Source: Pseudomonas iranensis (GTDB lineage Bacteria; Pseudomonadota; Gammaproteobacteria; Pseudomonadales; Pseudomonadaceae). Taken from it: a DNA stretch of 64,000 nucleotides. This document shows, piece by piece, positions 1 to 64,000 of this stretch. Both the position numbers and the translations under genes were made by a program. The stretch is from contig NZ_CP077092.1 in the NCBI RefSeq assembly GCF_014268585.2, positions 4,501,501 to 4,565,500 on the forward strand. The letters are read 5' to 3'. The notes below the pieces were generated by a model, which saw nothing but the letters and a program-made list of their open reading frames with translations, was not told the origin of the DNA and made no database searches. The number at the start of each line of letters is the position of its first letter. Position 1 is the stretch's first letter.

Positions 1-2428
1 CCGGGCCTTCATCGCTGACCGCAAAGAAAATCTCCTGCTCATCGGCGCCGGCGCGCAGTTGCAGGCGACCGTGGCTGGGGGAAAAGCGCGCGGCGTTCTC
101 CAGCACGTTAACCAGCGCCTGCTCGATCAGCGCCGCGTGCACATACAGCAACGGCAGCTCGGCCGGCACTTCGGTGCTGACCTGCAGCGGCGCCAGCACG
201 GCGCGCAGGCGATTGAGCGAACTGCCGACGATATCGGCTGGCGAAACCCAGTCGCGCGCCAGCTTCAGGGCGCCGTGGCCGAGGCGGGTCATGTCGAGCA
301 GGTTCTGGATGTAGCGGTCGAGGCGTTCGGCCTCATCGCGGGTGCCTTCGAGCAGCTCGCGGCGATCCTCCAGCGGGATCGCTTCGCCGAGGGCCAACAG
401 GCTGTCGATGCTGCCGCGCATGGCCGTCAGCGGCGTGCGCAAATCGTGGGACACCGAGGCCAGCAAGGCGCTGCGCAATTGTTCGGTTTCGCCGTGCAGA
501 CGCGCCGCTTCGAGGTCATCGGCCAATTGCGCGCGGGCCAGGGCTTGCGCCAGCGGCTGGCTCAGCGCAGTGAGCAAACGCCGGCGCTGACCGCTCAAGC
601 TCTGGCCTTCCTTGGCGCAAACGCCGAGCAACGCCAGCGGCCCGTCCTCGACCGACAACGGCCACCACCACCAACGGCCCAGCGGCAAGGTACCGGTGCC
701 CTTGCCCGCCGGTTGATCGTGTTGCCAGGCCCAATCGGCGGCGGCGCGTTCGGCCTCGGTGAATTGCAGTGGCCCGCCGGTTTCGACTTTCCAGCCGCCC
801 TGGCCGTCGCGGTTGAGCAAGCACAATTGCACATCGCTCCAGCCTTCGAGGTGTTGCGCGGCGGCGCTGATCACGGCCTGGCGGTCGGTCGCGGCGGTGA
901 GTTTGCGCGACAGGTCGAGCAGTTCGCTGGTTTCTTCCTGGGTATCGCGCAAAGCCTGCAATTGCCGCCGCTGACGCGCCGCAAGGTTGCCGGTGAGCGC
1001 CGCCATCAACAGGAAGAACAGCAGCGTCAGCACATCTTCTTCGCGCTGAATGCTGAACGAGAAATTCGGCGGGATAAACAGAAAATCGTAGGTGAGAAAC
1101 GACAGCGCCGCACAGGCCAGCGCCGGGCCGAGGCTACTGCGCACCGCCACCAGCAACACCGCCGCGAGAAACACCAGCGAGATGTTCGGCAACGGCAACA
1201 CACTCGACACCGCCCAGGCCAGGGCCGTGGCCAACAACGTCGCGACCAGCGCCAGCGCATAGTCGAACCACACCAGCGTGACTGAATTACGCGGGCGCGG
1301 TTGGTGCTGCTCGTGGTCACTGTCGAGCACGTTGATTTCCAGACCGTGAGCCTGACGCAGCAGGCGCGCCGCCAGGCCACCGCCGAACAGTCGACGGCGC
1401 AGACGTGGCCGCGATTGGCCGACCAGCAACAGACTGGCGCGGCGTTCGGCGGCGTGTTGAATCAGGGTTTTCGCCACTTCGCCGGCCCGCAACAGCACCA
1501 CTTCGCCACCGAGGCGTTCGGCCAGTTGCTGGGCGCTTTGCAGGCGCAACCGCGATTGCTCGTCACGGGCACTGCCGTTGTCGACGTGCACCAGACTCCA
1601 CGGCAGATGCCGGCGCTGGGCGACGCGGCTGGCGTGACGCACCAGCCGCTCGGCCTGCGCATCGCCATCGATGCCGACCAACAAACGCCCGCGCACCGCC
1701 GGCGCGGCCTGGCCGAGTTGGCGATAGCCCTGGGCCAGATCGTTGTCGACCTGCGCGGCAGCGGTCTGCATTGCCAGTTCACGCAGTGCGGTGAGATTGG
1801 TCTGGGTGAAAAAAGCATCGATCGCAGCGCGGGCCTGTTCCGGCACGTAGACCTTGCCTTCGCGCAGACGCTCGAGCAATTCACGCGGCGGCAGGTCGAT
1901 CAGCAGCAGCTCGAAAGCTTCCTGCAAGACCCAGTCCGGCAGGGTTTCGCGCACCTGCACGCCAGTGATGCCGCGCACCTGATCATTGAGGCTTTCCAGG
2001 TGCTGGACGTTGACCGTGGTGAACACGTCGATGCCGGCGGCGAGCAGTTCCTGAATGTCTTGCCAGCGCTTGGCGTGACGACTGCCGGGGGCGTTGCTGT
2101 GGGCCAGTTCATCCACCAGCACAAGTTTCGGCTTGGCGACGAGAATGCCGTCGAGGTCCATTTCCTCAAGCAGCACGCCACGGTATTCGCTGCGCACCAA
2201 CGGCTGCTGCGGCAGGCCGCCGAGCAAGGCTTCGGTTTCGGCGCGGCCATGGGTTTCGACCACGCCGGCGAGAACCTTCACGCCTTGCCGCAGTTGCGTG
2301 TGGGCGGCCTGGAGCATGGCGTAGGTCTTGCCGACCCCGGGGGCGGCGCCGAGGAAAACCTTGAGCCGGCCACGGCCATCGCGGGGCAGGTCTGCTAACA
2401 ATGCGTCGGCGCGGCCGGAGTCGCTCAT
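1..2428 (-). CDS. kdpD: Sensor histidine kinase KdpD (C-terminus cut by window edge)
   Basis: Membrane sensor kinase that, with KdpE, controls the Kdp potassium pump in response to K+ limitation. About 809 codons are in the window. In order: an N-terminal KdpD domain with the Walker-type motif GAAPGVGKTYAM, a universal-stress-protein-like domain, four closely spaced membrane helices (DUF4118), a GAF-like segment, and the HisKA helix with the phospho-acceptor motif SVSHDLRTPL. The N box of the ATPase domain (VLENAARFSP) is reached, but the remaining ATP-binding boxes lie beyond position 1. The ATG at 2428 gives MSDSGRADALLADL, with a GAGAG ribosome site upstream. It is last of the visible kdpFABCD genes; kdpE is expected outside the window. 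A 144-bp repeat-bearing gap separates it from kdpC. Confidence 0.96.
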   Translation of the reverse strand, partial: MSDSGRADALLADLPRDGRGRLKVFLGAAPGVGKTYAMLQAAHTQLRQGVKVLAGVVETHGRAETEALLGGLPQQPLVRSEYRGVLLEEMDLDGILVAKPKLVLVDELAHSNAPGSRHAKRWQDIQELLAAGIDVFTTVNVQHLESLNDQVRGITGVQVRETLPDWVLQEAFELLLIDLPPRELLERLREGKVYVPEQARAAIDAFFTQTNLTALRELAMQTAAAQVDNDLAQGYRQLGQAAPAVRGRLLVGIDGDAQAERLVRHASRVAQRRHLPWSLVHVDNGSARDEQSRLRLQSAQQLAERLGGEVVLLRAGEVAKTLIQHAAERRASLLLVGQSRPRLRRRLFGGGLAARLLRQAHGLEINVLDSDHEQHQPRPRNSVTLVWFDYALALVATLLATALAWAVSSVLPLPNISLVFLAAVLLVAVRSSLGPALACAALSFLTYDFLFIPPNFSFSIQREEDVLTLLFFLLMAALTGNLAARQRRQLQALRDTQEETSELLDLSRKLTAATDRQAVISAAAQHLEGWSDVQLCLLNRDGQGGWKVETGGPLQFTEAERAAADWAWQHDQPAGKGTGTLPLGRWWWWPLSVEDGPLALLGVCAKEGQSLSGQRRRLLTALSQPLAQALARAQLADDLEAARLHGETEQLRSALLASVSHDLRTPLTAMRGSIDSLLALGEAIPLEDRRELLEGTRDEAERLDRYIQNLLDMTRLGHGALKLARDWVSPADIVGSSLNRLRAVLAPLQVSTEVPAELPLLYVHAALIEQALVNVLENAARFSPSHGRLQLRAGADEQEIFFAVSDEGP

Positions 2429-2450
2429 GCTTGATGTCTCTCTTCCTGAT

Positions 2451-2560
2451 GATCGTTCCCACACCCTGCGTGGGAATGCAGTCCGGGACGCTCTGCGTCC
2501 CATAAAAGCAGACGCAGAGCGTCTATTGATGCATTCCCACGCAGAGCGTGGGAACGATCG
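2451..2560. repeat. REP-like nested inverted repeat (CGTTCCCACGC family) between kdpC and kdpD
   Basis: Two outer arms are inverted with respect to each other: 2451-2480 begins GATCGTTCCCACACC and 2530-2559 ends GCGTGGGAACGATC. They enclose a second pair, GGGACGCTCTGCGTCCC at 2484-2500 and GACGCAGAGCGTC at 2511-2523. The motif resembles the common extragenic palindromes of fluorescent pseudomonads. It could fold in the kdp mRNA between kdpC and kdpD and so affect mRNA stability or kdpD expression (inference). Confidence 0.8.
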
Positions 2561-2572
2561 GTATCAACTGAA

Positions 2573-3118
2573 TTACAGGTTTTGCAGTGCCAGATTCAGC
2601 TCCAGCACATTCACCACCGGCGGCCCCACCAGCGGTTGTTCGATGTGCTTATCGAGCAATTGCTGCAAGGTCGACACCGGCAGATTGCGCGCCGCCGCGA
2701 CACGCGCCAGTTGATAGGCAATTGCCGCCGGTGGCAAGTGCGGATCGAGGCCGCTGGCGGAGGTGGTCAGCAATGCCAATGGCACCGGCCCCTGCCCAGC
2801 GACTTGTTGTTTCTGCGCGTCGTCGATTACGCGGGTCGCCAGGGCCGGGTTGCTCGGTGCAAGGTTGCTGGCGCCGCTGGCGACCGTGGCATAAGCCCCA
2901 GCGGACGGGCGTGGGTGGAACCAGTTGTCGCCGCTGAAATCCTGGGCGATCAGCGCCGAGCCGCGGACTTTGCCGTCGGCGTCGTGGATCAGGCTGCCGT
3001 TGGCCTGAGCCGGGAAAGCGACCTGGGCGATGCCGGTGACCGCGAGTGGATAGGCGACGCCGGTGATCAGGGTCATCAGCGCCAACAGGGTCAGGGCCGG
3101 GCGTATCATTGTGGACAT
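2573..3118 (-). CDS. kdpC: Potassium-transporting ATPase subunit KdpC
   Basis: Small single-span subunit of the KdpFABC high-affinity K+ uptake ATPase, at the inner membrane with a large periplasmic part, thought to stabilise the pump and help ATP binding. The protein is 181 residues from the chosen ATG. It has one hydrophobic N-terminal helix (about residues 6-30, [17 protein letters not shown]) and the family motifs [14 protein letters not shown] and FHPRPSA. The start at 3118 is preferred over one nine codons upstream because a GAGGAT ribosome site sits directly before it. It follows kdpB after an unusually long 312-bp gap filled with repeats. Confidence 0.96.
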
Positions 3119-3430
3119 TTCAAGATCCTCGAATTCGTTGGACAAACTTTTGCCGGGTGTCAGGGAGATCCATTCCCCCTCACCCCAGCCCTCTCCCCCA
3201 AGGGGGCGAGGGGGAAAGGGAGCCGATCTTCATGCTGTTCAAAACCTGAGTTCGGCTCGGAATTTCAGGTCGGCGAACCTCGCACAAACACCTCGGTCAG
3301 TCCCCTACGGTGATTGGCTTTCCAATCGCGCATTCACCTCGGTATCCCAAGTCGGCGTACCTCTCGCAAACACCTCGGTCAGTCCCCTCTCCCCCCGGGA
3401 GAGGGCTAGGGTGAGGGGCTCTTTTCAGCC
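3119..3430. repeat. Intergenic repeat island between kdpB and kdpC
   Basis: No gene is seen in this 312-bp gap. It holds two C-rich palindromic elements, CCCCCTCACCCCAGCCC...GGGGGCGAGGGGG at 3176-3216 and CCCTCTCCCCCCGGGAGAGGG near 3386-3406. It also has an imperfect 41-bp direct repeat at 3266-3306 and 3348-3389, both copies containing AAACACCTCGGTCAGTCCCCT. Each direct copy ends near a CCCT tract, which suggests one duplicated composite element. Such a gap is unusual inside kdpFABC, where genes normally almost touch. Confidence 0.75.
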
Positions 3431-5488
3431 TTACACCAGATACAACGCCGTAAGCAGCATGTCGATCACCTTGATCCCCACGAACGGCACGACGATCCCG
3501 CCGACGCCATAGATCAGCAGATTGCGCCGCAGCAACGCCGCCGCACTCGCTGCCTGCACGCGCACGCCGCGCAATGCCAGTGGAATCAGCACAACGATGA
3601 TCAGCGCGTTGAACACAATGGCCGAGAGAATCGCGCTCTGCGGACTGCTCAGATGCATGATGTTCAGCACGCCCAGCTGCGGGTAAATCGAGGCGAACAG
3701 CGCCGGCAGAATCGCGAAGTATTTGGCGATGTCGTTGGCGATGGAAAAGGTCGTCAGCGCGCCACGGGTCACCAGCAATTCCTTGCCGATCTGCACCACG
3801 TCGAGCAGCTTGGTCGGGTCGCTGTCGAGGTCGACCATGTTCGCCGCTTCACGTGCCGCTTGCGTGCCATCGTTCATCGCCATGCCGACGTCGGCCTGAG
3901 CCAGCGCCGGGGCGTCGTTGGCGCCGTCGCCGCACATGGCGACCAGGCGACCGTCGTTCTGCTCGTGACGGATGCGCGCGAGTTTCTTCTCCGGCGTGGC
4001 TTCGGCGAGCACATCATCGACGCCCGCTTCAGCGGCGATCGCTGCTGCGGTCAGCGGGTTGTCGCCGGTGACCATCACCGTGCGAATTCCCAGTTTGCGC
4101 AACTCGGCAAAACGCTCGCGAATGCCTGGTTTGACCACGTCCTTGAGATGGATCGCGCCAAGCAATTTGCCGTCAGCGCAGACCAGCAACGGCGTGCCAC
4201 CACTCTGGGCGATCTTGTCGATTTCCCGCGCCAGCGCCGGGGCCAGATCGCTACGCTGTTGACCGAGAAACGCCAGCAGCGAATCCACCGCGCCTTTGCG
4301 ATACACGCGGCCCTGATAATCGACGCCGGACAAACGGGTTTCCGCGCTGAACGGCACGGCGATCAGGGTTTCCGAGGCCGGCTCCGGTTGTGGATGCAGG
4401 CCACGGAGGAACTCGACGATCGACTTGCCTTCAGCGGTTTCGTCGGCCAGCGAGGCGAACAACGCGCCTTCGGCCAGCTCACGGCCGGTCACTCCCGGCG
4501 CGGCATACACCGCGCTGCAACGACGGTTGCCGAAGGTGATGGTGCCGGTCTTGTCGAGCAACAGCACGTGCACGTCGCCCGCCGCCTCCACCGCGCGACC
4601 GGACTTGGCGATCACATTCAGGCGCACCAGACGATCCATCCCGGCGATACCGATGGCCGACAGCAGACCGCCGATGGTGGTCGGGATCAGCGTGACCAAT
4701 AACGCCACGAGGAACACCAGCGGCAGGCTGCCGTTGGCGAAATGCGCGAACGGTTGCAGGGTGACGACCACCAGCAGAAAGATCAGGGTCAGGCCGATCA
4801 GCAGGATATCCAGCGCGACTTCGTTCGGGGTCTTCTGACGCTTGGCGCCTTCGACCAGGGCGATCATGCGGTCGAGGGTCGATTCACCAGGGTTGGTGGT
4901 GATCTTCACCAGCAGCCAGTCGGACACCAACCGCGTGTTGCCGGTGACGGCCGAGCGGTCGCCGCCGGACTCGCGGATCACCGGCGCCGATTCGCCAGTG
5001 ATCGCCGCTTCGTTGACCGCCGCAATACCTTCGATGACTTCGCCGTCACCGGGGATCATTTCCCCGGCTTCGACTCGCACCACGTCACCCTTGCGCAGAT
5101 TGGCAGCCGGCACGATCTTGAAGCTGCCATCGGCTTGGCGGCAGCGGGCGCTGAGGCCTTCGCTGCCGGCCTTGAGGCTGTCGGCGCGGGCCTTGCCACG
5201 ACCTTCGGCCAAGGCCTCGGCGAAGTTGGCGAACAGCACGGTGAACCACAGCCACAGAGCGATTTGTGCGGCGACGAAGGTCGGCACATCAGCGTCCGGA
5301 ATGAAGCACAGCACGGTGGTGAAAATCGCCGTCAGTTCGACCACCAGCATCACTGGCGAACGGGCCAGCTGCCGTGGGTCGAGCTTGACGAAGGCTTGCA
5401 CCAGCGCCGGGCGCCACAGGGCCGAGATCGCGGTTTTGGCTTGTTCCGGCGCCTTGACGGCGGCGGGTTTGATTGCAGGCATATTCAT
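3431..5488 (-). CDS. kdpB: Potassium-transporting P-type ATPase KdpB
   Basis: Catalytic subunit of the KdpFABC K+ pump, which couples ATP hydrolysis to K+ uptake across the inner membrane. Its 685 residues match the family length. Visible P-type ATPase landmarks are TGES at about 164-167 (actuator domain), the phosphorylated aspartate D312 in DKTGTIT, the nucleotide-binding domain after it, and GDGANDAP in the hinge. Membrane helices lie near residues 45-90, 225-280 and at the C-terminus. ATG at 5488 follows an AAGGAA ribosome site and starts 10 bp after kdpA ends, so the two are probably translationally linked. Confidence 0.98.
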
Positions 5489-5498
5489 GATGGATTCC

Positions 5499-7193
5499 TT
5501 AGAAGCCCATACTTAAATGTTCGGCGACAGGACCGAGCGCCAGCGTCGGCAGGAACGTCAGGCCGCCCACCAGCAAAATGGTCACGGTCAACAGGGTCAC
5601 GAACAGCGGGCCGTGAGTCGGGAAGCTGTTCTGGCCGACCGGTGCGCTTTTCTTCATCGCCAAACTACCGGCCAGTGCCAGCACCGGCAGGATGTAGCCG
5701 AAGCGGCCGATCAACATGCCCAGGCCGAGCATCAGGTTGTGGAACGGCGTGTTCGCGCCCAGGCCACCAAATGCCGAACCGTTATTGGCGCTCGCCGAGG
5801 TGTAGGCATAGAGCAACTGACTGAAACCATGCGCGCCGGGGTTGCTGATGGTTGCCGCAGCGCTGGGAACCGTGGCGGCAATGGCGCCGAGCACCAGCAC
5901 GCCGACGGGCATCACCAGCAGCGTCACCACCAGCAATTGCACCTCACGCGCTTGAAGCTTCTTGCCGAGGTATTCCGGCGTCCGACCGATCATCAGACCG
6001 GCGAGGAACACGGCGATCAGCACGTTGAGCAACATGCCGTAGAGCCCGGCGCCGACCCCGCCGAAGATCACTTCGCCGACCATCATGTTGACCAGCGCGA
6101 CCATGCCGCTCAGCGGGTTGAGGCTATCGTGCATGCCGTTGACCGAGCCGTTCGACGCCGCCGTGGTGGTCACCGACCACAGCACCGTCGCGGTGGTACC
6201 GAAGCGCGCTTCCTTGCCTTCCAGCGGCGCGGTCTGCTCGACGGCAGCGTTGTTCAGGGTCGGATTCGGCTGATACTCGGCCCACAACGACGTCGCACCG
6301 CCGATCAGGAACAGCGCCAGCATGCAAGCGATGATCGCGCGGCTCTGGCGCAGATCCTTGACGTAATGGCCGAAGGTGAACACCAGCGCCACCGGGATCA
6401 GAATGATCGAAGCGACTTCGAAGAGGTTGCTCCACGCGGTCGGGTTCTCGAACGGATGCGCCGAGTTGACCCCGAAGAAACCGCCACCGTTGGTGCCCAG
6501 TTGTTTGATCGCAATCTGGCTGGCGGCCGGGCCGAGCGGGATCACCTGATCGACGCCTTGCAGGGTCACGGCATTTACATACTGGGCGAAGGTTTGCGGC
6601 ACGCCCTGCCAGACCAGATACAGCGCCAGCAACAGGCACAGCGGCAGCAGGCCATAGAGGGTGGCGCGGGTCATGTCGACCCAGAAGTTGCCGAGGGTCT
6701 GCGCCGACTTACGGCCGATGCCACGGCACAGCGCGACCAGCACGGCCAGACCGGTGGCGGCGCTGACGAAGTTCTGCACGGTGAGACCGACCATCTGGCT
6801 CAGGTAGCTGAGGGTCGCTTCACCGCTGTAGGACTGCCAGTTGGTGTTGGTCATGAAACTGACCGCGGTGTTGAACGCCTGGGTCCATTCCTGACCCGGC
6901 AGGTTTTGCGGATTCAGCGGCAGGTGATCCTGGAACAGCAGAATCGTAAACAGCAGCAGGAAACCGGCAAGGTTGAACGCCAGCAGCGCCAGCGTGTACT
7001 TCTGCCAGCTCTGCTCCGCCTGCGCATCGACCCCGGCAAGACGATAGCAACCGCGCTCGACCGGGCCGAGAATCGGCGTCAGCCAGGTGCGCTGGCCCTC
7101 CATCACCTTGTAATAGAAGCGCCCAAGGAACGGCGCCGGCAGCAGGACCAGCGCAAAAAACCCGAGGATCAGCCAATAGTCATAACTGTGCAT
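5499..7193 (-). CDS. kdpA: Potassium-transporting ATPase subunit KdpA
   Basis: Polytopic K+-selective channel-like subunit of the KdpFABC pump, related to the Trk/Ktr/HKT transporters. It is 564 residues from the ATG at 7193, starting [13 protein letters not shown], with many hydrophobic helices and the filter-like segments [20 protein letters not shown] and [14 protein letters not shown]. The open frame extends about 64 codons upstream, but that part overlaps kdpF and is not protein-like. AGGAG immediately upstream decides the start. Eight bases separate it from kdpF. Confidence 0.98.
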
Positions 7194-7201
7194 AGCCGCT
7201 C

Positions 7202-7291
7202 CTAGTTCCGGTCCGCGCGCAACAGCGCAACCAACAGATAAATGAACAGCCCCACTGCCAACAGCAGTGACACCCCGTCCAGAACGCTCAT
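7202..7291 (-). CDS. kdpF: Potassium-transporting ATPase subunit KdpF
   Basis: A 29-residue single-helix protein, MSVLDGVSLLLAVGLFIYLL followed by a short basic tail ending RADRN. This is the typical KdpF peptide, which sits at the edge of the Kdp complex and stabilises it. The ATG at 7291 has GGAG nine bases upstream. It is the first gene of kdpFABC(D), so the K+-responsive promoter should lie between 7292 and about 7440; I could not identify a specific KdpE site by eye. Confidence 0.93.
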   Translation of the reverse strand: MSVLDGVSLLLAVGLFIYLLVALLRADRN

Positions 7292-7690
7292 GGAAGATCT
7301 CCGTGTAACGGCGTATTGCCGTGTGTGCGGTGATTGTCGGGAAGGAGGCTGTAAAGGAACGAGAGCGAGGCGCGGCGTGGGGCATAAAGAAAGCGTAAAG
7401 AGTGGGTTTATGCGGGCTTTACGGCTGAGTTTCGTGGTGTTTGGGCTGGCGCCTTCGCGAGCAGGCTCGCTCCCACCGGGGCAACACATTTCAAAATGTG
7501 GGAGCGAGCCTGCTCGCGAAGACGGCATCACCGACAACATCGCACCCAACTGGCGCACAAAAAGCAGCTATCCCCACCCGAACATCCCCGATACGACAGC
7601 TTTCAACTTATTACGACTTGTTTCACGGTGATGGCACGCCCACTGCACACGCCCTCCCCGAAGCTTTCCAATTCTTCAGGGAGCAAGCGC
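7292..7690. other. Intergenic region between divergent kdpF and permease gene
   Basis: This 399-bp stretch lies between the divergently transcribed kdpF and permease genes and should hold both promoters. It carries one REPIN (7453-7521). The segment 7292-7440 presumably contains the kdp promoter and KdpE operator. The segment 7522-7690 leads the permease; an in-frame extension back to 7496 runs into the REPIN and is not considered coding. No convincing small gene was seen. Confidence 0.6.
7453..7521. repeat. REPIN, GAGCAGGCTCGCTCCCAC family
   Basis: Two REP arms in inverted orientation: CTTCGCGAGCAGGCTCGCTC... at 7453-7476 and its reverse complement at 7498-7521, enclosing about 21 bp. This is the widespread Pseudomonas REP doublet mobilised by RAYT transposases. 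Further copies of the same family lie at 44631, 47781, 54182 and 63842. Confidence 0.9.
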
Positions 7691-9055
7691 ATGAACACAC
7701 AACTCAAACCCACGCTGGGCACGTTGCACCTGTGGGGCATTGCCGTGGGGCTGGTGATTTCCGGGGAATATTTCGGCTGGAGTTACGGCTGGGGCGTGGC
7801 CGGTACGCTGGGATTTCTGGTGACTTCATTCATGGTCGCGACCATGTACACCTGCTTTATCTTCAGCTTTACCGAACTGACCACCGCGATTCCCCACGCC
7901 GGCGGGCCGTTTGCCTACAGCCGCCGCGCGTTTGGCGAAAAAGGCGGATTGATCGCCGGACTGGCCACACTGATCGAATTCGTCTTCGCCCCGCCAGCGA
8001 TTGCCCTGGCAATTGGCGCTTACTTGAATGTGCAGTTTCCCGCGCTCGACCCGAAACACGCGGCGGTCGGCGCGTACATCTTGTTCATGGGCCTGAACAT
8101 TCTCGGGGTGAAACTGGCCGCGACCTTCGAACTGATCGTCTGCGTGCTGGCGGTGGCTGAGTTGCTGGTGTTCATGGGCGTGGTCGCGCCGGCGTTCAGC
8201 TTCAGCAACTTCGCGCTGAATGGCTGGGCCGGCTCAGACGTCTTCGGCGCGCCGGCGATTGCGGGCATGTTCGCGGCCATCCCGTTTGCGATCTGGTTCT
8301 TCCTCGCCATCGAAGGCGCCGCCATGGCCGCCGAAGAAGCCAAGGACCCGAAACGCACGATCCCAAAAGCTTACATCAGCGGCATCCTGACCCTGGTGCT
8401 GCTGGCAATGGGCGTGATGTTCTTCGCGGGCGGCGTCGGCGACTGGCGCACCTTGTCCAACATCAACGACCCGTTGCCGCAAGCGATGAAAACCGTGGTC
8501 GGTGACAACTCCGGCTGGCTGCACATGCTGGTGTGGATCGGCCTGTTCGGCCTGGTCGCCAGTTTCCACGGCATCATCCTCGGCTACTCACGCCAATTCT
8601 TCGCCCTCGCCCGCGCCGGTTACCTGCCCGCCTCATTGGCAAAACTGTCGCGCTTCCAGACCCCGCACCGCGCAATCATCGCTGGCGGCATCATCGGCAT
8701 CGCGGCGATTTACAGCGACGGTCTGATCAACCTGGGCGGCATGACCCTGACCGCTGCGATGATCACCATGGCCGTGTTCGGCGCCATCGTGATGTACATC
8801 ATGAGCATGCTCAGCCTGTTCAAACTGCGTAAATCGGAACCGAATCTGGAACGTACTTTCCGCGCGCCGTGCTATCCGCTGGTGCCGATGATTGCGCTGA
8901 TACTGGCGGTGGTTTGCCTGGTAGCGATGGCGTGGTTCAACACACTGATCGGGCTGATTTTCCTCGGTTTCATGGCGGTGGGATTCTGCTACTTCATGCT
9001 GACCGGGCAACTGCGCGCCGATGCGCCGGCGGATGCGATGTTGACCGGTTTGTGA
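7691..9055 (+). CDS. eat: Ethanolamine permease-type APC transporter
   Basis: A 454-residue inner-membrane transporter of the amino acid-polyamine-organocation superfamily, with about twelve hydrophobic helices. The N-terminal block, including WGIAVGLVISGEYFGWSYGW and TTAIPHAGGPFAYSRRAFG, matches the ethanolamine permease subgroup that feeds EutBC. eutBC is not adjacent here, so the substrate is inferred from sequence only. ATG at 7691 has GGGAGC nine bases upstream; an in-frame start 20 codons earlier lacks a clear ribosome site. It is divergent from kdpF. Confidence 0.8.
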   Translation: MNTQLKPTLGTLHLWGIAVGLVISGEYFGWSYGWGVAGTLGFLVTSFMVATMYTCFIFSFTELTTAIPHAGGPFAYSRRAFGEKGGLIAGLATLIEFVFAPPAIALAIGAYLNVQFPALDPKHAAVGAYILFMGLNILGVKLAATFELIVCVLAVAELLVFMGVVAPAFSFSNFALNGWAGSDVFGAPAIAGMFAAIPFAIWFFLAIEGAAMAAEEAKDPKRTIPKAYISGILTLVLLAMGVMFFAGGVGDWRTLSNINDPLPQAMKTVVGDNSGWLHMLVWIGLFGLVASFHGIILGYSRQFFALARAGYLPASLAKLSRFQTPHRAIIAGGIIGIAAIYSDGLINLGGMTLTAAMITMAVFGAIVMYIMSMLSLFKLRKSEPNLERTFRAPCYPLVPMIALILAVVCLVAMAWFNTLIGLIFLGFMAVGFCYFMLTGQLRADAPADAMLTGL

Positions 9056-9184
9056 CGCCGTTCGGGTGTGCCGGGCATTAGCGGCCTAGAATGGAACCAC
9101 TGCGAAGTCGTTTCGCTCAAAGGTGGTATGCAGCATCGCACGGCGAAGTCCTCGCCCGTCGAGCTGCCCTTAAGGAGAGCCGTT

Positions 9185-9352
9185 ATGCCCTGGTATGCCT
9201 GGTTGATTCTGGTCGTTGCGATCGGCTCGATTGTTGGCGGATTGATGATGTTGCGCGACACCGCCAACAAGGTCGAACTGACCGATGAAGAACGCAAGCG
9301 CGTCGCACAGCGCAATGCCGAAGCGGACGCCAAGGACGCACAAGACCGCTGA
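9185..9352 (+). CDS. DUF2897 family small membrane protein
   Basis: A 55-residue protein with one N-terminal membrane helix (MPWYAWLILVVAIGSIVGG) and a charged C-terminal tail rich in Asp, Glu, Lys and Arg. The layout matches the DUF2897 family found across Pseudomonas; the function is unknown. AAGGAG lies seven bases before the ATG, and a strong intrinsic terminator follows 6 bp after the stop, so it looks like a complete short transcription unit. Confidence 0.8.
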   Translation: MPWYAWLILVVAIGSIVGGLMMLRDTANKVELTDEERKRVAQRNAEADAKDAQDR

Positions 9353-9358
9353 TACCAA

Positions 9359-9387
9359 CCCCGCCGCAATGGCGGGGTTTGTTTTTT
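9359..9387 (+). terminator. Intrinsic terminator after DUF2897 gene
   Basis: Perfect 7-bp stem CCCCGCC/GGCGGGG with a five-base loop, followed by TTTGTTTTTT. It lies just after the stop codon of the small membrane protein gene. Confidence 0.9.
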
Positions 9388-9489
9388 CAGCACGATCGGA
9401 CTTACCCACAGGCTGTTTAGATTTTAGAAGTACAGTCACCATTTAATCTTCCGTGGTTAAGATGGCAGCATCGTCGCGGAGAGCTCCAC

Positions 9490-10047
9490 ATGCGTTACTC
9501 GCCAGATCACAAAGCCCAGACCCATCAACGCATCATCAAGGAAGCTTCCGCCCGATTTCGCAAGGACGGTATCGGCGCCACCGGCCTGCAGCCTTTGATG
9601 AAAGCCCTGGGCTTGACCCATGGCGGCTTCTACTCGCACTTCAGATCCAAGGAAGAACTGGTCGAAAAAGCCCTGCAAGAGGCCGGCGAGCAAGTCGCGG
9701 GCCTGTGCGAAGAAATCTTCGCGCAGGAAAACCCTCTGCAAGTATTCATCGACACCTACCTGTCAGAGTGGCATCAGACCTCGCCCCACGAAGGCTGACC
9801 GCTGCTGACCATTTCCTCGGAGCTGGGCCTGCGCGGCCAGCCAAGCCCCACCAGTGACGAAGTCCTCAATGCTCGCCTCGGACAAATTCAGGGCACGCTC
9901 AAAGGCGAGAACATCGGCGATCGCAGCATTGTCATCATGGCGACCCTGGCTGGCGCATTGCTGCTGTCACGCAGCGTCGCGGATGCTGACTTCGCCCAGC
10001 GCATCCTCGACGTCACCCGCGAACATCTCAAGCAATCGAGCGGTTAA
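9490..10047 (+). pseudogene. TetR/AcrR-family regulator interrupted by in-frame TGA
   Basis: The frame begins with a TetR helix-turn-helix domain (ATGLQPLMKALGLTHGGFYS, about residues 34-53). It meets TGA at 9796-9798 after 102 codons, then continues in the same frame for 83 codons to TAA at 10045-10047. The part after the TGA reads PLLTISSELGLR...TLAGALLLSRSV, a normal TetR ligand-domain C-terminus; together it is about 185 residues, the usual size. Related proteins commonly have Cys at this place (the GCPL motif), so TGC to TGA is the simplest change. The intact first part could still bind DNA but lacks the dimerisation domain. An imperfect palindrome at about 9440-9466 (CCATTTAATCTT...TTAAGATGG) may be its operator. 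Its final TAA overlaps the stop codon of the convergent fabF gene. Confidence 0.8.
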
Positions 10048-11318
10048 CCCTCCCAGCGCTTGAACAACACGCTCGCATTGACCCCGCCAAAACCGAAGCC
10101 GTTGGACAATGCATATTCGATCGCCATCGACCGCGCCTCGCCATGGACAATGTCCACCCCTTCGCTCGCTGGATCCGGGTTTTCAAAGTTGAGCGTTGGC
10201 GGCACTAGCTGATCACGAATCGCCAAGAGCGTGAAAATCGCCTCCAGCCCACCCGCCGCGCCGAGCAAATGACCGGTGGCGGATTTGGTCGACGTTACGG
10301 CGATCTTGTTCTGCGTGCCAAACAACGCCTTGATCGCCGCCAACTCGCCCAGGTCACCGACCGGCGTCGACGTCGCATGAGCATTGAGGTGTTGCACCTG
10401 ATCCGGCGTCACACCGCCCTGAGCCAGTGCCAATTGCATCGCCCGGCGAGCGCCGCTACCGTCTTCCGGACCGGCGGTCAGGTGATAGGCGTCGGCAGTG
10501 GTGCCGTAGCCGACCAGTTCGGCCAACGGCGTCGCACCGCGTGCCAAGGCATGCTCCAGCGACTCGATGACCAGCAGACCAGCGCCCTCGCCCATTACGA
10601 AACCATCGCGCCCACTGTCGAAGGGACGCGAAGCTTTCTCAGGGGTGTCGTTGTAACCGCTGGACAACGCCCGCGCGGCGGCGAAACCGGCCAGACTGAC
10701 ACGATCAATCGAAGCTTCCGCACCGCCACATACGGCAATGTCCGCCTCACCCGCTCGGATCAACCGCGCCGCATCGCCGATCGCCTGAACACCTGCGGCA
10801 CAGGCGGTAACCGGCGCACCAAGCGGCCCTTTGAGGCCATGCTGGATCGACACATGACCCGCCGCGAGATTGACCAGAAACGATGGAATGGTGAACGGCG
10901 ACAAACGCCGGGGGCCACGGCTGTCGGTGGTACGCACCGCATCGGCAATCGCACCGAAACCACCGACACCCGAGCCGATGATTGTTGCGGTACGCTCTTG
11001 GCTTTCGGCGTCGGCTGGATGCCAGCCGGCCTGCTCCAGCGCCTGCCGCGCCGCTTCCATGGCAAACATGATGAAGCGATCCATCTTCTTCTGTTCCTTG
11101 GGCGGCGTCGCACGATCCGGATCAAACCCGGCCTCGGCATCCTCCTCCACCGTCGGCACACTGCCGCCGACCCGGGTCGGCAGATCAGCCACGACTGCAT
11201 CGGGCAAGTTGCGCAACCCGGAACGACCGGCCAGCAAACGCTGCCAGACGATTTCAACATCACTGCCCAAGGGTGAAACCAGGCCCATGCCCGTGACGAC
11301 GACTCGACGTTGGTTCAT
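10044..11318 (-). CDS. fabF: Beta-ketoacyl-ACP synthase II (FabF paralogue)
   Basis: Condensing enzyme that extends acyl-ACP with malonyl-ACP in fatty acid synthesis. It is 424 residues from ATG at 11318, with the thiolase-fold triad visible as C173 (TACAAG), H314 (NAHATSTPVGD) and H350 (KSATGHLLGAAGG), plus GEGAG. It is not in the fab operon with acpP, so it is probably a second copy like P. aeruginosa FabF2 (PA1373), or an accessory KAS. A TTG seven codons upstream is in frame; ATG is preferred, with AAGGGG about ten bases before it. It ends on the same TTAA as the convergent TetR pseudogene. Confidence 0.9.
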   Translation of the reverse strand: MNQRRVVVTGMGLVSPLGSDVEIVWQRLLAGRSGLRNLPDAVVADLPTRVGGSVPTVEEDAEAGFDPDRATPPKEQKKMDRFIMFAMEAARQALEQAGWHPADAESQERTATIIGSGVGGFGAIADAVRTTDSRGPRRLSPFTIPSFLVNLAAGHVSIQHGLKGPLGAPVTACAAGVQAIGDAARLIRAGEADIAVCGGAEASIDRVSLAGFAAARALSSGYNDTPEKASRPFDSGRDGFVMGEGAGLLVIESLEHALARGATPLAELVGYGTTADAYHLTAGPEDGSGARRAMQLALAQGGVTPDQVQHLNAHATSTPVGDLGELAAIKALFGTQNKIAVTSTKSATGHLLGAAGGLEAIFTLLAIRDQLVPPTLNFENPDPASEGVDIVHGEARSMAIEYALSNGFGFGGVNASVLFKRWEG

Positions 11319-11475
11319 ACCGTGGTTACCCCTTATCAATTCAAAATTCGACGTGCACCGGTGTGCTGCGATTCGGCTGCCGAATCAGTCCCGAGCGAAA
11401 TTATTATAGGCATAATCAAGGCGCAATATGATACCCGTAATTTTCAGCGTTCAGGCATCCACCCGATCAGCACCC

Positions 11476-11503
11476 AATAAAAAGGCCGGTCAAAGACCGG
11501 CCT
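11476..11503 (-). terminator. Intrinsic terminator of comEA-like gene
   Basis: Perfect 9-bp stem AGGCCGGTC/GACCGGCCT with an AAA loop. Read on the minus strand it is followed by TTTTATT. It begins about 20 bp after the stop codon of the ComEA-like gene. Confidence 0.9.
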
Positions 11504-11523
11504 CTCGGCGTTGAACTGTCAGC

Positions 11524-11859
11524 TTAGTTCACTTCCAGCTTTTCACGATTGCGATCCAGAATCGCCTTACCAATCCCCTTCACCTCCAACAACTCATCCA
11601 CCGACGCGAACGGCCCGTTTGTATCCCGATACGCAACAATTGCCTGCGCCTTCGCCTCACCCACACCCGCCAACTCCTTCTGCAAAGTCGCCGCATCCGC
11701 GCCATTGAGATCAACCTTCACGCTTGCCGAAGGCGCAGCCGCATCCATCAGCAAAGGCGCCTTTGTTGTCTCGGTGGGCACTACAGGCGCAGCAATCGCA
11801 GCGATCGAGGCGCTGGTGAGGAAAGCAAAAATCAGTGAGTAGAAATAACCGGTACGCAT
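11524..11859 (-). CDS. ComEA-like helix-hairpin-helix DNA-binding protein
   Basis: A 111-residue secreted protein. Residues 1-24 form a signal peptide ending at an AIAAP site. A low-complexity linker follows, then a ComEA-type double helix-hairpin-helix domain (VDLNGADAATLQKELAGVGE, then VDELLEVKGIGKAIL). Such proteins bind DNA non-specifically in the periplasm during DNA uptake; a role in competence here is inferred from the family only. The P. aeruginosa homologue (PA3140) also sits next to wbpM. It has its own terminator. Confidence 0.88.
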   Translation of the reverse strand: MRTGYFYSLIFAFLTSASIAAIAAPVVPTETTKAPLLMDAAAPSASVKVDLNGADAATLQKELAGVGEAKAQAIVAYRDTNGPFASVDELLEVKGIGKAILDRNREKLEVN

Positions 11860-11969
11860 AAGTGACGCTCCATCATCGTTTTAGAAAGCAGCTTTTCCCA
11901 AGCTGCTCTCCAAACGTAGGTCATGATGGAGGGAAGTCAAAAATGTGAGAGTTACAGGATGTGAAACAA

Positions 11970-13955
11970 TCAGGGTTCAAGACGTCGTTGCTGGTAGATC
12001 CAGTCAACGATTTCGCCATCGGGGGTGTAGCCGGAGACGGTTTCTCGCAGGAGCTGGCGGACGCGGGTGTAGTCGTCGGCTTCAACGGCTTTCAGCAGTT
12101 CATCCAAGCGGGCTTTCAGAACGTCCCACGGAAGGTGATCTTCATTTGCGCTCATGATCATCGGATGCGATGTCGCTGCGACGTTATCCCCGATGAGCAA
12201 TTCCTCGTAGAGTTTTTCGCCCGGGCGCAAACCGGTGAACTCGATGGAGATGTCGCCCTGCGGGTTGCGCTCGGAACGGATGCTTAAGCCGGATAGGTGG
12301 ATCATTTTTTCCGCCAGCTCGACGATTTTTACCGGCTCACCCATATCCAAAACGAAGACATCCCCGCCCTGCCCCATGGAACCAGCCTGGATGACCAATT
12401 GTGCGGCTTCGGGGATGGTCATGAAGTAGCGGGTGATCTTGGGATGCGTGACCGTCAGCGGTCCGCCCGATTTGATCTGGCTGTGGAACAACGGAATCAC
12501 CGACCCCGACGATCCGAGTACATTACCGAAACGCACCATGGTGAAGCGCGTCTTGTTGACTCGGGAGACATTGGAACGATCCCCAAACAATACGGGGGCA
12601 ATCTCACGACTCAAAGCCTGAAGGGTCAACTCGGCCAGACGCTTTGTGCTGCCCATGACGTTGGTAGGACGGACGGCCTTGTCGGTCGAGATCAATACAA
12701 AGTTTGAAACGCCAGACTGCAAAGCCGCCTGAGCGGTGTTAAGGGTGCCGATGGCGTTATTCAGAACACCTTCGGCGATGTTGTGCTCGACCATCGGCAC
12801 ATGTTTATAAGCTGCCGCATGGTAAACCGTATCGACCTTCCACGTTTTCATCACATCGAGGAGCTTGTCCTGATGACGGATCGAACCGAGGATCGGCAGT
12901 AGCTTGACCGATACCGACTCACGACAGCCCCGCTGCTCCAGCTCCGAGAGAATGCTGTAAAGGTTGAACTCGCTGTGTTCAAACAAAAGAAGTGTGGTGG
13001 GCTGCAAGGAAAAGATCTGTCGACACAGTTCAGACCCAATGGATCCTCCTGCCCCGGTCACCATGACAATCTTGCCTTTGATACACCGCTCCAGCAGATC
13101 AGGCTGAGCCGGCACCGCGTCGCGTCCCAACAAGTCGGCAATATCGACTTCCTGGATGTCTTCGACCTTCACCCGACCGCTGGCCAGATCAGTGAAATTG
13201 GGAACACTGCGCACGTGCAGGGGAAAACCTTCAAGCAGGTGCAGAATCTCCCGGCGCCGGGCACGTGTAGATGATGGCAGGGCCAACAGAATCTCCTGAG
13301 CCCCAGTGACATCAATCATCTGCTGGATATGTTTGGGTTTGTAGACCTGAAGGCCGGAAATCGAGCGATCTGAGATCCCCGGATCATCGTCGATAAAGGC
13401 TACCGGGCGCATGACTCGCCCCATCCGAAGCGCCGCCACCAACTGATTGCCGGCAACACCCGCCCCATAAATCGCAACTTTGGTAAGGCCGTCGTCACGA
13501 TTGGTGAACGGAACATGCTGGGCGGCGGTGAACCAGTCGCCCATGAAATAATGGCGCATGCACAGGCGCAGTCCGCCGATGATTACAAGGCTCAGCCACC
13601 AATAATTGAAAATAATCGAGCGCGGTACGACCGCTTCGTGATTGCTGTACCAGTATACGACCAGCGCCAAAATCAACGAAGACAGACTGACTGCCTTGAT
13701 AATCACCACCAATGCGTCGTTGCCGAAATAGCGCATGACTGCCCGGTACATGCCAAACCGGATAAACAGCGGGATAGCCACGATGGGAGCGCAGACGAAC
13801 AGCCACAAGTGCACTTTGAACGGATTGACCATCTCGTCGATGCCCAGACGGACGATGAACGCCAACCACAACGCCAGCCAGACGAGGCCCACGTCGGTCA
13901 ACACCTGAATCAATCGCTTCTGTCGACGCGGTAACCCCAGTAAGAATTCGCGCAT
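11970..13955 (-). CDS. wbpM: UDP-GlcNAc 4,6-dehydratase WbpM (membrane-bound)
   Basis: Inner-membrane dehydratase that converts UDP-GlcNAc to the UDP-4-keto-6-deoxy sugar needed for QuiNAc or FucNAc in O-antigen. About 661 residues, with N-terminal membrane helices (to about residue 120), a CoA-binding-like nucleotide fold (KVAIYGAGVAGNQL), then an extended SDR domain (VTGAGGSIGSELCRQ). The catalytic segment reads VMGSTKR, with Met where most SDRs have Tyr, as in the large WbpM/FlaA1 group. An ATG three codons upstream (13964) is possible, but GGGAGT lies directly against it and is well spaced (10 bases) for 13955. It marks one end of the O-antigen locus. Confidence 0.93.
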   Translation of the reverse strand: MREFLLGLPRRQKRLIQVLTDVGLVWLALWLAFIVRLGIDEMVNPFKVHLWLFVCAPIVAIPLFIRFGMYRAVMRYFGNDALVVIIKAVSLSSLILALVVYWYSNHEAVVPRSIIFNYWWLSLVIIGGLRLCMRHYFMGDWFTAAQHVPFTNRDDGLTKVAIYGAGVAGNQLVAALRMGRVMRPVAFIDDDPGISDRSISGLQVYKPKHIQQMIDVTGAQEILLALPSSTRARRREILHLLEGFPLHVRSVPNFTDLASGRVKVEDIQEVDIADLLGRDAVPAQPDLLERCIKGKIVMVTGAGGSIGSELCRQIFSLQPTTLLLFEHSEFNLYSILSELEQRGCRESVSVKLLPILGSIRHQDKLLDVMKTWKVDTVYHAAAYKHVPMVEHNIAEGVLNNAIGTLNTAQAALQSGVSNFVLISTDKAVRPTNVMGSTKRLAELTLQALSREIAPVLFGDRSNVSRVNKTRFTMVRFGNVLGSSGSVIPLFHSQIKSGGPLTVTHPKITRYFMTIPEAAQLVIQAGSMGQGGDVFVLDMGEPVKIVELAEKMIHLSGLSIRSERNPQGDISIEFTGLRPGEKLYEELLIGDNVAATSHPMIMSANEDHLPWDVLKARLDELLKAVEADDYTRVRQLLRETVSGYTPDGEIVDWIYQQRRLEP

Positions 13956-14321
13956 TCTGTTCATACTCCCTTGTACCAATCTGGCCTACTCCCTTGGGTT
14001 GAATCGGCGGTTGACATTGTACGGAGGTGAGGGCTTTCGTTACAGAAAAAACAGCCGGACAAAGCGACTTTCGCGTCATGTATCCACCTTCAAGGACTCA
14101 GACCCCATCACCGACTTCTCCGGTCAGCCGTTAATATTTCAATCGCTGCCTGCCGCCCAGCTACTGCGACGGGCCAAGTGAGCAGGTATACTCCCCGGCG
14201 CGTTTGCGGCCGACTCCGTGCCTGAGGGAACAACTGGGCAGTTTCCGCAGCCTGAGGTCCCCCGCTTTACGCGTGCCAGCACAATCAACAATCAGAAAGT
14301 ATAGGGAAGTGAGCACACGTT
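13956..14321. other. Divergent intergenic region, wbpM / gtr-like operon
   Basis: About 366 bp between wbpM (minus) and the gtr-like operon (plus). It should contain both promoters. A TATACT hexamer at 14187-14192 is a possible -10 box for the plus-strand operon, about 130 bp before its first ATG, but the -35 match is poor. No JUMPstart element, repeat or credible gene was found. Confidence 0.4.
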
Positions 14322-16466
14322 ATGCACACCAGGTTCAGGATAAAAGTAAAGACACTTGTAAAATCAACCGCCCTGGTCGTCATCCTGACGCTGGCTCTGA
14401 CCTGGTTACTGCTGAAAAGCCCGATATTAACGCCTACGCTGAAAATTGAAACTCTTGAATTTCCGGCAGAAAAATCACAGTTATTCTACAAAAGGCTGTC
14501 ACCCTTTACCGAGCAAAACTCCTCCTATACAAAACTTGACGCGTCCCGGACAGCATTTCAGTTCAGCCTGCCAATCTATGACGATGACCTGCGTTGGGAC
14601 CCATTCGAAAAAGCGGGAGATTTCTACCTGACATCGGTGCGTATCAACTTGCTCGCGTATCACTCAGTCATCCCGATGGAAAATGTGAATCCATCGTTTC
14701 AACTGCAAAAGGGTATTCGCAACAACCGCACTTTCTTTATTGCGCCGGCGGGTTCAACAGACCCCCAGATCACCATTCACATAGACAGCGCACATCTGGA
14801 CAAAGTAAGAGTTGGCATGGCTCTTACCTTGGCGGCATTGATTGCATTGGCCATCGTCATATGGATCAACTGGCACGCGGCCATTCTTGACTATGCCCAG
14901 CGTGAAAGTGGCTGGATCGCACGCTTGAAAGGCGCGATAAAAAAAGACGGTTTCTCGCCAACAGAGTTTTCAGCACTGCTGGGCGTCGGGATTGTTCTGA
15001 ATCTTATTCCCATGAGCCACTTCCTACTGTCAGTTGATGACGAGGTTGGAGCCTTTCGAACAGATCCTGCAGTCTGGATCTCGGATGGGCGATGGACTGC
15101 GTTTCTGGTAGAAAAGTTTATTTTTCCATTGCCGGTAATGCCGTTCGCTCCAAATCTGTTCTTTTATATCTGCCTCGCCGTGTCTTACATGGTGATATTA
15201 CGTGCACACAACCTGAAGTTTAGCTGGATCACAACGCTCGGATACTGCGCATTTGTCGCGCACCCAGTCTGGTGGTTCATTGGCGAGTTCTACTCAAACT
15301 TGCCATCAACCGGTCTTGGCGTATTGTGCCTGTCCGTGGCCGTATACATCACATCTCGTATAAATCTTTGCGGCCGATTCAATCGAAGCCGAATACTCCA
15401 GTTCGCCGGCGCCAGCATCTTTCTCTCACTGGCTATCGGCGCCTATCAGTCGCTGGCAATGTTCTATCTGGTAGTCGCGATCGGCAGCGTCATCTTTATC
15501 GCCAAAGACAAAGCCAACGAACCATCAACAGCTTCCCTGTCGCTTGTTAAACGGATTGCTGCACTGGTCGCTGTTTTTTTGAGCGGTTTAATTTTGTATG
15601 CATTTTTCAACAAAGTCGCGAAGCACTTTTATCCGGTAAATTACGGATATCTGGACAGCTTCCTGAAAATAGACGAACTACTCGCAAACCCTCTGCAGAT
15701 CACTAGATTGACCGTCAACGAGATGTTCAAGATCTATGGGGGGTCGGTGCAGAGCTTCGGCGTAAGCTTTTTCATTTCCACAGTAGTCCTAGGCATTGCC
15801 ACAGTGCTTCTGATTACGCAAAAGACGCTGATCTCCTCCGCTCGCATGACGCTGTTTATCGGCGCCCTGCTACTCTCGCCTTTCTTGCTGCATTTTGTCA
15901 CCGGAGGTACCTTCCTCCCCATGCGCTCCATGCTGGCGGTGTCTTTCATCACGTGGCTCAGCGTCATTGTCATTCTTGAAAAACGAGGCTCTCTCCAGGT
16001 TTTGGGGCTCATACTGACCTCAGTACTGGTCTTTCAAATGGTAACCATCAACAGTCAGTACGCCGCCAGCACCATTCTGGCGACCACCCACGACCGCCTC
16101 ACGGCAGAAGCCATCTATGCCCGAATAGCAGAGGTTGACCCTCATTTTGATCGAGAAGCCCGGGCACCGGTTGATCTATATGGCAAGCTTTCCTTCAGTA
16201 GCCGATATCCATCGCCCGACTCTTCGACCATGAGCGCTTCGTTCTTCGACTGGGATGAGGGCAACGCCAACAGGATGCTCAAATATATGCAACTGCTCGG
16301 TTTCAGCAATGTATTTGCTCTGCACCCGACAATTCGTATCGGGCTGACGCCGAAGTTCAAGAATATGCCCGTCTGGCCTGCGCCAGGCTCTGTTCGCTTG
16401 GATAATGGTGTCTACCTGATCAAGCTGTCAGAAAAACCAGACCCGACCCACGCCAAGCACCAATAG
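14322..16466 (+). CDS. GtrII-type periplasmic O-antigen glycosyltransferase (Glucos_trans_II family)
   Basis: A 714-residue polytopic membrane protein. One helix lies near residues 14-31, followed by an extracytoplasmic domain to about residue 160, a helix at about 162-182, and then some ten further helices with short loops. The region from FSALLGVGIVLNLIPM through SVDDEVGAFRTD and DGRWTAFLVEKFIFP fits the Glucos_trans_II (GtrII/GtrV) family. These enzymes move a sugar from a polyprenyl phosphate carrier to O-antigen on the periplasmic side, with an early acidic loop (here DDE) likely catalytic. The acceptor and linkage cannot be read from sequence. It heads the gtr-like operon, with GGGAAGTGAG before the ATG; base composition is clearly more AT-rich than the housekeeping genes (25 of 60 bases G+C at 15541-15600). 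Confidence 0.8.
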   Translation: MHTRFRIKVKTLVKSTALVVILTLALTWLLLKSPILTPTLKIETLEFPAEKSQLFYKRLSPFTEQNSSYTKLDASRTAFQFSLPIYDDDLRWDPFEKAGDFYLTSVRINLLAYHSVIPMENVNPSFQLQKGIRNNRTFFIAPAGSTDPQITIHIDSAHLDKVRVGMALTLAALIALAIVIWINWHAAILDYAQRESGWIARLKGAIKKDGFSPTEFSALLGVGIVLNLIPMSHFLLSVDDEVGAFRTDPAVWISDGRWTAFLVEKFIFPLPVMPFAPNLFFYICLAVSYMVILRAHNLKFSWITTLGYCAFVAHPVWWFIGEFYSNLPSTGLGVLCLSVAVYITSRINLCGRFNRSRILQFAGASIFLSLAIGAYQSLAMFYLVVAIGSVIFIAKDKANEPSTASLSLVKRIAALVAVFLSGLILYAFFNKVAKHFYPVNYGYLDSFLKIDELLANPLQITRLTVNEMFKIYGGSVQSFGVSFFISTVVLGIATVLLITQKTLISSARMTLFIGALLLSPFLLHFVTGGTFLPMRSMLAVSFITWLSVIVILEKRGSLQVLGLILTSVLVFQMVTINSQYAASTILATTHDRLTAEAIYARIAEVDPHFDREARAPVDLYGKLSFSSRYPSPDSSTMSASFFDWDEGNANRMLKYMQLLGFSNVFALHPTIRIGLTPKFKNMPVWPAPGSVRLDNGVYLIKLSEKPDPTHAKHQ

Positions 16467-16485
16467 ACTATCGAAGTCCCTCGCG

Positions 16486-16521
16486 AGTGGAGCTCCGAGG
16501 GAGCTTCCTCGGAGCTCCACT
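16486..16521. repeat. Perfect 15-bp inverted repeat between first and second gene of gtr-like operon
   Basis: AGTGGAGCTCCGAGG at 16486-16500 is followed after six bases by its exact reverse complement at 16507-16521. It lies 19 bp after the GtrII stop codon. No T-tract follows, so it is not a classical terminator; it could be an mRNA-stability hairpin or a protein site. Confidence 0.75.
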
Positions 16522-16678
16522 CTGCGCAACACAAATGCACTCGAGATGTTGAAGACAGCCACTTTGAACCAATGCACGCCACTTACGAACGGCGTGGATT
16601 GGCCCGACATACGCAGCAACATCTGTAGTAACATTTCGCCCATCATCAAGTGCTCCGCCCTATATTTTTGGATAAATC

Positions 16679-17788
16679 ATGGAAGTGAATCAAACCGTTC
16701 CGTTGTTTTCTGCAGCCGCGGCGAACGCAGGCATCGACTTCTCCGAACCCCTAATGCGGGTAGTCAATCGACACTGGTACATCATGGGCGAGGAGGTCAA
16801 AGCTTTTGAGCGCGAATTCTCCGACTATGTAGGCGTTGAGCATTGCATCTCCGTCGCCAATGGCTCCGAAGCATTGGAGATCGCTTTGCTTGGGCTCGGC
16901 GTAGGCCCGGGAGATCGTGTCATTACCGTGGCCAATGCCGGTTTCTACAGCAGCACGGCTATTCGGGCTGTGGGCGCCGAGCCGGTGTATGTCGATGTGG
17001 ACGAACATTCTCTGACTATGTGCCCCGCCTCACTGAAAAAAGCCCTGTCCAAACCGGCTAAAGTCGTGATCGTCACCCACCTTTACGGTCAGTTGGCTGA
17101 AATCGAAACGCTTGCCCAAATGGCGAAGGTGGCAGGTGCGGCGGTGCTGGAAGATTGCGCTCAATCTCATGGCGCACGATCATCCGGAGGACAGTGTGGC
17201 TCTTTTGGCGATCTGGCCTGCTTCAGCTTTTATCCGACGAAAAATCTCGGGGCTCTGGGTGATGGCGGGGCAATCGTTACGTCCTCCGCCGAAATTGCCG
17301 AACGTCTGCGCACGCTGCGGCAGTATGGCTGGTCGACCAAGTATCACGTCACCACAGCCCTTGGCCGCAACAGCCGTCTCGACGAAATGCAGGCTGCTAT
17401 TCTTCGCGTCAAACTGCCTCTGTTGGACCAATGGAATGAACAACGCCGGCATATCGCTCGCCGTTATAATCAGGGGCTCAAAAGCCTGCCCGTAATACTT
17501 CCATTCAGCCTGGAAAGCGATTTTGTCGCACACTTGTTCGTCTTGCGTGTAGCGGACAGAGAGGCCTTCACCCAGTACCTGAAAGAGCAAGGCGTCAGCA
17601 CCGATGTTCATTACCCAGTACCCGATCACTGGCAGACTGCCTACACGTTGACCGAGCAATTCGACCTGCCGGTTACCGAGTCGGCGTGCTCTCGCCTCGT
17701 GTCCCTGCCTTGCTTCCCAGGGCTGACAGAGTCTCAGGTAGACCGCGTCATTGAAGTGGTCAACAGCTACTTCAAGCAGAGGACTTAA
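16679..17788 (+). CDS. DegT/DnrJ/EryC1/StrS sugar aminotransferase (FdtB/QdtB-like)
   Basis: PLP-dependent enzyme of 369 residues that is predicted to aminate a dTDP-3-keto-6-deoxyhexose at C3, giving dTDP-Fuc3N or dTDP-Qui3N. The PLP-binding lysine is K188 in FYPTKNLGALGDGGA; the ring-stacking segment is LEDCAQSHGA (D159); the N-terminal GSEAL loop is present. Next-door genes encode a ketoisomerase and an acyltransferase, which makes the 3-amino assignment more likely than 4-amination. The ribosome site is weak (GGAT seven bases before ATG). The next gene starts one base after its stop. Confidence 0.88.
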   Translation: MEVNQTVPLFSAAAANAGIDFSEPLMRVVNRHWYIMGEEVKAFEREFSDYVGVEHCISVANGSEALEIALLGLGVGPGDRVITVANAGFYSSTAIRAVGAEPVYVDVDEHSLTMCPASLKKALSKPAKVVIVTHLYGQLAEIETLAQMAKVAGAAVLEDCAQSHGARSSGGQCGSFGDLACFSFYPTKNLGALGDGGAIVTSSAEIAERLRTLRQYGWSTKYHVTTALGRNSRLDEMQAAILRVKLPLLDQWNEQRRHIARRYNQGLKSLPVILPFSLESDFVAHLFVLRVADREAFTQYLKEQGVSTDVHYPVPDHWQTAYTLTEQFDLPVTESACSRLVSLPCFPGLTESQVDRVIEVVNSYFKQRT

Positions 17789-17789
17789 C

Positions 17790-18725
17790 GTGCTGTCGCT
17801 CGTCATTCCGGTCTATCGCAACGAAGAATCACTCCCTTCACTGTTGAAGGCTGTCGACAACTTGAATGTCGAGCTTCACGGAGCGTTGGAAGTGGTGTTC
17901 GTTGTAGATGGCAGCCCGGATCGCTCGTATGAGATACTGCGCGACAGCCTGCCACTGCAAAATTTCGCGTCGCAGCTGATTCTACTGTCGAAGAACTTCG
18001 GCTCTTTCATGGCGATCAGAACCGGCCTTCAGCACGGTAAAGGCACGACGTTCGCTGTCATGGCTGCCGACCTGCAGGAACCACCGAGCTTGGTTCTGAC
18101 CATGAATCGAGTGCTGAATACCGAGCCCGTCGATGTTGTCGTCGGCGTGCGAGAAAGCCGTCAGGATCCGTTCCTGTCAAAGCTGGCGTCGAAAACGTTC
18201 TGGGGACTATATAAACGCTACGTGATTCCGGAAATGCCGGCCGGCGGTGTCGATATGTTTGGCTGCAATCTGGAGTTTCGCGACAATCTGCTGAAGCTTG
18301 AAGAGCGGCATAGCTCGCTGATCGCCCAGATTTTCTGGCTCGGCTTCCGCCGTCAGATCGTCCACTATTCCCGGGTGGCCAGAGAGCACGGAAAATCTGC
18401 CTGGACGCTGCGCAAGAAGGTCAATTACCTGATGGACAGCGTCTTCTCTTTTACCGACCTGCCGATCCGGTTGTTGATCCGGATCGGCGCCGTGGGGTCG
18501 GCGCTTTCTGCACTTTATGGCTTCAGTGTCGTTCTAGCCAAGTTGGGAGGACTGATCGACGTGCCAGGCTATGCCATGACCCTGTTCACCATCACGCTGC
18601 TGGGCAGCCTGAATCTGTTGGGACTGGGCGTGATCGGTTCGTATGCCTGGCGCACCTATGAAAATACAAAAGGGCGCCCACTGGCGATCCCTATGAAAGT
18701 TTCTGAGTTTGGAGCCAATAAATGA
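17790..18725 (+). CDS. GtrB-type polyprenyl-phosphate glycosyltransferase (GT2)
   Basis: A 311-residue enzyme with a cytoplasmic GT2 domain ([17 protein letters not shown]; acidic motif AADLQEPPS) and two C-terminal membrane helices (about residues 230-255 and 265-290). This matches the DPM1/GtrB group, which transfers a sugar from its nucleotide carrier to undecaprenyl phosphate. Here the donor is inferred to be the dTDP-3-acylamino-3,6-dideoxyhexose made by its neighbours. GTG at 17790 is chosen because AGAGGA lies eight bases upstream and it directly follows the aminotransferase stop. It overlaps the next gene by 4 bp. Confidence 0.87.
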
Positions 18726-19678
18726 GTGATTCACGGGATTTTTTCGTTCACGACCGTGCGATTTGTGAATCGTCCACTATTGGCGCTGGCTCGAGAGTCT
18801 GGGCGTTTGCCCATGTTCTGCCGAACGCCCGGATCGGCGCCGAATGCAATATCTGCGACAACGTGTTCGTAGAGAACGACGTCATCATCGGTGACCGCGT
18901 GACACTGAAATGCGGCGTGCAGGTCTGGGACGGCATCACCATTGAGGACGATGTTTTCGTTGGACCGAATGTCACATTCACCAACGACAAGTTCCCGCGC
19001 AGCAAGGTTTACCCGGAAGCTTTCTCCCGCACCATTATTCGCAAAGGTGCCTCCTTGGGTGCCAACTCAACGATTCTGCCGGGCATCATCGTTGGTACTT
19101 CGGCAATGGTCGGCGCGGGCGCAGTCGTCACGAAATCGGTTCCACCCAATGCCATTGTGGTCGGCAACCCGGCAAAAATCATCGGCTACGTCGATGCCAA
19201 ACCTACCGATGGTGCATTGGTGGAAAATCCGGTCGAGGTCGGCAAATCGGGTGTCTACCCTTGCGGCGTCACGCTGCACCGCATGATGGAAGCCGTCGAT
19301 ATGCGCGGTAGCCTCAGCGTTGGCGAATGCGGTAAAGATGTGCCGTTCGAAGTGAAGCGTTACTTTCTCGTGACCAATGTTCCAACGGCGGAAACCCGTG
19401 GCGAGCACGCTCACCGCGAATGCCACCAGTTTTTGGTAGCGGTCAAAGGCACCGTACATGTCGTTGCCGACAACGGTAAGCATCGCCAGGAGTTTGTTCT
19501 GGACAACCACACGCTGGGCCTTTTCCTGCCAGCGATGACCTGGGGGATTCAGTACAAGTATTCGGCGGACGCTGTCCTGCTGGTCTTCGCTTCGGAACAC
19601 TACATGGCCGATGACTATATCCGTGATTACGATCAGTTCCTGATCGAGAAGAAACAGCAGGCAGTTTCGCCGGAATGA
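18722..19678 (+). CDS. Fused sugar N-acyltransferase / dTDP-4-keto-6-deoxyhexose 3,4-ketoisomerase (WxcM-like)
   Basis: A 318-residue two-domain protein. Residues 1-165 form a left-handed beta-helix of hexapeptide repeats (for example [20 protein letters not shown]) of the FdtC/WbbJ acyltransferase type. Residues 180-310 form a cupin like FdtA/QdtA and WxcM C-terminal domains ([16 protein letters not shown]), which isomerise dTDP-4-keto-6-deoxyglucose to the 3-keto sugar. The same fusion is known in Xanthomonas WxcM. With the aminotransferase two genes upstream it completes a route to dTDP-Fuc3NAc or dTDP-Qui3NAc; axial or equatorial C4 cannot be decided by eye. It starts inside the last codons of the GtrB gene (ATGA overlap). 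Confidence 0.88.
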
Positions 19679-20070
19679 AGCTGAAAAAACTGCTGGAGAT
19701 CAAGTTTGTCCGGTTCCTCCTGACTGGAGGACTCAACACTGCACTGACGTACATTCTGTACTTGGCTTTATTGAGTTTCCTGCCTTATATCTGGAGTTAC
19801 TCAATCAGTTACGTCTGCGGGATTTTTCTCGCGTTCCTGCTCAGTCGCTTCTTCGTATTCAAAGAGCACCAAGGGTTGAAGTCCGCCCTTTTGTTCCCTT
19901 TTGTCTACCTGGCTCAATACATCCTGGGTGTTTTCATTGTCTGGCTATGGGTCAAGAAGCTCTCGCTTCCTGATTACCTGGCGCCGCTGGCAGCAATTGC
20001 ACTCACGCTGCCGCTGACCTTTGTGCTGAGCAGGCTAGTGTTTGTGAAGGGGAGAACGCCAGCGCATTGA
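19675..20070 (+). CDS. GtrA-family flippase
   Basis: A 131-residue protein with four membrane helices (about 10-30, 38-58, 70-92 and 98-118) and the GtrA-family pattern [16 protein letters not shown] near the start and FVLSRLVFV at the end. GtrA proteins are thought to flip undecaprenyl-phosphate-linked sugars to the periplasmic face, where a GtrII-type enzyme uses them. It overlaps the preceding gene by 4 bp (ATGA) and is the last gene of the operon, followed by a two-way terminator. Confidence 0.88.
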
Positions 20071-20121
20071 AAAACCCGTAGACATCCAGCCAAAACAGTT
20101 GTTTTGGCGATCAACAGACAT

Positions 20122-20148
20122 AAAAAAACTCGGTAATCCGGGTTTTTT
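20122..20148. terminator. Bidirectional intrinsic terminator
   Basis: A7-C-T-CGG, loop TAAT, CCG-G-G-T6 form a hairpin with one G-T mismatch and A/T flanks, so it can work in both directions. It sits between the convergent gtrA-like and acyltransferase genes. Confidence 0.8.
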
Positions 20149-20159
20149 ATACCTGAAGG

Positions 20160-21254
20160 TCAGGCTGTTTTTTCAAGCACCGCCGGTGCCGAGAACTTCT
20201 TTTTGAACTGCATGGACGGCTTTTCAATGTACCGCCAGGAGAGCCAGGCCAGACTCATGGAAACAACACTGGCGGCAATCGCCAGCCACCAGGCGTTGAT
20301 AGACTTGTGAGAGATCGACACCAATGCCTGCTGGATCGGGAAAGCGAATAGATAAGTACCGTAGGAGAGATCGCCAAGCTTGCGCATGCCATCAACGCAG
20401 ACAGGACGACGATAAGCGAGGTACATCAGCAAGTAAGGCAACGCGATAAATAGCGCCAGATCGTTGTAATTGAATCGTGATCCGATCAGCAGGATCACCA
20501 GACACATTGCCGCGATACTGCCTTTGAACGGCACGATGTCCTTGTACTTCCAAAGGAAGGTACCCGCCAGGAAAATCAGACCAAAACGCATGGCCGGCAT
20601 TACTGGAGTTGTGCCGAAAAGCGTTCTCGGTGCCATGGGTCCATGGAAGAACAACCAGATAGAGAATGCCGAGATCAACACAATTACCGGCACAACCAGC
20701 GAGAAGGTTTTACGCCCGGCAAAGAAAATGGCGGCCAGAGCTACGTAGCAGAACGCTTCGATCGGGATCGTCCATAACGAACCGTTCACCGTCTGTGGAT
20801 AGGTTACATCCATGAAGACGCCAGGCAGTACGAACGCTGTCTGATACGGAATCGAATTGGTCAGATAACGATAGGTGCCGGAGTCCTGGAAATACTCGCC
20901 AAGTGGCAGTGCCGTGAAAATCGGGCCCAAGATCAATGCGGTGACAAACGAGGTAACCGCCAGAGCCGGTACTATGCGCAAAGCACGTGCCTGCCAGTAT
21001 TCGGTGAATGTCCGCCGCTCCAAAGAACCGGCAATCAGAAAACCACTGATCGCAAAAAAAGCACTAACTGCGAGGCTTCCGGGCTCATACCCCATAAAAA
21101 TGTTGAACCACGTTCCAGGCGATTTACCTGTTAGGGCAAAGCTATGAGTTATCAGGACGACCAGCGCGGCGCACAATCTGATCAAGTCAAAATTGTTAGT
21201 ACGAAGCTTTACCATGTCGCCGAGTGATGTTGCTGGCTGCTTGAAATTGATCAT
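20160..21254 (-). CDS. Acyltransferase family 3 membrane protein (O-antigen O-acetylase-like)
   Basis: A polytopic inner-membrane protein of 364 residues, OafA/YrhL type, with about ten helices. The early block NFDLIRLCAALVVLITHSFA contains the conserved Arg and His of the family; GSLAVSAFFAISGFLIAGS and RALRIVPALAV follow. Such enzymes add acetyl groups to surface polysaccharide, so O-acetylation of the O-antigen is the likely role (inference). Start choice is uncertain: ATG at 21254 is given, with other candidates at 21275 (GTG) and 21215 (ATG). It is convergent with the gtr-like operon and upstream of it is wbpL on the same strand. Confidence 0.85.
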   Translation of the reverse strand: MINFKQPATSLGDMVKLRTNNFDLIRLCAALVVLITHSFALTGKSPGTWFNIFMGYEPGSLAVSAFFAISGFLIAGSLERRTFTEYWQARALRIVPALAVTSFVTALILGPIFTALPLGEYFQDSGTYRYLTNSIPYQTAFVLPGVFMDVTYPQTVNGSLWTIPIEAFCYVALAAIFFAGRKTFSLVVPVIVLISAFSIWLFFHGPMAPRTLFGTTPVMPAMRFGLIFLAGTFLWKYKDIVPFKGSIAAMCLVILLIGSRFNYNDLALFIALPYLLMYLAYRRPVCVDGMRKLGDLSYGTYLFAFPIQQALVSISHKSINAWWLAIAASVVSMSLAWLSWRYIEKPSMQFKKKFSAPAVLEKTA

Positions 21255-21359
21255 TACGCGAACTCGTTTTGGCACCTTATATTCGGCGCGCGCATATTAT
21301 CACGTAAGTGCGGCAGGATAATTTCGCCCTACGAAAGCAATATTATCTGCCGCTCAAGC

Positions 21360-22370
21360 TTACTCCGCCATTCCCGCTTGGTACTTGAAGGCGAGAAATA
21401 TCAAAGGGACATAAGAAAGGATGAGCCCTGTCACCCCGTCCAGCCAGAATCGACTGACGCCTACGGCAATCGGCAGCAACCACAGCAGATTGATCAAACA
21501 GATTGCAACCGTGACACGCCAATGCTTGCCATATCGGCGCGAAGCGAACTGATAGGCATGACTGCGATGGGCCTCATAGACCCTCTCGCCGCGAAGCAGT
21601 CGGCGCAGGAGTGTAAACGTCGCGTCGACGATGAAAACGCCCAGCAGGATCAGCCATCCCCAAAACAGCTCGAATGACACCCAACTGGCCGCAAGCGCAA
21701 GAATGCCCAGAATCAGGCCAAGAAAGCCGCTGCCAGCATCGCCCATAAAGATTCGCGCCTTCGGGAAATTCCAGACCAGGAATCCGCCCACAGCGGCCGC
21801 GAGCAGTAGAGTCGACCCAATCAACGGGGCATCGGCCCCCAACGCGTACAGCAGACATGCACCCAGGCAAACCGTGACCGCCTCGACACCGGCGATCCCA
21901 TCGATACCGTCCATGAAGTTATAGAGATTAAGCATCCATACGAGATAGAAAGCCGCCAATGCCGACCCGACCCACCCCAGATCGAACACCTGCCCAAGCG
22001 CATGAATCGGCGGCAAACCTCCCAGCCAATAGAGCGCCCATGCAGCCGCGACGAAATGCCCCAAGAGCCGCCAGCGGGCAGCGATGTGGCCATGATCATC
22101 CATAAAACCAATGATCGCGACCACCGCCCCGGCCCCCATCACCGAGACAAACAGTCCTGTGGGGATCAACTCTCCTACAAACAACAGACAAAGCGCAGCC
22201 AGAAAAGTGACCACGATCGCCACGCCTCCACCCCTTGGGGTCGGAATCGTGTGCGAACTCCGGTCGTTGGGAATATCGATAAGGCTTTTGGACAAGGCAT
22301 AGCGGCGCAATAGCGCCGTTAAAATGAAGGCACTGACGAAAACCACTGGCACAAGCCAAACGCTACTCAT
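21360..22370 (-). CDS. wbpL: Undecaprenyl-phosphate N-acetylaminosugar-1-phosphate transferase WbpL (MraY/WecA family)
   Basis: Polytopic enzyme of 336 residues that begins O-antigen synthesis by moving a sugar-1-phosphate from UDP-QuiNAc or UDP-FucNAc to undecaprenyl phosphate. It has about ten membrane helices with the family motifs DIPNDRSSHTIPTPRGGGVA near residue 37, DDHGHI, NLYNFMDGIDGIAG and MGDAGSGFLGLILG, and the His-rich loop EAHRSHAYQFA. Only 97 bp separate it from the long transferase gene upstream. Together with WbpM and WbpV in this locus it suggests QuiNAc as the first sugar. Confidence 0.92.
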   Translation of the reverse strand: MSSVWLVPVVFVSAFILTALLRRYALSKSLIDIPNDRSSHTIPTPRGGGVAIVVTFLAALCLLFVGELIPTGLFVSVMGAGAVVAIIGFMDDHGHIAARWRLLGHFVAAAWALYWLGGLPPIHALGQVFDLGWVGSALAAFYLVWMLNLYNFMDGIDGIAGVEAVTVCLGACLLYALGADAPLIGSTLLLAAAVGGFLVWNFPKARIFMGDAGSGFLGLILGILALAASWVSFELFWGWLILLGVFIVDATFTLLRRLLRGERVYEAHRSHAYQFASRRYGKHWRVTVAICLINLLWLLPIAVGVSRFWLDGVTGLILSYVPLIFLAFKYQAGMAE

Positions 22371-22467
22371 AAGCCCAGTGGCTCCTTTGCAAAACTCGAA
22401 TTCGACATTGCGTCAAAAATACTCTGCCCCTTACCGCTGAAACTCAGCGGTAAGGGGCACAACCGGC

Positions 22468-25400
22468 TCAGTTCTTGTGCAGGTCGACAATTTCGTGAAG
22501 TGGACGTTTGCTCAGCTTTCTCTTGATTTTCTGACGCAAACCATAAGGAACCGCACGACTGAGTCGCTGCATGCCAGGCTTGCGGTACAACGTCCAGAGA
22601 GCGAGCAGCGCGATCTCCCGGGTGGTCAACGGCGCTTCGTACTCAGCTGCCGAAGCACTTGCAGCAGGAAGTTCCAGGAAACCGAGGTGTTCCTGGCGCG
22701 GTACATCGCTTTTCACTAGTTGCAAATAATCGACATCGTAGAAGTCAGCATTCAACAGGCTTTGGCCACGTGACGGTGCCAGGACGGAGTCTCCCGCAAC
22801 AGACGACTTCACAAATGCGCTCATCGCTCCTAGAAGCTCTTCCGGCTCGATGCCAAAACGGTATACGAGCGTATGTTCACGGCTGGCCAGACGCTCGGGG
22901 AATGCACCGATATCCGGCGCAATGATCGGCAAACCCGACTGAAGCGCATAACTGAGCGTGTAGCTGTAGGTTTCCGGCCACTGCGCAGGAAACAGGATCA
23001 AGTCGAGATCATGTTCCGCCATCAAACGCGCAAGGTCAGCGGCATCGTATTTCCCGGTGGTGAAAACGCCTCTCAACTCCCGATAGGCGAACCCAAGCAG
23101 CTTGAAGTCGAAGGGCGCACTTGCAGCCTTCGCCTTCTCAGCCAGTTGCTCAAGGTAATCAGCACCTTTTTCTTTGCCCAGCGCACCCAGCACACCGACG
23201 GTGTACCGCGGCTTGGCACTGATCGCCGCCACCGCAGAACTGACAGGTCGTTTCTCTTCAACGTGCAGCGCCACGATCGGACGTTGCAGAGCATAGTGTT
23301 GCTGGTAGAGCGACAGCGTGTACTCGGACGGGAAAACAACCGTTTTCGCGTTTTCGATGAAGCCTCTCAATTGATCTCGCCACGCGGCTGCCGAGACACC
23401 ATCGGGCAGAGGGAACGCAGGATTAAGCAAGTCATCGGAATATTGGCCAGGAAAAACACCCGCTTCGTTGGTCAACGTCGGGTTGCCACCGATCCAGTAG
23501 AAGTCGTGGGCCGTCAATGCATACTCAGTCCCCAGCTGCGCCGGAAGGTCGAACAGGGCAGGGTTCAACCCAAGAGTGTGATGGAAATGGACGAATCCGA
23601 CACCGCATCCTTTAAGCAAGTCCACCAGCATCGGGAGTTCTTCTGGAAGACGGAATACCAGTTCGTCTGCCCCTGGGAATGTGCCCATGTACAGCGAGAC
23701 GGCGCCGGTACCTTTACGCGGCGTGAGAATTAGGTTGTAGGCATTGGCCTGAAGCGCTTCACTCAGTTCCTCGACATGCTGCTTGACCCCGCCCCCCGCC
23801 TCATGGGAAACCTGCAGGATCTTGGGACGATCCAGTATCGACAGCAACTGGACCAGACGATTGATGCGTACCAATTTGACCGGATCTTCAGCAATGAACG
23901 TCTGAATATCCAGGTGATAGTCCGGGTGCAGGTCGACAATGGCCTTGAAGGCATTCTCGATCAACTCCTGCTTGGTCGAGGAAAAACTGACACCGCCTTC
24001 ATGGAACGCGTACAGGTTCGGAGTTATGACGTTGAACCAGCCAGCTTTGAGGGCACGCTGGCACAAATCGTTTTCTTCGCCATAACCACGGCCGAATTTT
24101 TCCTCGTTCAACAAGCCCACGACGTCCAGGCAATCGCGGCGCACGTACATGCAGAAGCCGACACCGGTCGGCGCCTTCACATTTGGCAGTCGAGCACCGG
24201 CAAAGACTTTGTCGATCTGATGGACATCCAACCCGAACGCCTGCTCGTTTTCGTACAGGAAGGCCGGGAAACTGCAGATGGTCGCGTTATTCGAAAACGG
24301 CGTCACCGTACCGATATTCGGTGCACTGTAGGCTTCTGCGGTGAGTCGTTCCAGCCAGTTTTGCGGAACGATCACATCGCTATTCAGGAACACGATGTCA
24401 TCTTCGCCAGCCTGGCGCATGCCTCGGTTAACGGTTTTCACGAAGCCCAGGTTATTCGGGTTGTCCAGAACCGTCAGCAAGCCTGGCCATTGCGTTTCGA
24501 GCTCGAGCAACATGTCCAGCATACCTGCATCCGGGCTGCAGTCGTTGATCGCAATGATTTTTGAACCCGCCATCGAAAGAATGCCCGGCATGGCAGCTTC
24601 GATGCAGCGTTTGGTCATCTCGATGCCTTTATAGACAGGCAAGATCACAGTCACGGACCGGGCACGGACGATTGGCGCCTCGACGATGTAACTCTTGCCT
24701 GCCGCTACCGGAGCCTTGATCTCTTGGTCACGCAGATAAACGGTGGCCGCGCGCTTGCAGCATTCCACGTTACTGCGCAGTGCCTTTTTACCATTACGCA
24801 ACGAACGAACGACAAAACGGATCGGCTTGGTGATGAACCAGGAGTTCGAATGGATCACATCGTTGTAAGCCGCCTCACTCTCGGCCAGCCGCACAGACAA
24901 ACGGTAGCGTTCCGACTGAAGGCTCTCAAGCTCGGACTGAAGTTCGAACTTGATCTGTTTAGAATCAGCCTGAATCCTTTCAATTTCTCGTCCGGCAGCG
25001 TCCAGCGCTTGTGTTTCTGTAGCCAAGGCGGACTGAGACTTGTTGAAAGCCATCAACAAGTTGTCGACGACAACCCGGCGATCCTCTTCCCAGGTTAGAA
25101 ACTCGCTTGGCTCGCGACCATTGACGGCACTTTGTACAGAGGCTTCCAGCGACAGGAATTGGCGAACATCTGCCTCGTCTATCAAATAGCCAGCCGCCGC
25201 ACAAGCGGCAAACACGAATTCCTTGTAAGTGGCTGTAGCGAAATCAGCACATGGGCTGAAGCGAGTCACCGATCCAAGCAATTGCCGCAGCGCCCTGAAC
25301 AACAAAAATTCGACGCGCAAACCGGCCGTCAGCGACCACTCTTTATCGATCAGATGAGGCGCACCTTGCTGATCAATCAGAATGTTCTGCGGTACGGCAT

Positions 25401-26724
25401 CGAACAGATGCCCCGGCAACAAACCATCATTCCCCGGCTGCTCACCGGAAATATTTTTTAGTATGTCCACGTAGCCGTTCAGGAATACGCCAACCTGAGC
25501 ATAAGTCCAGCCTTCGGCATTGACGATCTCGATCAACTTCGTCGAGAGAACCTGTCCTTTGACATAAGGCTCTGACGCCGTCAGTTTGAATTCGACGATG
25601 GAGTCCACCGCTGGCGCCACTTGTGTCTCGGCCAATTTCTCGTAATGAACGCTAATTGAGCGGTCGGCACCTTTTTTGAACGAGGAGCTCTTGCAGAACT
25701 CAGCGCGGCGGTCACTGCTGAAGTGAACGGCGAGCGTTCCTTTATCGAGGGTTCTACGGGCACCCGGCGAAGCACCGATAAGGAAGGAGTTGGACATGTC
25801 CATGCCTAAACCATTCTTGCAGATCTGCGGCCACGCTAACTCGAGCGAAAACGTACATAGCTCAGGCAATTGCGGGTCGCGCTGGGCGCTTTGCCAGGCA
25901 AAAGCCGCGGCATCGAAATCAGGGTCGACAAAACCTTCTTCCGTGACAATCGAAACCGGCAGTTTGTAATCCGGAAATGGAGCAAAAAATTCGTTGGACG
26001 AGAAGCCGGCACCGGACAATAGCGAAGCCAGCGCCTGCTTGCCGTAGGTTTGTGGGGTCGCACTGTTGTAGCGACCCTCGACACCGAACATCGGTGTAAC
26101 AACATGGTCTTCCGGTGCGCCCGCAAAATACTTGAGACCCAACTGGTTCTCGATGGCGATGATCAGCAAACCATCCGGCTTCAAGAGCGAGCGGACTTTT
26201 TCAAGCATGTTCGCGCCCGGATTCTCACCCGAAACGAACAGGTTGGCGTATTCAAAAACACCGATTAGCGTTATGACGTCAAACTTGTTGTCAATCTGGA
26301 AGCTTTCGAAGGTTTCGGCCAATACCGATACGTTCGGCAAGTCTCTGGTACGCGCACGGGCAATGCTGGCACGGCGGGCACTGCCCTCCAGCGCCAGGAC
26401 ATTTCCGCCCTGCTCGCCCAGATAGCGGGTGATGGCGCCACAGCCAGCGCCAATCTCCAGGACGTCACCGCGAAGATCTGCGTCGAACACTCGCAACAAG
26501 TTCGCGCGAGTACTGGATAAGTAATAAAGCGACGGCCAATCCGTGCACCAGCCACGAAGCTCATCGGAAAAAACGCTTACATCACGCGCCTTGTCTATTA
26601 AGTACTTGATGCGCAGTTCGGTGGTATCGCCGTCACTGTAATTGATACTCGCATAATCCGGCCGCGACCAGATCTTGAGTTCTTCGTTAAGTTGATAGCC
26701 CGCTTGCGTCAGTAAAGTATTCAA
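22468..26724 (-). CDS. Multidomain methyltransferase / kinase-like / GT2 / GT4 protein
   Basis: A 1418-residue cytoplasmic protein with several modules. Residues 60-260 are a class I SAM methyltransferase (motif I VLEIGAGCGAI, 88-98). Residues 330-500 contain a kinase-like signature: D442, N447 and D460 in FDAVPQNILID...LIDKEW, resembling the HxDxxxxN...D pattern of APH/WbdD folds. A coiled coil spans about 565-620. A GT2 domain (SVTVILPVYKG, 690-699; D783 in FLNSDVIVP) is followed by a GT4 domain from about 965 to 1340 (ILQVSHEAGGGVKQHVEELS). It could extend and cap the O-antigen: WbdD-type methyltransferase-kinases end chains that are exported by Wzm/Wzt with a carbohydrate-binding tail, and wzt is the gene directly upstream (4-bp overlap). 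The kinase part is the weakest assignment. Confidence 0.8.
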   Translation of the reverse strand: MNTLLTQAGYQLNEELKIWSRPDYASINYSDGDTTELRIKYLIDKARDVSVFSDELRGWCTDWPSLYYLSSTRANLLRVFDADLRGDVLEIGAGCGAITRYLGEQGGNVLALEGSARRASIARARTRDLPNVSVLAETFESFQIDNKFDVITLIGVFEYANLFVSGENPGANMLEKVRSLLKPDGLLIIAIENQLGLKYFAGAPEDHVVTPMFGVEGRYNSATPQTYGKQALASLLSGAGFSSNEFFAPFPDYKLPVSIVTEEGFVDPDFDAAAFAWQSAQRDPQLPELCTFSLELAWPQICKNGLGMDMSNSFLIGASPGARRTLDKGTLAVHFSSDRRAEFCKSSSFKKGADRSISVHYEKLAETQVAPAVDSIVEFKLTASEPYVKGQVLSTKLIEIVNAEGWTYAQVGVFLNGYVDILKNISGEQPGNDGLLPGHLFDAVPQNILIDQQGAPHLIDKEWSLTAGLRVEFLLFRALRQLLGSVTRFSPCADFATATYKEFVFAACAAAGYLIDEADVRQFLSLEASVQSAVNGREPSEFLTWEEDRRVVVDNLLMAFNKSQSALATETQALDAAGREIERIQADSKQIKFELQSELESLQSERYRLSVRLAESEAAYNDVIHSNSWFITKPIRFVVRSLRNGKKALRSNVECCKRAATVYLRDQEIKAPVAAGKSYIVEAPIVRARSVTVILPVYKGIEMTKRCIEAAMPGILSMAGSKIIAINDCSPDAGMLDMLLELETQWPGLLTVLDNPNNLGFVKTVNRGMRQAGEDDIVFLNSDVIVPQNWLERLTAEAYSAPNIGTVTPFSNNATICSFPAFLYENEQAFGLDVHQIDKVFAGARLPNVKAPTGVGFCMYVRRDCLDVVGLLNEEKFGRGYGEENDLCQRALKAGWFNVITPNLYAFHEGGVSFSSTKQELIENAFKAIVDLHPDYHLDIQTFIAEDPVKLVRINRLVQLLSILDRPKILQVSHEAGGGVKQHVEELSEALQANAYNLILTPRKGTGAVSLYMGTFPGADELVFRLPEELPMLVDLLKGCGVGFVHFHHTLGLNPALFDLPAQLGTEYALTAHDFYWIGGNPTLTNEAGVFPGQYSDDLLNPAFPLPDGVSAAAWRDQLRGFIENAKTVVFPSEYTLSLYQQHYALQRPIVALHVEEKRPVSSAVAAISAKPRYTVGVLGALGKEKGADYLEQLAEKAKAASAPFDFKLLGFAYRELRGVFTTGKYDAADLARLMAEHDLDLILFPAQWPETYSYTLSYALQSGLPIIAPDIGAFPERLASREHTLVYRFGIEPEELLGAMSAFVKSSVAGDSVLAPSRGQSLLNADFYDVDYLQLVKSDVPRQEHLGFLELPAASASAAEYEAPLTTREIALLALWTLYRKPGMQRLSRAVPYGLRQKIKRKLSKRPLHEIVDLHKN

Positions 26725-28028
26725 TTTGTAACCTTTTTGGCACGAATGCTCGAATCTAGATTTACAAGCCCAAAAAACTTGTCTGTCGGCCGCACCTGCA
26801 GGTGCACAGAATCGTAACGGCGATCACGTGGAGTCACTTCCTCACCGTCCTTGGTCGAAACACCAAGGGAAATGAAGTAGTCACCCGGAGCCAGTTCGCA
26901 GGCAATCGACAGCTCGACCTCGACGATATCGCCCTTGCGACCAAAGGCACGGAAATCCGCAGAGTCGAGCGTTTCACTGTTCACGCCGTAAACGGTAACA
27001 CCTTCCTTGGTCTTGATGGTCATGCCGAGGATAGGGCAAACCAGATCGGTATCAAATCTGACGAACACGGCCAGCTTGAGCTTCGACCCGGTGTCGACAG
27101 CGACGGGATACTCTTGGCCATCCGCGCTTAAATGAAAGTCGATGATCGTTGCTGCACGATCACCCCAACGATATTCATTGGGATTGTAGTTGGGGTGAGT
27201 ATCAAACACGTCCATCCCGCCCTCAGGCGTGTGATACGTTTCCGGTGCGTCGGCAGCAGGCTCGAGTTCCGTCACCACTGAGTTCTGGGTCTTGCCGAAC
27301 AGCAGATCCAGATAGCGATTGACTACTTTGCGTGGCTCGCCTTGCTCTAACTGCACGCCGTCATTCAACAGGAATGCCTTGTCGCAGTGAGTCACGATCT
27401 GCTCACTTGAATGCGTCACGAGGAGAATGCTGGTGCCATTTTCCTTTAGCTTCTTCAAGCGATCGAAACAGCGTGCCTGGAACTTCGCATCACCCACGGC
27501 CAACGCTTCGTCAACAATGAGAATGTCCGGCTCGACCTGTGCTTGAACGGAAAACGCCAGGCGCACGAGCATGCCGCTGGAATAGGTTTTTACCGGTTGA
27601 TTGATAAACTCGCCGATGTCTGCAAACTCGATGATTGCATCGTACCTTTCATCGATCTCATCTTTGCTCAAACCGAGGATAGTTGCGTTCAGGTAAACGT
27701 TCTCTCGCCCGGTAAACTCGGGATTGAAACCCGAGCCCAGTTCAAGCAACGCGGCGATCCGGCCGTGCGTTTCCACAGTACCGCCGGTAGGGTTCAGCGT
27801 CCCGCAGAGAATCTGCAACAGCGTGGACTTGCCACTGCCGTTTTTGCCGACAATCCCGACGGTCTCGCCTTTACGGATCTCGAATGAGACATCGTGGAGC
27901 GCCCAGAACTCGCGGCAATATTTCTTCCTGCCGCGACTGAGCATCTGCAGCAGACGATCACGGGGCTTGTCATAAATCTCGTAGCATTTGCTGAGATTCT
28001 GAACTTTGATGGCAATCTCAGATGACAT
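26721..28028 (-). CDS. wzt: O-antigen ABC transporter ATP-binding protein Wzt with C-terminal carbohydrate-binding domain
   Basis: ATPase of the ABC exporter that moves finished, undecaprenyl-linked O-antigen across the inner membrane. It is 435 residues: an ABC domain with Walker A GKNGSGKST (about 61-69), signature TYSSGM and Walker B ILIVDEALAVGD, then from about residue 265 a Wzt_C-type beta-sandwich. In E. coli O9a such a tail reads a terminal modification on the chain, so its presence suggests a capped polymer here. ATG at 28028 lies within wzm (11-bp overlap), so the pair is translationally coupled. Confidence 0.93.
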   Translation of the reverse strand: MSSEIAIKVQNLSKCYEIYDKPRDRLLQMLSRGRKKYCREFWALHDVSFEIRKGETVGIVGKNGSGKSTLLQILCGTLNPTGGTVETHGRIAALLELGSGFNPEFTGRENVYLNATILGLSKDEIDERYDAIIEFADIGEFINQPVKTYSSGMLVRLAFSVQAQVEPDILIVDEALAVGDAKFQARCFDRLKKLKENGTSILLVTHSSEQIVTHCDKAFLLNDGVQLEQGEPRKVVNRYLDLLFGKTQNSVVTELEPAADAPETYHTPEGGMDVFDTHPNYNPNEYRWGDRAATIIDFHLSADGQEYPVAVDTGSKLKLAVFVRFDTDLVCPILGMTIKTKEGVTVYGVNSETLDSADFRAFGRKGDIVEVELSIACELAPGDYFISLGVSTKDGEEVTPRDRRYDSVHLQVRPTDKFFGLVNLDSSIRAKKVTN

Positions 28029-28836
28029 CAGCAAATCCTTTTCGAGTTTTCTGGAACCAAGCGAAGCCCAGCCAGGCGACCACTAGCGAGCCTGCGAAAT
28101 AAATGCCCAGAACAGTGAAATCTGGCATCCGCCCCCAAAACAGCACTTCGCGCGCGTATTCAATGGTTGGCGTGAGCGGGTTCAACATCAGCAGGTGCTG
28201 ATACTTTTCAGGCAATGCACTGGCCGGGTAGAAAATGGGAGATAGAAACATCAGTACAGTGGTCAGGATCCCGATGAATTGCGCAACGTCACGCAAATAA
28301 ACGCCGAGCGATGCCAAGGCCCAGGTCAATCCCATGATCAACAACACCAGAGGCAACATGATCAGCGGGAACAACAAGACCGTGAGATGTGGCGTACCAA
28401 ACAGAAAGACATAGGCAATCAGCCACACGATCAGACTGATCACCATATGAAACAGTGCGGAGCCCACGGTTACCCACGGCAGGATCTCCAGCGGGAAGAC
28501 CACCTTCTTGACGTAGTTGGCGTTGGAAAGAATCAATGTCGGGCTGCGATTGAAGCACTCGGCGAACAGGTTGAATACGATTAGCCCCGCGAACAGGATG
28601 AGCGCGAACTCTGTCTTGGAATCACTGCCACCACTCCAACGGGCCTTGAAAACGACACTGAATACAAACGTGTACACAACCAGCATGAAGACCGGATTGA
28701 AGAACGACCACAGAATCCCCATGAAAGACCCGCGATAGCGCCCGACAACCTCTCGTTGCACCAGTGCTCCGATCATGCTGCGATTGCGCCACAAACTACC
28801 GAGCAATTCCCTCGGCGAAATTGAAAAATTACGCAT
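28018..28836 (-). CDS. wzm: O-antigen ABC transporter permease Wzm
   Basis: Membrane subunit of the O-antigen exporter, ABC-2 type. It is 272 residues with an amphipathic N-terminus and six predicted helices; the block REVVGRYRGSFMGILWSFFN is characteristic of the Wzm/TagG/KpsM family. ATG at 28836 has AGGTG nine bases upstream and is preferred over a start three codons earlier. It is followed by the overlapping wzt, so the two are co-expressed. Its presence, and the lack of wzx/wzy in the window, argues for ABC-dependent O-antigen assembly. Confidence 0.93.
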   Translation of the reverse strand: MRNFSISPRELLGSLWRNRSMIGALVQREVVGRYRGSFMGILWSFFNPVFMLVVYTFVFSVVFKARWSGGSDSKTEFALILFAGLIVFNLFAECFNRSPTLILSNANYVKKVVFPLEILPWVTVGSALFHMVISLIVWLIAYVFLFGTPHLTVLLFPLIMLPLVLLIMGLTWALASLGVYLRDVAQFIGILTTVLMFLSPIFYPASALPEKYQHLLMLNPLTPTIEYAREVLFWGRMPDFTVLGIYFAGSLVVAWLGFAWFQKTRKGFADVI

Positions 28837-28950
28837 TAAACACACACCTAAAAAAACGCAGGGAGAGGAACCACATCAAAAATTCTATCGCTCAAATACT
28901 GCTGACGTGCCTGCAGGACACTCCTAAAGCGTCCTCCGGCGCGAATATGT

Positions 28951-29955
28951 TCATATTCGATTAATGGCCGCGGCTAGCATCAATCCCAGGCTGCCCCACA
29001 CGGTCTGTCGATAGACGCCTGATCTTCTCAACCAGAGGAATCGAGCCGCTCCTCGGGATTTTCGGGCCCTATTGAACAGGTCCAGCGTCAATTGATTCTC
29101 TTTGCTCAACCGTGTCCGGACCGATTCAAGGGCAATGATATTTCTCTGGTTCCATCCTTTGAAACGCCCGCTGAACATCATGCGCAATCTTGCCAAACGC
29201 GCACGCGCCCCCATGTCGGAACCGATCAGATTGGTATCGTGCTGCCTGTAAAAGATGGTCGGGGCAGGATCATAGACAACTTGTCCACCCGTACCCGTCA
29301 CCAACAGGTAGGCCCACCAGTCATGGGAGACAATATCGAGATGCGGCCCCCCCTCCTGAAATAGCACTTGCGCCGAACGGTTGAAGACCATGGTATTGCC
29401 ACCGGCAAGGCTCTGCACCAATGCATTGGCGAAACTGGCCGGCCGTGCGAACAATGGCGAACAGCCAATCACCATTCCCGTATCGTCAATCAATTCAGTA
29501 CGCGCGCAATACAACGCTGGAATGTTCGTCGGCAGATGCTGTAGCGACTTGAGAGCAATATCCAGTTTGGCGTCTTGCCAGATATCATCCTGATCGGCCC
29601 ATGCGTAAAAATCGGACTGAGCGGGCGCCACACAGGCGAGCGACAGAAAGTTCGCAGCGAAACCTCGCTTCGGGCCTTGCCGGACAGTCAGCTTGCCTTC
29701 GCCCCAGGCCTCGGCGTATTGGCGCAATATGTCCAGAGTGGCATCGGTTGAGCCATCATCCGATACCACGACATCCCAATTCTGAAAACTTTGACGAGCA
29801 ATGGAATCCAGTTGTTGAGACAGAAAACGCTCACCGTTGTAAGTACACATGAGGATTGTGACGCGCGAAGCGTGCGAACCTTGACCCGGCTCTCGGAAAG
29901 GTAAATCGCCTGTCTGAATAGCTTGCGGAAGAGGGACTACCACCGAGCACTCCAT
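28951..29955 (-). CDS. Glycosyltransferase family 2 (rhamnosyltransferase-like)
   Basis: A 334-residue cytoplasmic GT2 enzyme. The nucleotide-binding start VTILMCTYNGERFLSQQLDS is at about residues 32-51, VVVSDDGSTDATLDIL follows, and the metal-binding acidic motif is in AWADQDDIW. The layout resembles RgpB/WbbL-like rhamnosyl- or related transferases of O-antigen loci, and RmlABD genes are nearby, but donor and acceptor are not known. The first 30 residues lie before the GT fold; no clear ribosome site is seen before the ATG at 29955, so a later start is possible. Confidence 0.82.
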   Translation of the reverse strand: MECSVVVPLPQAIQTGDLPFREPGQGSHASRVTILMCTYNGERFLSQQLDSIARQSFQNWDVVVSDDGSTDATLDILRQYAEAWGEGKLTVRQGPKRGFAANFLSLACVAPAQSDFYAWADQDDIWQDAKLDIALKSLQHLPTNIPALYCARTELIDDTGMVIGCSPLFARPASFANALVQSLAGGNTMVFNRSAQVLFQEGGPHLDIVSHDWWAYLLVTGTGGQVVYDPAPTIFYRQHDTNLIGSDMGARARLARLRMMFSGRFKGWNQRNIIALESVRTRLSKENQLTLDLFNRARKSRGAARFLWLRRSGVYRQTVWGSLGLMLAAAINRI

Positions 29956-30342
29956 TGCGTTAAGGATAAAATAATGGCGGGATTGATTCGCCCGCCATCA
30001 AACTGCGCCCTATCATTGGGCAAGTCTTACATGCTCTTCTCATGGGCCGCTCCGACTGCGCAAAATTCGCGATTATAACAATGAGTCAAAGCCACTTGAT
30101 AGCCCGGTGATATCGCGCAGGAAATATGGTCGGACACTCACAGCAGCGGAAAATAGAAATCCCATCCGCTTGGATTGAACTTCAATAACCCGGCAAAGCT
30201 GCAATTGGTTTGGGGGGTGCTTAGGGTATCAAGCGTCCCGCATTGGCAAAAGGGGTGGCATTCTGCCAATTGGCACTTGCAGATCGGCGGCCGCTATCCC
30301 CGGCACCTTCAACCCCATTCGAGAAAGAGACACGCGAATTGA
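29956..30342. other. Intergenic region in O-antigen locus
   Basis: A 387-bp gap between the wbpV-like gene and the GT2 gene. It holds a minus-strand terminator (29963-29998) and a perfect 12-bp palindrome TGCCAATTGGCA at 30264-30275, with a further TTGGCA 20 bp before it. No coding region was seen. The gap implies a new promoter for the downstream genes (GT2, wzm, wzt and onward), but no convincing -35/-10 pair stood out. Confidence 0.45.
29963..29998 (-). terminator. Intrinsic terminator inside O-antigen locus
   Basis: An 8-bp perfect stem, ATGGCGGG (29974-29981) with CCCGCCAT (29991-29998). Read on the minus strand it is followed by TATTTTAT. It lies about 345 bp beyond the stop of the wbpV-like gene and just before the GT2 start, so it may end the rml-wbpV transcript. 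Confidence 0.65.
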
Positions 30343-31296
30343 TCAATGATCGAGGTAATGCATCGCTGTGACCTTCAAGGCCTTGTCGACACTAACAGGA
30401 GGCGACCACTGCAACAGCAAGCGTGTTTTATCGATGTCGGCCTGAAGTGAACCGCAAAGTCGTTGCGCCATGTCCCCTTTACCCACCAATTGTGCAGCAG
30501 CTCGCAGCAGCAGTTGCGGCAGAGGCAACAACAGGGCCCGCTTATCCAGAGCCGCCGCCATGCGCCGCAGCAACCGAGTGGTAGACAGGTCTTCGCCATC
30601 GCTGACCAGAAACGTCTGATTCGCCGCTGCGGGGTGCGCAATACAGGTAACAATCAGGTCCACGAGATTGCCCAGCGCCACCAGACTGCGCTGATTTCGC
30701 AACATCCCCAATGGCAACGGCAAGCCTTTGTGCAACCAGCTCATCATGCTGAGAAAGTTGGCTTTTACACCCGGGCCATACACCAGCGGCGGCCGGATGA
30801 TGACAATCTCCATGCCGGTCTCACGACCGATTTCACGCAAGCTCTCTTCCGCCTCGCACTTGGAAATACCATAGGGATCGACAGGTGCGGGCTGATCGTC
30901 AGCCTTGAAGGGCATTCCGGGCAATGTCGCTTCACCGTTGACCTTGATCGAACTGATGAAGACGAAACGTCTGACATCCGCCTCAGCCGCTTCGCGAGCC
31001 AGGCGCTTTGTGCCCTGGACATTGATCTCGCGAAATTTTGCCAAAGGATCGACGCAGCTATCACTCATCACATGGACGCGAGCCGCACAGTGGACCACTG
31101 TATCAATCTGTACAAATGTCGGCAGCTCAACGCTTTCGCTCAAGTCGAAACGGACCACGTCACACAAACCGCCTAAGCGGCTTTCACCGCGCACGGCGGC
31201 AACAGGCGAATACACCTTGTCCAGCAACATGCGAAAAACCACTGCCTCACCGACAAATCCGGTGGCTCCCGTAACCAATACCCGGCGCTTCGTCAT
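30343..31296 (-). CDS. wbpV: NAD-dependent epimerase/reductase WbpV-like
   Basis: An extended SDR enzyme of 317 residues with the Rossmann motif TGATGFVGEAV near residue 10 and the catalytic pair in DPYGISKCEAE (Tyr, Lys). The closest functional parallel by context is P. aeruginosa O6 WbpV, which reduces the WbpM product to UDP-D-QuiNAc; both wbpM and wbpL are in this locus. A generic UDP-glucose 4-epimerase-like activity remains possible. Its ATG overlaps the stop of the upstream GT2 gene by 4 bp. Confidence 0.8.
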   Translation of the reverse strand: MTKRRVLVTGATGFVGEAVVFRMLLDKVYSPVAAVRGESRLGGLCDVVRFDLSESVELPTFVQIDTVVHCAARVHVMSDSCVDPLAKFREINVQGTKRLAREAAEADVRRFVFISSIKVNGEATLPGMPFKADDQPAPVDPYGISKCEAEESLREIGRETGMEIVIIRPPLVYGPGVKANFLSMMSWLHKGLPLPLGMLRNQRSLVALGNLVDLIVTCIAHPAAANQTFLVSDGEDLSTTRLLRRMAAALDKRALLLPLPQLLLRAAAQLVGKGDMAQRLCGSLQADIDKTRLLLQWSPPVSVDKALKVTAMHYLDH

Positions 31297-32216
31297 TCAG
31301 CTTTTTTCCCAATGACCGCAGTGGCCCAACAAATACAGAAGAAAAACACCTTATCCCTCGTTCGACGCCGGCAATGCCGGGCACTCAGTGACAATCTTAG
31401 TAACTGTCTGCGACCTAACGGGAACCAGCCACGCACGAACGCATCGTCCGCGACCCCCACCAGCCTGGCGATCAATCGCACCTGGGAAAACCACCAGCCA
31501 TCGTGAATAGTCTTGTACCGACTGAGCAATGAGCCGAGGCCGGTATTCGCCCCCACTTGATTTTGCTCGTGCTGGCGATATTGCATGGATGACAGCGGAT
31601 CGATGAACCAGCGAAAGCCGTGACTGCGAGTGTAGGCGTAGCAATACCAGTCATGCAGGCTAACCTGCTGCAACTCGTCCCAATTGGCGAGCATCGACAC
31701 CTTCAACTGCGCCACCAGTCGACGGCTCATGACATAGGTACAACCCGGACCGGCGGCCTCGAACAAATAATCCCAGGCAACTTGCGGCTGCCCTTTATCG
31801 AGCAGACAAGATCGCCCATCCGCCCAGAAGGCCGTGACATTGCTGGAGTAGGCGTCAACCTGGCGCAACCTGATCGCTTGGGTCGCGCGATCAAGCTTGT
31901 CGATGTTCCAGACATCATCCTGGTCAGCGAAGGCGATGAAGTCATATTCATCGACAGGCACATCCCGAATCAGCCTGAAGAAATTACGCGAGGCCCCTCC
32001 GAAGCTGCCGGCTTCAGGCAGGACGATGACCTGAGTGTGGCGCGCGGCATAGTCCGTGCACCAGGTTTCGGTGCCGTCAGTGGAGGGGTCGATACTGATG
32101 TAAACGGTCACATCGACGGCTGACTGCTTGAGGATCGAAGCCAACTGCTCCTCGATCCAGCGCATGCCATTGAAGGCCGCCAGCAACACTGCAACCTTGG
32201 GATGTTCTACTGGCAT
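31293..32216 (-). CDS. Glycosyltransferase family 2
   Basis: A 307-residue GT2 enzyme. KVAVLLAAFNGMRWIEEQLA opens the nucleotide-binding fold, and FADQDDVWNIDKLDRA carries the acidic metal-binding motif. It is similar in overall shape to the GT2 at 28951-29955, with HDWYCYAY and a QYRQHEQN segment near the same places, so both probably use related dTDP-sugar donors such as rhamnose. It sits where rmlC is found in the P. aeruginosa rmlBDAC order, 51 bp after rmlA. Confidence 0.83.
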   Translation of the reverse strand: MPVEHPKVAVLLAAFNGMRWIEEQLASILKQSAVDVTVYISIDPSTDGTETWCTDYAARHTQVIVLPEAGSFGGASRNFFRLIRDVPVDEYDFIAFADQDDVWNIDKLDRATQAIRLRQVDAYSSNVTAFWADGRSCLLDKGQPQVAWDYLFEAAGPGCTYVMSRRLVAQLKVSMLANWDELQQVSLHDWYCYAYTRSHGFRWFIDPLSSMQYRQHEQNQVGANTGLGSLLSRYKTIHDGWWFSQVRLIARLVGVADDAFVRGWFPLGRRQLLRLSLSARHCRRRTRDKVFFFCICWATAVIGKKAE

Positions 32217-32267
32217 GCCAATCCTGATTAGACCGGTTAAACACTTCTGTACGAAACGGACTTTCGA

Positions 32268-33158
32268 TCAGCGTAAAGGCGCTTCCAAAAGCTTCTGTAA
32301 GTATTGGCCGTAACCCGTCTTCTTAAGTGCATCAGCTTGAGCGGCCAGTTGTTCAGCGGTGATCCAGCCGTTGTGATAGGCAATTTCTTCCAGGCAGGCG
32401 ACTTTCAACCCCTGACGCTGCTCAATGGTGTGAACGAAGTGACTCGCTTCCAGCAGGGAATCATGGGTACCGGTATCCAGCCAGGCGAAACCACGACCCA
32501 GCATTTCCACATTCAACGACTTCTGCTTGAGGTAGGCACGATTGACATCGGTGATTTCCAGCTCTCCACGCTCCGAAGGCTTGATGTTCTTGGCAATCTG
32601 AACCACCTGATTGTCATAAAAATACAGACCCGTCACGGCATAGCTGGATTTTGGCTTCAGCGGTTTTTCTTCGATGCTCAACGCGCGGCCGGAGGCATCG
32701 AACTCCACAACACCAAAACGCTCCGGATCGGAAACGTGATAACCGAATACCGTCGCGCCTTGCTGCTGGTTGGTCGCCGAACGCAGATTGTCCGAGAAAT
32801 GCTGACCGTAGAAGATGTTGTCACCCAGAATCAGGCAGCATGGATCCTCACCGATGAACTCTTCACCAATGATGAACGCTTGTGCCAAACCATCTGGACT
32901 CGGTTGTTCCGCATAGGTGAGTTTGATCCCGTAAAGGCTACCGTCGCCCAACAGCTTGCGGAAACATGGCAAGTCTTCAGGCGTCGAGATAATCAGAATC
33001 TCGCGCATACCAGCAAGCATCAACACCGACAACGGATAAAAGATCATCGGCTTGTCGTAGATCGGCAGCATCTGCTTCGACACGCCGAGAGTCAGCGGGT
33101 GCAGGCGCGTGCCCGAGCCGCCGGCGAGGATGATGCCTTTACGATTTGTTGTGGTCAT
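32268..33158 (-). CDS. rmlA: Glucose-1-phosphate thymidylyltransferase RmlA
   Basis: Makes dTDP-glucose from dTTP and glucose-1-phosphate, the first step to dTDP-rhamnose and to dTDP-3-amino sugars. It is 296 residues with the nucleotidyltransferase signature [11 protein letters not shown] near residue 14, LGDNIFYG and [10 protein letters not shown]. Its ATG overlaps the rmlD stop by 4 bp, so rmlB-rmlD-rmlA are a tight operon. Its product also feeds the ketoisomerase-aminotransferase branch at the other end of the locus. Confidence 0.97.
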
Positions 33159-34048
33159 TTGTTCAGAACTTCCCTAAGCATTCGGGTTACACCACTTTGC
33201 CAATCCGGCAAGTGTAGAGAAAAATTGTCACGCAGTTTTTGAGTATCCAGTCGGGAATTCAAAGGACGGCGCGCAGGTGTCGGGTAAGCGGTGGTATCGA
33301 TCGGATTGATCGCCGTGACGGCAAGCGCTTCACCGTTTGCCTTGGCAAAGTCGATCACATGGCTGGCATAACCGTGCCATGAGACTTCGCCGGCGGCGGC
33401 CAGATGATAGAGCCCCGCCAGTTCCGGGCGAAACAAGACCTGCTCGATAGCCCGTGCGGTGACGTCAGCGATCAGCTCAGCACCAGTAGGCGCGCCGATT
33501 TGATCTGCGATCACACTCAGCGTTTCGCGATTCTTTGCCAGCCGCAGCATGGTCTTGGCGAAATTGTTACCACGCGCTGAGTAGACCCAACTGGTTCGGA
33601 AGATCAGGTGCTTGCAGCCAGAAGCGATAATCGCTTGCTCGCCCGCCAATTTACTTGCGCCATACTGGTTCACCGGCGCGACGGCATCTACCTCTTGCCA
33701 AGGCGTCTCGCCCAGGCCGCTAAAGACGTAGTCGGTGGAGTAATGTATCAACCACGCACCCGAGACCGCCGCTTCTTCGGCCATCAGCCGGCTCGCTTGG
33801 GCATTGACGAGATCAACCAGCTCCGGTTCCGATTCAGCCTTGTCAACGGCGGTATACGCGGCCGCATTGACGATGATCTCGGGCTCGACGTGTCGGATAG
33901 TCATGCGAAGCGCATCCAGATCGGACAAATCGCCGCACAGACCATCGACGGCATTGCGATCAAGCGCAATCAACTCGCCCAGCGGTGCGAGCGAGCGTTG
34001 CAACTCCCATCCAACTTGTCCGTTTTTGCCCAGCAGAAGAATCTTCAT
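33155..34048 (-). CDS. rmlD: dTDP-4-dehydrorhamnose reductase RmlD
   Basis: Reduces dTDP-4-keto-L-rhamnose to dTDP-L-rhamnose with NADPH. It is 297 residues, with the glycine motif [21 protein letters not shown], and the catalytic YGASK segment ([12 protein letters not shown]). Overlaps of 4 bp on both sides link it to rmlB and rmlA. Its usual partner rmlC (3,5-epimerase) is not in the window, so either rmlC is elsewhere or the reductase has a different keto-sugar substrate. Confidence 0.96.
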
Positions 34049-35121
34049 GCTTTGTTCGAACGATCCGCATAGTTCTGATCAATCCACTGCTGGTAGCTGC
34101 CGCTCTTCACGTGCTCTACCCACTCAGTGTTAGTCAGATACCACTCGACAGTCTTACGAATGCCTGTATCGAAGGTTTCCTCGGGGGTCCAACCCAGCTC
34201 ACGCTGAATCTTGCTCGCATCAATTGCGTAACGCACGTCATGACCAGGACGATCCTGAACATAAGTGATCAGGCTGGCATGCGGACGATGGGCAGAATCA
34301 GGACGCAACTCATCGAGCAACGCACACAGGGTATGCACTACTTCGATGTTTTGTTTTTCGTTATGACCGCCGATGTTGTAAGTCTCGCCGATGACACCTT
34401 CGGTAACGACTTTGTACAGCGCGCGCGCGTGATCTTCGACATACAGCCAGTCACGAACCTGGTTGCCTTTGCCGTACACCGGCAGCGGTTTGCCTTCCAG
34501 CGCGTTGAGAATGATCAGCGGGATCAGTTTCTCAGGGAAGTGGCACGGGCCGTAGTTGTTCGAGCAGTTGGTGACCAGTGTCGGCAGGCCGTAAGTGCGG
34601 GCCCAGGCACGGACCAGGTGGTCGGAGCTGGCCTTGCTGGCCGAGTATGGCGAGCTTGGCTGGTAAGGGGTGGTTTCGGTGAAGAGGTCTTCCGGACCTT
34701 CGAGGTCTCCGTAAACTTCGTCAGTCGAAATGTGGTGGAAGCGGAAGTTGGCTTTGCGCGTGTCATCCAGCGCAGCCCAGTAGTGGCGCGCTGCTTCGAG
34801 CAGCGTGTAGGTGCCAATAATGTTGGTCTGGATGAATTCGGACGGGCCGGAGATCGAGCGGTCAACGTGGGATTCTGCGGCCAGGTGCATGATTGCATCA
34901 GGTTGATGTTCACGCAGGACGCGGTCGATCTGATCACGATCGCAGATATCGACGCGCTCGAAGGCGTAACGCGAATTCTGGCTGACTTCTGCCAGGGACT
35001 CCAGATTGCCGGCGTACGTCAGCTTATCGACGTTAACGACTGCATCGGAAGTGTTGGAGATGATGTGACGGATGACTGCCGAGCCAATGAAGCCGGCGCC
35101 GCCGGTAACTAGAATTTTCAC
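34045..35121 (-). CDS. rmlB: dTDP-glucose 4,6-dehydratase RmlB
   Basis: Converts dTDP-glucose to dTDP-4-keto-6-deoxyglucose, the branch point for rhamnose and 3-amino-3,6-dideoxyhexoses. It is 358 residues with [11 protein letters not shown] at the N-terminus, [11 protein letters not shown], and [12 protein letters not shown]. The start codon is GTG at 35121 (KILVTGG follows), with AAGGG about 12 bases upstream. It is the first gene of the O-antigen block next to lapA-ihfB. Confidence 0.97.
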
Positions 35122-35261
35122 GCGAAACGATACCCTTGAGCTGCGGACAGCGCTGCGAGCGAGCGCGGTCTAATCCATGAATGCAGAAGCCACTATCAGT
35201 TGGCATCCGTCAGAGTCAGTCTGAATCGACATGCATTAAGGCACGATCGAACAAGGGACGC

Positions 35262-35290
35262 ATTTTACAGCTTAATGATGCTTTTACTAA
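35262..35290 (-). promoter_or_regulatory. Candidate promoter for rmlBDA / O-antigen genes
   Basis: On the minus strand TTAGTA (35285-35290) and TAAAAT (35262-35267, preceded by TG) are separated by exactly 17 bases, a fair sigma-70 match. It would leave a leader of about 130 bases before rmlB. This is a by-eye match only. Confidence 0.35.
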
Positions 35291-35344
35291 TGGATAAAGA
35301 CAGGCTGAGGCGCAATTTCGACAGATGCCGTGCGCCTGTCGTTT

Positions 35345-35584
35345 TCAGACCAGTCGCTTGCGTGCAGCTCTGGACGAACGCCCCAGAAACCAGCCCAATA
35401 CAGGACCAATCAACATACCAATCAGCAAAGCCAACACCGCAACAACCGACACTGGCAACTGCGGGCCAGCAAAACCCAGAAACAAAAGCGAAACCGATTG
35501 CTGATTCTCAAGCACAAACGCCAGAACAACCAGAACCATCAGCAGAAGAAAAACGCCAAGCAGTATGCGTTTGAGGTTACGCAT
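35345..35584 (-). CDS. lapA: LapA-domain (DUF1049) inner-membrane protein
   Basis: A 79-residue protein with two membrane helices (about 5-27 and 43-67) and a basic C-terminus (RSSRAARKRLV), matching the lipopolysaccharide assembly protein A domain. In E. coli LapA works with LapB to couple LPS synthesis and transport. It lies 30 bp after ihfB in the same direction and just before the O-antigen genes, as in other pseudomonads. Confidence 0.85.
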   Translation of the reverse strand: MRNLKRILLGVFLLLMVLVVLAFVLENQQSVSLLFLGFAGPQLPVSVVAVLALLIGMLIGPVLGWFLGRSSRAARKRLV

Positions 35585-35614
35585 TCACGCCCCCTTGAAT
35601 TTGAATAGCGAAGA

Positions 35615-35911
35615 TCAAGCACCCTCCTCCTCTTCTTCGTTCACGCGGTCACGCAATTCCTTGCCCGGCTTGAAATGCGGAACGAATTTACCGTCCAGAC
35701 TTACCGACTGGCCGGTCTTTGGATTGCGGCCGACGCGCGGTGCGCGGTAGTGCAGGGAGAAGCTGCCAAATCCACGGATCTCGATACGATCACCGGTGGC
35801 GAGGCACTGAGACATTTGTTCAAGCATGGTCTTGATGGCCAGCTCCACATCCTTGGATGAGAGTAGCCCTTGATGGGTGACAATTCGTTCGATCAACTCC
35901 GACTTCGTCAT
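35615..35911 (-). CDS. ihfB: Integration host factor subunit beta
   Basis: A 98-residue DNA-bending protein that pairs with IhfA. The HU/IHF signature [20 protein letters not shown] is present at about residues 47-66, and the tail is acidic (NEEEEEGA). GAAGGGAAAAAT precedes the ATG. It marks the housekeeping border of the O-antigen locus, as in P. aeruginosa (himD). Confidence 0.98.
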
Positions 35912-36064
35912 ATTTTTCCCTTCTTTTTCAAGCAGCTAGATCAGCGCTTGAAAGGTTTTAGCATGCCCGGAAGAATTTGAACAGCCCAGGGATTGACATA
36001 TCTTTCCCGGGGTCAAAACGCCCATTTTCAGGGCACTCCAGTGGCGAGTCGGATCGCCGCTGCC

Positions 36065-36343
36065 CTAACGACACATCACCAGCATGGTCCGGGTCACGAA
36101 GCCCGCCGGATTAAAGCCAAACGGGTATTCGTCTTCATCTTTGGCATCGTCAGAACGTGTGATGACCTTGTAGCCCTTGCCTTTGCACTCCTTCGCCGCA
36201 CGCTTCTGGCACTTTTCCCAACCGGAACCCAACCCGGAGCAATCCACCTCGATACCGCTGACGCCGCGCACCGCATGGGTTTTCGCACTGGTGGTGCACC
36301 CTGCCAGCGCCAAGACCACTGCAACAACAAGTAACTTGTTCAT
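36065..36343 (-). CDS. Small putative lipoprotein
   Basis: A 92-residue protein with a signal peptide and lipobox LALAGC (about residues 10-15), so it should be lipidated at the Cys. The mature part has several more Cys (VDCSG, EKCQKRAAKECKGKGY, VMCR) that may form disulfides in the periplasm. No function is recognised. AAGGAAG lies a few bases before ATG 36343; a start seven codons upstream is less likely. It separates rpsA from ihfB, which are neighbours in P. aeruginosa. Confidence 0.8.
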   Translation of the reverse strand: MNKLLVVAVVLALAGCTTSAKTHAVRGVSGIEVDCSGLGSGWEKCQKRAAKECKGKGYKVITRSDDAKDEDEYPFGFNPAGFVTRTMLVMCR

Positions 36344-36490
36344 CCACTTCCTTATGCCAGGCAAGCCTGACGACTAATGCTCAAGATCAAGCTTAGTCGC
36401 GAATAGGCGATTGATCCGATTAAAGAAACAGACCCGCAGGCGTCGGCATTGGTTTCATGCACGGACGTACAAAGAGCAAATCACAGGCAC

Positions 36491-36519
36491 AAAAAAGGGC
36501 GACCGAAGTCGCCCTTTTT
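36491..36519 (-). terminator. Intrinsic terminator of rpsA
   Basis: Perfect stem GGGCGAC/GTCGCCC with a CGAA tetraloop (TTCG on the transcribed strand), flanked by A and T runs. It lies 17 bp after the rpsA stop codon on the minus strand. Confidence 0.93.
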
Positions 36520-36535
36520 CATGATCAAGCAGAAC

Positions 36536-38221
36536 TCAGTTCTGTTTGGCCATTGCTTGACGCAGCAGTGCCGCCATGGTGGTGTCAGCTGCTTCGCCTT
36601 CCGGAGCTGCTTTCAGGCTCTGGATGGCTTCTTTCTCTTCAGCGTCGTCTTTCGACTTGATCGAGAGCTGGATTACGCGGCTCTTGCGGTCAACGCTGAT
36701 GATCTTGGCTTCAACTTCCTGGCCTTCTTTCAGAACGTTGCGCGCGTCTTCAACGCGGTCACGGCTGATTTCGGAGGCTTTCAGGGTAGCTTCGATGTCG
36801 TCGGCCAGAACGATGATGGCGCCTTTGGCGTCAACTTCTTTCACGGTACCGGTCACGATAGCGCCCTTGTCGTTAACCGAGACGTACTCGGAGAACGGAT
36901 CGCTTTCCAGTTGCTTGATGCCCAGGGAGATGCGCTCGCGCTCTGGGTCAACCGACAGGATGACGGTGTCCAGCTCGTCGCCCTTCTTGAAACGACGTAC
37001 GGCTTCTTCGCCCACTTCGTTCCAGGATATGTCGGACAGGTGAACCAGACCGTCGATGCCGCCGTCCAGACCAATGAAGATACCGAAATCGGTGATCGAC
37101 TTGATGGTGCCGGAGATCTTGTCGCCCTTGTTGAACTGGCCAGAGAAGTCTTCCCATGGGTTCGACTTGCACTGCTTGATGCCCAGGGAGATACGACGAC
37201 GCTCTTCGTCGATGTCCAGAACCATGACTTCCACTTCGTCGCCGACTTGTACGACTTTCGAAGGGTGGATGTTCTTGTTGGTCCAGTCCATTTCCGAAAC
37301 GTGTACCAGACCTTCAACGCCTTCTTCCAGCTCAGCGAAGCAGCCGTAGTCGGTCAGGTTGGTAACACGAGCGGTAACGCGAGTGCCTTCTGGGTAACGG
37401 GCTTTGATAGCAACCCATGGATCTTCGCCCAGTTGCTTCAGGCCCAGGGAAACACGGTTGCGTTCGCGATCGTATTTCAGAACCTTGACGTCGATTTCGT
37501 CACCAACGTTGACGATCTCGGAAGGATGCTTGATGCGCTTCCAGGCCATGTCGGTGATGTGCAGCAGGCCGTCCACGCCACCCAGATCGACGAATGCGCC
37601 GTAATCGGTGAGGTTTTTGACGATACCTTTGACTTGCTGGCCTTCCTGCAGGGATTCCAGCAGAGCTTCACGCTCGGCGGAGTTCTCGGCTTCGAGGACG
37701 CTGCGACGGGAAACGACAACGTTGTTGCGCTTCTGGTCCAGCTTGATGACCTTGAATTCCAGCTCTTTGCCTTCCAGGTGCGTGGTGTCGCGCACTGGAC
37801 GGACGTCAACCAGGGAACCTGGCAGGAACGCACGGATGCCGTTAACGTCGACAGTGAAGCCGCCTTTAACCTTACCGTTGATAACGCCCTTGACCACTTC
37901 CTCGGCTGCGAAGGCTGCTTCCAGAACGATCCAGCATTCAGCGCGCTTGGCTTTTTCACGGGACAGCTTGGTTTCGCCAAAGCCGTCTTCAACCGAATCC
38001 AGAGCAACGTGAACTTCATCACCAACGTTGATGTTCAGTTCGCCAGCATCGTTGTAGAACTGCTCAAGCGGGATGAGTGCTTCAGACTTCAGACCAGCGT
38101 GAACGGTTACCCAGCGAGCCTGGTAATCGATATCAACGATAACACCGGTGATGATGGAGCCTGCCTGAAGGTTCAGGGTTTTCAGGCTTTCTTCAAAGAG
38201 TTCCGCAAAGCTTTCGCTCAT
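36536..38221 (-). CDS. rpsA: 30S ribosomal protein S1
   Basis: RNA-binding ribosomal protein needed to load structured mRNAs. It is 561 residues from ATG 38221 ([16 protein letters not shown]), with six S1 domains; the repeated cores are visible as [40 protein letters not shown] and [20 protein letters not shown]. The open frame continues 15 codons upstream, but that reads through the regulatory leader. It follows cmk after a 119-bp structured leader and has a strong terminator. Confidence 0.98.
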
Positions 38222-38340
38222 TTTAATTCCTGTAGATGAGGGCGAAGTAAACGCCCATCTCCACACCCCAGACGGTGTGGGTTAGTTTCATTTAAAAGAA
38301 GCACCGCAGGACTATGACTGGTCCCCTGCGACCCTCTTGG
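38222..38340 (-). promoter_or_regulatory. Structured rpsA leader with three hairpins
   Basis: Between cmk and rpsA the minus-strand RNA can form three successive hairpins: CGCAGGGGAC...GTCCTGCG (about 38305-38331), CCACACC-GTCTGG-GGTGTGG (38261-38280), and GATGGGCG...CGCCCTCATC (about 38236-38260). These are separated by A/U-rich stretches, and AGGAATTAAA stands just before the ATG. Gammaproteobacterial rpsA leaders are known to use such a series of hairpins for autoregulation by S1; the match here is by eye. Confidence 0.6.
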
Positions 38341-39030
38341 TCACCCGGCGATATCGCGAATGGCGATCTCGCTCATGATGCGTTCAAGCACCTGATCGAT
38401 GGAAAGCTCCGTTGAATCCAGCTGAATCGCGTCGGCCGCCGGCTTGAGCGGGGCTACTGCGCGCTGGGTGTCACGCTCATCGCGTGCACGGATCTCATCT
38501 AGCAGACTCGACAGACTAACACCCTCGACTTTGCCCTTCAACTGCAAATATCGACGGCGCGCCCGCTCCTCGGCACTGGCGGTGAGGAAAATCTTCAGCG
38601 GTGCATCCGGAAATACCACCGTGCCCATGTCGCGACCATCGGCCACCAGGCCCGGCGCTTCCTGGAATGCACGCTGGCGCTGCAGCAGCGCCTCGCGTAC
38701 GGCGGGCAGCGCAGCCACTTGCGAGGCGCCGGAGCCGACACTTTCGGTGCGAATGACATCGCTGACTTCGTCGCCTTCGAGAATGATCCGCTGCAGTTGA
38801 CCTTCGGTCGCGGCGATGAACTGCACATCCAGATGAGCGGCCAATGTCTTCAGCAGTTCTTCATTGGTCAGGTCGACGCCATGGTTGTGCGCAGCAAACG
38901 CGAGCAAGCGATAAAGCGCACCGGAATCCAGCAGGTTCCAGCCCAGACGCTTGGCCAGAATCCCGGCGACCGTGCCTTTGCCGGAGCCGCTTGGCCCATC
39001 GATGGTGATGACCGGTGCAATGTTTTTCAC
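38341..39030 (-). CDS. cmk: Cytidylate kinase
   Basis: Phosphorylates CMP and dCMP. It is 229 residues, the normal size, with the P-loop [14 protein letters not shown] near the N-terminus and [12 protein letters not shown]. The start is GTG at 39030 ([12 protein letters not shown]), which overlaps the stop of the TyrA-AroA fusion gene as GTGA; the frame is open further upstream but only as a shadow of that gene. Confidence 0.96.
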
Positions 39031-41270
39031 GACTGAGCCTCTTGTGCCACACGAATGCCGACTTGCCCGCACAGCGCGAGGAAGTTGGGGAACGAGGTCG
39101 CGACGTTGGCGCAATCATGGATGCGGATCGGTGCGGTAGCGCGCAGCGAGGCAACGCTGAAGGCCATGGCGATACGGTGGTCGCCGTGACCGTGCACTTC
39201 ACCGCCGCCGATCTGGCCGCCGTCGATGATGATGCCGTCCGGGGTCGGTTCGCACTTGACGCCCAGCGCCAGCAAACCGTCCGCCATGACCTGAATCCGG
39301 TCGGATTCCTTGACCCGCAGCTCTTCTGCGCCGGTCAGCACGGTACGCCCTTCGGCGCACGCAGCCGCAACGAACAGGACCGGGAATTCGTCGATCGCCA
39401 GCGGCACCAGCTCTTCCGGTATCTCGATACCTTTGAGTTTAGCTGCGCGCACGCGCAAGTCAGCCACTGGCTCGCCGCCCACTTCACGTTGGTTTTCCAG
39501 AGTGATATCGGCGCCCATCAGTCGCAGGATATCGATCACGCCAGTACGGGTCGGGTTGATGCCGACGTGCTCAAGCACCAGCTCGGAACCCTCGGCGATC
39601 GAGGCCGCGACGAGGAAGAACGCCGACGACGAGATATCGCCCGGCACTTCGATGTGAGTCGCGGTGAGCTTGCCGCCGGACTCGACCGAAGCCGTCGCAC
39701 CGTCGACGCTGACCGGGTAGCCGAAACCACGCAGCATGCGCTCGGTGTGATCGCGGGTCGGTGCCGGCTCAGTGACGGTGGTCTTGCCTTCAGCATAGAG
39801 ACCGGCAAGCAGCAGGCAGGATTTCACCTGAGCACTGGCCATCGGCATGGTGTAGGTCAAACCCTTGAGCTTGTGGCCACCGCGAATGGTCATCGGCGGA
39901 CGCCCTTCAGCAGCGGTCTCGATGACCGCGCCCATTTCCCGCAGCGGATTGGCCACGCGATTCATCGGACGCTTGGACAGCGAAGCGTCGCCGGTCAGGG
40001 TGCTGTCGAAGTTCTGCGCCGCCAGCAGGCCGGAGAGCAGACGCATCGAGGTGCCGGAGTTGCCCAGATAGATCGGGCCGGGCGCAGGTTTCAGGCCGTG
40101 CAGGCCAACACCGTGAATGGTCACGCGGCCGTGGTGCGGGCCTTCAATGACCACGCCCATGTCGCGGAATGCCTGCAAGGTCGCCAGGGCGTCTTCGCCC
40201 TCGAGAAAGCCTTCGACTTCGGTGACGCCTTCGGCCAGCGAGCCGAGCATGATCGAACGGTGGGAAATCGATTTGTCACCCGGTACGCGAATCCGACCGG
40301 ACAGGCGGCCACCAGGTTGAGCCAGGAAGATCAGATCGTTGGAATTCATAGCGTCCACATAGGCCCTGCGGGCCAGGATTTTACTGAAATGCTCGCGGGC
40401 AACCCGGGCGCGCGTGAAAACGCCCAATAATTGGTGCCCATCCCCTGCATCGACCGCGTCGCGCAAGGCGTCGAGGTCGCTGCGAAATGTATCGAGTGTG
40501 CGCAGGACAGCCTCGCGGTTGGCGAGGAAGATGTCGTGCCACATCACCGGGTCGCTTCCGGCGATTCTTGTGAAATCGCGAAAACCACCGGCAGCGTAAC
40601 GGAAGATCTCCAGATTTTCATTGCGCTTGGCCAATGAATCGACCAGACCGAAGGCCAGCAGGTGCGGCAGATGGCTGGTCGCGGCCAGCACTTCATCGTG
40701 ACGCTCGACCTGCATGTGCTCGACATCGGCGCCCAGTTCGCGCCAGAGACGATCGACCACCGCCAGCGCGGCAGGATCGGTCTGCTCGAGCGGCGTCAGG
40801 ATCACCTTGTGCCGGCGGAACAGCTCGGCATTCGAGGCTTCCACCCCGCTCTGCTCGGAACCGGCAATCGGGTGCCCCGGGACGAAGCGCGCCGGCATGC
40901 CGCCGAACGCTTCAGTCGCGGCGCGCACCACGTTGCCTTTGGCACTACCGACATCCGTGAGAATCGCCTGCCCCAGATCCATGACAGCCAGACGCGCGAG
41001 CAGCTTTTCCATGGCCAGAATCGGCACCGCCAGCTGAATCACATCGGCACCGACGCAAGCCGCCGCCAAGTCGTCTTCACAGCGATCGACCACACCCAAT
41101 TCGACCGCGAGCCTGCGCGATTGCGGGTCGAGATCGACGCCGACCACTTCACGGCACAGGCCGCTTTCACGCAAACCCTTGGCAAACGAACCACCGATCA
41201 ACCCCAGACCGACCACCACGAGGCGACCGATCATAGGTGCAGCAGGTTGCAGCGCAGTGACATCAACCAC
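39027..41270 (-). CDS. aroA: Bifunctional prephenate dehydrogenase / EPSP synthase
   Basis: Fusion enzyme of 747 residues. Residues 13-300 are the TyrA-type NAD-dependent dehydrogenase ([20 protein letters not shown]) and residues 310-747 the AroA domain that makes 5-enolpyruvylshikimate-3-phosphate ([34 protein letters not shown]). The same fusion is typical of pseudomonads (PA3164). GTG at 41270 overlaps the hisC stop by 8 bp; an ATG at 41234 is an alternative. It stands in the chain serC-pheA-hisC-tyrA/aroA-cmk. Confidence 0.96.
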
Positions 41271-42375
41271 GAGCCAGAACCTTGCGCAGCGCCTCGAGGA
41301 AACGGCTGTTTTCCGCCGGCAGACCGATGGTCACCCGCAGGTGGTTCGGCATGCCGTAATTGGCCACCGGACGCACGATCACGCCTTCGCGCAGCAAGCC
41401 CTGAAAAATTGGCGCCGCGACCTGGCCGAGATCGACGCAGATGAAGTTGCCTTTGGATTCGATCCAGCCCAGCCCCAGCTCACGGAAACCGGCCTGCAAC
41501 TGCTGCATGCCGGATTCGTTGAGCTGACGGCTTTGCGCCAGATAGTCCTCGTCCTTCAGCGCCGCACACGCCGCCGCCAACGCGAGGCTGTTGACGTTGA
41601 ATGGCTGACGAACGCGGTTCAGCACGTCTGCCACCACAGGCGTCGACAAGCCATAACCGACGCGCAGCGCGGCCAGACCATAGGCCTTGGAGAAGGTGCG
41701 CGACACCAGCAGGTTCGGGTATGCGGCGAGGAAGTCGAGACCGTCCGGCAAATCACTGCCTTCGGCGTACTCGATGTAAGCCTCGTCGAGGACTACCAGC
41801 ACATGCTCGGGAACGTCCTGCAGGAATTCGTCCAGCGCTTCGGCGCCGAACCAGGTGCCGGTCGGGTTGTTCGGGTTGGCGATGAACACCACGCGGGTGT
41901 TGGCATCGATGGCCGCAAGCATCGCCGGCAGGTCATGGCCCCAGTCTTTGGCTGGAACGACTTTGGCTTGTGCGCCGACTGCTTGAGTCGCGATCGGATA
42001 CACCGCAAAGGCGTGCTCACTGAACACCGCATTCAGGCCCGGCGCCAGGTAGGCACGGGCGACCAGCTCAAGAATGTCGTTGGAGCCATTGCCCAGCGTG
42101 ACCTGATTCAGCTCGACGCGGCACTGCTCGGCCAGCAGCGATTTCAGGGCGAAACCATTGCCGTCCGGGTAGCGAGTCAGCTCGGCCAGCTCTTCGCGAA
42201 TCGCCGCCAATGCCTTCGGGCTGGCACCCAATGGGTTTTCGTTGCTCGCCAGTTTGACGATTTTTGCCGGATCCAGATCCAGCTCGCGCGCCAGTTCGTC
42301 CACAGGCTTGCCCGGAACGTACGGCGAAAGTTGTTGTACGCCCGGCTGTGCCAGAGCGAGGAAGTTGCCACTCAT
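41263..42375 (-). CDS. hisC: Histidinol-phosphate aminotransferase (HisC2)
   Basis: PLP-dependent aminotransferase, 370 residues. Motifs are KLASNENPLGASP near residue 41, FIANPNNPTGT, and the lysine segment SRTFSKAYGLAALRVGY. The position between pheA and tyrA/aroA fits the HisC2 type, which often also transaminates aromatic keto acids such as prephenate or phenylpyruvate. The gene begins 13 bp after pheA ends. Confidence 0.95.
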   Translation of the reverse strand: MSGNFLALAQPGVQQLSPYVPGKPVDELARELDLDPAKIVKLASNENPLGASPKALAAIREELAELTRYPDGNGFALKSLLAEQCRVELNQVTLGNGSNDILELVARAYLAPGLNAVFSEHAFAVYPIATQAVGAQAKVVPAKDWGHDLPAMLAAIDANTRVVFIANPNNPTGTWFGAEALDEFLQDVPEHVLVVLDEAYIEYAEGSDLPDGLDFLAAYPNLLVSRTFSKAYGLAALRVGYGLSTPVVADVLNRVRQPFNVNSLALAAACAALKDEDYLAQSRQLNESGMQQLQAGFRELGLGWIESKGNFICVDLGQVAAPIFQGLLREGVIVRPVANYGMPNHLRVTIGLPAENSRFLEALRKVLARG

Positions 42376-42388
42376 TTGCTACCGCCCC

Positions 42389-43483
42389 TTAGAGAACTGC
42401 TTTCGGGTAGGAACCCAGCACTTTGAGTGCTACTGCTTCCTGACTGATCTTTTCCAGCACACCTTTGATCAACGGATCACGGTGGTGGCCGACGAAGTCG
42501 ATGAAGAATACGTAGGTCCATTTGCCGCTGCGCGACGGACGGGTTTCGATGCGGGTCAGGTCGATGCCATTGTCGTGGAACGGCACCAGCAGCTCGTGGA
42601 GCGCGCCGGGCTTGTTGCTCATCGACACGATGATCGAGGTCTTGTCGTCGCCGGTAGGCGGCACTTCCTGGTTACCGATCATCAGGAAGCGCGTCGAGTT
42701 ATCCGGGCGATCTTCGATCTTCTCGGCCAGACGCGTCAGACCGTACAGCCCCGCAGCCATATCGCCAGCGATCGCCGCCGAGTTCCACTCACCCTTGACG
42801 CGCTTGGCCGCTTCGGCATTGCTCGACACCGCGACGCGCTCGACATTCGGGTAATGCGCGTCCAGCCACTTGCGGCACTGGGCCAGCGACTGCGCGTGGG
42901 AATAGATGCGACTGATGCTGTCGGTCTTGGTATTTTCACCGACCAACAGATGATGGTGGATGCGCAACTCGACTTCGCCACAGATCACCATGTCGTGCTC
43001 GAGGAAGCTGTCCAGAGTGTGATTGACCGCGCCTTCGGTGGAGTTTTCCACCGGCACTACGCCGAAATTCACCGCACCGGCCGCTACTTCACGGAACACT
43101 TCGTCGATCGCTGCCATCGGCTTGCTGATCACTGCGTGGCCGAAGTGCTTCATCGCTGCCGCTTGGGTGAAGGTGCCTTCAGGACCGAGATAAGCCACTT
43201 TCAGTGGCTGCTCCAGCGCCAGGCACGACGACATGATTTCGCGGAACAGCCGCGCCATTTCTTCGTTGCCCAGCGGCCCCTGATTGCGCTCCATCACACG
43301 CTTGAGCACCTGAGCTTCGCGCTCGGGACGATAGAACACCGGCACTTCGCCTTCAGCCAGCGAGGCCATCTTCACGCGGGCGACTTCCTGGGCGCAACGC
43401 GCACGCTCACTGATCAACTCCAGGACTTTGGTGTCCAGAGCGTCGATGCGAACGCGCAGTGCCTTGAGTTCTTGCTCGGACAT
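42389..43483 (-). CDS. pheA: Chorismate mutase / prephenate dehydratase (P-protein)
   Basis: Bifunctional enzyme of 364 residues that leads chorismate to phenylpyruvate. Residues 1-90 are the AroQ chorismate mutase, 95-275 the dehydratase (VAYLGPEGTFTQAAAMKHFG), and the C-terminal ACT domain (GALHELLVPFHDNGIDLTRI and ETRPSR) is the likely phenylalanine-feedback site. Its ATG shares a base with the serC stop. Confidence 0.97.
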   Translation of the reverse strand: MSEQELKALRVRIDALDTKVLELISERARCAQEVARVKMASLAEGEVPVFYRPEREAQVLKRVMERNQGPLGNEEMARLFREIMSSCLALEQPLKVAYLGPEGTFTQAAAMKHFGHAVISKPMAAIDEVFREVAAGAVNFGVVPVENSTEGAVNHTLDSFLEHDMVICGEVELRIHHHLLVGENTKTDSISRIYSHAQSLAQCRKWLDAHYPNVERVAVSSNAEAAKRVKGEWNSAAIAGDMAAGLYGLTRLAEKIEDRPDNSTRFLMIGNQEVPPTGDDKTSIIVSMSNKPGALHELLVPFHDNGIDLTRIETRPSRSGKWTYVFFIDFVGHHRDPLIKGVLEKISQEAVALKVLGSYPKAVL

Positions 43484-44574
43484 CAGCCGTGTTCCTTCTC
43501 GAATTCCGCCATGTACGCCACCAGCGCGTTGACCGCAGTGATGTCGACGGCGTTGTAGATGGAGGCGCGCATGCCGCCCACCGAACGGTGACCCTTGAGG
43601 TTGAGCAGACCGCGCTCGTCGGCACCGGCGAGGAACGGCTTGTCCAGACGATCGTCAGCGAGACGGAACGGCACGTTCATCCACGAGCGATCCGACTTGT
43701 TGATCGGGTTGCTGTAGAGACCGCTGGCGTCGATGAAGTCGTACAGGGTGCGCTGCTTGACGTCGTTGAGCCTGGCGATCGCTTCGACGCCGCCCTGCTC
43801 TTTCAGCCATTGGAACACCAGACCGGACAGGTACCAGGCCAGCGTCGGCGGGGTGTTGTACATCGAACCGTTATCAGCCGCGACCTTGTAGTTGAGCATG
43901 GTCGGGCACAGCGAGCGGGCCTTGCCGAGCAAGTCTTCGCGGATGATGTTGACGACGATGCCGCTCGGGCCGATGTTCTTCTGCGCGCCGGCGTAGATCA
44001 TGCCGAATCGCGAAATATCGACCGGGCGCGAGAGGATGTCCGAAGACATGTCCGCCACCAGCGGTACGTCACCGGTTTGCGGGATCCACTGGAATTCCAG
44101 GCCGCCGATGGTTTCGTTCGGCGCGTAGTGAACGTAAGCGGCGTCTTTCGACAGGTTCCACTCGTTCTGGCCTGGGATGGCGAAATAGTCGTAAGGCTTG
44201 GCAGTGGCAGCAACGTTAACGTGGCCATAGCGCGAGGCTTCTTCGATGGCTTTCTGCGACCAGATACCGGTGTCGATGTAGTCGGCCGAGCCGCCTTCAG
44301 GCAATAGGTTCAGCGGGATCTGCGCGAACTGCTGGCTGGCGCCGCCCTGCAAAAACAGCACTTTGTAGTTCGACGGGATATTCAGCAGGTCACGCAGATC
44401 CTGCTCGGCCTGGGTGGCGATGGACACGAACTCATCGCTGCGATGGCTCATTTCCATGACCGACAGACCCTTGCCGTGCCAATCAAGGAGTTCACCCTGG
44501 GCGCGCTGCAGGACAGCTTCAGGCAGCGCCGCCGGACCGGCGCAGAAGTTATAGGCTCGCTTGCTCACATCCAA
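43483..44574 (-). CDS. serC: Phosphoserine aminotransferase
   Basis: Makes 3-phosphoserine (serine pathway) and 4-phosphohydroxythreonine (pyridoxal phosphate pathway). It is 363 residues with RAYNFCAGPAALPEAVL at the start and the PLP lysine in YAGAQKNIGPSG. A GTG two codons later (44568, VSKRAYNF) lines up with the start of family members and is equally possible. It heads the serC-pheA-hisC-tyrA/aroA-cmk-rpsA cluster. Confidence 0.97.
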   Translation of the reverse strand: MDVSKRAYNFCAGPAALPEAVLQRAQGELLDWHGKGLSVMEMSHRSDEFVSIATQAEQDLRDLLNIPSNYKVLFLQGGASQQFAQIPLNLLPEGGSADYIDTGIWSQKAIEEASRYGHVNVAATAKPYDYFAIPGQNEWNLSKDAAYVHYAPNETIGGLEFQWIPQTGDVPLVADMSSDILSRPVDISRFGMIYAGAQKNIGPSGIVVNIIREDLLGKARSLCPTMLNYKVAADNGSMYNTPPTLAWYLSGLVFQWLKEQGGVEAIARLNDVKQRTLYDFIDASGLYSNPINKSDRSWMNVPFRLADDRLDKPFLAGADERGLLNLKGHRSVGGMRASIYNAVDITAVNALVAYMAEFEKEHG

Positions 44575-44630
44575 TCTCGCTCTGATTTGGTGGTATCACG
44601 CAATAAATCACACTACCGATCAACATGGCC

Positions 44631-44720
44631 CTGTGGGAGCGAGCCTGCTCGCGAATGCATCACCGCGGTGCTTCAGAGGTACCGCAGCGCCTGCTTTCGC
44701 GAGCAGGCTCGCTCCCACAG
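44631..44720. repeat. REPIN, GAGCAGGCTCGCTCCCAC family
   Basis: Inverted REP arms CTGTGGGAGCGAGCCTGCTC... at 44631-44655 and the reverse complement at 44696-44720, enclosing 40 bp that itself contains CACCGCGGTG. It lies between gyrA and serC, both on the minus strand. Confidence 0.9.
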
Positions 44721-44748
44721 GGGATCTCCATGATGTCGAAAATTCATA

Positions 44749-44799
44749 GCGGACAAATAACAAGGGGGCGAATTCTCATCCGCCCCCTCGTTTGTCCGC
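44749..44799 (-). terminator. Long hairpin terminator of gyrA
   Basis: GCGGACAAA (44749-44757) pairs with TTTGTCCGC (44791-44799), enclosing a second stem GGGGGCG/CGCCCCC. It begins directly after the gyrA stop codon. The T-tract is interrupted (TTGTTATTTG on the minus strand), so termination may be partial. Confidence 0.7.
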
Positions 44800-47454
44800 T
44801 TATTCCTGCGGTTCTTCGTCTGCTGCGGCGTCGAGTTGCTGGTCTTCACCCGCTTCGTCGATACCGACGCTGCCTGCGATTTCCTCGCCCTCTTCACCTT
44901 CGAGCTCTTCGCCTTCGATTTCCGAAGGCTCCTGAACCCGCTCCAGCCCGACCAGGGTTTCATCCTTGGCCAGCTTGATCAGCGTCACGCCCTGAGTGTT
45001 ACGACCCAGGCTCGATACTTCGTCGACACGGGTACGCACCAGGGTGCCCTGATCGGAGATCAGCATGATTTCTTCACCGTCGAGCACCTGAACTGCGCCG
45101 ACCAGACGGCCGTTACGCTCGTTGCTGACCATGGCGATCACGCCCTGACCGCCACGCTTGTACTCAGGGAACTCAGTGATCGCGGTGCGCTTGCCATAAC
45201 CACGCTCGGAAGCAGTGAGGATCTGGCTGCCTTCTTCCGGAATCAGCATGGAAATCAGCTTCTGCCCTTCCGGCAGACGCATGCCGCGCACGCCGCGAGC
45301 GGTACGGCCCATGGCACGCACGTCGGACTCTTTGAAGCGGGTGACCTTGCCGCCGTCGGAGAACAGCATCACTTCGCGCTCGCCATCGGTGATGGCCGCA
45401 GAGATCAGCACGTCGCCTTCGTCCAGCTCCAGCGCGATCAGACCGACGCTGCGCTGACGGCTGAAGGATTCCAGCGGGGTCTTCTTCACGGTGCCGTTGG
45501 CGGTGGCCATGAAGATGTAGTGACCTTCGGTGTATTCCTCGACCGGCAGCATGGTGGTGATGTATTCACCGTCATCCAGCGGCAGCAGATTGACCAGCGG
45601 ACGACCACGGGCCGCGCGGGATGCCTCCGGAATCTCGTAGGTCTTGAGCCAGTAAACCTTGCCCTTGCTGGAGAACAGCAGCAGCGTGGTGTGGCTGTTG
45701 GCAACCAGCAAGTGAGCGATGTAGTCCTCGTCCTTGACGCCGGTGGCCGATTTACCTTTGCCGCCACGACGCTGAGCCTGGTAAGCAGCCAGCGGCTGGG
45801 TCTTGGCGTAGCCACCGTGGGAGATGGTCACGACGCGTTCTTCTTCCGGGATCATGTCACCCAGGGTCAGGTCGAGACGGGCATCGAGGATTTCGGTGCG
45901 GCGCACGTCGCCGTATTCGGCGCGGATCACTTCCAGTTCTTCGCGGATCACTTCCATCAGGCGCACAGCGCTGTTGAGGATGCGGATCAGCTCGCCGATC
46001 TGGTTGAGAATCTCTTGATACTCGGCCAGCAGCTTCTCGTGTTCCAGACCGGTCAGACGGTGCAGGCGCAGTTCGAGAATGGCTTGCGCCTGTTCTGGCG
46101 AGAGGAAGTACTTGCCTTCACGCAGACCGTATTGCGGATCGAGATTTTCCGGACGGCACGAATCGGCACCGGCACGTTCAACCATCGCCACCACGGCCGA
46201 GGATTCCCAAGGCGTGCTGATCAGCGCTTCCTTGGCTTCCGACGGCGTTGGCGACGCCTTGATCAGGGCGATTACCGGATCGATGTTCGACAGCGCAACA
46301 GCCTGACCTTCGAGAATGTGCCCACGCTCGCGCGCCTTGCGCAATTCGAACACGGTACGGCGGGTAACCACTTCGCGACGGTGACGGACGAAGGCTTCCA
46401 GCAGATCCTTGAGGTTGAGGATGCGTGGGCGGCCGTCGATCAGCGCGACGATGTTGATACCGAACACCGATTGCAGCTGGGTCTGGGCGTAGAGGTTGTT
46501 GAGGATCACCTCAGGCACTTCGCCGCGACGCAGCTCGATGACGACGCGCATACCGTCCTTGTCGGACTCGTCGCGCAGCTCGGTGATGCCTTCGAGCTTC
46601 TTCTCTTTGACCAGCTCGGCGATCTTCTCGATCAGACGCGCCTTGTTCAGCTGGTAAGGCAGTTCGGTGATGACGATCTGCTGACGGCCACCCACCTTGT
46701 CGATGTCTTCGATGATCGAGCGGGCACGCATGTAAATGCGCCCGCGACCGGTGCGGTAGGCTTCGATGATGCCGGCGCGACCGTTGATGATCGCAGCCGT
46801 CGGGAAGTCCGGACCGGGAATGTATTGCATCAGCTCATCGACGGTCAGCTCAGGGTTGTCGATGAGGGCCAGGCAACCGTCGATGACTTCACCGAGGTTA
46901 TGCGGCGGAATGTTGGTCGCCATGCCCACGGCGATACCGCTGGAACCGTTGACCAGCAGGTTCGGCACGCGGGTCGGCATGACCGCCGGGATCAGTTCGG
47001 TGCCGTCGTAGTTCGGCACCCAGTCCACGGTTTCCTTGTGCAGGTCAGCCAGCAGCTCGTGCGCCAGCTTGGTCATGCGCACTTCGGTGTATCGCATGGC
47101 CGCAGCGTTGTCGCCGTCGACCGAACCGAAGTTGCCCTGGCCGTCGACCAGCAGGTAGCGCAGGGAGAAAGGCTGGGCCATGCGAACGATGGTGTCGTAC
47201 ACGGCAGTGTCACCGTGCGGGTGATACTTACCGATCACGTCGCCGACGACACGGGCAGATTTCTTGTACGGCTTGTTGTAGTCGTTGCCCAGCTCGCTCA
47301 TCGCGAACAGTACGCGACGGTGCACGGGCTTGAGGCCATCGCGCGCATCCGGCAGTGCACGGCCGACGATCACGCTCATTGCGTAGTCGAGGTAGGACTG
47401 TTTCAGCTCGTCTTCGATATTGACCGGGAGGATTTCTTTGGCCAGTTCGCCCAT
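44800..47454 (-). CDS. gyrA: DNA gyrase subunit A
   Basis: Type II topoisomerase subunit that introduces negative supercoils with GyrB. It is 884 residues from ATG 47454 ([12 protein letters not shown]). The catalytic tyrosine is Y122 ([11 protein letters not shown]). The quinolone-resistance region reads [10 protein letters not shown] with T83 and D87, the residues usual in susceptible pseudomonads. The beta-pinwheel C-terminal domain contains the GyrA-box-like QRRGGKG, and the tail is very acidic. In-frame sequence before 47454 is not protein-like. Confidence 0.98.
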
Positions 47455-47877
47455 GAGAAGCCTGATTCCTTTTTCTGGTGAAACTTCGTCATATCCATGT
47501 GGGAGCAACGAAGCTCGTCGGGGCCGGCCGAGTGCCATGCGCCGACTTACGACAAATCAACATTGGATCGCGGATTTGCGCAGTAAAGACAGCTCCGTGG
47601 AGCCGCCTCGGAAAACGCCGGATGTTATCACAAAGGCCGCCACGCACCTATCCCCCAGATGCGCATGGAGCATAGTTAGTTGACCGATGACAGGCTTGAG
47701 GGGGACGAGAGAGGCTCAGAGCTTGGTTGAATGTGAAATCGGGGTCTGAATTAGCGATGTTTATTGACATTACCGACCTCTTCGCGAGCAGGCTCGCTCC
47801 CACACAGGCCAGTGGCGTTCACAAAACCTGTGGGAGCGAGCCTGCTCGCGAATGGCTCAACACAACACCAAAGCCTG
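47455..47877. other. Intergenic region between mtnA and gyrA
   Basis: A 423-bp gap between two minus-strand genes. It carries one REPIN (47781-47852) just after the mtnA stop and should include the gyrA promoter and leader in 47455-47700. No gene or clear promoter hexamers could be fixed by eye. Confidence 0.5.
47781..47852. repeat. REPIN, GAGCAGGCTCGCTCCCAC family
   Basis: Inverted REP arms TTCGCGAGCAGGCTCGCTCC... at 47781-47808 and CCTGTGGGAGCGAGCCTGCT... at 47827-47852. The pair lies just downstream of the mtnA stop and may act as its transcript end. Confidence 0.9.
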
Positions 47878-48954
47878 TCAATGCAGGCGTTTGCGACACA
47901 TCAGCTGGGCCATTTTCGCGGTGTCCGGGCGTTCGACGATGCCTTTCTCGGTGACGATCGCATCAATCAGATCCGCCGGGGTGACATCAAACACCGGGTT
48001 GAACGCTTCAACATCGGCACCGACGCGTTTACCGCCGACTTCGAGCAGTTCGGCGCCATCACGCTCTTCGATCGGGATGTCATCGCCGCTGGCCAGATTC
48101 ATGTCGATGGTCGAACTCGGCGCCACGACCATGAAGCGCACGCCGTGGTGCATGGCATTCACCGCCAGTTGATAGGTGCCGATCTTGTTCGCCACGTCGC
48201 CATTGGCGGTGATGCGGTCAGCGCCGACGATCACCCAGGTCACGCCTTTGGTTTTCATGATGTGCGCGGCGGCGGAGTCGGCATTCAGGGTCACCGGGAT
48301 GCCTTCGTTGGCCAGCTCCCACGCGGTCAGCCGCGAGCCCTGCAACCATGGCCGGGTTTCGTCGGCGTAAACGCGCTCGACCATGCCTTCTATATAAGCA
48401 GCGCGGATCACCCCCAGCGCAGTACCGAACCCACCGGTGGCCAGCGCGCCGGTATTGCAATGGGTCAGGATGGCTTGAGCGTTGCCCTGATGCTTGCGAA
48501 TCAGGTCGACGCCAAGCTGCGCCATGGTCAGGTTGGCCTCGCGGTCGCTTTCATGAATGGCGATAGCTTCGGCTTCCAGCGCCGCCAGCGGATCGGCGTT
48601 GCTTTTCAGCCGATCCAGGCGATCGTGCATGCGCCCCAGCGCCCAGAACAGATTGACCGCGGTCGGACGCGAATCTGCGAGCAGGGCAAAATCCTCTTCC
48701 AGCGCCGCGTACCAGTCGCCGCCTTCGGCAATCCGCGCCCGCGCCGCGAGGACGATGCCATAGGCCGCACTGATGCCGATGGCCGGAGCACCACGCACGA
48801 CCATCGAGCGAATCGCCTCGGCCACGCCGGCGGCGCTGGTGTAGGCGATCCAGGTTTCCTCGAACGGCAAAATACGCTGATCCAGCAGGTGCAGCGCGCC
48901 ATCACGCCAATCGATGGCCTTTACTTTCTCCGCAGCCAACAGTCGATCGCGCAT
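47878..48954 (-). CDS. mtnA: S-methyl-5-thioribose-1-phosphate isomerase
   Basis: Methionine salvage enzyme converting methylthioribose-1-phosphate to methylthioribulose-1-phosphate. It is 358 residues from ATG 48954, the family length, with [14 protein letters not shown], the catalytic Cys in [19 protein letters not shown], and the Asp in [18 protein letters not shown]. An ATG six codons upstream is possible. It is divergent from mtaD with 108 bp between. Confidence 0.96.
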
Positions 48955-49062
48955 CCCACACCCCGCACTCATGAACAAAAGCCGCCGATTATAGCGATCC
49001 CCCCGCGAAGACGCTCGGGTATACTTCGCCATCCTTTACAAAAGCACTGGAACCGACCCTCG

Positions 49063-50397
49063 ATGCCGAAACCTGCCATTGCGCTCGACCTGTTATTGCT
49101 GCCGACCTGGCTGGTCCCCGTCGAACCTGCAGGCGTGGTGCTCAAGGAGCACGGCCTGGGCATCCGTGACGGTTGCATCGTGTTTATCGGCCCGCGCGCC
49201 GAAGCGTTGAAGTGTAACGCGACAGAAGTCCGCGAACTGCCGGATGTTCTGTTGGCGCCGGGACTGATCAATGCCCACGGCCACGCGGCGATGACGCTGT
49301 TCCGTGGCCTGGCCGACGATCTGCCGCTGATGACCTGGCTGGAAAACCACATCTGGCCGGCCGAGGGCAAATGGGTCGATGAGGACTTCGTCCGCGACGG
49401 CACCGATCTGGCCATCGCCGAGCAGATCAAGGGCGGCATCACCTGCTTCTCTGACATGTACTTTTTCCCGAAAGTCGCCAGCGAGCGCGTACACAACAGC
49501 GGCATCCGTGCGCAGATCGCCATTCCGATCCTCGATTTCCCGATCCCCGGCGCCAGCAGTGCCGACGAAGCCATTCGTCAGGGCGTCGAATTGTTCGGCG
49601 ATCTCAAGCATCACGAACGCATCAAGATTACTTTCGGCCCTCACGCACCCTACACCGTCGGTGATGAGAACCTGGAGAAAATCAGGGTGATCGCCGAGGA
49701 GCTGGACGCCTCGATCCACATGCATGTGCATGAAACCGCATTCGAAGTGCAGCAGGCCGTCGAGCAGACCGGCGAACGGCCACTGGCGCGCCTGGGTCGC
49801 CTTGGCCTGCTCGGCCCGCGCTTCCAGGCGGTGCACATGACCCAGATCAGCGATGACGACCTCGCGCTGCTGGTAGAAAGCAACAGCAGCGTGATCCACT
49901 GCCCGGAATCCAATCTGAAACTGGCCAGCGGCTTCTGCCCGGTCGAACGTTTGTGGCAGGCTGGGGTGAACGTCGCTGTCGGCACCGATGGCGCGGCGAG
50001 CAACAATGATCTGGACCTGCTCGGCGAAACCCGCACCGCTGCCCTGCTGGCCAAAGCCGTGGCCGGTTCCGCCACGGCGCTGGACGCCCACCGCGCCTTG
50101 CGCATGGCCACTCTCAATGGTGCGCGCGCATTGGGGATCGAGGCGCAGGTCGGCTCGCTGGAGATCGGCAAAGCCGCAGACATCGTCGCCTTCGACCTGT
50201 CCGGTCTGGCGCAGCAACCGGTGTATGACCCGGTGTCGCAGCTGATTTATGCCACCGGGCGTGATTGCGTGAAACACCTGTGGGTCGCCGGCAAGCAACT
50301 GCTCGACGACCGGCGCCTGACCCGCATGGACGAACAACAGCTGGGCGCGACCGCCCGCCACTGGGGCCAGCGCATCAGCGGCCACACCGAATCGTAA
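49063..50397 (+). CDS. mtaD: 5-methylthioadenosine / S-adenosylhomocysteine deaminase (MtaD/TrzF family)
   Basis: Metal-dependent amidohydrolase of 444 residues that deaminates methylthioadenosine, the first step of the Pseudomonas route that returns MTA to methionine via inosine. Metal and substrate motifs are [35 protein letters not shown] and [16 protein letters not shown]. The frame is open for more than 400 codons before 49063, but that region is antisense to mtnA. The neighbouring mtnA works in the same salvage pathway. Confidence 0.93.
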
Positions 50398-50455
50398 ACA
50401 CCGCGGCGCAATATCCGCGGCTACAGCCCTTTTCAGGTTTTTCGAGGAATTGAAC

Positions 50456-51154
50456 ATGAGCAACGTCGACCACGCCGAAATCGCCAAATTCGAGGCCCTG
50501 GCCCATCGCTGGTGGGACCGCGAAAGCGAGTTCAAGCCGCTGCACGACATCAACCCACTGCGGGTCAACTGGATCGACGAGCGAGTCAATCTGGCCGGCA
50601 AGAAAGTCCTCGACGTCGGTTGCGGCGGCGGCATCCTCAGCGAAGCCATGGCTCAGCGCGGCGCCACCGTGATGGGCATCGACATGGGCGAAGCGCCGCT
50701 GGCGGTCGCACAACTGCATCAGCTGGAATCCGGGGTCAGCGTCGAATACCGCCAGATCACCGCCGAAGCCCTCGCCGACGAAATGCCCGAGCAGTTCGAC
50801 GTGGTCACCTGCCTGGAGATGCTCGAGCACGTGCCGGATCCATCCTCGGTGATCCGCGCCTGCTTCCGCATGGTCAAGCCGGGCGGCCAGGTGTTCTTCT
50901 CGACCATCAACCGCAACCCCAAGGCGTACCTGTTCGCGATCATCGGCGCCGAATACATCATGAAGCTGCTGCCGCGCGGCACCCACGACTTCAAGAAATT
51001 CATCCGCCCGTCCGAGCTCGGCGCGTGGAGCCGCATGGCCGGCCTGACCGTCAAGGACATCATCGGCCTGACCTACAACCCGCTGACCAAGCACTACAAG
51101 CTGGCCAACGACGTTGACGTCAACTACATGATCCAGACCCTGCGCGAGGAATAA
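50456..51154 (+). CDS. ubiG: Ubiquinone biosynthesis O-methyltransferase UbiG
   Basis: SAM-dependent enzyme doing both O-methylations in ubiquinone synthesis. It is 232 residues with motif [17 protein letters not shown] and the family start [26 protein letters not shown] eight bases before ATG 50456 decides the start against a TTG two codons upstream. mupP starts 4 bp after its stop. Confidence 0.97.
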
Positions 51155-51158
51155 GCCG

Positions 51159-51830
51159 ATGGCCATCAGAGCGGTACTTTTCGACATGGACGGCACCCTG
51201 CTCGACACCGCGCCGGACTTCATCGCCATCTGCCAGGCGATGCGCGCCGATCGCGGTCTGCCGCCGATCAACGACAAGCACATCCGCGACGAGATTTCCG
51301 GCGGGGCCAAGGCCATGGTCGCGGTGACATTTTCGATAGATCCTGAATCGCCGGGTTTCGAGGAACTGCGCCAGGAGTTTCTCGAGCGCTATCTGGTCGG
51401 ATGCGCAGTGCACAGCAAACTGTTCGACGGCATGGGCGAACTGCTCGCCGATATCGAAAAGGCCAATCTGATCTGGGGCGTGGTCACCAACAAACCGGTG
51501 CGCTTCGCCGAGCCGATCATGCAGCGTCTGGGGCTGGCCGAGCGTTCGGCGCTGCTGATCTGCCCGGATCATGTGAAGAACAGCAAGCCGGACCCGGAGC
51601 CACTGATCCTCGCGTGCAAGATGCTTGATCTGGATCCGTCGACCGTGCTGTTTATCGGCGATGATCTGCGCGATATCGAATCGGGCCGCGATGCCGGCAC
51701 CAAGACCGCTGCGGTGACTTACGGCTACATCCACCCGGATGACAATCCACGGCACTGGGGCGCGGACGTGGTGGTGGATCACCCGCTGGAGTTGCGCAAG
51801 GTACTCGACAGCGCGCTGTGCAGCTGCTGA
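51159..51830 (+). CDS. mupP: N-acetylmuramic acid 6-phosphate phosphatase MupP (HAD family)
   Basis: HAD-superfamily phosphatase of 223 residues with the nucleophile motif [10 protein letters not shown] (D9, D11), VVTNKP, KPDPEPL and GDDLRD. Next to ubiG and yciK this matches P. aeruginosa PA3172 (MupP), which acts in the cell-wall recycling route to UDP-MurNAc. It was formerly called phosphoglycolate phosphatase, and that activity cannot be excluded. Its last five codons and stop are the first part of a 65-bp tandem repeat. Confidence 0.93.
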
Positions 51831-52010
51831 CCTGACTGCTGCAAGCTCCCTGTGTGGCGAGGGGATTTATCCCCGCTGGGCTGTGCAGCTGCCGACCTGA
51901 CTGCTGCAAGCTCCCTGTGTGGCGAGGGGATTTATCCCCGCTGGGCTGTGCAGCTGCTGACCTGACTGTTGCAAGCCCCCTGTGTGGCGAGGGGATTTAT
52001 CCCCGCTGGG
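51816..52010. repeat. Three tandem 65-bp repeats starting inside the mupP 3' end
   Basis: Units at 51816-51880, 51881-51945 and 51946-52010 are identical except for about three substitutions. Each begins CTGTGCAGCTGCTGACCTGA, which in the first unit encodes the last residues of MupP and its stop. Each also carries the REP-like core TGGCGAGGGGATTTATCCCC, which is itself an imperfect palindrome. Confidence 0.95.
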
Positions 52011-52143
52011 CTGCGAAGCGGCCCCCGCTTTTATCCAGGCAATGTGACACACAGGTTTTGCGACGGCTTCGCCGCCGAACGGGGATAAATCCCCTCGCCA
52101 CAGGGGTGAAGCAGGTCTTCATGAAATGGATTGTGAGGTTTTT
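52011..52143. repeat. Inverted REP partner downstream of tandem array
   Basis: CTGCGAAGCGGCCCCC at 52011-52026 and the inverted core GGGGATAAATCCCCTCGCCAC at 52081-52101 complete a REPIN of the GGATTTATCC family with the last tandem unit. A second member lies at 61242-61378. The rest of the gap before yciK holds no other feature apart from GTGAGG before its ATG. Confidence 0.8.
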
Positions 52144-52884
52144 ATGTTTGATTACACCGCTCGCCCTGAATTGCTCAAGGATCGGGTCATTCTGGTCACC
52201 GGTGCCGGGCGTGGCATCGGCGCGGCTGCGGCGAAAACCTATGCCGCCCACGGTGCCACCGTGTTACTGCTGGGCAAGACCGAGGCCAATCTGACCGAAG
52301 TCTATGACGAAATCGAGGCTGCCGGTCATCCGCAACCGGCGGTGATCCCGTTCAACCTCGAGACCGCCCTGCCCCATCAATATGATGAGCTGGCCGCAAT
52401 GATCGAAACCGAGTTCGGCCATCTCGACGGCCTGCTTCACAACGCTTCGATCATCGGCCCGCGTACGCCGATCGAACAACTGTCCGGCGACAACTTCATG
52501 CGCGTCATGCAGGTCAACGTCAACGCGATGTTCATGCTGACCAGCACCCTGCTGCCGCTGCTCAAGCTCTCACAGGACGCCTCGGTGGTGTTCACCTCGA
52601 GCAGCGTCGGGCGCAAGGGTCGCGCGTACTGGGGTGCTTATGGTGTGTCGAAATTTGCCACCGAGGGCCTGATGCAAACCCTGGCCGATGAAGTGGAAGG
52701 CGTTGCGCCGGTACGCTCCAACAGCATCAACCCGGGCGGTACGCGCACCAGCATGCGCGCGCAGGCTTATCCGGGGGAAAATCCGCTGAACAACCCGACA
52801 CCGGAAGAGATCATGCCGGTGTATCTGTACCTGATGGGCCCCGACAGCGCGGGCGTCAATGGCCAGGCTTTCAACGCCCAATAA
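52144..52884 (+). CDS. yciK: YciK-family short-chain dehydrogenase
   Basis: A 246-residue SDR oxidoreductase with the cofactor motif VTGAGRGIGAAAA, the NAS segment in HNASIIGP, and catalytic YGVSK (YWGAYGVSKFATEG). It belongs to the YciK group, whose substrate is unknown. ATG 52144 with GAGG six bases upstream is preferred over an ATG six codons earlier. Gene order ubiG-mupP-yciK is conserved in Pseudomonas (PA3171-PA3173). Confidence 0.93.
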   Translation: MFDYTARPELLKDRVILVTGAGRGIGAAAAKTYAAHGATVLLLGKTEANLTEVYDEIEAAGHPQPAVIPFNLETALPHQYDELAAMIETEFGHLDGLLHNASIIGPRTPIEQLSGDNFMRVMQVNVNAMFMLTSTLLPLLKLSQDASVVFTSSSVGRKGRAYWGAYGVSKFATEGLMQTLADEVEGVAPVRSNSINPGGTRTSMRAQAYPGENPLNNPTPEEIMPVYLYLMGPDSAGVNGQAFNAQ

Positions 52885-53246
52885 CGCCATACGTCGCATT
52901 TGTTGCCGCGGCAGAATGCTGTCGCGGCAAGCCATTGCCGCTGATAACCGTCACAAAGCCGCCAATAACCCAGCGCGGCCGCCCGGCATCTGTCAGCAAG
53001 TCTTTGATTCGAAAAGCTTTAAATTAAATCGAACCGAATGGCACGGGTTTCGCTCTAAATTCCCTCAAAACATGCCGTGTGATGGCCATGGGGCAAACGC
53101 CGATTTCGATAGCTGACTGATCGTCTTGCGGCAGACTAAACTTACGCCAAACGTCCTACGGGACTGATGGATCAGTACGACGCGCAGCCCATAGCCGCTC
53201 TCACCCAGCCTGTAAGACAGACTTACTGCTTAGGGGCTCACGCCAT
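52885..53246. other. Intergenic region between yciK and diguanylate cyclase gene
   Basis: A 362-bp gap. A 12-bp hairpin with one G-T pair, TTGCCGCGGCAG (52903-52914) and CTGTCGCGGCAA (52919-52930), stands 18 bp after yciK. It lacks a T-tract and is a doubtful terminator. The AT-rich patch 53005-53035 (CTTTAAATTAAATCG) may belong to the promoter of the next gene. No coding sequence was seen. Confidence 0.45.
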
Positions 53247-54173
53247 ATGAAATCTCCTTCCCAGACCCATGCAATTGACTTTGACAGTGCCAAATTGCAG
53301 CGCCTGGGCTTCGGTCAACTACCGGCGCTGATCGAGCGCCCGACCAGCCTGGCGCAACTGCGTCAGCAAATGAGCCTGCAACTGCAAACCAGCTTGGAGC
53401 CACAGCGCATCCTTGGCCTGTTCTTTCGCGAAATCCAACGCCTGGTGCCGCTGGACGCCCTGAGCTATGTGCATCAGGCCAGCGACTTGCGCCTGGAGTT
53501 CGGCGCGCGCGGTCACCATTCGGTCAGCTACACCCTGAGCCACGAAGGCGAGCACATGGGCGAGCTGGTCTTCCGCCGCAACCAGCGTTTCAACGACAAG
53601 GAACAGGGCGACCTCGAGTCGCTGCTGTCGTGCCTGCTGTACCCGATGCGCAACGCCCTGCTCTATCGCGCCGCAACGCAAAGTGCCTTGCGCGACCCGT
53701 TGACCGGTGCCGGCAACCGGGTGGCGATGGAGCAGACCTTGCAGCGCGAGATCGACATGTCGCGCCGCCATGCGCAACCGCTGTCGGTGCTGATGCTCGA
53801 CATCGACCACTTCAAACGGGTCAACGATGACCACGGGCATGGCGCCGGTGATGAGGTGCTCAGAGCCATTGCCGCGTCGATCAAGGCGCAACTGCGCAAC
53901 GTCGACATGGTGTTCCGTTATGGCGGCGAAGAGTTTCTGATCCTGCTGTCCAACACCGGTCGCGAGGCGGCGGCGATGGTCGGCGAGCGTTTGCGCCAGG
54001 CGACGCAGTCGGAGGAATACTTTGCCGATGGCCAGTTGATCGAGATCACCTTGAGCCTGGGATGCTCGACGTTACTGCCGGGCGAGTCGGCGGACAGCTT
54101 GCTGCGCCGGGCCGACAGCGCGCTCTATGTCGCAAAGCGCGAGGGGCGGAACCGGCTGGCGATGGCTGGCTGA
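53247..54173 (+). CDS. GAF-like/GGDEF diguanylate cyclase
   Basis: A soluble enzyme of 308 residues predicted to make c-di-GMP. Residues 35-140 look like a GAF-type sensor, and residues 145-308 form a GGDEF domain with an intact active site GGEEF (226-230). An allosteric I-site RxxD (R217-D220) sits five residues before it, so product inhibition is likely. DPLTGAGNR opens the domain. The input signal is unknown. It is convergent with the TenA-like gene across a REPIN. Confidence 0.93.
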   Translation: MKSPSQTHAIDFDSAKLQRLGFGQLPALIERPTSLAQLRQQMSLQLQTSLEPQRILGLFFREIQRLVPLDALSYVHQASDLRLEFGARGHHSVSYTLSHEGEHMGELVFRRNQRFNDKEQGDLESLLSCLLYPMRNALLYRAATQSALRDPLTGAGNRVAMEQTLQREIDMSRRHAQPLSVLMLDIDHFKRVNDDHGHGAGDEVLRAIAASIKAQLRNVDMVFRYGGEEFLILLSNTGREAAAMVGERLRQATQSEEYFADGQLIEITLSLGCSTLLPGESADSLLRRADSALYVAKREGRNRLAMAG

Positions 54174-54181
54174 AAAACAAT

Positions 54182-54270
54182 TGTGGGAGCGAGCCGGCTC
54201 GCGAAGAGGGAGTGTCAGACAACGATTCGTTGCATGACCCAGCGCTTTCGCGAGCAGGCTCGCTCCCACA
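54182..54270. repeat. REPIN, GAGCAGGCTCGCTCCCAC family
   Basis: Inverted REP arms at 54182-54205 (TGTGGGAGCGAGCCGGCTCG, one base different from the usual core) and 54247-54270. It fills the gap between two convergent genes. Confidence 0.9.
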
Positions 54271-54276
54271 GTTCGA

Positions 54277-55071
54277 TCAGCTTTCGGTTACGGTCCGGCG
54301 CTCGCGGTTGACCAGCAAGCGCTCCGAAGTCTCCAGCTGCATGCACCGCTCCAGAAAGAGGTACATGTAGTCATAACTCTTGCAGATCGCCTGCCGTAGC
54401 TCGGCCTGCAACGCCTTGCTCGGGTTCATGCCGGCCAGGGTGCAGATGATTTCCAGCGCTTCCCACGGATGGGCATCGTCGTACTGGGCATGCATCTTCA
54501 ACCACTTCATCGCGCGCTTGCGGTCCTCTTCCGGGAACGCTGCGGCGTAGACCCCGGTCGAGCAGACCACCGCTGACCACTCCCCGGTCGCCCCCTCGAT
54601 CGCATAGTTGGTCGCGGCAATCGCCACGATCAGCGAATCCGCCGAGCTGGTGTGCCAGCACCAGTGACTCAAAGCGTGCAGCTCCGGCGGCACTTGCTGG
54701 GCCTGGAGGTCTTCGAGACTGACGCCATGGGCGCGGCTCCAGTGCATCCAGTAGTCGGCATGGTTGAGTTCGACGCGGATGTTGCGCATCAGCCAGCGCC
54801 GCGCCATGTCTTCGCCGGGATGGCGGGCAAAGCGAGTCTTGGTCAGGTTCTGCGCCATGTACAAGGCAAACTGCTCGACCACCGGCCAGCCGCCGATGAG
54901 GTACTGGCGCATGGTTTTCGCGCTGAGTCTGTTGTCGCGCATGCGCTGATAAAGTTCATGTTCGACAACCCGGCGCTTGCTCTCGCTGCAGTCCTTGATG
55001 AGCTGTTGCGCCCAGGCAGGATAACTTGCAGCTTCCATGAGGGGTCCGGTTCGGTTGAATGTGTCGATCAC
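54277..55071 (-). CDS. TenA/PqqC-like haem-oxygenase-fold protein
   Basis: A 264-residue all-helical protein resembling the TenA/THI-4/PqqC superfamily and the iron-containing redox enzyme group. Conserved-looking His, Glu and Asp residues lie in VEHELYQRMRDNRL, VELNHADYWMHWSRAHG and HAQYDDAHPWEALE. The reaction is not known. The start is GTG at 55071 because AAAAGGAG lies seven bases upstream; the later ATG (55038) has no good site. It follows rbdA on the same strand after 46 bp, as the PA0862 homologue does in P. aeruginosa. Confidence 0.8.
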   Translation of the reverse strand: MIDTFNRTGPLMEAASYPAWAQQLIKDCSESKRRVVEHELYQRMRDNRLSAKTMRQYLIGGWPVVEQFALYMAQNLTKTRFARHPGEDMARRWLMRNIRVELNHADYWMHWSRAHGVSLEDLQAQQVPPELHALSHWCWHTSSADSLIVAIAATNYAIEGATGEWSAVVCSTGVYAAAFPEEDRKRAMKWLKMHAQYDDAHPWEALEIICTLAGMNPSKALQAELRQAICKSYDYMYLFLERCMQLETSERLLVNRERRTVTES

Positions 55072-55117
55072 TGTTCGGCTCCTTTTGAGTTGTGATGGCA
55101 AGGATCGGCGAGAGACT

Positions 55118-57577
55118 TCAACGGAACGTGCCAGGCGCTTTGAACAACAACGGCTGCGGTCTGGCAGGGCGACTTTGCAAACTGTCACAGGTAAATAATT
55201 GCGGACGCTCGATGACATACCCCTGAGCGTAATCCACACCTATTTCAAGCAATGCCTGTTCGATCTGGTTAGTTTCAACAAACTCGGCAATTGTCTGCTT
55301 ACCCATAACATGACCGATGTGATTGATCACTTCGACCATTGCCCGATTAATCGGGTCGTCCAGCATATCCTTAACGAAACTCCCGTCGATCTTCAGGAAG
55401 TCTACAGGCAAATGTTTCAAGTAAGCGAATGAAGACATTCCGGCACAAAAGTCATCCAGAGAAAAGTGACAGCCTAAGCCTTTGAGTTCATTGATAAAAC
55501 GAATTGCACTGCCAAGATTAGCGATTGCACTGGTTTCAGTAATTTCAAAACAAATCATTTCAGGCGGTATAGCGTAGTTAACAAACTGTTCCCGCAGGAA
55601 GTGCAAAAACGCGTCATCTCCTATAGTAATGCCTGACAGATTAATCGCACACATTGCCAAAGGAAGTTCATGTTCCTGTTCAATACACTGGGCAATAACC
55701 TTGAAAACATTTTCAACTACCCAGCGATCTAACTGAGTCATCAAACCATATCGCTCCGCTGCCGGAATAAAACTGTCAGGCAAAATCATCCGCCCGGATT
55801 CATCATGCAAACGCAGGAGTATTTCGATGTGCCCGGCCTGGCCGGGTTGTGGCTTGAGCGGTGCGATTTGCTGGGCATAAAGGCAGAAGCGGTTTTCTTC
55901 CAGCGCCATGTGCAGGCGCTGCACCCAGGCCATTTCACCGAAGCGCATGGACAGTTCGGAATCATCGGCATGGTAGACCTGCACGCGGTTGCGGCCTTTT
56001 TCCTTGGCCATGTAGCAAGCCATGTCCGCCGCACGCAACGAGGCCTCAAGGCTGGTGGGATTCTGCGCGATATGCACCAGGCCGATACTGACGGTGGTGA
56101 GGAACGGCCGCCCTTTCCAGACAAAATGCAGGTTCTGCACGGTCTGGCGCAGGCTTTCGGCAATCTTCTCGGCGATGTCCGGCGGGCAGTTCTCGAGCAA
56201 AATCCCGAATTCATCGCCGCCCAGTCGCGCCAGGGTATCGCCCTCGCGCAAGTCTGATTGCAGCAGCGTGCAGATGTGCCGCAGCAACTCATCGCCCGCC
56301 GCGTGCCCGCAGGTGTCGTTGACCAGTTTGAACTGGTCCAGATCGAGGAACATCAGCGCGTGCCGCCCGGGCTGGCGCGTCAGTTTGTGCAAGGCCTGTT
56401 CGAGGCGATATTCGAATTCGCGGCGGTTGGCCAGCCCGGTCAGCGCATCGTGGGTCGCCTGCCAGGACAGACTGGCGATGTATTGCCGCTCCTGGGTCAT
56501 GTCGTGCAGCACCAGCACCGTGCCGCTGACATTCCCGGCATTGCGGATCGGCGCGCCGACCAGGGTCACCGACAGGGTGCTGCCGTCCAGACGTTGGATC
56601 AGCTTGGAATGTTCGCTACCGCCGCTGAGCTGGCCGCTGAGAATGCGCTCGATCAACGTCAGCCCTTCGGTCTGGGCGTTATCGTCAAGCAGGTTGAACA
56701 GCGCCGACAACGGCAGCCCTGCCGCCTGCTCGGCCTTCCAGTGCGTCATGGCCTCGGCGGCGGGGTTCATGTAATCGATCGCGCCGTTGACGTCTGTGGT
56801 GATCACGCCATCACCAATCGACTGCAGCGTGATATGCGCGCGATCCTTTTCCAGTTGCAGCGCCTGGGCAAACTCATGGCGCTGCCTGAGCAGTTTGTGC
56901 GTGCGCCAGAGCGCCAGCGCGATCAGACCCAGCGCGGTAGCCAGGTTGGTGAACAGCAGCAGGCGCATGATCACCCGCGAGCCTTCGCCCAAGGCATCGC
57001 TGAAGGCTCTGGCGGCTGGAGTCACTGCATCGTTGATCGCGAAAATCTGTGCTTTCCAGCGCTGCACATCGCCGGGACTGGCCTGGTTCTGCGCAATGCC
57101 TTGGTGCATCTCCTGCGCGACTTCGTGCAGTCGGTCGAGATAGGCATCGCCGATCGTCCAGCGATCGATGGCGGTTTCCAGATAACTGTAGTGGCGGAAA
57201 TTGAGGTATAGCCAGATCAGGCTGGAGACATCTTCGGGGTGATTGCCACCTTTGAGAATGCCTTCGCGCGCCGCTTGCAGATCCGGCGGCTGACGATCCA
57301 GTGCCAGGCGCAATTGGTGGCCGCCCTGGGGCACGGCGATCGCCGTCAGGTACTTGTTATAGATCGCCTCGTCACGGCTGTCGGCGTAGAGGTTGAGGTA
57401 ATAGATGGCGTCTTTCTGGCCCTTGGACCACAGGCTTTCGCCAGCCACGTAGCCACGCACGGCCGAAAGCACGTAAAGGCTCACGCCCCCCAGTAATGCC
57501 TGGAACACCACGACAGCAATAAAGGGCCAGACGATACCCAACAACCGTGGTGTTCCCAGAGTCTGCTTTTGCTTCAT
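55118..57577 (-). CDS. rbdA: RbdA-like bifunctional c-di-GMP protein (PAS-GGDEF-EAL)
   Basis: An inner-membrane protein of 819 residues: helix 1 about 12-34, a periplasmic domain to about 205, helix 2 about 206-226, PAS about 245-365, GGDEF about 372-535 and EAL about 560-805. GGDEF is intact (453-457) with an I-site R444-D447. The EAL signature reads EILLRL with E585; ETSAIAN and FSLDDFCAGMSSFAYLKHLP are intact, so both activities are possible. In P. aeruginosa RbdA (PA0861) acts mainly as a phosphodiesterase promoting biofilm dispersal, and the flanking genes are the same. From about residue 595 to the end the base composition drops sharply (21 of 60 bases G+C at 55501-55560, against 36 of 60 at 56041-56100), suggesting a mosaic gene. 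Confidence 0.92.
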   Translation of the reverse strand: MKQKQTLGTPRLLGIVWPFIAVVVFQALLGGVSLYVLSAVRGYVAGESLWSKGQKDAIYYLNLYADSRDEAIYNKYLTAIAVPQGGHQLRLALDRQPPDLQAAREGILKGGNHPEDVSSLIWLYLNFRHYSYLETAIDRWTIGDAYLDRLHEVAQEMHQGIAQNQASPGDVQRWKAQIFAINDAVTPAARAFSDALGEGSRVIMRLLLFTNLATALGLIALALWRTHKLLRQRHEFAQALQLEKDRAHITLQSIGDGVITTDVNGAIDYMNPAAEAMTHWKAEQAAGLPLSALFNLLDDNAQTEGLTLIERILSGQLSGGSEHSKLIQRLDGSTLSVTLVGAPIRNAGNVSGTVLVLHDMTQERQYIASLSWQATHDALTGLANRREFEYRLEQALHKLTRQPGRHALMFLDLDQFKLVNDTCGHAAGDELLRHICTLLQSDLREGDTLARLGGDEFGILLENCPPDIAEKIAESLRQTVQNLHFVWKGRPFLTTVSIGLVHIAQNPTSLEASLRAADMACYMAKEKGRNRVQVYHADDSELSMRFGEMAWVQRLHMALEENRFCLYAQQIAPLKPQPGQAGHIEILLRLHDESGRMILPDSFIPAAERYGLMTQLDRWVVENVFKVIAQCIEQEHELPLAMCAINLSGITIGDDAFLHFLREQFVNYAIPPEMICFEITETSAIANLGSAIRFINELKGLGCHFSLDDFCAGMSSFAYLKHLPVDFLKIDGSFVKDMLDDPINRAMVEVINHIGHVMGKQTIAEFVETNQIEQALLEIGVDYAQGYVIERPQLFTCDSLQSRPARPQPLLFKAPGTFR

Positions 57578-57714
57578 GAGAGTCCTTGCATGAGCACTGC
57601 CCGCTCGCCTTCCGGGCGAATTCGCTATGACGAGACTAGGTGGGGTTCTCGTTCAAGGCAAGGCGCGGCGTTACACCGCGCGCAGAACCTCTGACAGGTC
57701 GGCGAGGGTTTCGA

Positions 57715-59532
57715 TCAGTGCTGTTGCAAGTTGCCGTAGAGCTTGGCGTACAGACCGCCGTCGGCGATCAGCTGGCGATGGTCGCCGTCTTCGGCGATCT
57801 GCCCGCCATCGAACACCAGCACGCGGTCCGCCTGTTTCACCGCCGACAGGCGATGGGCAATGATCAGCGTGGTACGGCCATGGAGAAACTTCGCCATCGC
57901 CTGGTGCAGGTTGTACTCGGTGGCGGCGTCGAGGGCCGAGGTGGCTTCGTCGAGAATCACCACTTTCGGCTCGGCGAGAATCATCCGCGCAATCGCCAGA
58001 CGCTGGCGCTGGCCGCCGGACAGGCGCACGCCGGAGCGACCGACGATGCTGTCGAGGCCAGCGGGCAGCGCACGGATGGTCGCGGCCATTTGCGCGATTT
58101 CCAGCGCCTGCCAGCAGGCTTCGTCGCTGCGCATGCGGCCCATGGTCAGGTTGGCGCGCACGCTGTCGTTGAACAGCGCCGGATGCTGCAGCACCACCGC
58201 GACGTTCTCGCGCACCGTCTCCAGACCGATCTCCTGCTGGGTCGATCCGCCGAAGCGAATGGTCCCGGCCGCTGGCGTGTACAGGCCCAACAGCAATTGC
58301 ACCAAGGTGCTTTTGCCGCCGCCGCTGGCGCCGACAATCGCGACTTTTTCACCGGGCAGGATCGACAGGTTCATCTGGTCCAGCACCAACTCGTCGCCAT
58401 AACCGAAGCTCAGGCCTTGCACCTCGATGCCGACGGTGTCGCGCCCCTTGAACGGATCGACGCCGCCGGGATACTGCGGCTCGTCGGCGCGCGCCAGCAA
58501 TTCATTGACCCGCGTCAGCGCACCGCCCGCCGCGTAATAGGCGTATTGCAGATTGAGCAGCTGTTCGACCGGGCCGATCATGAACCACAGGTAACTGAAC
58601 ACCGCGAGCATCTGCCCGATCGACAGGTCGGAAAACAGCACGGTGAGCATCGCCGCCGCGCGGAAGATGTCGATGCCGAACTGGAACAGCAAACCACTGG
58701 CGCGGTTCGAGGCGTCGGTTTTCCACTGCGAGTTGACTGCGTAGTTGCGCACCTCCTGCGCGCGCAAACCGAGGCGCCCGAGGAAATAGCCCTGACGATT
58801 GCCGGCGCGCACTTCCTGAATCGCATCGAGGGTTTCGCTCAGTGCCTGGGTGAAGCGCGAGGTGCTGTCGTTCTCGAGTTTTTTCAGGTGTTTGACGCGT
58901 TTGCCCAGCTGCACCGTGGCGTAGATCACCAACGGGTTGAACAGCAGAATCAGCAGCGCCAGCTTCCAGTGCATCCACATCAGAATGCTGGCGGTGCCGA
59001 CCAGGGTCAGCATCGCGACGAGGAAGCGGCTGAGGGTTTCGCCGACGAATTTGTCGAGGGTGTCCAGATCGGTGACCAAATGCGTGGTCACCGTGCCGCT
59101 GCCGAGGCTTTCGTATTCGCCGAGGGAAATGCGCTTGAGCCGCTCGATCAGGCGTACGCGAATGCGGTAGACGATGTCCTTGGCCAGGCGCGCGAACAGC
59201 CGCGACTGCAACACGCCAAAACACAGGGCGCTGCAACGCAAGGTCAGGGTCACCACCAGCATCAGGCCGATATAACCCGCCGCCTGCTGCCACATGCTCG
59301 GCAGGAAATGGTTCATGACTTTCAGCGCGGCATCGCCGTGGCCGAGCAGCACTTCGTCAACCAGCAATGGCAGCAGCAATGGAATCGGCACGCTGCACAG
59401 CGTCGCCAGCACGGCCACGCCGTTGGCGATCCACAGAGATTTCTTGTGATGCAGTGCCAGACGCCGGACTTCAGCCCAGCTCAGCCGGTCGACACGCTCT
59501 ACCGCTGGCGTGTCATCGCCCAGCTCAGACAC
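57715..59532 (-). CDS. ABC exporter, fused permease/ATP-binding protein
   Basis: A 605-residue MsbA-like half transporter: six membrane helices in residues 30-320 and an ABC domain with Walker A GASGGGKST, signature LSGGQRQRLAIARM and Walker B VVILDEATSALDAATE. The substrate is unknown; lipid or drug export is typical for the family. The start is GTG at 59532, overlapping the DsbA-like gene by 8 bp. It corresponds in position to PA0860. Confidence 0.92.
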   Translation of the reverse strand: MSELGDDTPAVERVDRLSWAEVRRLALHHKKSLWIANGVAVLATLCSVPIPLLLPLLVDEVLLGHGDAALKVMNHFLPSMWQQAAGYIGLMLVVTLTLRCSALCFGVLQSRLFARLAKDIVYRIRVRLIERLKRISLGEYESLGSGTVTTHLVTDLDTLDKFVGETLSRFLVAMLTLVGTASILMWMHWKLALLILLFNPLVIYATVQLGKRVKHLKKLENDSTSRFTQALSETLDAIQEVRAGNRQGYFLGRLGLRAQEVRNYAVNSQWKTDASNRASGLLFQFGIDIFRAAAMLTVLFSDLSIGQMLAVFSYLWFMIGPVEQLLNLQYAYYAAGGALTRVNELLARADEPQYPGGVDPFKGRDTVGIEVQGLSFGYGDELVLDQMNLSILPGEKVAIVGASGGGKSTLVQLLLGLYTPAAGTIRFGGSTQQEIGLETVRENVAVVLQHPALFNDSVRANLTMGRMRSDEACWQALEIAQMAATIRALPAGLDSIVGRSGVRLSGGQRQRLAIARMILAEPKVVILDEATSALDAATEYNLHQAMAKFLHGRTTLIIAHRLSAVKQADRVLVFDGGQIAEDGDHRQLIADGGLYAKLYGNLQQH

Positions 59533-60160
59533 AGGCCGCGCGCTCCAGCCAGCGGCCGAGCAACGGCGACAGCTCGCTGAGCGGTTGATAGCCGTTGGTC
59601 AGCAGCGCCAGTTGCCCGTTGCGCTCGGCCAGCAGGGTCGGAAAACCGGCGATGCCCAAGTCCTGCACCCAGGTGAAGTCGGCCTGGGTCGCCTTGTGCT
59701 GATCGGCGTGATCGAACAACGCGGCGAATTCGATACGCGGCACACCGGCCTGCTCTGCCAATTCGACCAGCACGCTGGCCTGAGTGACATCGCGACCTTC
59801 GGCGTAAAACGCTTGCTGGATCAGCCCGACCAATGTCCACGCGCAATCCGGCGCCAGGCTGCGCGCGGTGACAATGGCGCGACAGGCCGGCTCGGTGTCG
59901 TAGACAAAACCGTCGGGCAGCGCGCCGTCGAACTTGAACGGCTGGCCGGTGGCCTCGGTGACCGCTTGCCAGTGCTCAAGAATATAGCGCCGCGTGGTCG
60001 GCTCCAGCGCCGAACCGCTGCCGGTGCGCAAGCCGCCCACCACCAGATGCAGCTCGACCCCGGCTGCCTGCGCCTGCTCGACCAGTGCCTTGGCCACCGG
60101 AGCAAAACCCCAGCACCATGAACACATCGGATCCATCACATAGAGCAGGCGCGCAGACAT
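59525..60160 (-). CDS. DsbA-family (FrnE-like) thioredoxin-fold protein
   Basis: A 211-residue protein with a redox motif C13-S-W-C16 near its start (YVMDPMCSWCWGF) and a DsbA-type helical insert, then the cis-Pro region GIAGFPTLL. There is no signal peptide, so it should be cytoplasmic, as FrnE-type isomerases are. It lies 2 bp after trhO and overlaps the ABC exporter gene, so the three form one operon. Confidence 0.9.
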   Translation of the reverse strand: MSARLLYVMDPMCSWCWGFAPVAKALVEQAQAAGVELHLVVGGLRTGSGSALEPTTRRYILEHWQAVTEATGQPFKFDGALPDGFVYDTEPACRAIVTARSLAPDCAWTLVGLIQQAFYAEGRDVTQASVLVELAEQAGVPRIEFAALFDHADQHKATQADFTWVQDLGIAGFPTLLAERNGQLALLTNGYQPLSELSPLLGRWLERAACV

Positions 60161-60162
60161 GG

Positions 60163-61104
60163 TTAAGCCTCGGTGGATGCTTGCTTATAGTTGTAGCCGA
60201 TCGGGTGCGGCTGGTTGCGCGCCTTGGCCAGTTCGATCTGCTTTTGCCGATCGATGGCGCTGCGCCGGGTTTTCTCGCTGAGCTTGTCCCAGCAGTGCGG
60301 GCAACTGATGCCGGCGACGTAGTGCTCGGAGGCGCGATCTTCAACGCTGACCGGCGTGCGGCAGGCATGACATTGATCGTAGTCGCCTTCCGTCAGGTCG
60401 TGACGCACGGTGACGCGGTTGTCGAAGACGAAGCAGTCGCCGCGCCACTTGGTTTCTTCCTGCGGCACCTCTTCGAGGTACTTCAGGATGCCGCCCTTGA
60501 GGTGGTAAACCTCTTCGAAACCTTCGCCGAGCATATAGCTCGAGGCTTTCTCGCAGCGAATGCCGCCGGTGCAGAACATCGCGACCTTCTTGTGCACGGC
60601 CGGGTCGAAGTGTTCTTTGATGTAGTCTGGAAACTCGCGAAAACTGGTGGTTTTCGGATCGATGGCACCTTCGAAAGTGCCGATCGACACTTCGTAATCG
60701 TTGCGCGTGTCGATCAGCAGCACTTGCGGGTCGCTGATCAGCGCGTTCCAGTCCTGCGGTTCGACGTAGGTGCCGACCTTCTTGTTCGGGTCGACGCCTT
60801 CAACGCCGAGGGTGACGATCTCTTTCTTCAGCTTGACCTTGGTGCGATAGAACGGCTGTTCGTCGCAATACGATTCCTTGTGATCGATGTCGACCATGCG
60901 CGGATCGTTCTTGAGCCAGGCGAGCAGACCGTCGATGCCTTCGCGGCTGCCGGAAACCGTGCCGTTGATGCCTTCTTCGGCGATCAGCAGAGTGCCTTTG
61001 ATGCCGTTGTCGACCATCGCTTGCAGCAGTGGCTCGCGCAGGTCAACGTAATCTTCGAGGGTGACGAACTTGTACAGTGCCGCCACGACAATCGGTTGTG
61101 TCAT
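60163..61104 (-). CDS. trhO: tRNA uridine(34) hydroxylase TrhO (rhodanese-like)
   Basis: An enzyme of 313 residues (formerly YceA) that makes 5-hydroxyuridine at the wobble base of certain tRNAs. A ferredoxin-like N-terminal domain contains [16 protein letters not shown]. The rhodanese domain has the active Cys in [12 protein letters not shown]. The C-terminal Cys pairs ([13 protein letters not shown]) look metal-binding. GGAG stands nine bases before the ATG. It starts a trhO-frnE-ABC operon. Confidence 0.95.
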
Positions 61105-61150
61105 GGGTATTTCTCCAGGTGGCTACCCTCGCAAAGGGTGAACCGGATTC

Positions 61151-61180
61151 AAAAAAAACGCGCCGGCTAAGCGGCGCGTT
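61151..61180 (-). terminator. Intrinsic terminator downstream of bolA
   Basis: A 9-bp stem AACGCGCCG/CGGCGCGTT with loop GCTAAG. On the minus strand it is followed by eight Ts. It sits 217 bp past the bolA stop, beyond a REPIN, and just upstream of trhO. Confidence 0.9.
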
Positions 61181-61241
61181 GCGGATTCTAGCAAAAACAT
61201 GATGTGTTTTGGATTTACTCAGTCTTTGTGACAACACAAAA

Positions 61242-61378
61242 CCTGTGGCGAGGGGATTTATCCCCGATAGGCTGCGAAGCGGCCCCAAACCCTGAGAATG
61301 CGGTCTTTCAGGGAGATTGGGTTCTGTGGCTTTCGGGGCTGCTTCGCAACCCAACGGGGATAAATCCCCTCACCACAA
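61242..61378. repeat. REPIN, GGATTTATCC family, with nested arms
   Basis: Outer arms CTGTGGCGAGGGGATTTATC... (61242-61265) and CGGGGATAAATCCCCTCACC... (61356-61378) are inverted. Inner arms GCTGCGAAGCGGCCCC (61270-61285) and GGGGCTGCTTCGCAAC (61335-61350) are also inverted. It belongs to the same family as the array at 51816-52101. Confidence 0.88.
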
Positions 61379-61397
61379 AATCCCGCCACATCCAAAA

Positions 61398-61697
61398 TCA
61401 GTGCTTGCTACCGCCTGCACAGGTGGGCGACGCCGGGGCGCCGTCGATCCCTGCCCATTCCTGCGGGGTGTAGGTGTGCAGCGCCAACGCATGGAACTCG
61501 CCCATCAGCTCGCCGAGCGTGCCGTAGACTTTCTGGTGGCGCTTGACCCGGTTCAGGCCTTCGAACTGCGCACTGACCACCACCGCCTTGTAGTGGGTCT
61601 GTGACCCGCGACTGTGCATGTGGCTTTCGTCCAGCACTTGCAGGTGCTCAGGCTGTAACAGGGCCAGCGTCGATTCGATGCGTTGTTGCATGGTCAT
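61398..61697 (-). CDS. bolA: BolA family protein
   Basis: A 99-residue protein with the BolA fold; family features are SRGSQTHYKAVVVSAQFEGL and NRVKRHQKVYGTL. BolA proteins regulate genes of the stress and shape response and partner with monothiol glutaredoxins. ATG 61697 with GGAG six bases upstream is chosen among GTG 61700 and ATG 61691. It is 12 bp after the DUF2059 gene on the same strand. PA0857 has the same neighbours. Confidence 0.93.
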   Translation of the reverse strand: MTMQQRIESTLALLQPEHLQVLDESHMHSRGSQTHYKAVVVSAQFEGLNRVKRHQKVYGTLGELMGEFHALALHTYTPQEWAGIDGAPASPTCAGGSKH

Positions 61698-61709
61698 CAC
61701 GAACTCCGC

Positions 61710-62231
61710 TTACTTCTTCTTGGCCGGCGCAGCAGCGCCTTTCGGGTCCAGCTCTTTGGTCATGTCGTCGAGCAATTTGTTGACCACAGGCACCGCGCTT
61801 TCCAGCTTGCCCTGGGTCATCTGCGCCGATTGCTGAGTCAGCTGCGGCATTTTTTCGAGGACTTTCTTGCCCAGTGGCGACTGGTAGAAAGCGACCAGGT
61901 CTTTCAGCTCGGATTCGCTGAAATTGCTGGTGTAGAGCTTGACCATGTCCGGCTTGAGCTTGTTCCAGCCGATGGCCTGATCCAGCGCGGCGTTGGCCTT
62001 GGCCTGGTAGGTTTCGAGCACGGCCTTCTTCGACTCAGGGGCTTTGGTCTGTTCAAAGCGCTGGGCGAACATTTGCTGCACTTGCATGTACACCGGGGTG
62101 CCCAGCTTGTCAGCGTGAGCCAGCGTCAGGAAAGCTTCGGCACTGGCGTTGTGGCTGGCGGTATCGGCAAGCACCTGGCCGCTGGCGCAAACCAGTGCAA
62201 CCGCGGTACAGATGGCGCGAAGACGAGTCAT
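61710..62231 (-). CDS. DUF2059 family exported protein
   Basis: A 173-residue protein with a signal peptide cleaved near VLADTAS (about residue 22) and the DUF2059 helical domain, whose marker is SELKDLVAFYQSPLGKKVLE. The tail is Ala/Lys-rich. The function is unknown; it is probably periplasmic. AAAGGAA stands seven bases before ATG 62231. It forms an operon with bolA and is divergent from fumC. Confidence 0.9.
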   Translation of the reverse strand: MTRLRAICTAVALVCASGQVLADTASHNASAEAFLTLAHADKLGTPVYMQVQQMFAQRFEQTKAPESKKAVLETYQAKANAALDQAIGWNKLKPDMVKLYTSNFSESELKDLVAFYQSPLGKKVLEKMPQLTQQSAQMTQGKLESAVPVVNKLLDDMTKELDPKGAAAPAKKK

Positions 62232-62422
62232 CGAGTTTCCTTTAAGCAAAGCGAGGTCGAACCCCAAGGGCGACCATTCTGCGCCTAACAATCGCTGTGG
62301 CTCAACCCCCGGCCCTTGCCGCGCTTGATTGGCGGGGTTTTGCGGTCAACAATCGAGCCGATGGAACCACCCGGGCCGACGCCGGCCTAAATTGCGCCAA
62401 CAGACCAACAGGAGTGTGCACG

Positions 62423-63817
<1,395 letters not shown>

Positions 63818-63841
63818 GTCATTTAGCGCCTGAAAATCCGT

Positions 63842-63907
63842 CTTCGCGAGCTGGCTCGCTCCCACAGGAAAATTGCATTGCAAAGTGGGAGCGAGCCTGC
63901 TCGCGAA
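63842..63907. repeat. REPIN, GAGCAGGCTCGCTCCCAC family
   Basis: Inverted REP arms at 63842-63865 (CTTCGCGAGCTGGCTCGCTC..., one variant base) and 63885-63907, just after the fumC stop. Confidence 0.9.
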
Positions 63908-63925
63908 TACAGGCGCCGCCGACCG

Positions 63926-64000
63926 TCAGCCTGGCACAACCCTGGCCCGCCGCGCCCTGAGCCCTGCAATCAACGATGGCCCCAACGCCACCAGCGCCGA
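63926..64000 (-). CDS. Possible C-terminal end of a minus-strand gene (partial)
   Basis: The last 75 bases read on the minus strand give SALVALGPSLIAGLRARRAR followed by VVPG and a TGA at 63926-63928. A hydrophobic stretch followed by a basic tail would suit the end of a membrane transporter. With so little sequence the product cannot be named, and the frame may be chance. Confidence 0.35.
   Translation of the reverse strand, partial: SALVALGPSLIAGLRARRARVVPG

Follow-up and report, generated by a model that had tools for sequence, protein, structure and literature searches.

A putative three-component glycosylation cassette with partial sugar synthesis in an ABC transporter-dependent O-antigen locus of Pseudomonas iranensis

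Related decoration systems

The phage-borne gtrA-gtrB-gtr(type) cassettes of Shigella and Salmonella combine GtrA and GtrB with a type-specific transferase, and so does the Pseudomonas cassette described here, which, unlike them, is predicted to make a sugar nucleotide and sits in a chromosomal O-antigen locus. A sequence-only reading of this DNA had rightly set the sugar-making enzymes of the cassette against the classical gtr cassettes, but Xanthomonas is known to have this core, with the gene order unchanged, under the name wxcKLMN(O). The gene order listed for X. hortorum, wxcK-L-M-N-O (the sections available of PMC12573098), matches that of X. euvesicatoria L104, namely the four core genes fdtB-gtrB-fdtD-gtrA followed by a gene for a 753-aa protein. 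In Xcc, wxcK and wxcN mutants lost the FucNAc branch (with traces left in wxcN) and kept the rhamnan (excerpts of PMC4878081). The transferase slot of Xanthomonas is also strain-variable, with wxcO (750 aa) in B100 and a different 730-aa ORF in ATCC33913 and 8004 (PMC2238763, in part); the available wzm/wzt passages of that paper concern other xanthomonads. In the descriptions available, wxcO figures as a sugar translocase or as an integral membrane protein, and wxcN as a small membrane protein or as a sugar transferase; neither appears there as part of a three-component system.

The outline of the cassette is already known from Xanthomonas, and what differs here is a modular attaching enzyme. 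In P. iranensis, the transferase gene lies upstream of the core and encodes a PF14264 (GtrII-type) protein with an N-terminal beta-sandwich, whereas the L104 753-aa protein has no Pfam match. A WxcO-type 750-aa polytopic protein after gtrA is absent from the window (the whole stretch analyzed, 64,000 nt of Pseudomonas iranensis, GCF_014268585.2, contig NZ_CP077092.1, positions 4,501,501–4,565,500 of the forward strand), which has a convergent acyltransferase gene there instead. Two further systems bear comparison. The three-component pentofuranose system of Citrobacter youngae O1 likewise adds a sugar to the O-polysaccharide after polymerization through a GT-C enzyme, with lipid-linked-donor genes in the locus, and its ORF12 carries an additional beta-rich domain that is labelled a CBM; it differs in that the donor is made from PRPP on the lipid, GtrB is missing, and the transferase belongs to family GT136 (PMC11127046, in part). 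A Pseudomonas donghuensis cluster also contains GtrA, GtrB, and GtrII, and the word aminotransferase is absent from the paper (PMC8509367).

The cassette and the surrounding locus

The main features of the window are as follows.

11970..13979, minus strand: wbpM-like nucleotide-sugar dehydratase, bordering the O-antigen locus on the left (PF02719, 411 bits)
14322..16466, plus strand: gtrC-type polytopic GT-C glycosyltransferase, 714 aa (PF14264 GtrII at residues 231–551, 128 bits)
14322..14957, plus strand: N-terminal module of gtrC, residues 1–212, TM helix, beta-sandwich, TM helix (structure model)
16485..16522, no strand: perfect 15-bp inverted repeat in the gtrC-fdtB gap, found at a single place in the genome
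16679..17788, plus strand: fdtB/wxcK-like PLP sugar aminotransferase, 369 aa (DegT/DnrJ/EryC1, PF01041, 350 bits; PDB QdtB 3frk, E 2.3e-86)
17790..18725, plus strand: gtrB/wxcL-like polyprenyl-phosphate glycosyltransferase, 311 aa (GT2, PF00535, 65 bits; PDB 5ekp)
18722..19678, plus strand: fdtD/wxcM-like fusion of hexapeptide N-acetyltransferase and sugar 3,4-ketoisomerase, 318 aa (Pfam hexapeptide 71.5 bits, FdtA 165.6 bits; PDB 4mzu)
19675..20070, plus strand: gtrA/wxcN-like small membrane protein, 131 aa (PF04138, 76 bits)
20123..20148, no strand: terminator-like hairpin (A-stem-T) between convergent genes
20160..21275, minus strand: acyltransferase-3 family member that presumably O-acylates the same polysaccharide (PF01757)
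21360..22370, minus strand: wbpL-like putative initiating sugar-phosphate transferase (read from sequence and place)
26721..28034, minus strand: wzt, ABC ATPase with Wzt_C domain (PF14524, 111 bits; PF00005)
28018..28845, minus strand: wzm, ABC-2 membrane exporter (PF01061)
32268..33158, minus strand: rmlA-like nucleotidyltransferase (PF00483)
34045..35121, minus strand: rmlB, dTDP-glucose 4,6-dehydratase, precursor supplier (TIGR01181, 520 bits)

The five plus-strand open reading frames span 14322..20070 as the sequence-only reading had it, and Pfam agrees with the families it named. The tight packing it described after the second gene is also present: 4-bp overlaps join gtrB to fdtD (18722–18725) and fdtD to gtrA (19675–19678). 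By manual reading, gtrB likely starts at the GTG at 17790, one base past the fdtB stop with AGAGGA upstream, while its longest ORF starts at a TTG at 17751. Because 212 nt and a strong hairpin (16485–16522; MFE -39.3 kcal/mol, z -5.9, without a T-run) separate gtrC from fdtB, gtrC may be partly uncoupled.

The cassette runs against its neighbors, as claimed, with wbpM and the acyltransferase gene both on the minus strand. The locus extends between a comEA-like/wbpM edge and an ihfB-like/rpsA/cmk edge, and its other members include a pair of GT2 genes and a multidomain transferase of 1418 aa. With Wzm, a Wzt carrying Wzt_C, and the nearest PF01943 (Wzx) match more than 200 kb away in the genome, its gene content marks the O-antigen locus as the ABC transporter-dependent type. 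Seventeen matches to the rmlB model occur in the genome, and the rmlB of the locus is the only one to pass the curated cut-off. To call the cassette self-contained is too strong, because its precursor comes from rmlA and rmlB, which lie in the same locus but outside the cassette and on the other strand.

The operon had been called AT-richer than its surroundings, and against the DNA beyond the locus it is (GC 0.530 versus 0.61–0.63); against the remainder of its own locus (11970–13979 plus 20160–35121) the figure is 0.530 versus 0.546, and the AT-richness belongs to the whole O-antigen locus. The terminator assigned to the operon does exist as a terminator-like hairpin at 20123–20148, but it may serve both convergent genes, since it lies between them and folds on both strands (plus strand -12.5, z -4.3; minus strand, less clearly, -7.9, z -1.9); the consensus terminator scan did not list it. 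Recent acquisition as a module finds no support: in a relative (G036) the cassette occupies the corresponding position, and protein identity is 87–97% for four of the five genes, within the range of the flanking genes, with gtrC the sole cassette gene lower, at 68%. Carriage on a phage or prophage, as in a serotype-converting gtr cassette, is not indicated: none of the 39 phage records matching the fusion protein covers 80% of it, the locus has the comEA-like/wbpM and ihfB-like/rpsA/cmk genes at its borders, and no tRNA was found in the window.

Predicted pathway and competing readings

We read the genes as a three-component periplasmic glycosylation cassette with part of its own sugar synthesis, which would branch the O-polysaccharide after export by Wzm/Wzt, and give this a probability of about 0.77. 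The basis is the protein families, their order, the GT-C-like fold of the gtrC model, the acidic motif, the ABC-type locus, and the conservation of the core; from these, we infer all activities, the sugar, the acceptor, and flipping. RmlA and RmlB would supply dTDP-4-keto-6-deoxyglucose, which the C-terminal domain of the fusion would isomerize to the 3-keto sugar; FdtB would then place an amino group at position 3, and the N-terminal domain of the fusion would N-acetylate the product; the result would most likely be dTDP-Fuc3NAc, or else dTDP-Qui3NAc. GtrB would transfer the sugar to undecaprenyl phosphate, GtrA, the presumed flippase, would flip the lipid-linked sugar, and the GT-C transferase would add it to the exported chain as a periplasmic side branch. 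The families and locus genes favor the O-antigen decoration that the sequence-only reading proposed, with a three-component system and enzymes for a 3-acetamido-3,6-dideoxyhexose.

Several observations support the individual parts. GtrB resembles PDB 5ekp (glycosyltransferase sll0501; E 4.7e-43) and is homologous to Und-P-Ara4FN transferase entries, although it falls under the NCBIfam cut-off, and gtrA is the only GtrA-family match in the genome. The gtrC protein is a polytopic GT-C whose first periplasmic loop carries an acidic motif (DDE, 39/39; here D239, D240, and E241); in the structure comparison of its model, GT-C enzymes fill VIA rows 1–33, counting some whose class we presume, while Foldseek alone gave no match to the model at E 0.001. 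In the fusion, the hexapeptide domain precedes the FdtA cupin domain, and residues 9–307 match the ‘WxcM-like protein’ 4mzu (E 6.3e-118), which, like 4zu4, is the same two-domain fusion and is compared here as an enzyme only; we take both to be FdtD of Shewanella denitrificans, a Fuc3NAc enzyme. The two histidines altered in the FdtA mutants 2pae and 2pak correspond to H229 and H231, invariant in all 11 aligned fusions.

The same machinery could instead attach Qui3NAc (gluco rather than galacto) or a sugar with another acyl group, which we consider unlikely. The FdtA and QdtA ketoisomerases are closely related, and positions 17 and 97 of FdtA are, as we assume, the sites marking the two types; QdtA presumably has Y at position 17, and a Y17R/R97H change presumably switches the enzyme. 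R195 of the fusion aligns with FdtA R17 and is invariant in the 11 aligned fusions, which, with the presumed Shewanella relative, argues against Qui3NAc, but G275 aligns with FdtA residue 97, an H in 2pa7, and fits neither presumed type. The Xanthomonas sugar that goes with the same core is FucNAc, described in the available text as an N-acetyl-3-amino hexose, which again favors the galacto form.

GT-C enzymes also modify proteins and lipid A, and the VIA rows include oligosaccharyltransferases and ArnT, so that a second surface glycan, the LPS core, or a glycoprotein might be the acceptor. This is quite improbable given the position of the cassette inside an O-antigen locus, the 26 genomes, among 33 with the fused cassette, that have a Wzm/Wzt-like pair within about 20 kb of it (versus 0/10 for unfused fdtA), the N-terminal module common to gtrC and an acyltransferase of this locus type, and the O-antigen acceptor in Xcc (PMC4878081, in part). 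The two GT2 genes and the 1418-aa transferase would permit a classical cytoplasmic use, with GtrB or another GT2 inserting the sugar before export and GtrA and GtrC otherwise employed; the kinship of GtrB to lipid-phosphate transferases speaks against it, as does the presence of GtrA by the fusion in 29/33 fused loci as opposed to 0/15 unfused fdtA/fdtC loci (7.5–14 kb), and we hold it highly improbable.

Proposed branching of exported O-polysaccharides in Pseudomonas

The proposed search for the block in other genomes found the four-gene core complete in 28 of the 33 Pseudomonas genomes with the fusion, and a manual count gives 23 of these 33 in which a polytopic protein of at least 380 aa is encoded immediately next to the core, in the same orientation. 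By manual reading of places, Wzx lies within 20 kb of 1/33 fused but 6/10 unfused loci. The unfused fdtA/fdtC loci likely represent a cytoplasmic route. The association of Wzm/Wzt with the fused cassette as opposed to unfused fdtA is apparently new, and may account for branched, ABC-exported O-chains.

The beta-sandwich of gtrC (residues about 37–155), presumed periplasmic in the model, may dock the acceptor. The N-terminal module recurs on P0040, an acyltransferase fusion whose catalytic part is 74% identical to the acyltransferase-3 protein of this locus, and on a polytopic protein of 897 aa that G140 encodes in its wbpM region. Because it heads both gtrC and an enzyme of the neighboring acyltransferase type, we tentatively suggest, though it remains doubtful, a swappable, locus-specific docking module for exported O-polysaccharide, gained by GtrII-type GT-C, acyltransferase-3, and a third polytopic protein to act on the same chain; with a variable transferase on the constant fdtB-gtrB-fdtD-gtrA core, the FdtD-fusion cassette would be a general route by which ABC-exported Pseudomonas O-polysaccharides become branched heteropolymers. 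The odds are even that the module merely anchors the protein in the membrane or stabilizes it and that P0040 arose by chance recombination, which would be compatible with the periplasmic cassette: P0040 represents just two member sequences, on nine contigs, and none of the 6 module-bearing genomes among 398 has an acyltransferase fusion (frames 717–902 aa). Against this, the module also occurs on the G140 protein, and the P0040 partner is of the same locus type; a plain deletion would not create the fusion because the acyltransferase gene here lies on the opposite strand to gtrC.

Plant-associated Pseudomonas are described as lacking Wzx/Wzy, so that O-chain assembly looks Wzy-independent, while their heteropolymeric chains (e.g., the rhamnan with lateral FucNAc of P. 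syringae pv. tomato) seem to speak against the ABC pathway (PMC6804347, in part). The puzzle would be resolved if a three-component cassette that supplies its sugar acted on the chain once it had been exported; this suggests a sequence rule by which the fusion with gtrAB indicates post-export branches and unfused fdtA cytoplasmic assembly. The branches matter for phages and tailocins, since wxcK and wxcO mutants of Xanthomonas hortorum are phage-resistant (PMC12573098, in part) and tailocin class B in P. syringae is associated with a dTDP-3-amino-3,6-dideoxygalactose transaminase, a glycosyltransferase, and an N-acetyltransferase annotated dapH, associations significant after Benjamini-Hochberg but not after stricter correction (PMC12608077, in part); neighboring locus tags suggest that these genes are the same core. 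A docking module common to glycosyl- and acyltransferases, if true, would offer a testable idea of how surface-glycan modifications are targeted.

The cassette within its O-antigen locus

The sequence-only reading had placed five plus-strand genes at 14322–20070, and all five open reading frames are present and match the families it named: gtrC (GtrII-type transferase), fdtB (aminotransferase), gtrB (polyprenyl-phosphate glycosyltransferase), fdtD (the fusion of an N-acetyltransferase with an FdtA-type sugar 3,4-ketoisomerase) and gtrA (presumed flippase). Overlaps of 4 bp join gtrB to fdtD and fdtD to gtrA, and the GTG at 17790, one base past the fdtB stop, is probably the gtrB start. The 212-nt gap from gtrC to fdtB holds a hairpin found once in the 6.07-Mb genome, a possible attenuator or RNA-processing site; the compared genome G036 has a shorter form at the equivalent position, as judged by eye. 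Genome-wide, GtrA and GtrII each match a single gene, the one in the cassette.

Features outside the five reading frames
16485–16522, between gtrC and fdtB: perfect, very stable hairpin, no T-run
L182 5322–8015 (locus of genome G140), beside wbpM: 897-aa, 14-TM protein carrying the gtrC N-terminal module; membrane core Pfam-negative

The surrounding locus is bordered by wbpM and comEA-like genes on the left and ihfB-like, rpsA and cmk on the right. It holds the cassette, an acyltransferase-3 gene, wbpL (by our reading, the gene between the acyltransferase and the 1418-aa gene), a 1418-aa methyltransferase/glycosyltransferase gene, wzt with a Wzt_C domain, wzm, two GT2 genes, an epimerase gene, rmlA, rmlD and rmlB; rmlC lies elsewhere, at two places in the genome. 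No PF01943 (Wzx) match lies near the locus, the genome's three matches being more than 200 kb away. The gene sets for precursor supply, export and decoration thus share one locus, and the cassette relies on rmlA and rmlB, encoded on the opposite strand. The 1418-aa protein (22468–26724, adjoining wzt) has methyltransferase, GT2 and GT4/GT1 domains and might be an enzyme that both extends and caps the chain and is recognized by Wzt_C.

A constant core and a variable membrane partner

Fused FdtD (E 1e-90 or better) was found in 33 of 398 Pseudomonas genomes, our own included. In 28 of the 33, fdtB, gtrB and gtrA all closely accompany the fusion on its own strand (singly, 30, 31 and 29, respectively). 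The core is incomplete in G026, which lacks fdtB, and in G034, G151, G189 and G232. In G034, no gtrA frame was called, yet a gtrA stretch is visible by tblastn; at L038 7290–8618 the fusion's open frame continues into the gtrA region with gtrA similarity in another frame, so that gtrA in this genome may be broken or contain a sequencing error. Of 570 confirmed named loci, the best 80, which are the closest relatives, span beta-, gamma- and alphaproteobacteria, actinobacteria, Chloroflexi, a Prochlorococcus and others. All three partners lie within 3 kb on the fusion's strand in 52 of these 80, and 55 carry gtrA; at a limit of 150 bp, gtrB lies upstream in 40, gtrA downstream in 34, and both in 25, all rough lower bounds based on longest frames.

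In 23 of the 33 genomes (hand count), the immediate same-strand neighbor of the core, upstream or downstream, is a protein predicted from hydropathy to be polytopic. A Pfam scan of ten polytopic neighbors put three above cut-off (PMT_2, GtrII, DUF2142) and gave a weak match for one; the other six had none. Gtr cassettes follow this same logic, in which the donor-making core stays constant and the putative acceptor enzyme changes. In locus L180 (G242), a gtrC-like gene is separated from the core by a further 675-aa, 14-TM, Pfam-negative protein (9204–11231). In L055 (Pseudomonas sp. KUIN-1), L057 (P. caricapapayae) and L059 (P. amygdali), the core adjoins a 625-aa polytopic protein, whose G056 copy scores PMT_2; this core could correspond to the tailocin class B block whose genes are annotated dapH-glycosyltransferase-wecE in the available text of PMC12608077.

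Compared with G036, gtrC (14322–16466; L031 5107–7251) is an island of divergence, with DNA identity of 0.62–0.80 in 300-bp bins against 0.79–0.92 around it, except at the gtrA end (0.73), and protein identity of 68% against 81–99% for the other 21 proteins compared. This suggests allele exchange or fast diversification of a putatively acceptor-specific enzyme. The Xanthomonas wxcO slot is described as similarly strain-variable in the portion of PMC2238763 available.

Queried alone, residues 1–212 of the gtrC product matched 10 transferases and P0040, a 567-aa database protein, and at E 1e-8 this module occurs in 6 of 398 Pseudomonas genomes. P0040 unites the module (14322–14957), matching transferase residues 35–212 at 48% identity, with the acyltransferase type encoded next door (20160–21275), to which it is 74% identical over 359 residues; gtrC and the acyltransferase gene lie on opposite strands here, so plain deletion would not yield this fusion. 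The module also heads the 897-aa protein of G140 (hhalign 99.1%, E 1.2e-18, 178 columns, 21% identity), of which only that part aligned with the transferase profile. We read the module as a putative docking module for a common acceptor; a plain anchor is equally possible.

Fused and unfused loci and the predicted sugar

As control, we took loci with fdtA unfused to the acetyltransferase, 10 of 15 (nine Pseudomonas and one of another genus, G094), chosen because both 20-kb flanks had been fetched, leaving out G013, G080, G092 and two loci of G037. A Wzm-Wzt-like pair lies within ~20 kb in 26 of 33 fused versus 0 of 10 unfused loci (Fisher p 1e-5), and PF01943 within 20 kb in 1 of 33 (G151, which lacks the core) versus 6 of 10 (G094, G001, G033, G009, G007 and G032, from match places, with the same six in two analyses; p 2e-4), both p values being indicative only, since some assemblies are fragmented and the genomes share ancestry. 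The fused loci without a pair are G026, G034, G140, G151, G189 and two whose flanks are short, G247 and G263. Of the 26 pairs, 10 are only candidate O-antigen exporters, with an ATPase of 247–256 aa that is too small for Wzt_C. The pattern fits a rule by which unfused genes would serve cytoplasmic assembly for the Wzx/Wzy route and the fusion cassette post-export branching of ABC-exported chains.

Fusion residues 9–307 align with PDB 4mzu, a WxcM-like protein (E 6.3e-118), and the closest named relative of the gene among the matches listed is from P. parakoreensis (97%). The histidines by which FdtA entries 2pae and 2pak differ are retained here as H229 and H231. They do not vary among the aligned fusions (11 of 11), and neither do R195 and G275, the equivalents of FdtA R17 and H97. 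R195 tilts toward the galacto form because the gluco outcome of QdtA is set by Y17 and R97; the sugar thus leans toward Fuc3NAc, as a lead only.

Relation to known systems

In the available text of PMC4878081, Tn5 mutants of wxcK and wxcN in Xcc lost FucNAc (traces in wxcN) and gained rhamnose, with a caveat of polarity. The X. hortorum wxcK-wxcO genes are given in the accessible part of PMC12573098 as, in order, transaminase, glycosyltransferase, bifunctional acetyltransferase/isomerase, sugar transferase and sugar translocase, with wxcK and wxcO mutants phage-resistant. At the X. euvesicatoria locus L104, gene four is GtrA-like and gene five encodes a 753-aa polytopic protein; therefore, wxcN is probably GtrA and wxcO the transferase. 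For P. syringae pv. tomato, the portion of PMC6804347 available describes a rhamnan with non-stoichiometric lateral FucNAc, giving no ring position for the amino group, and says that the heteropolymer contradicts the ABC pathway. Three-component systems are set out in PMC11127046, as far as its available text goes. Among the papers listed by our literature searches, none joins Xanthomonas wxc genetics, the P. syringae heteropolymer puzzle and three-component systems.

The proposed function of the cassette is well supported by its anatomy and by Xanthomonas genetics. This kind of system is already known; what appears to be new is its combination with a GtrII-type transferase of modular build and the division between fused and unfused loci.
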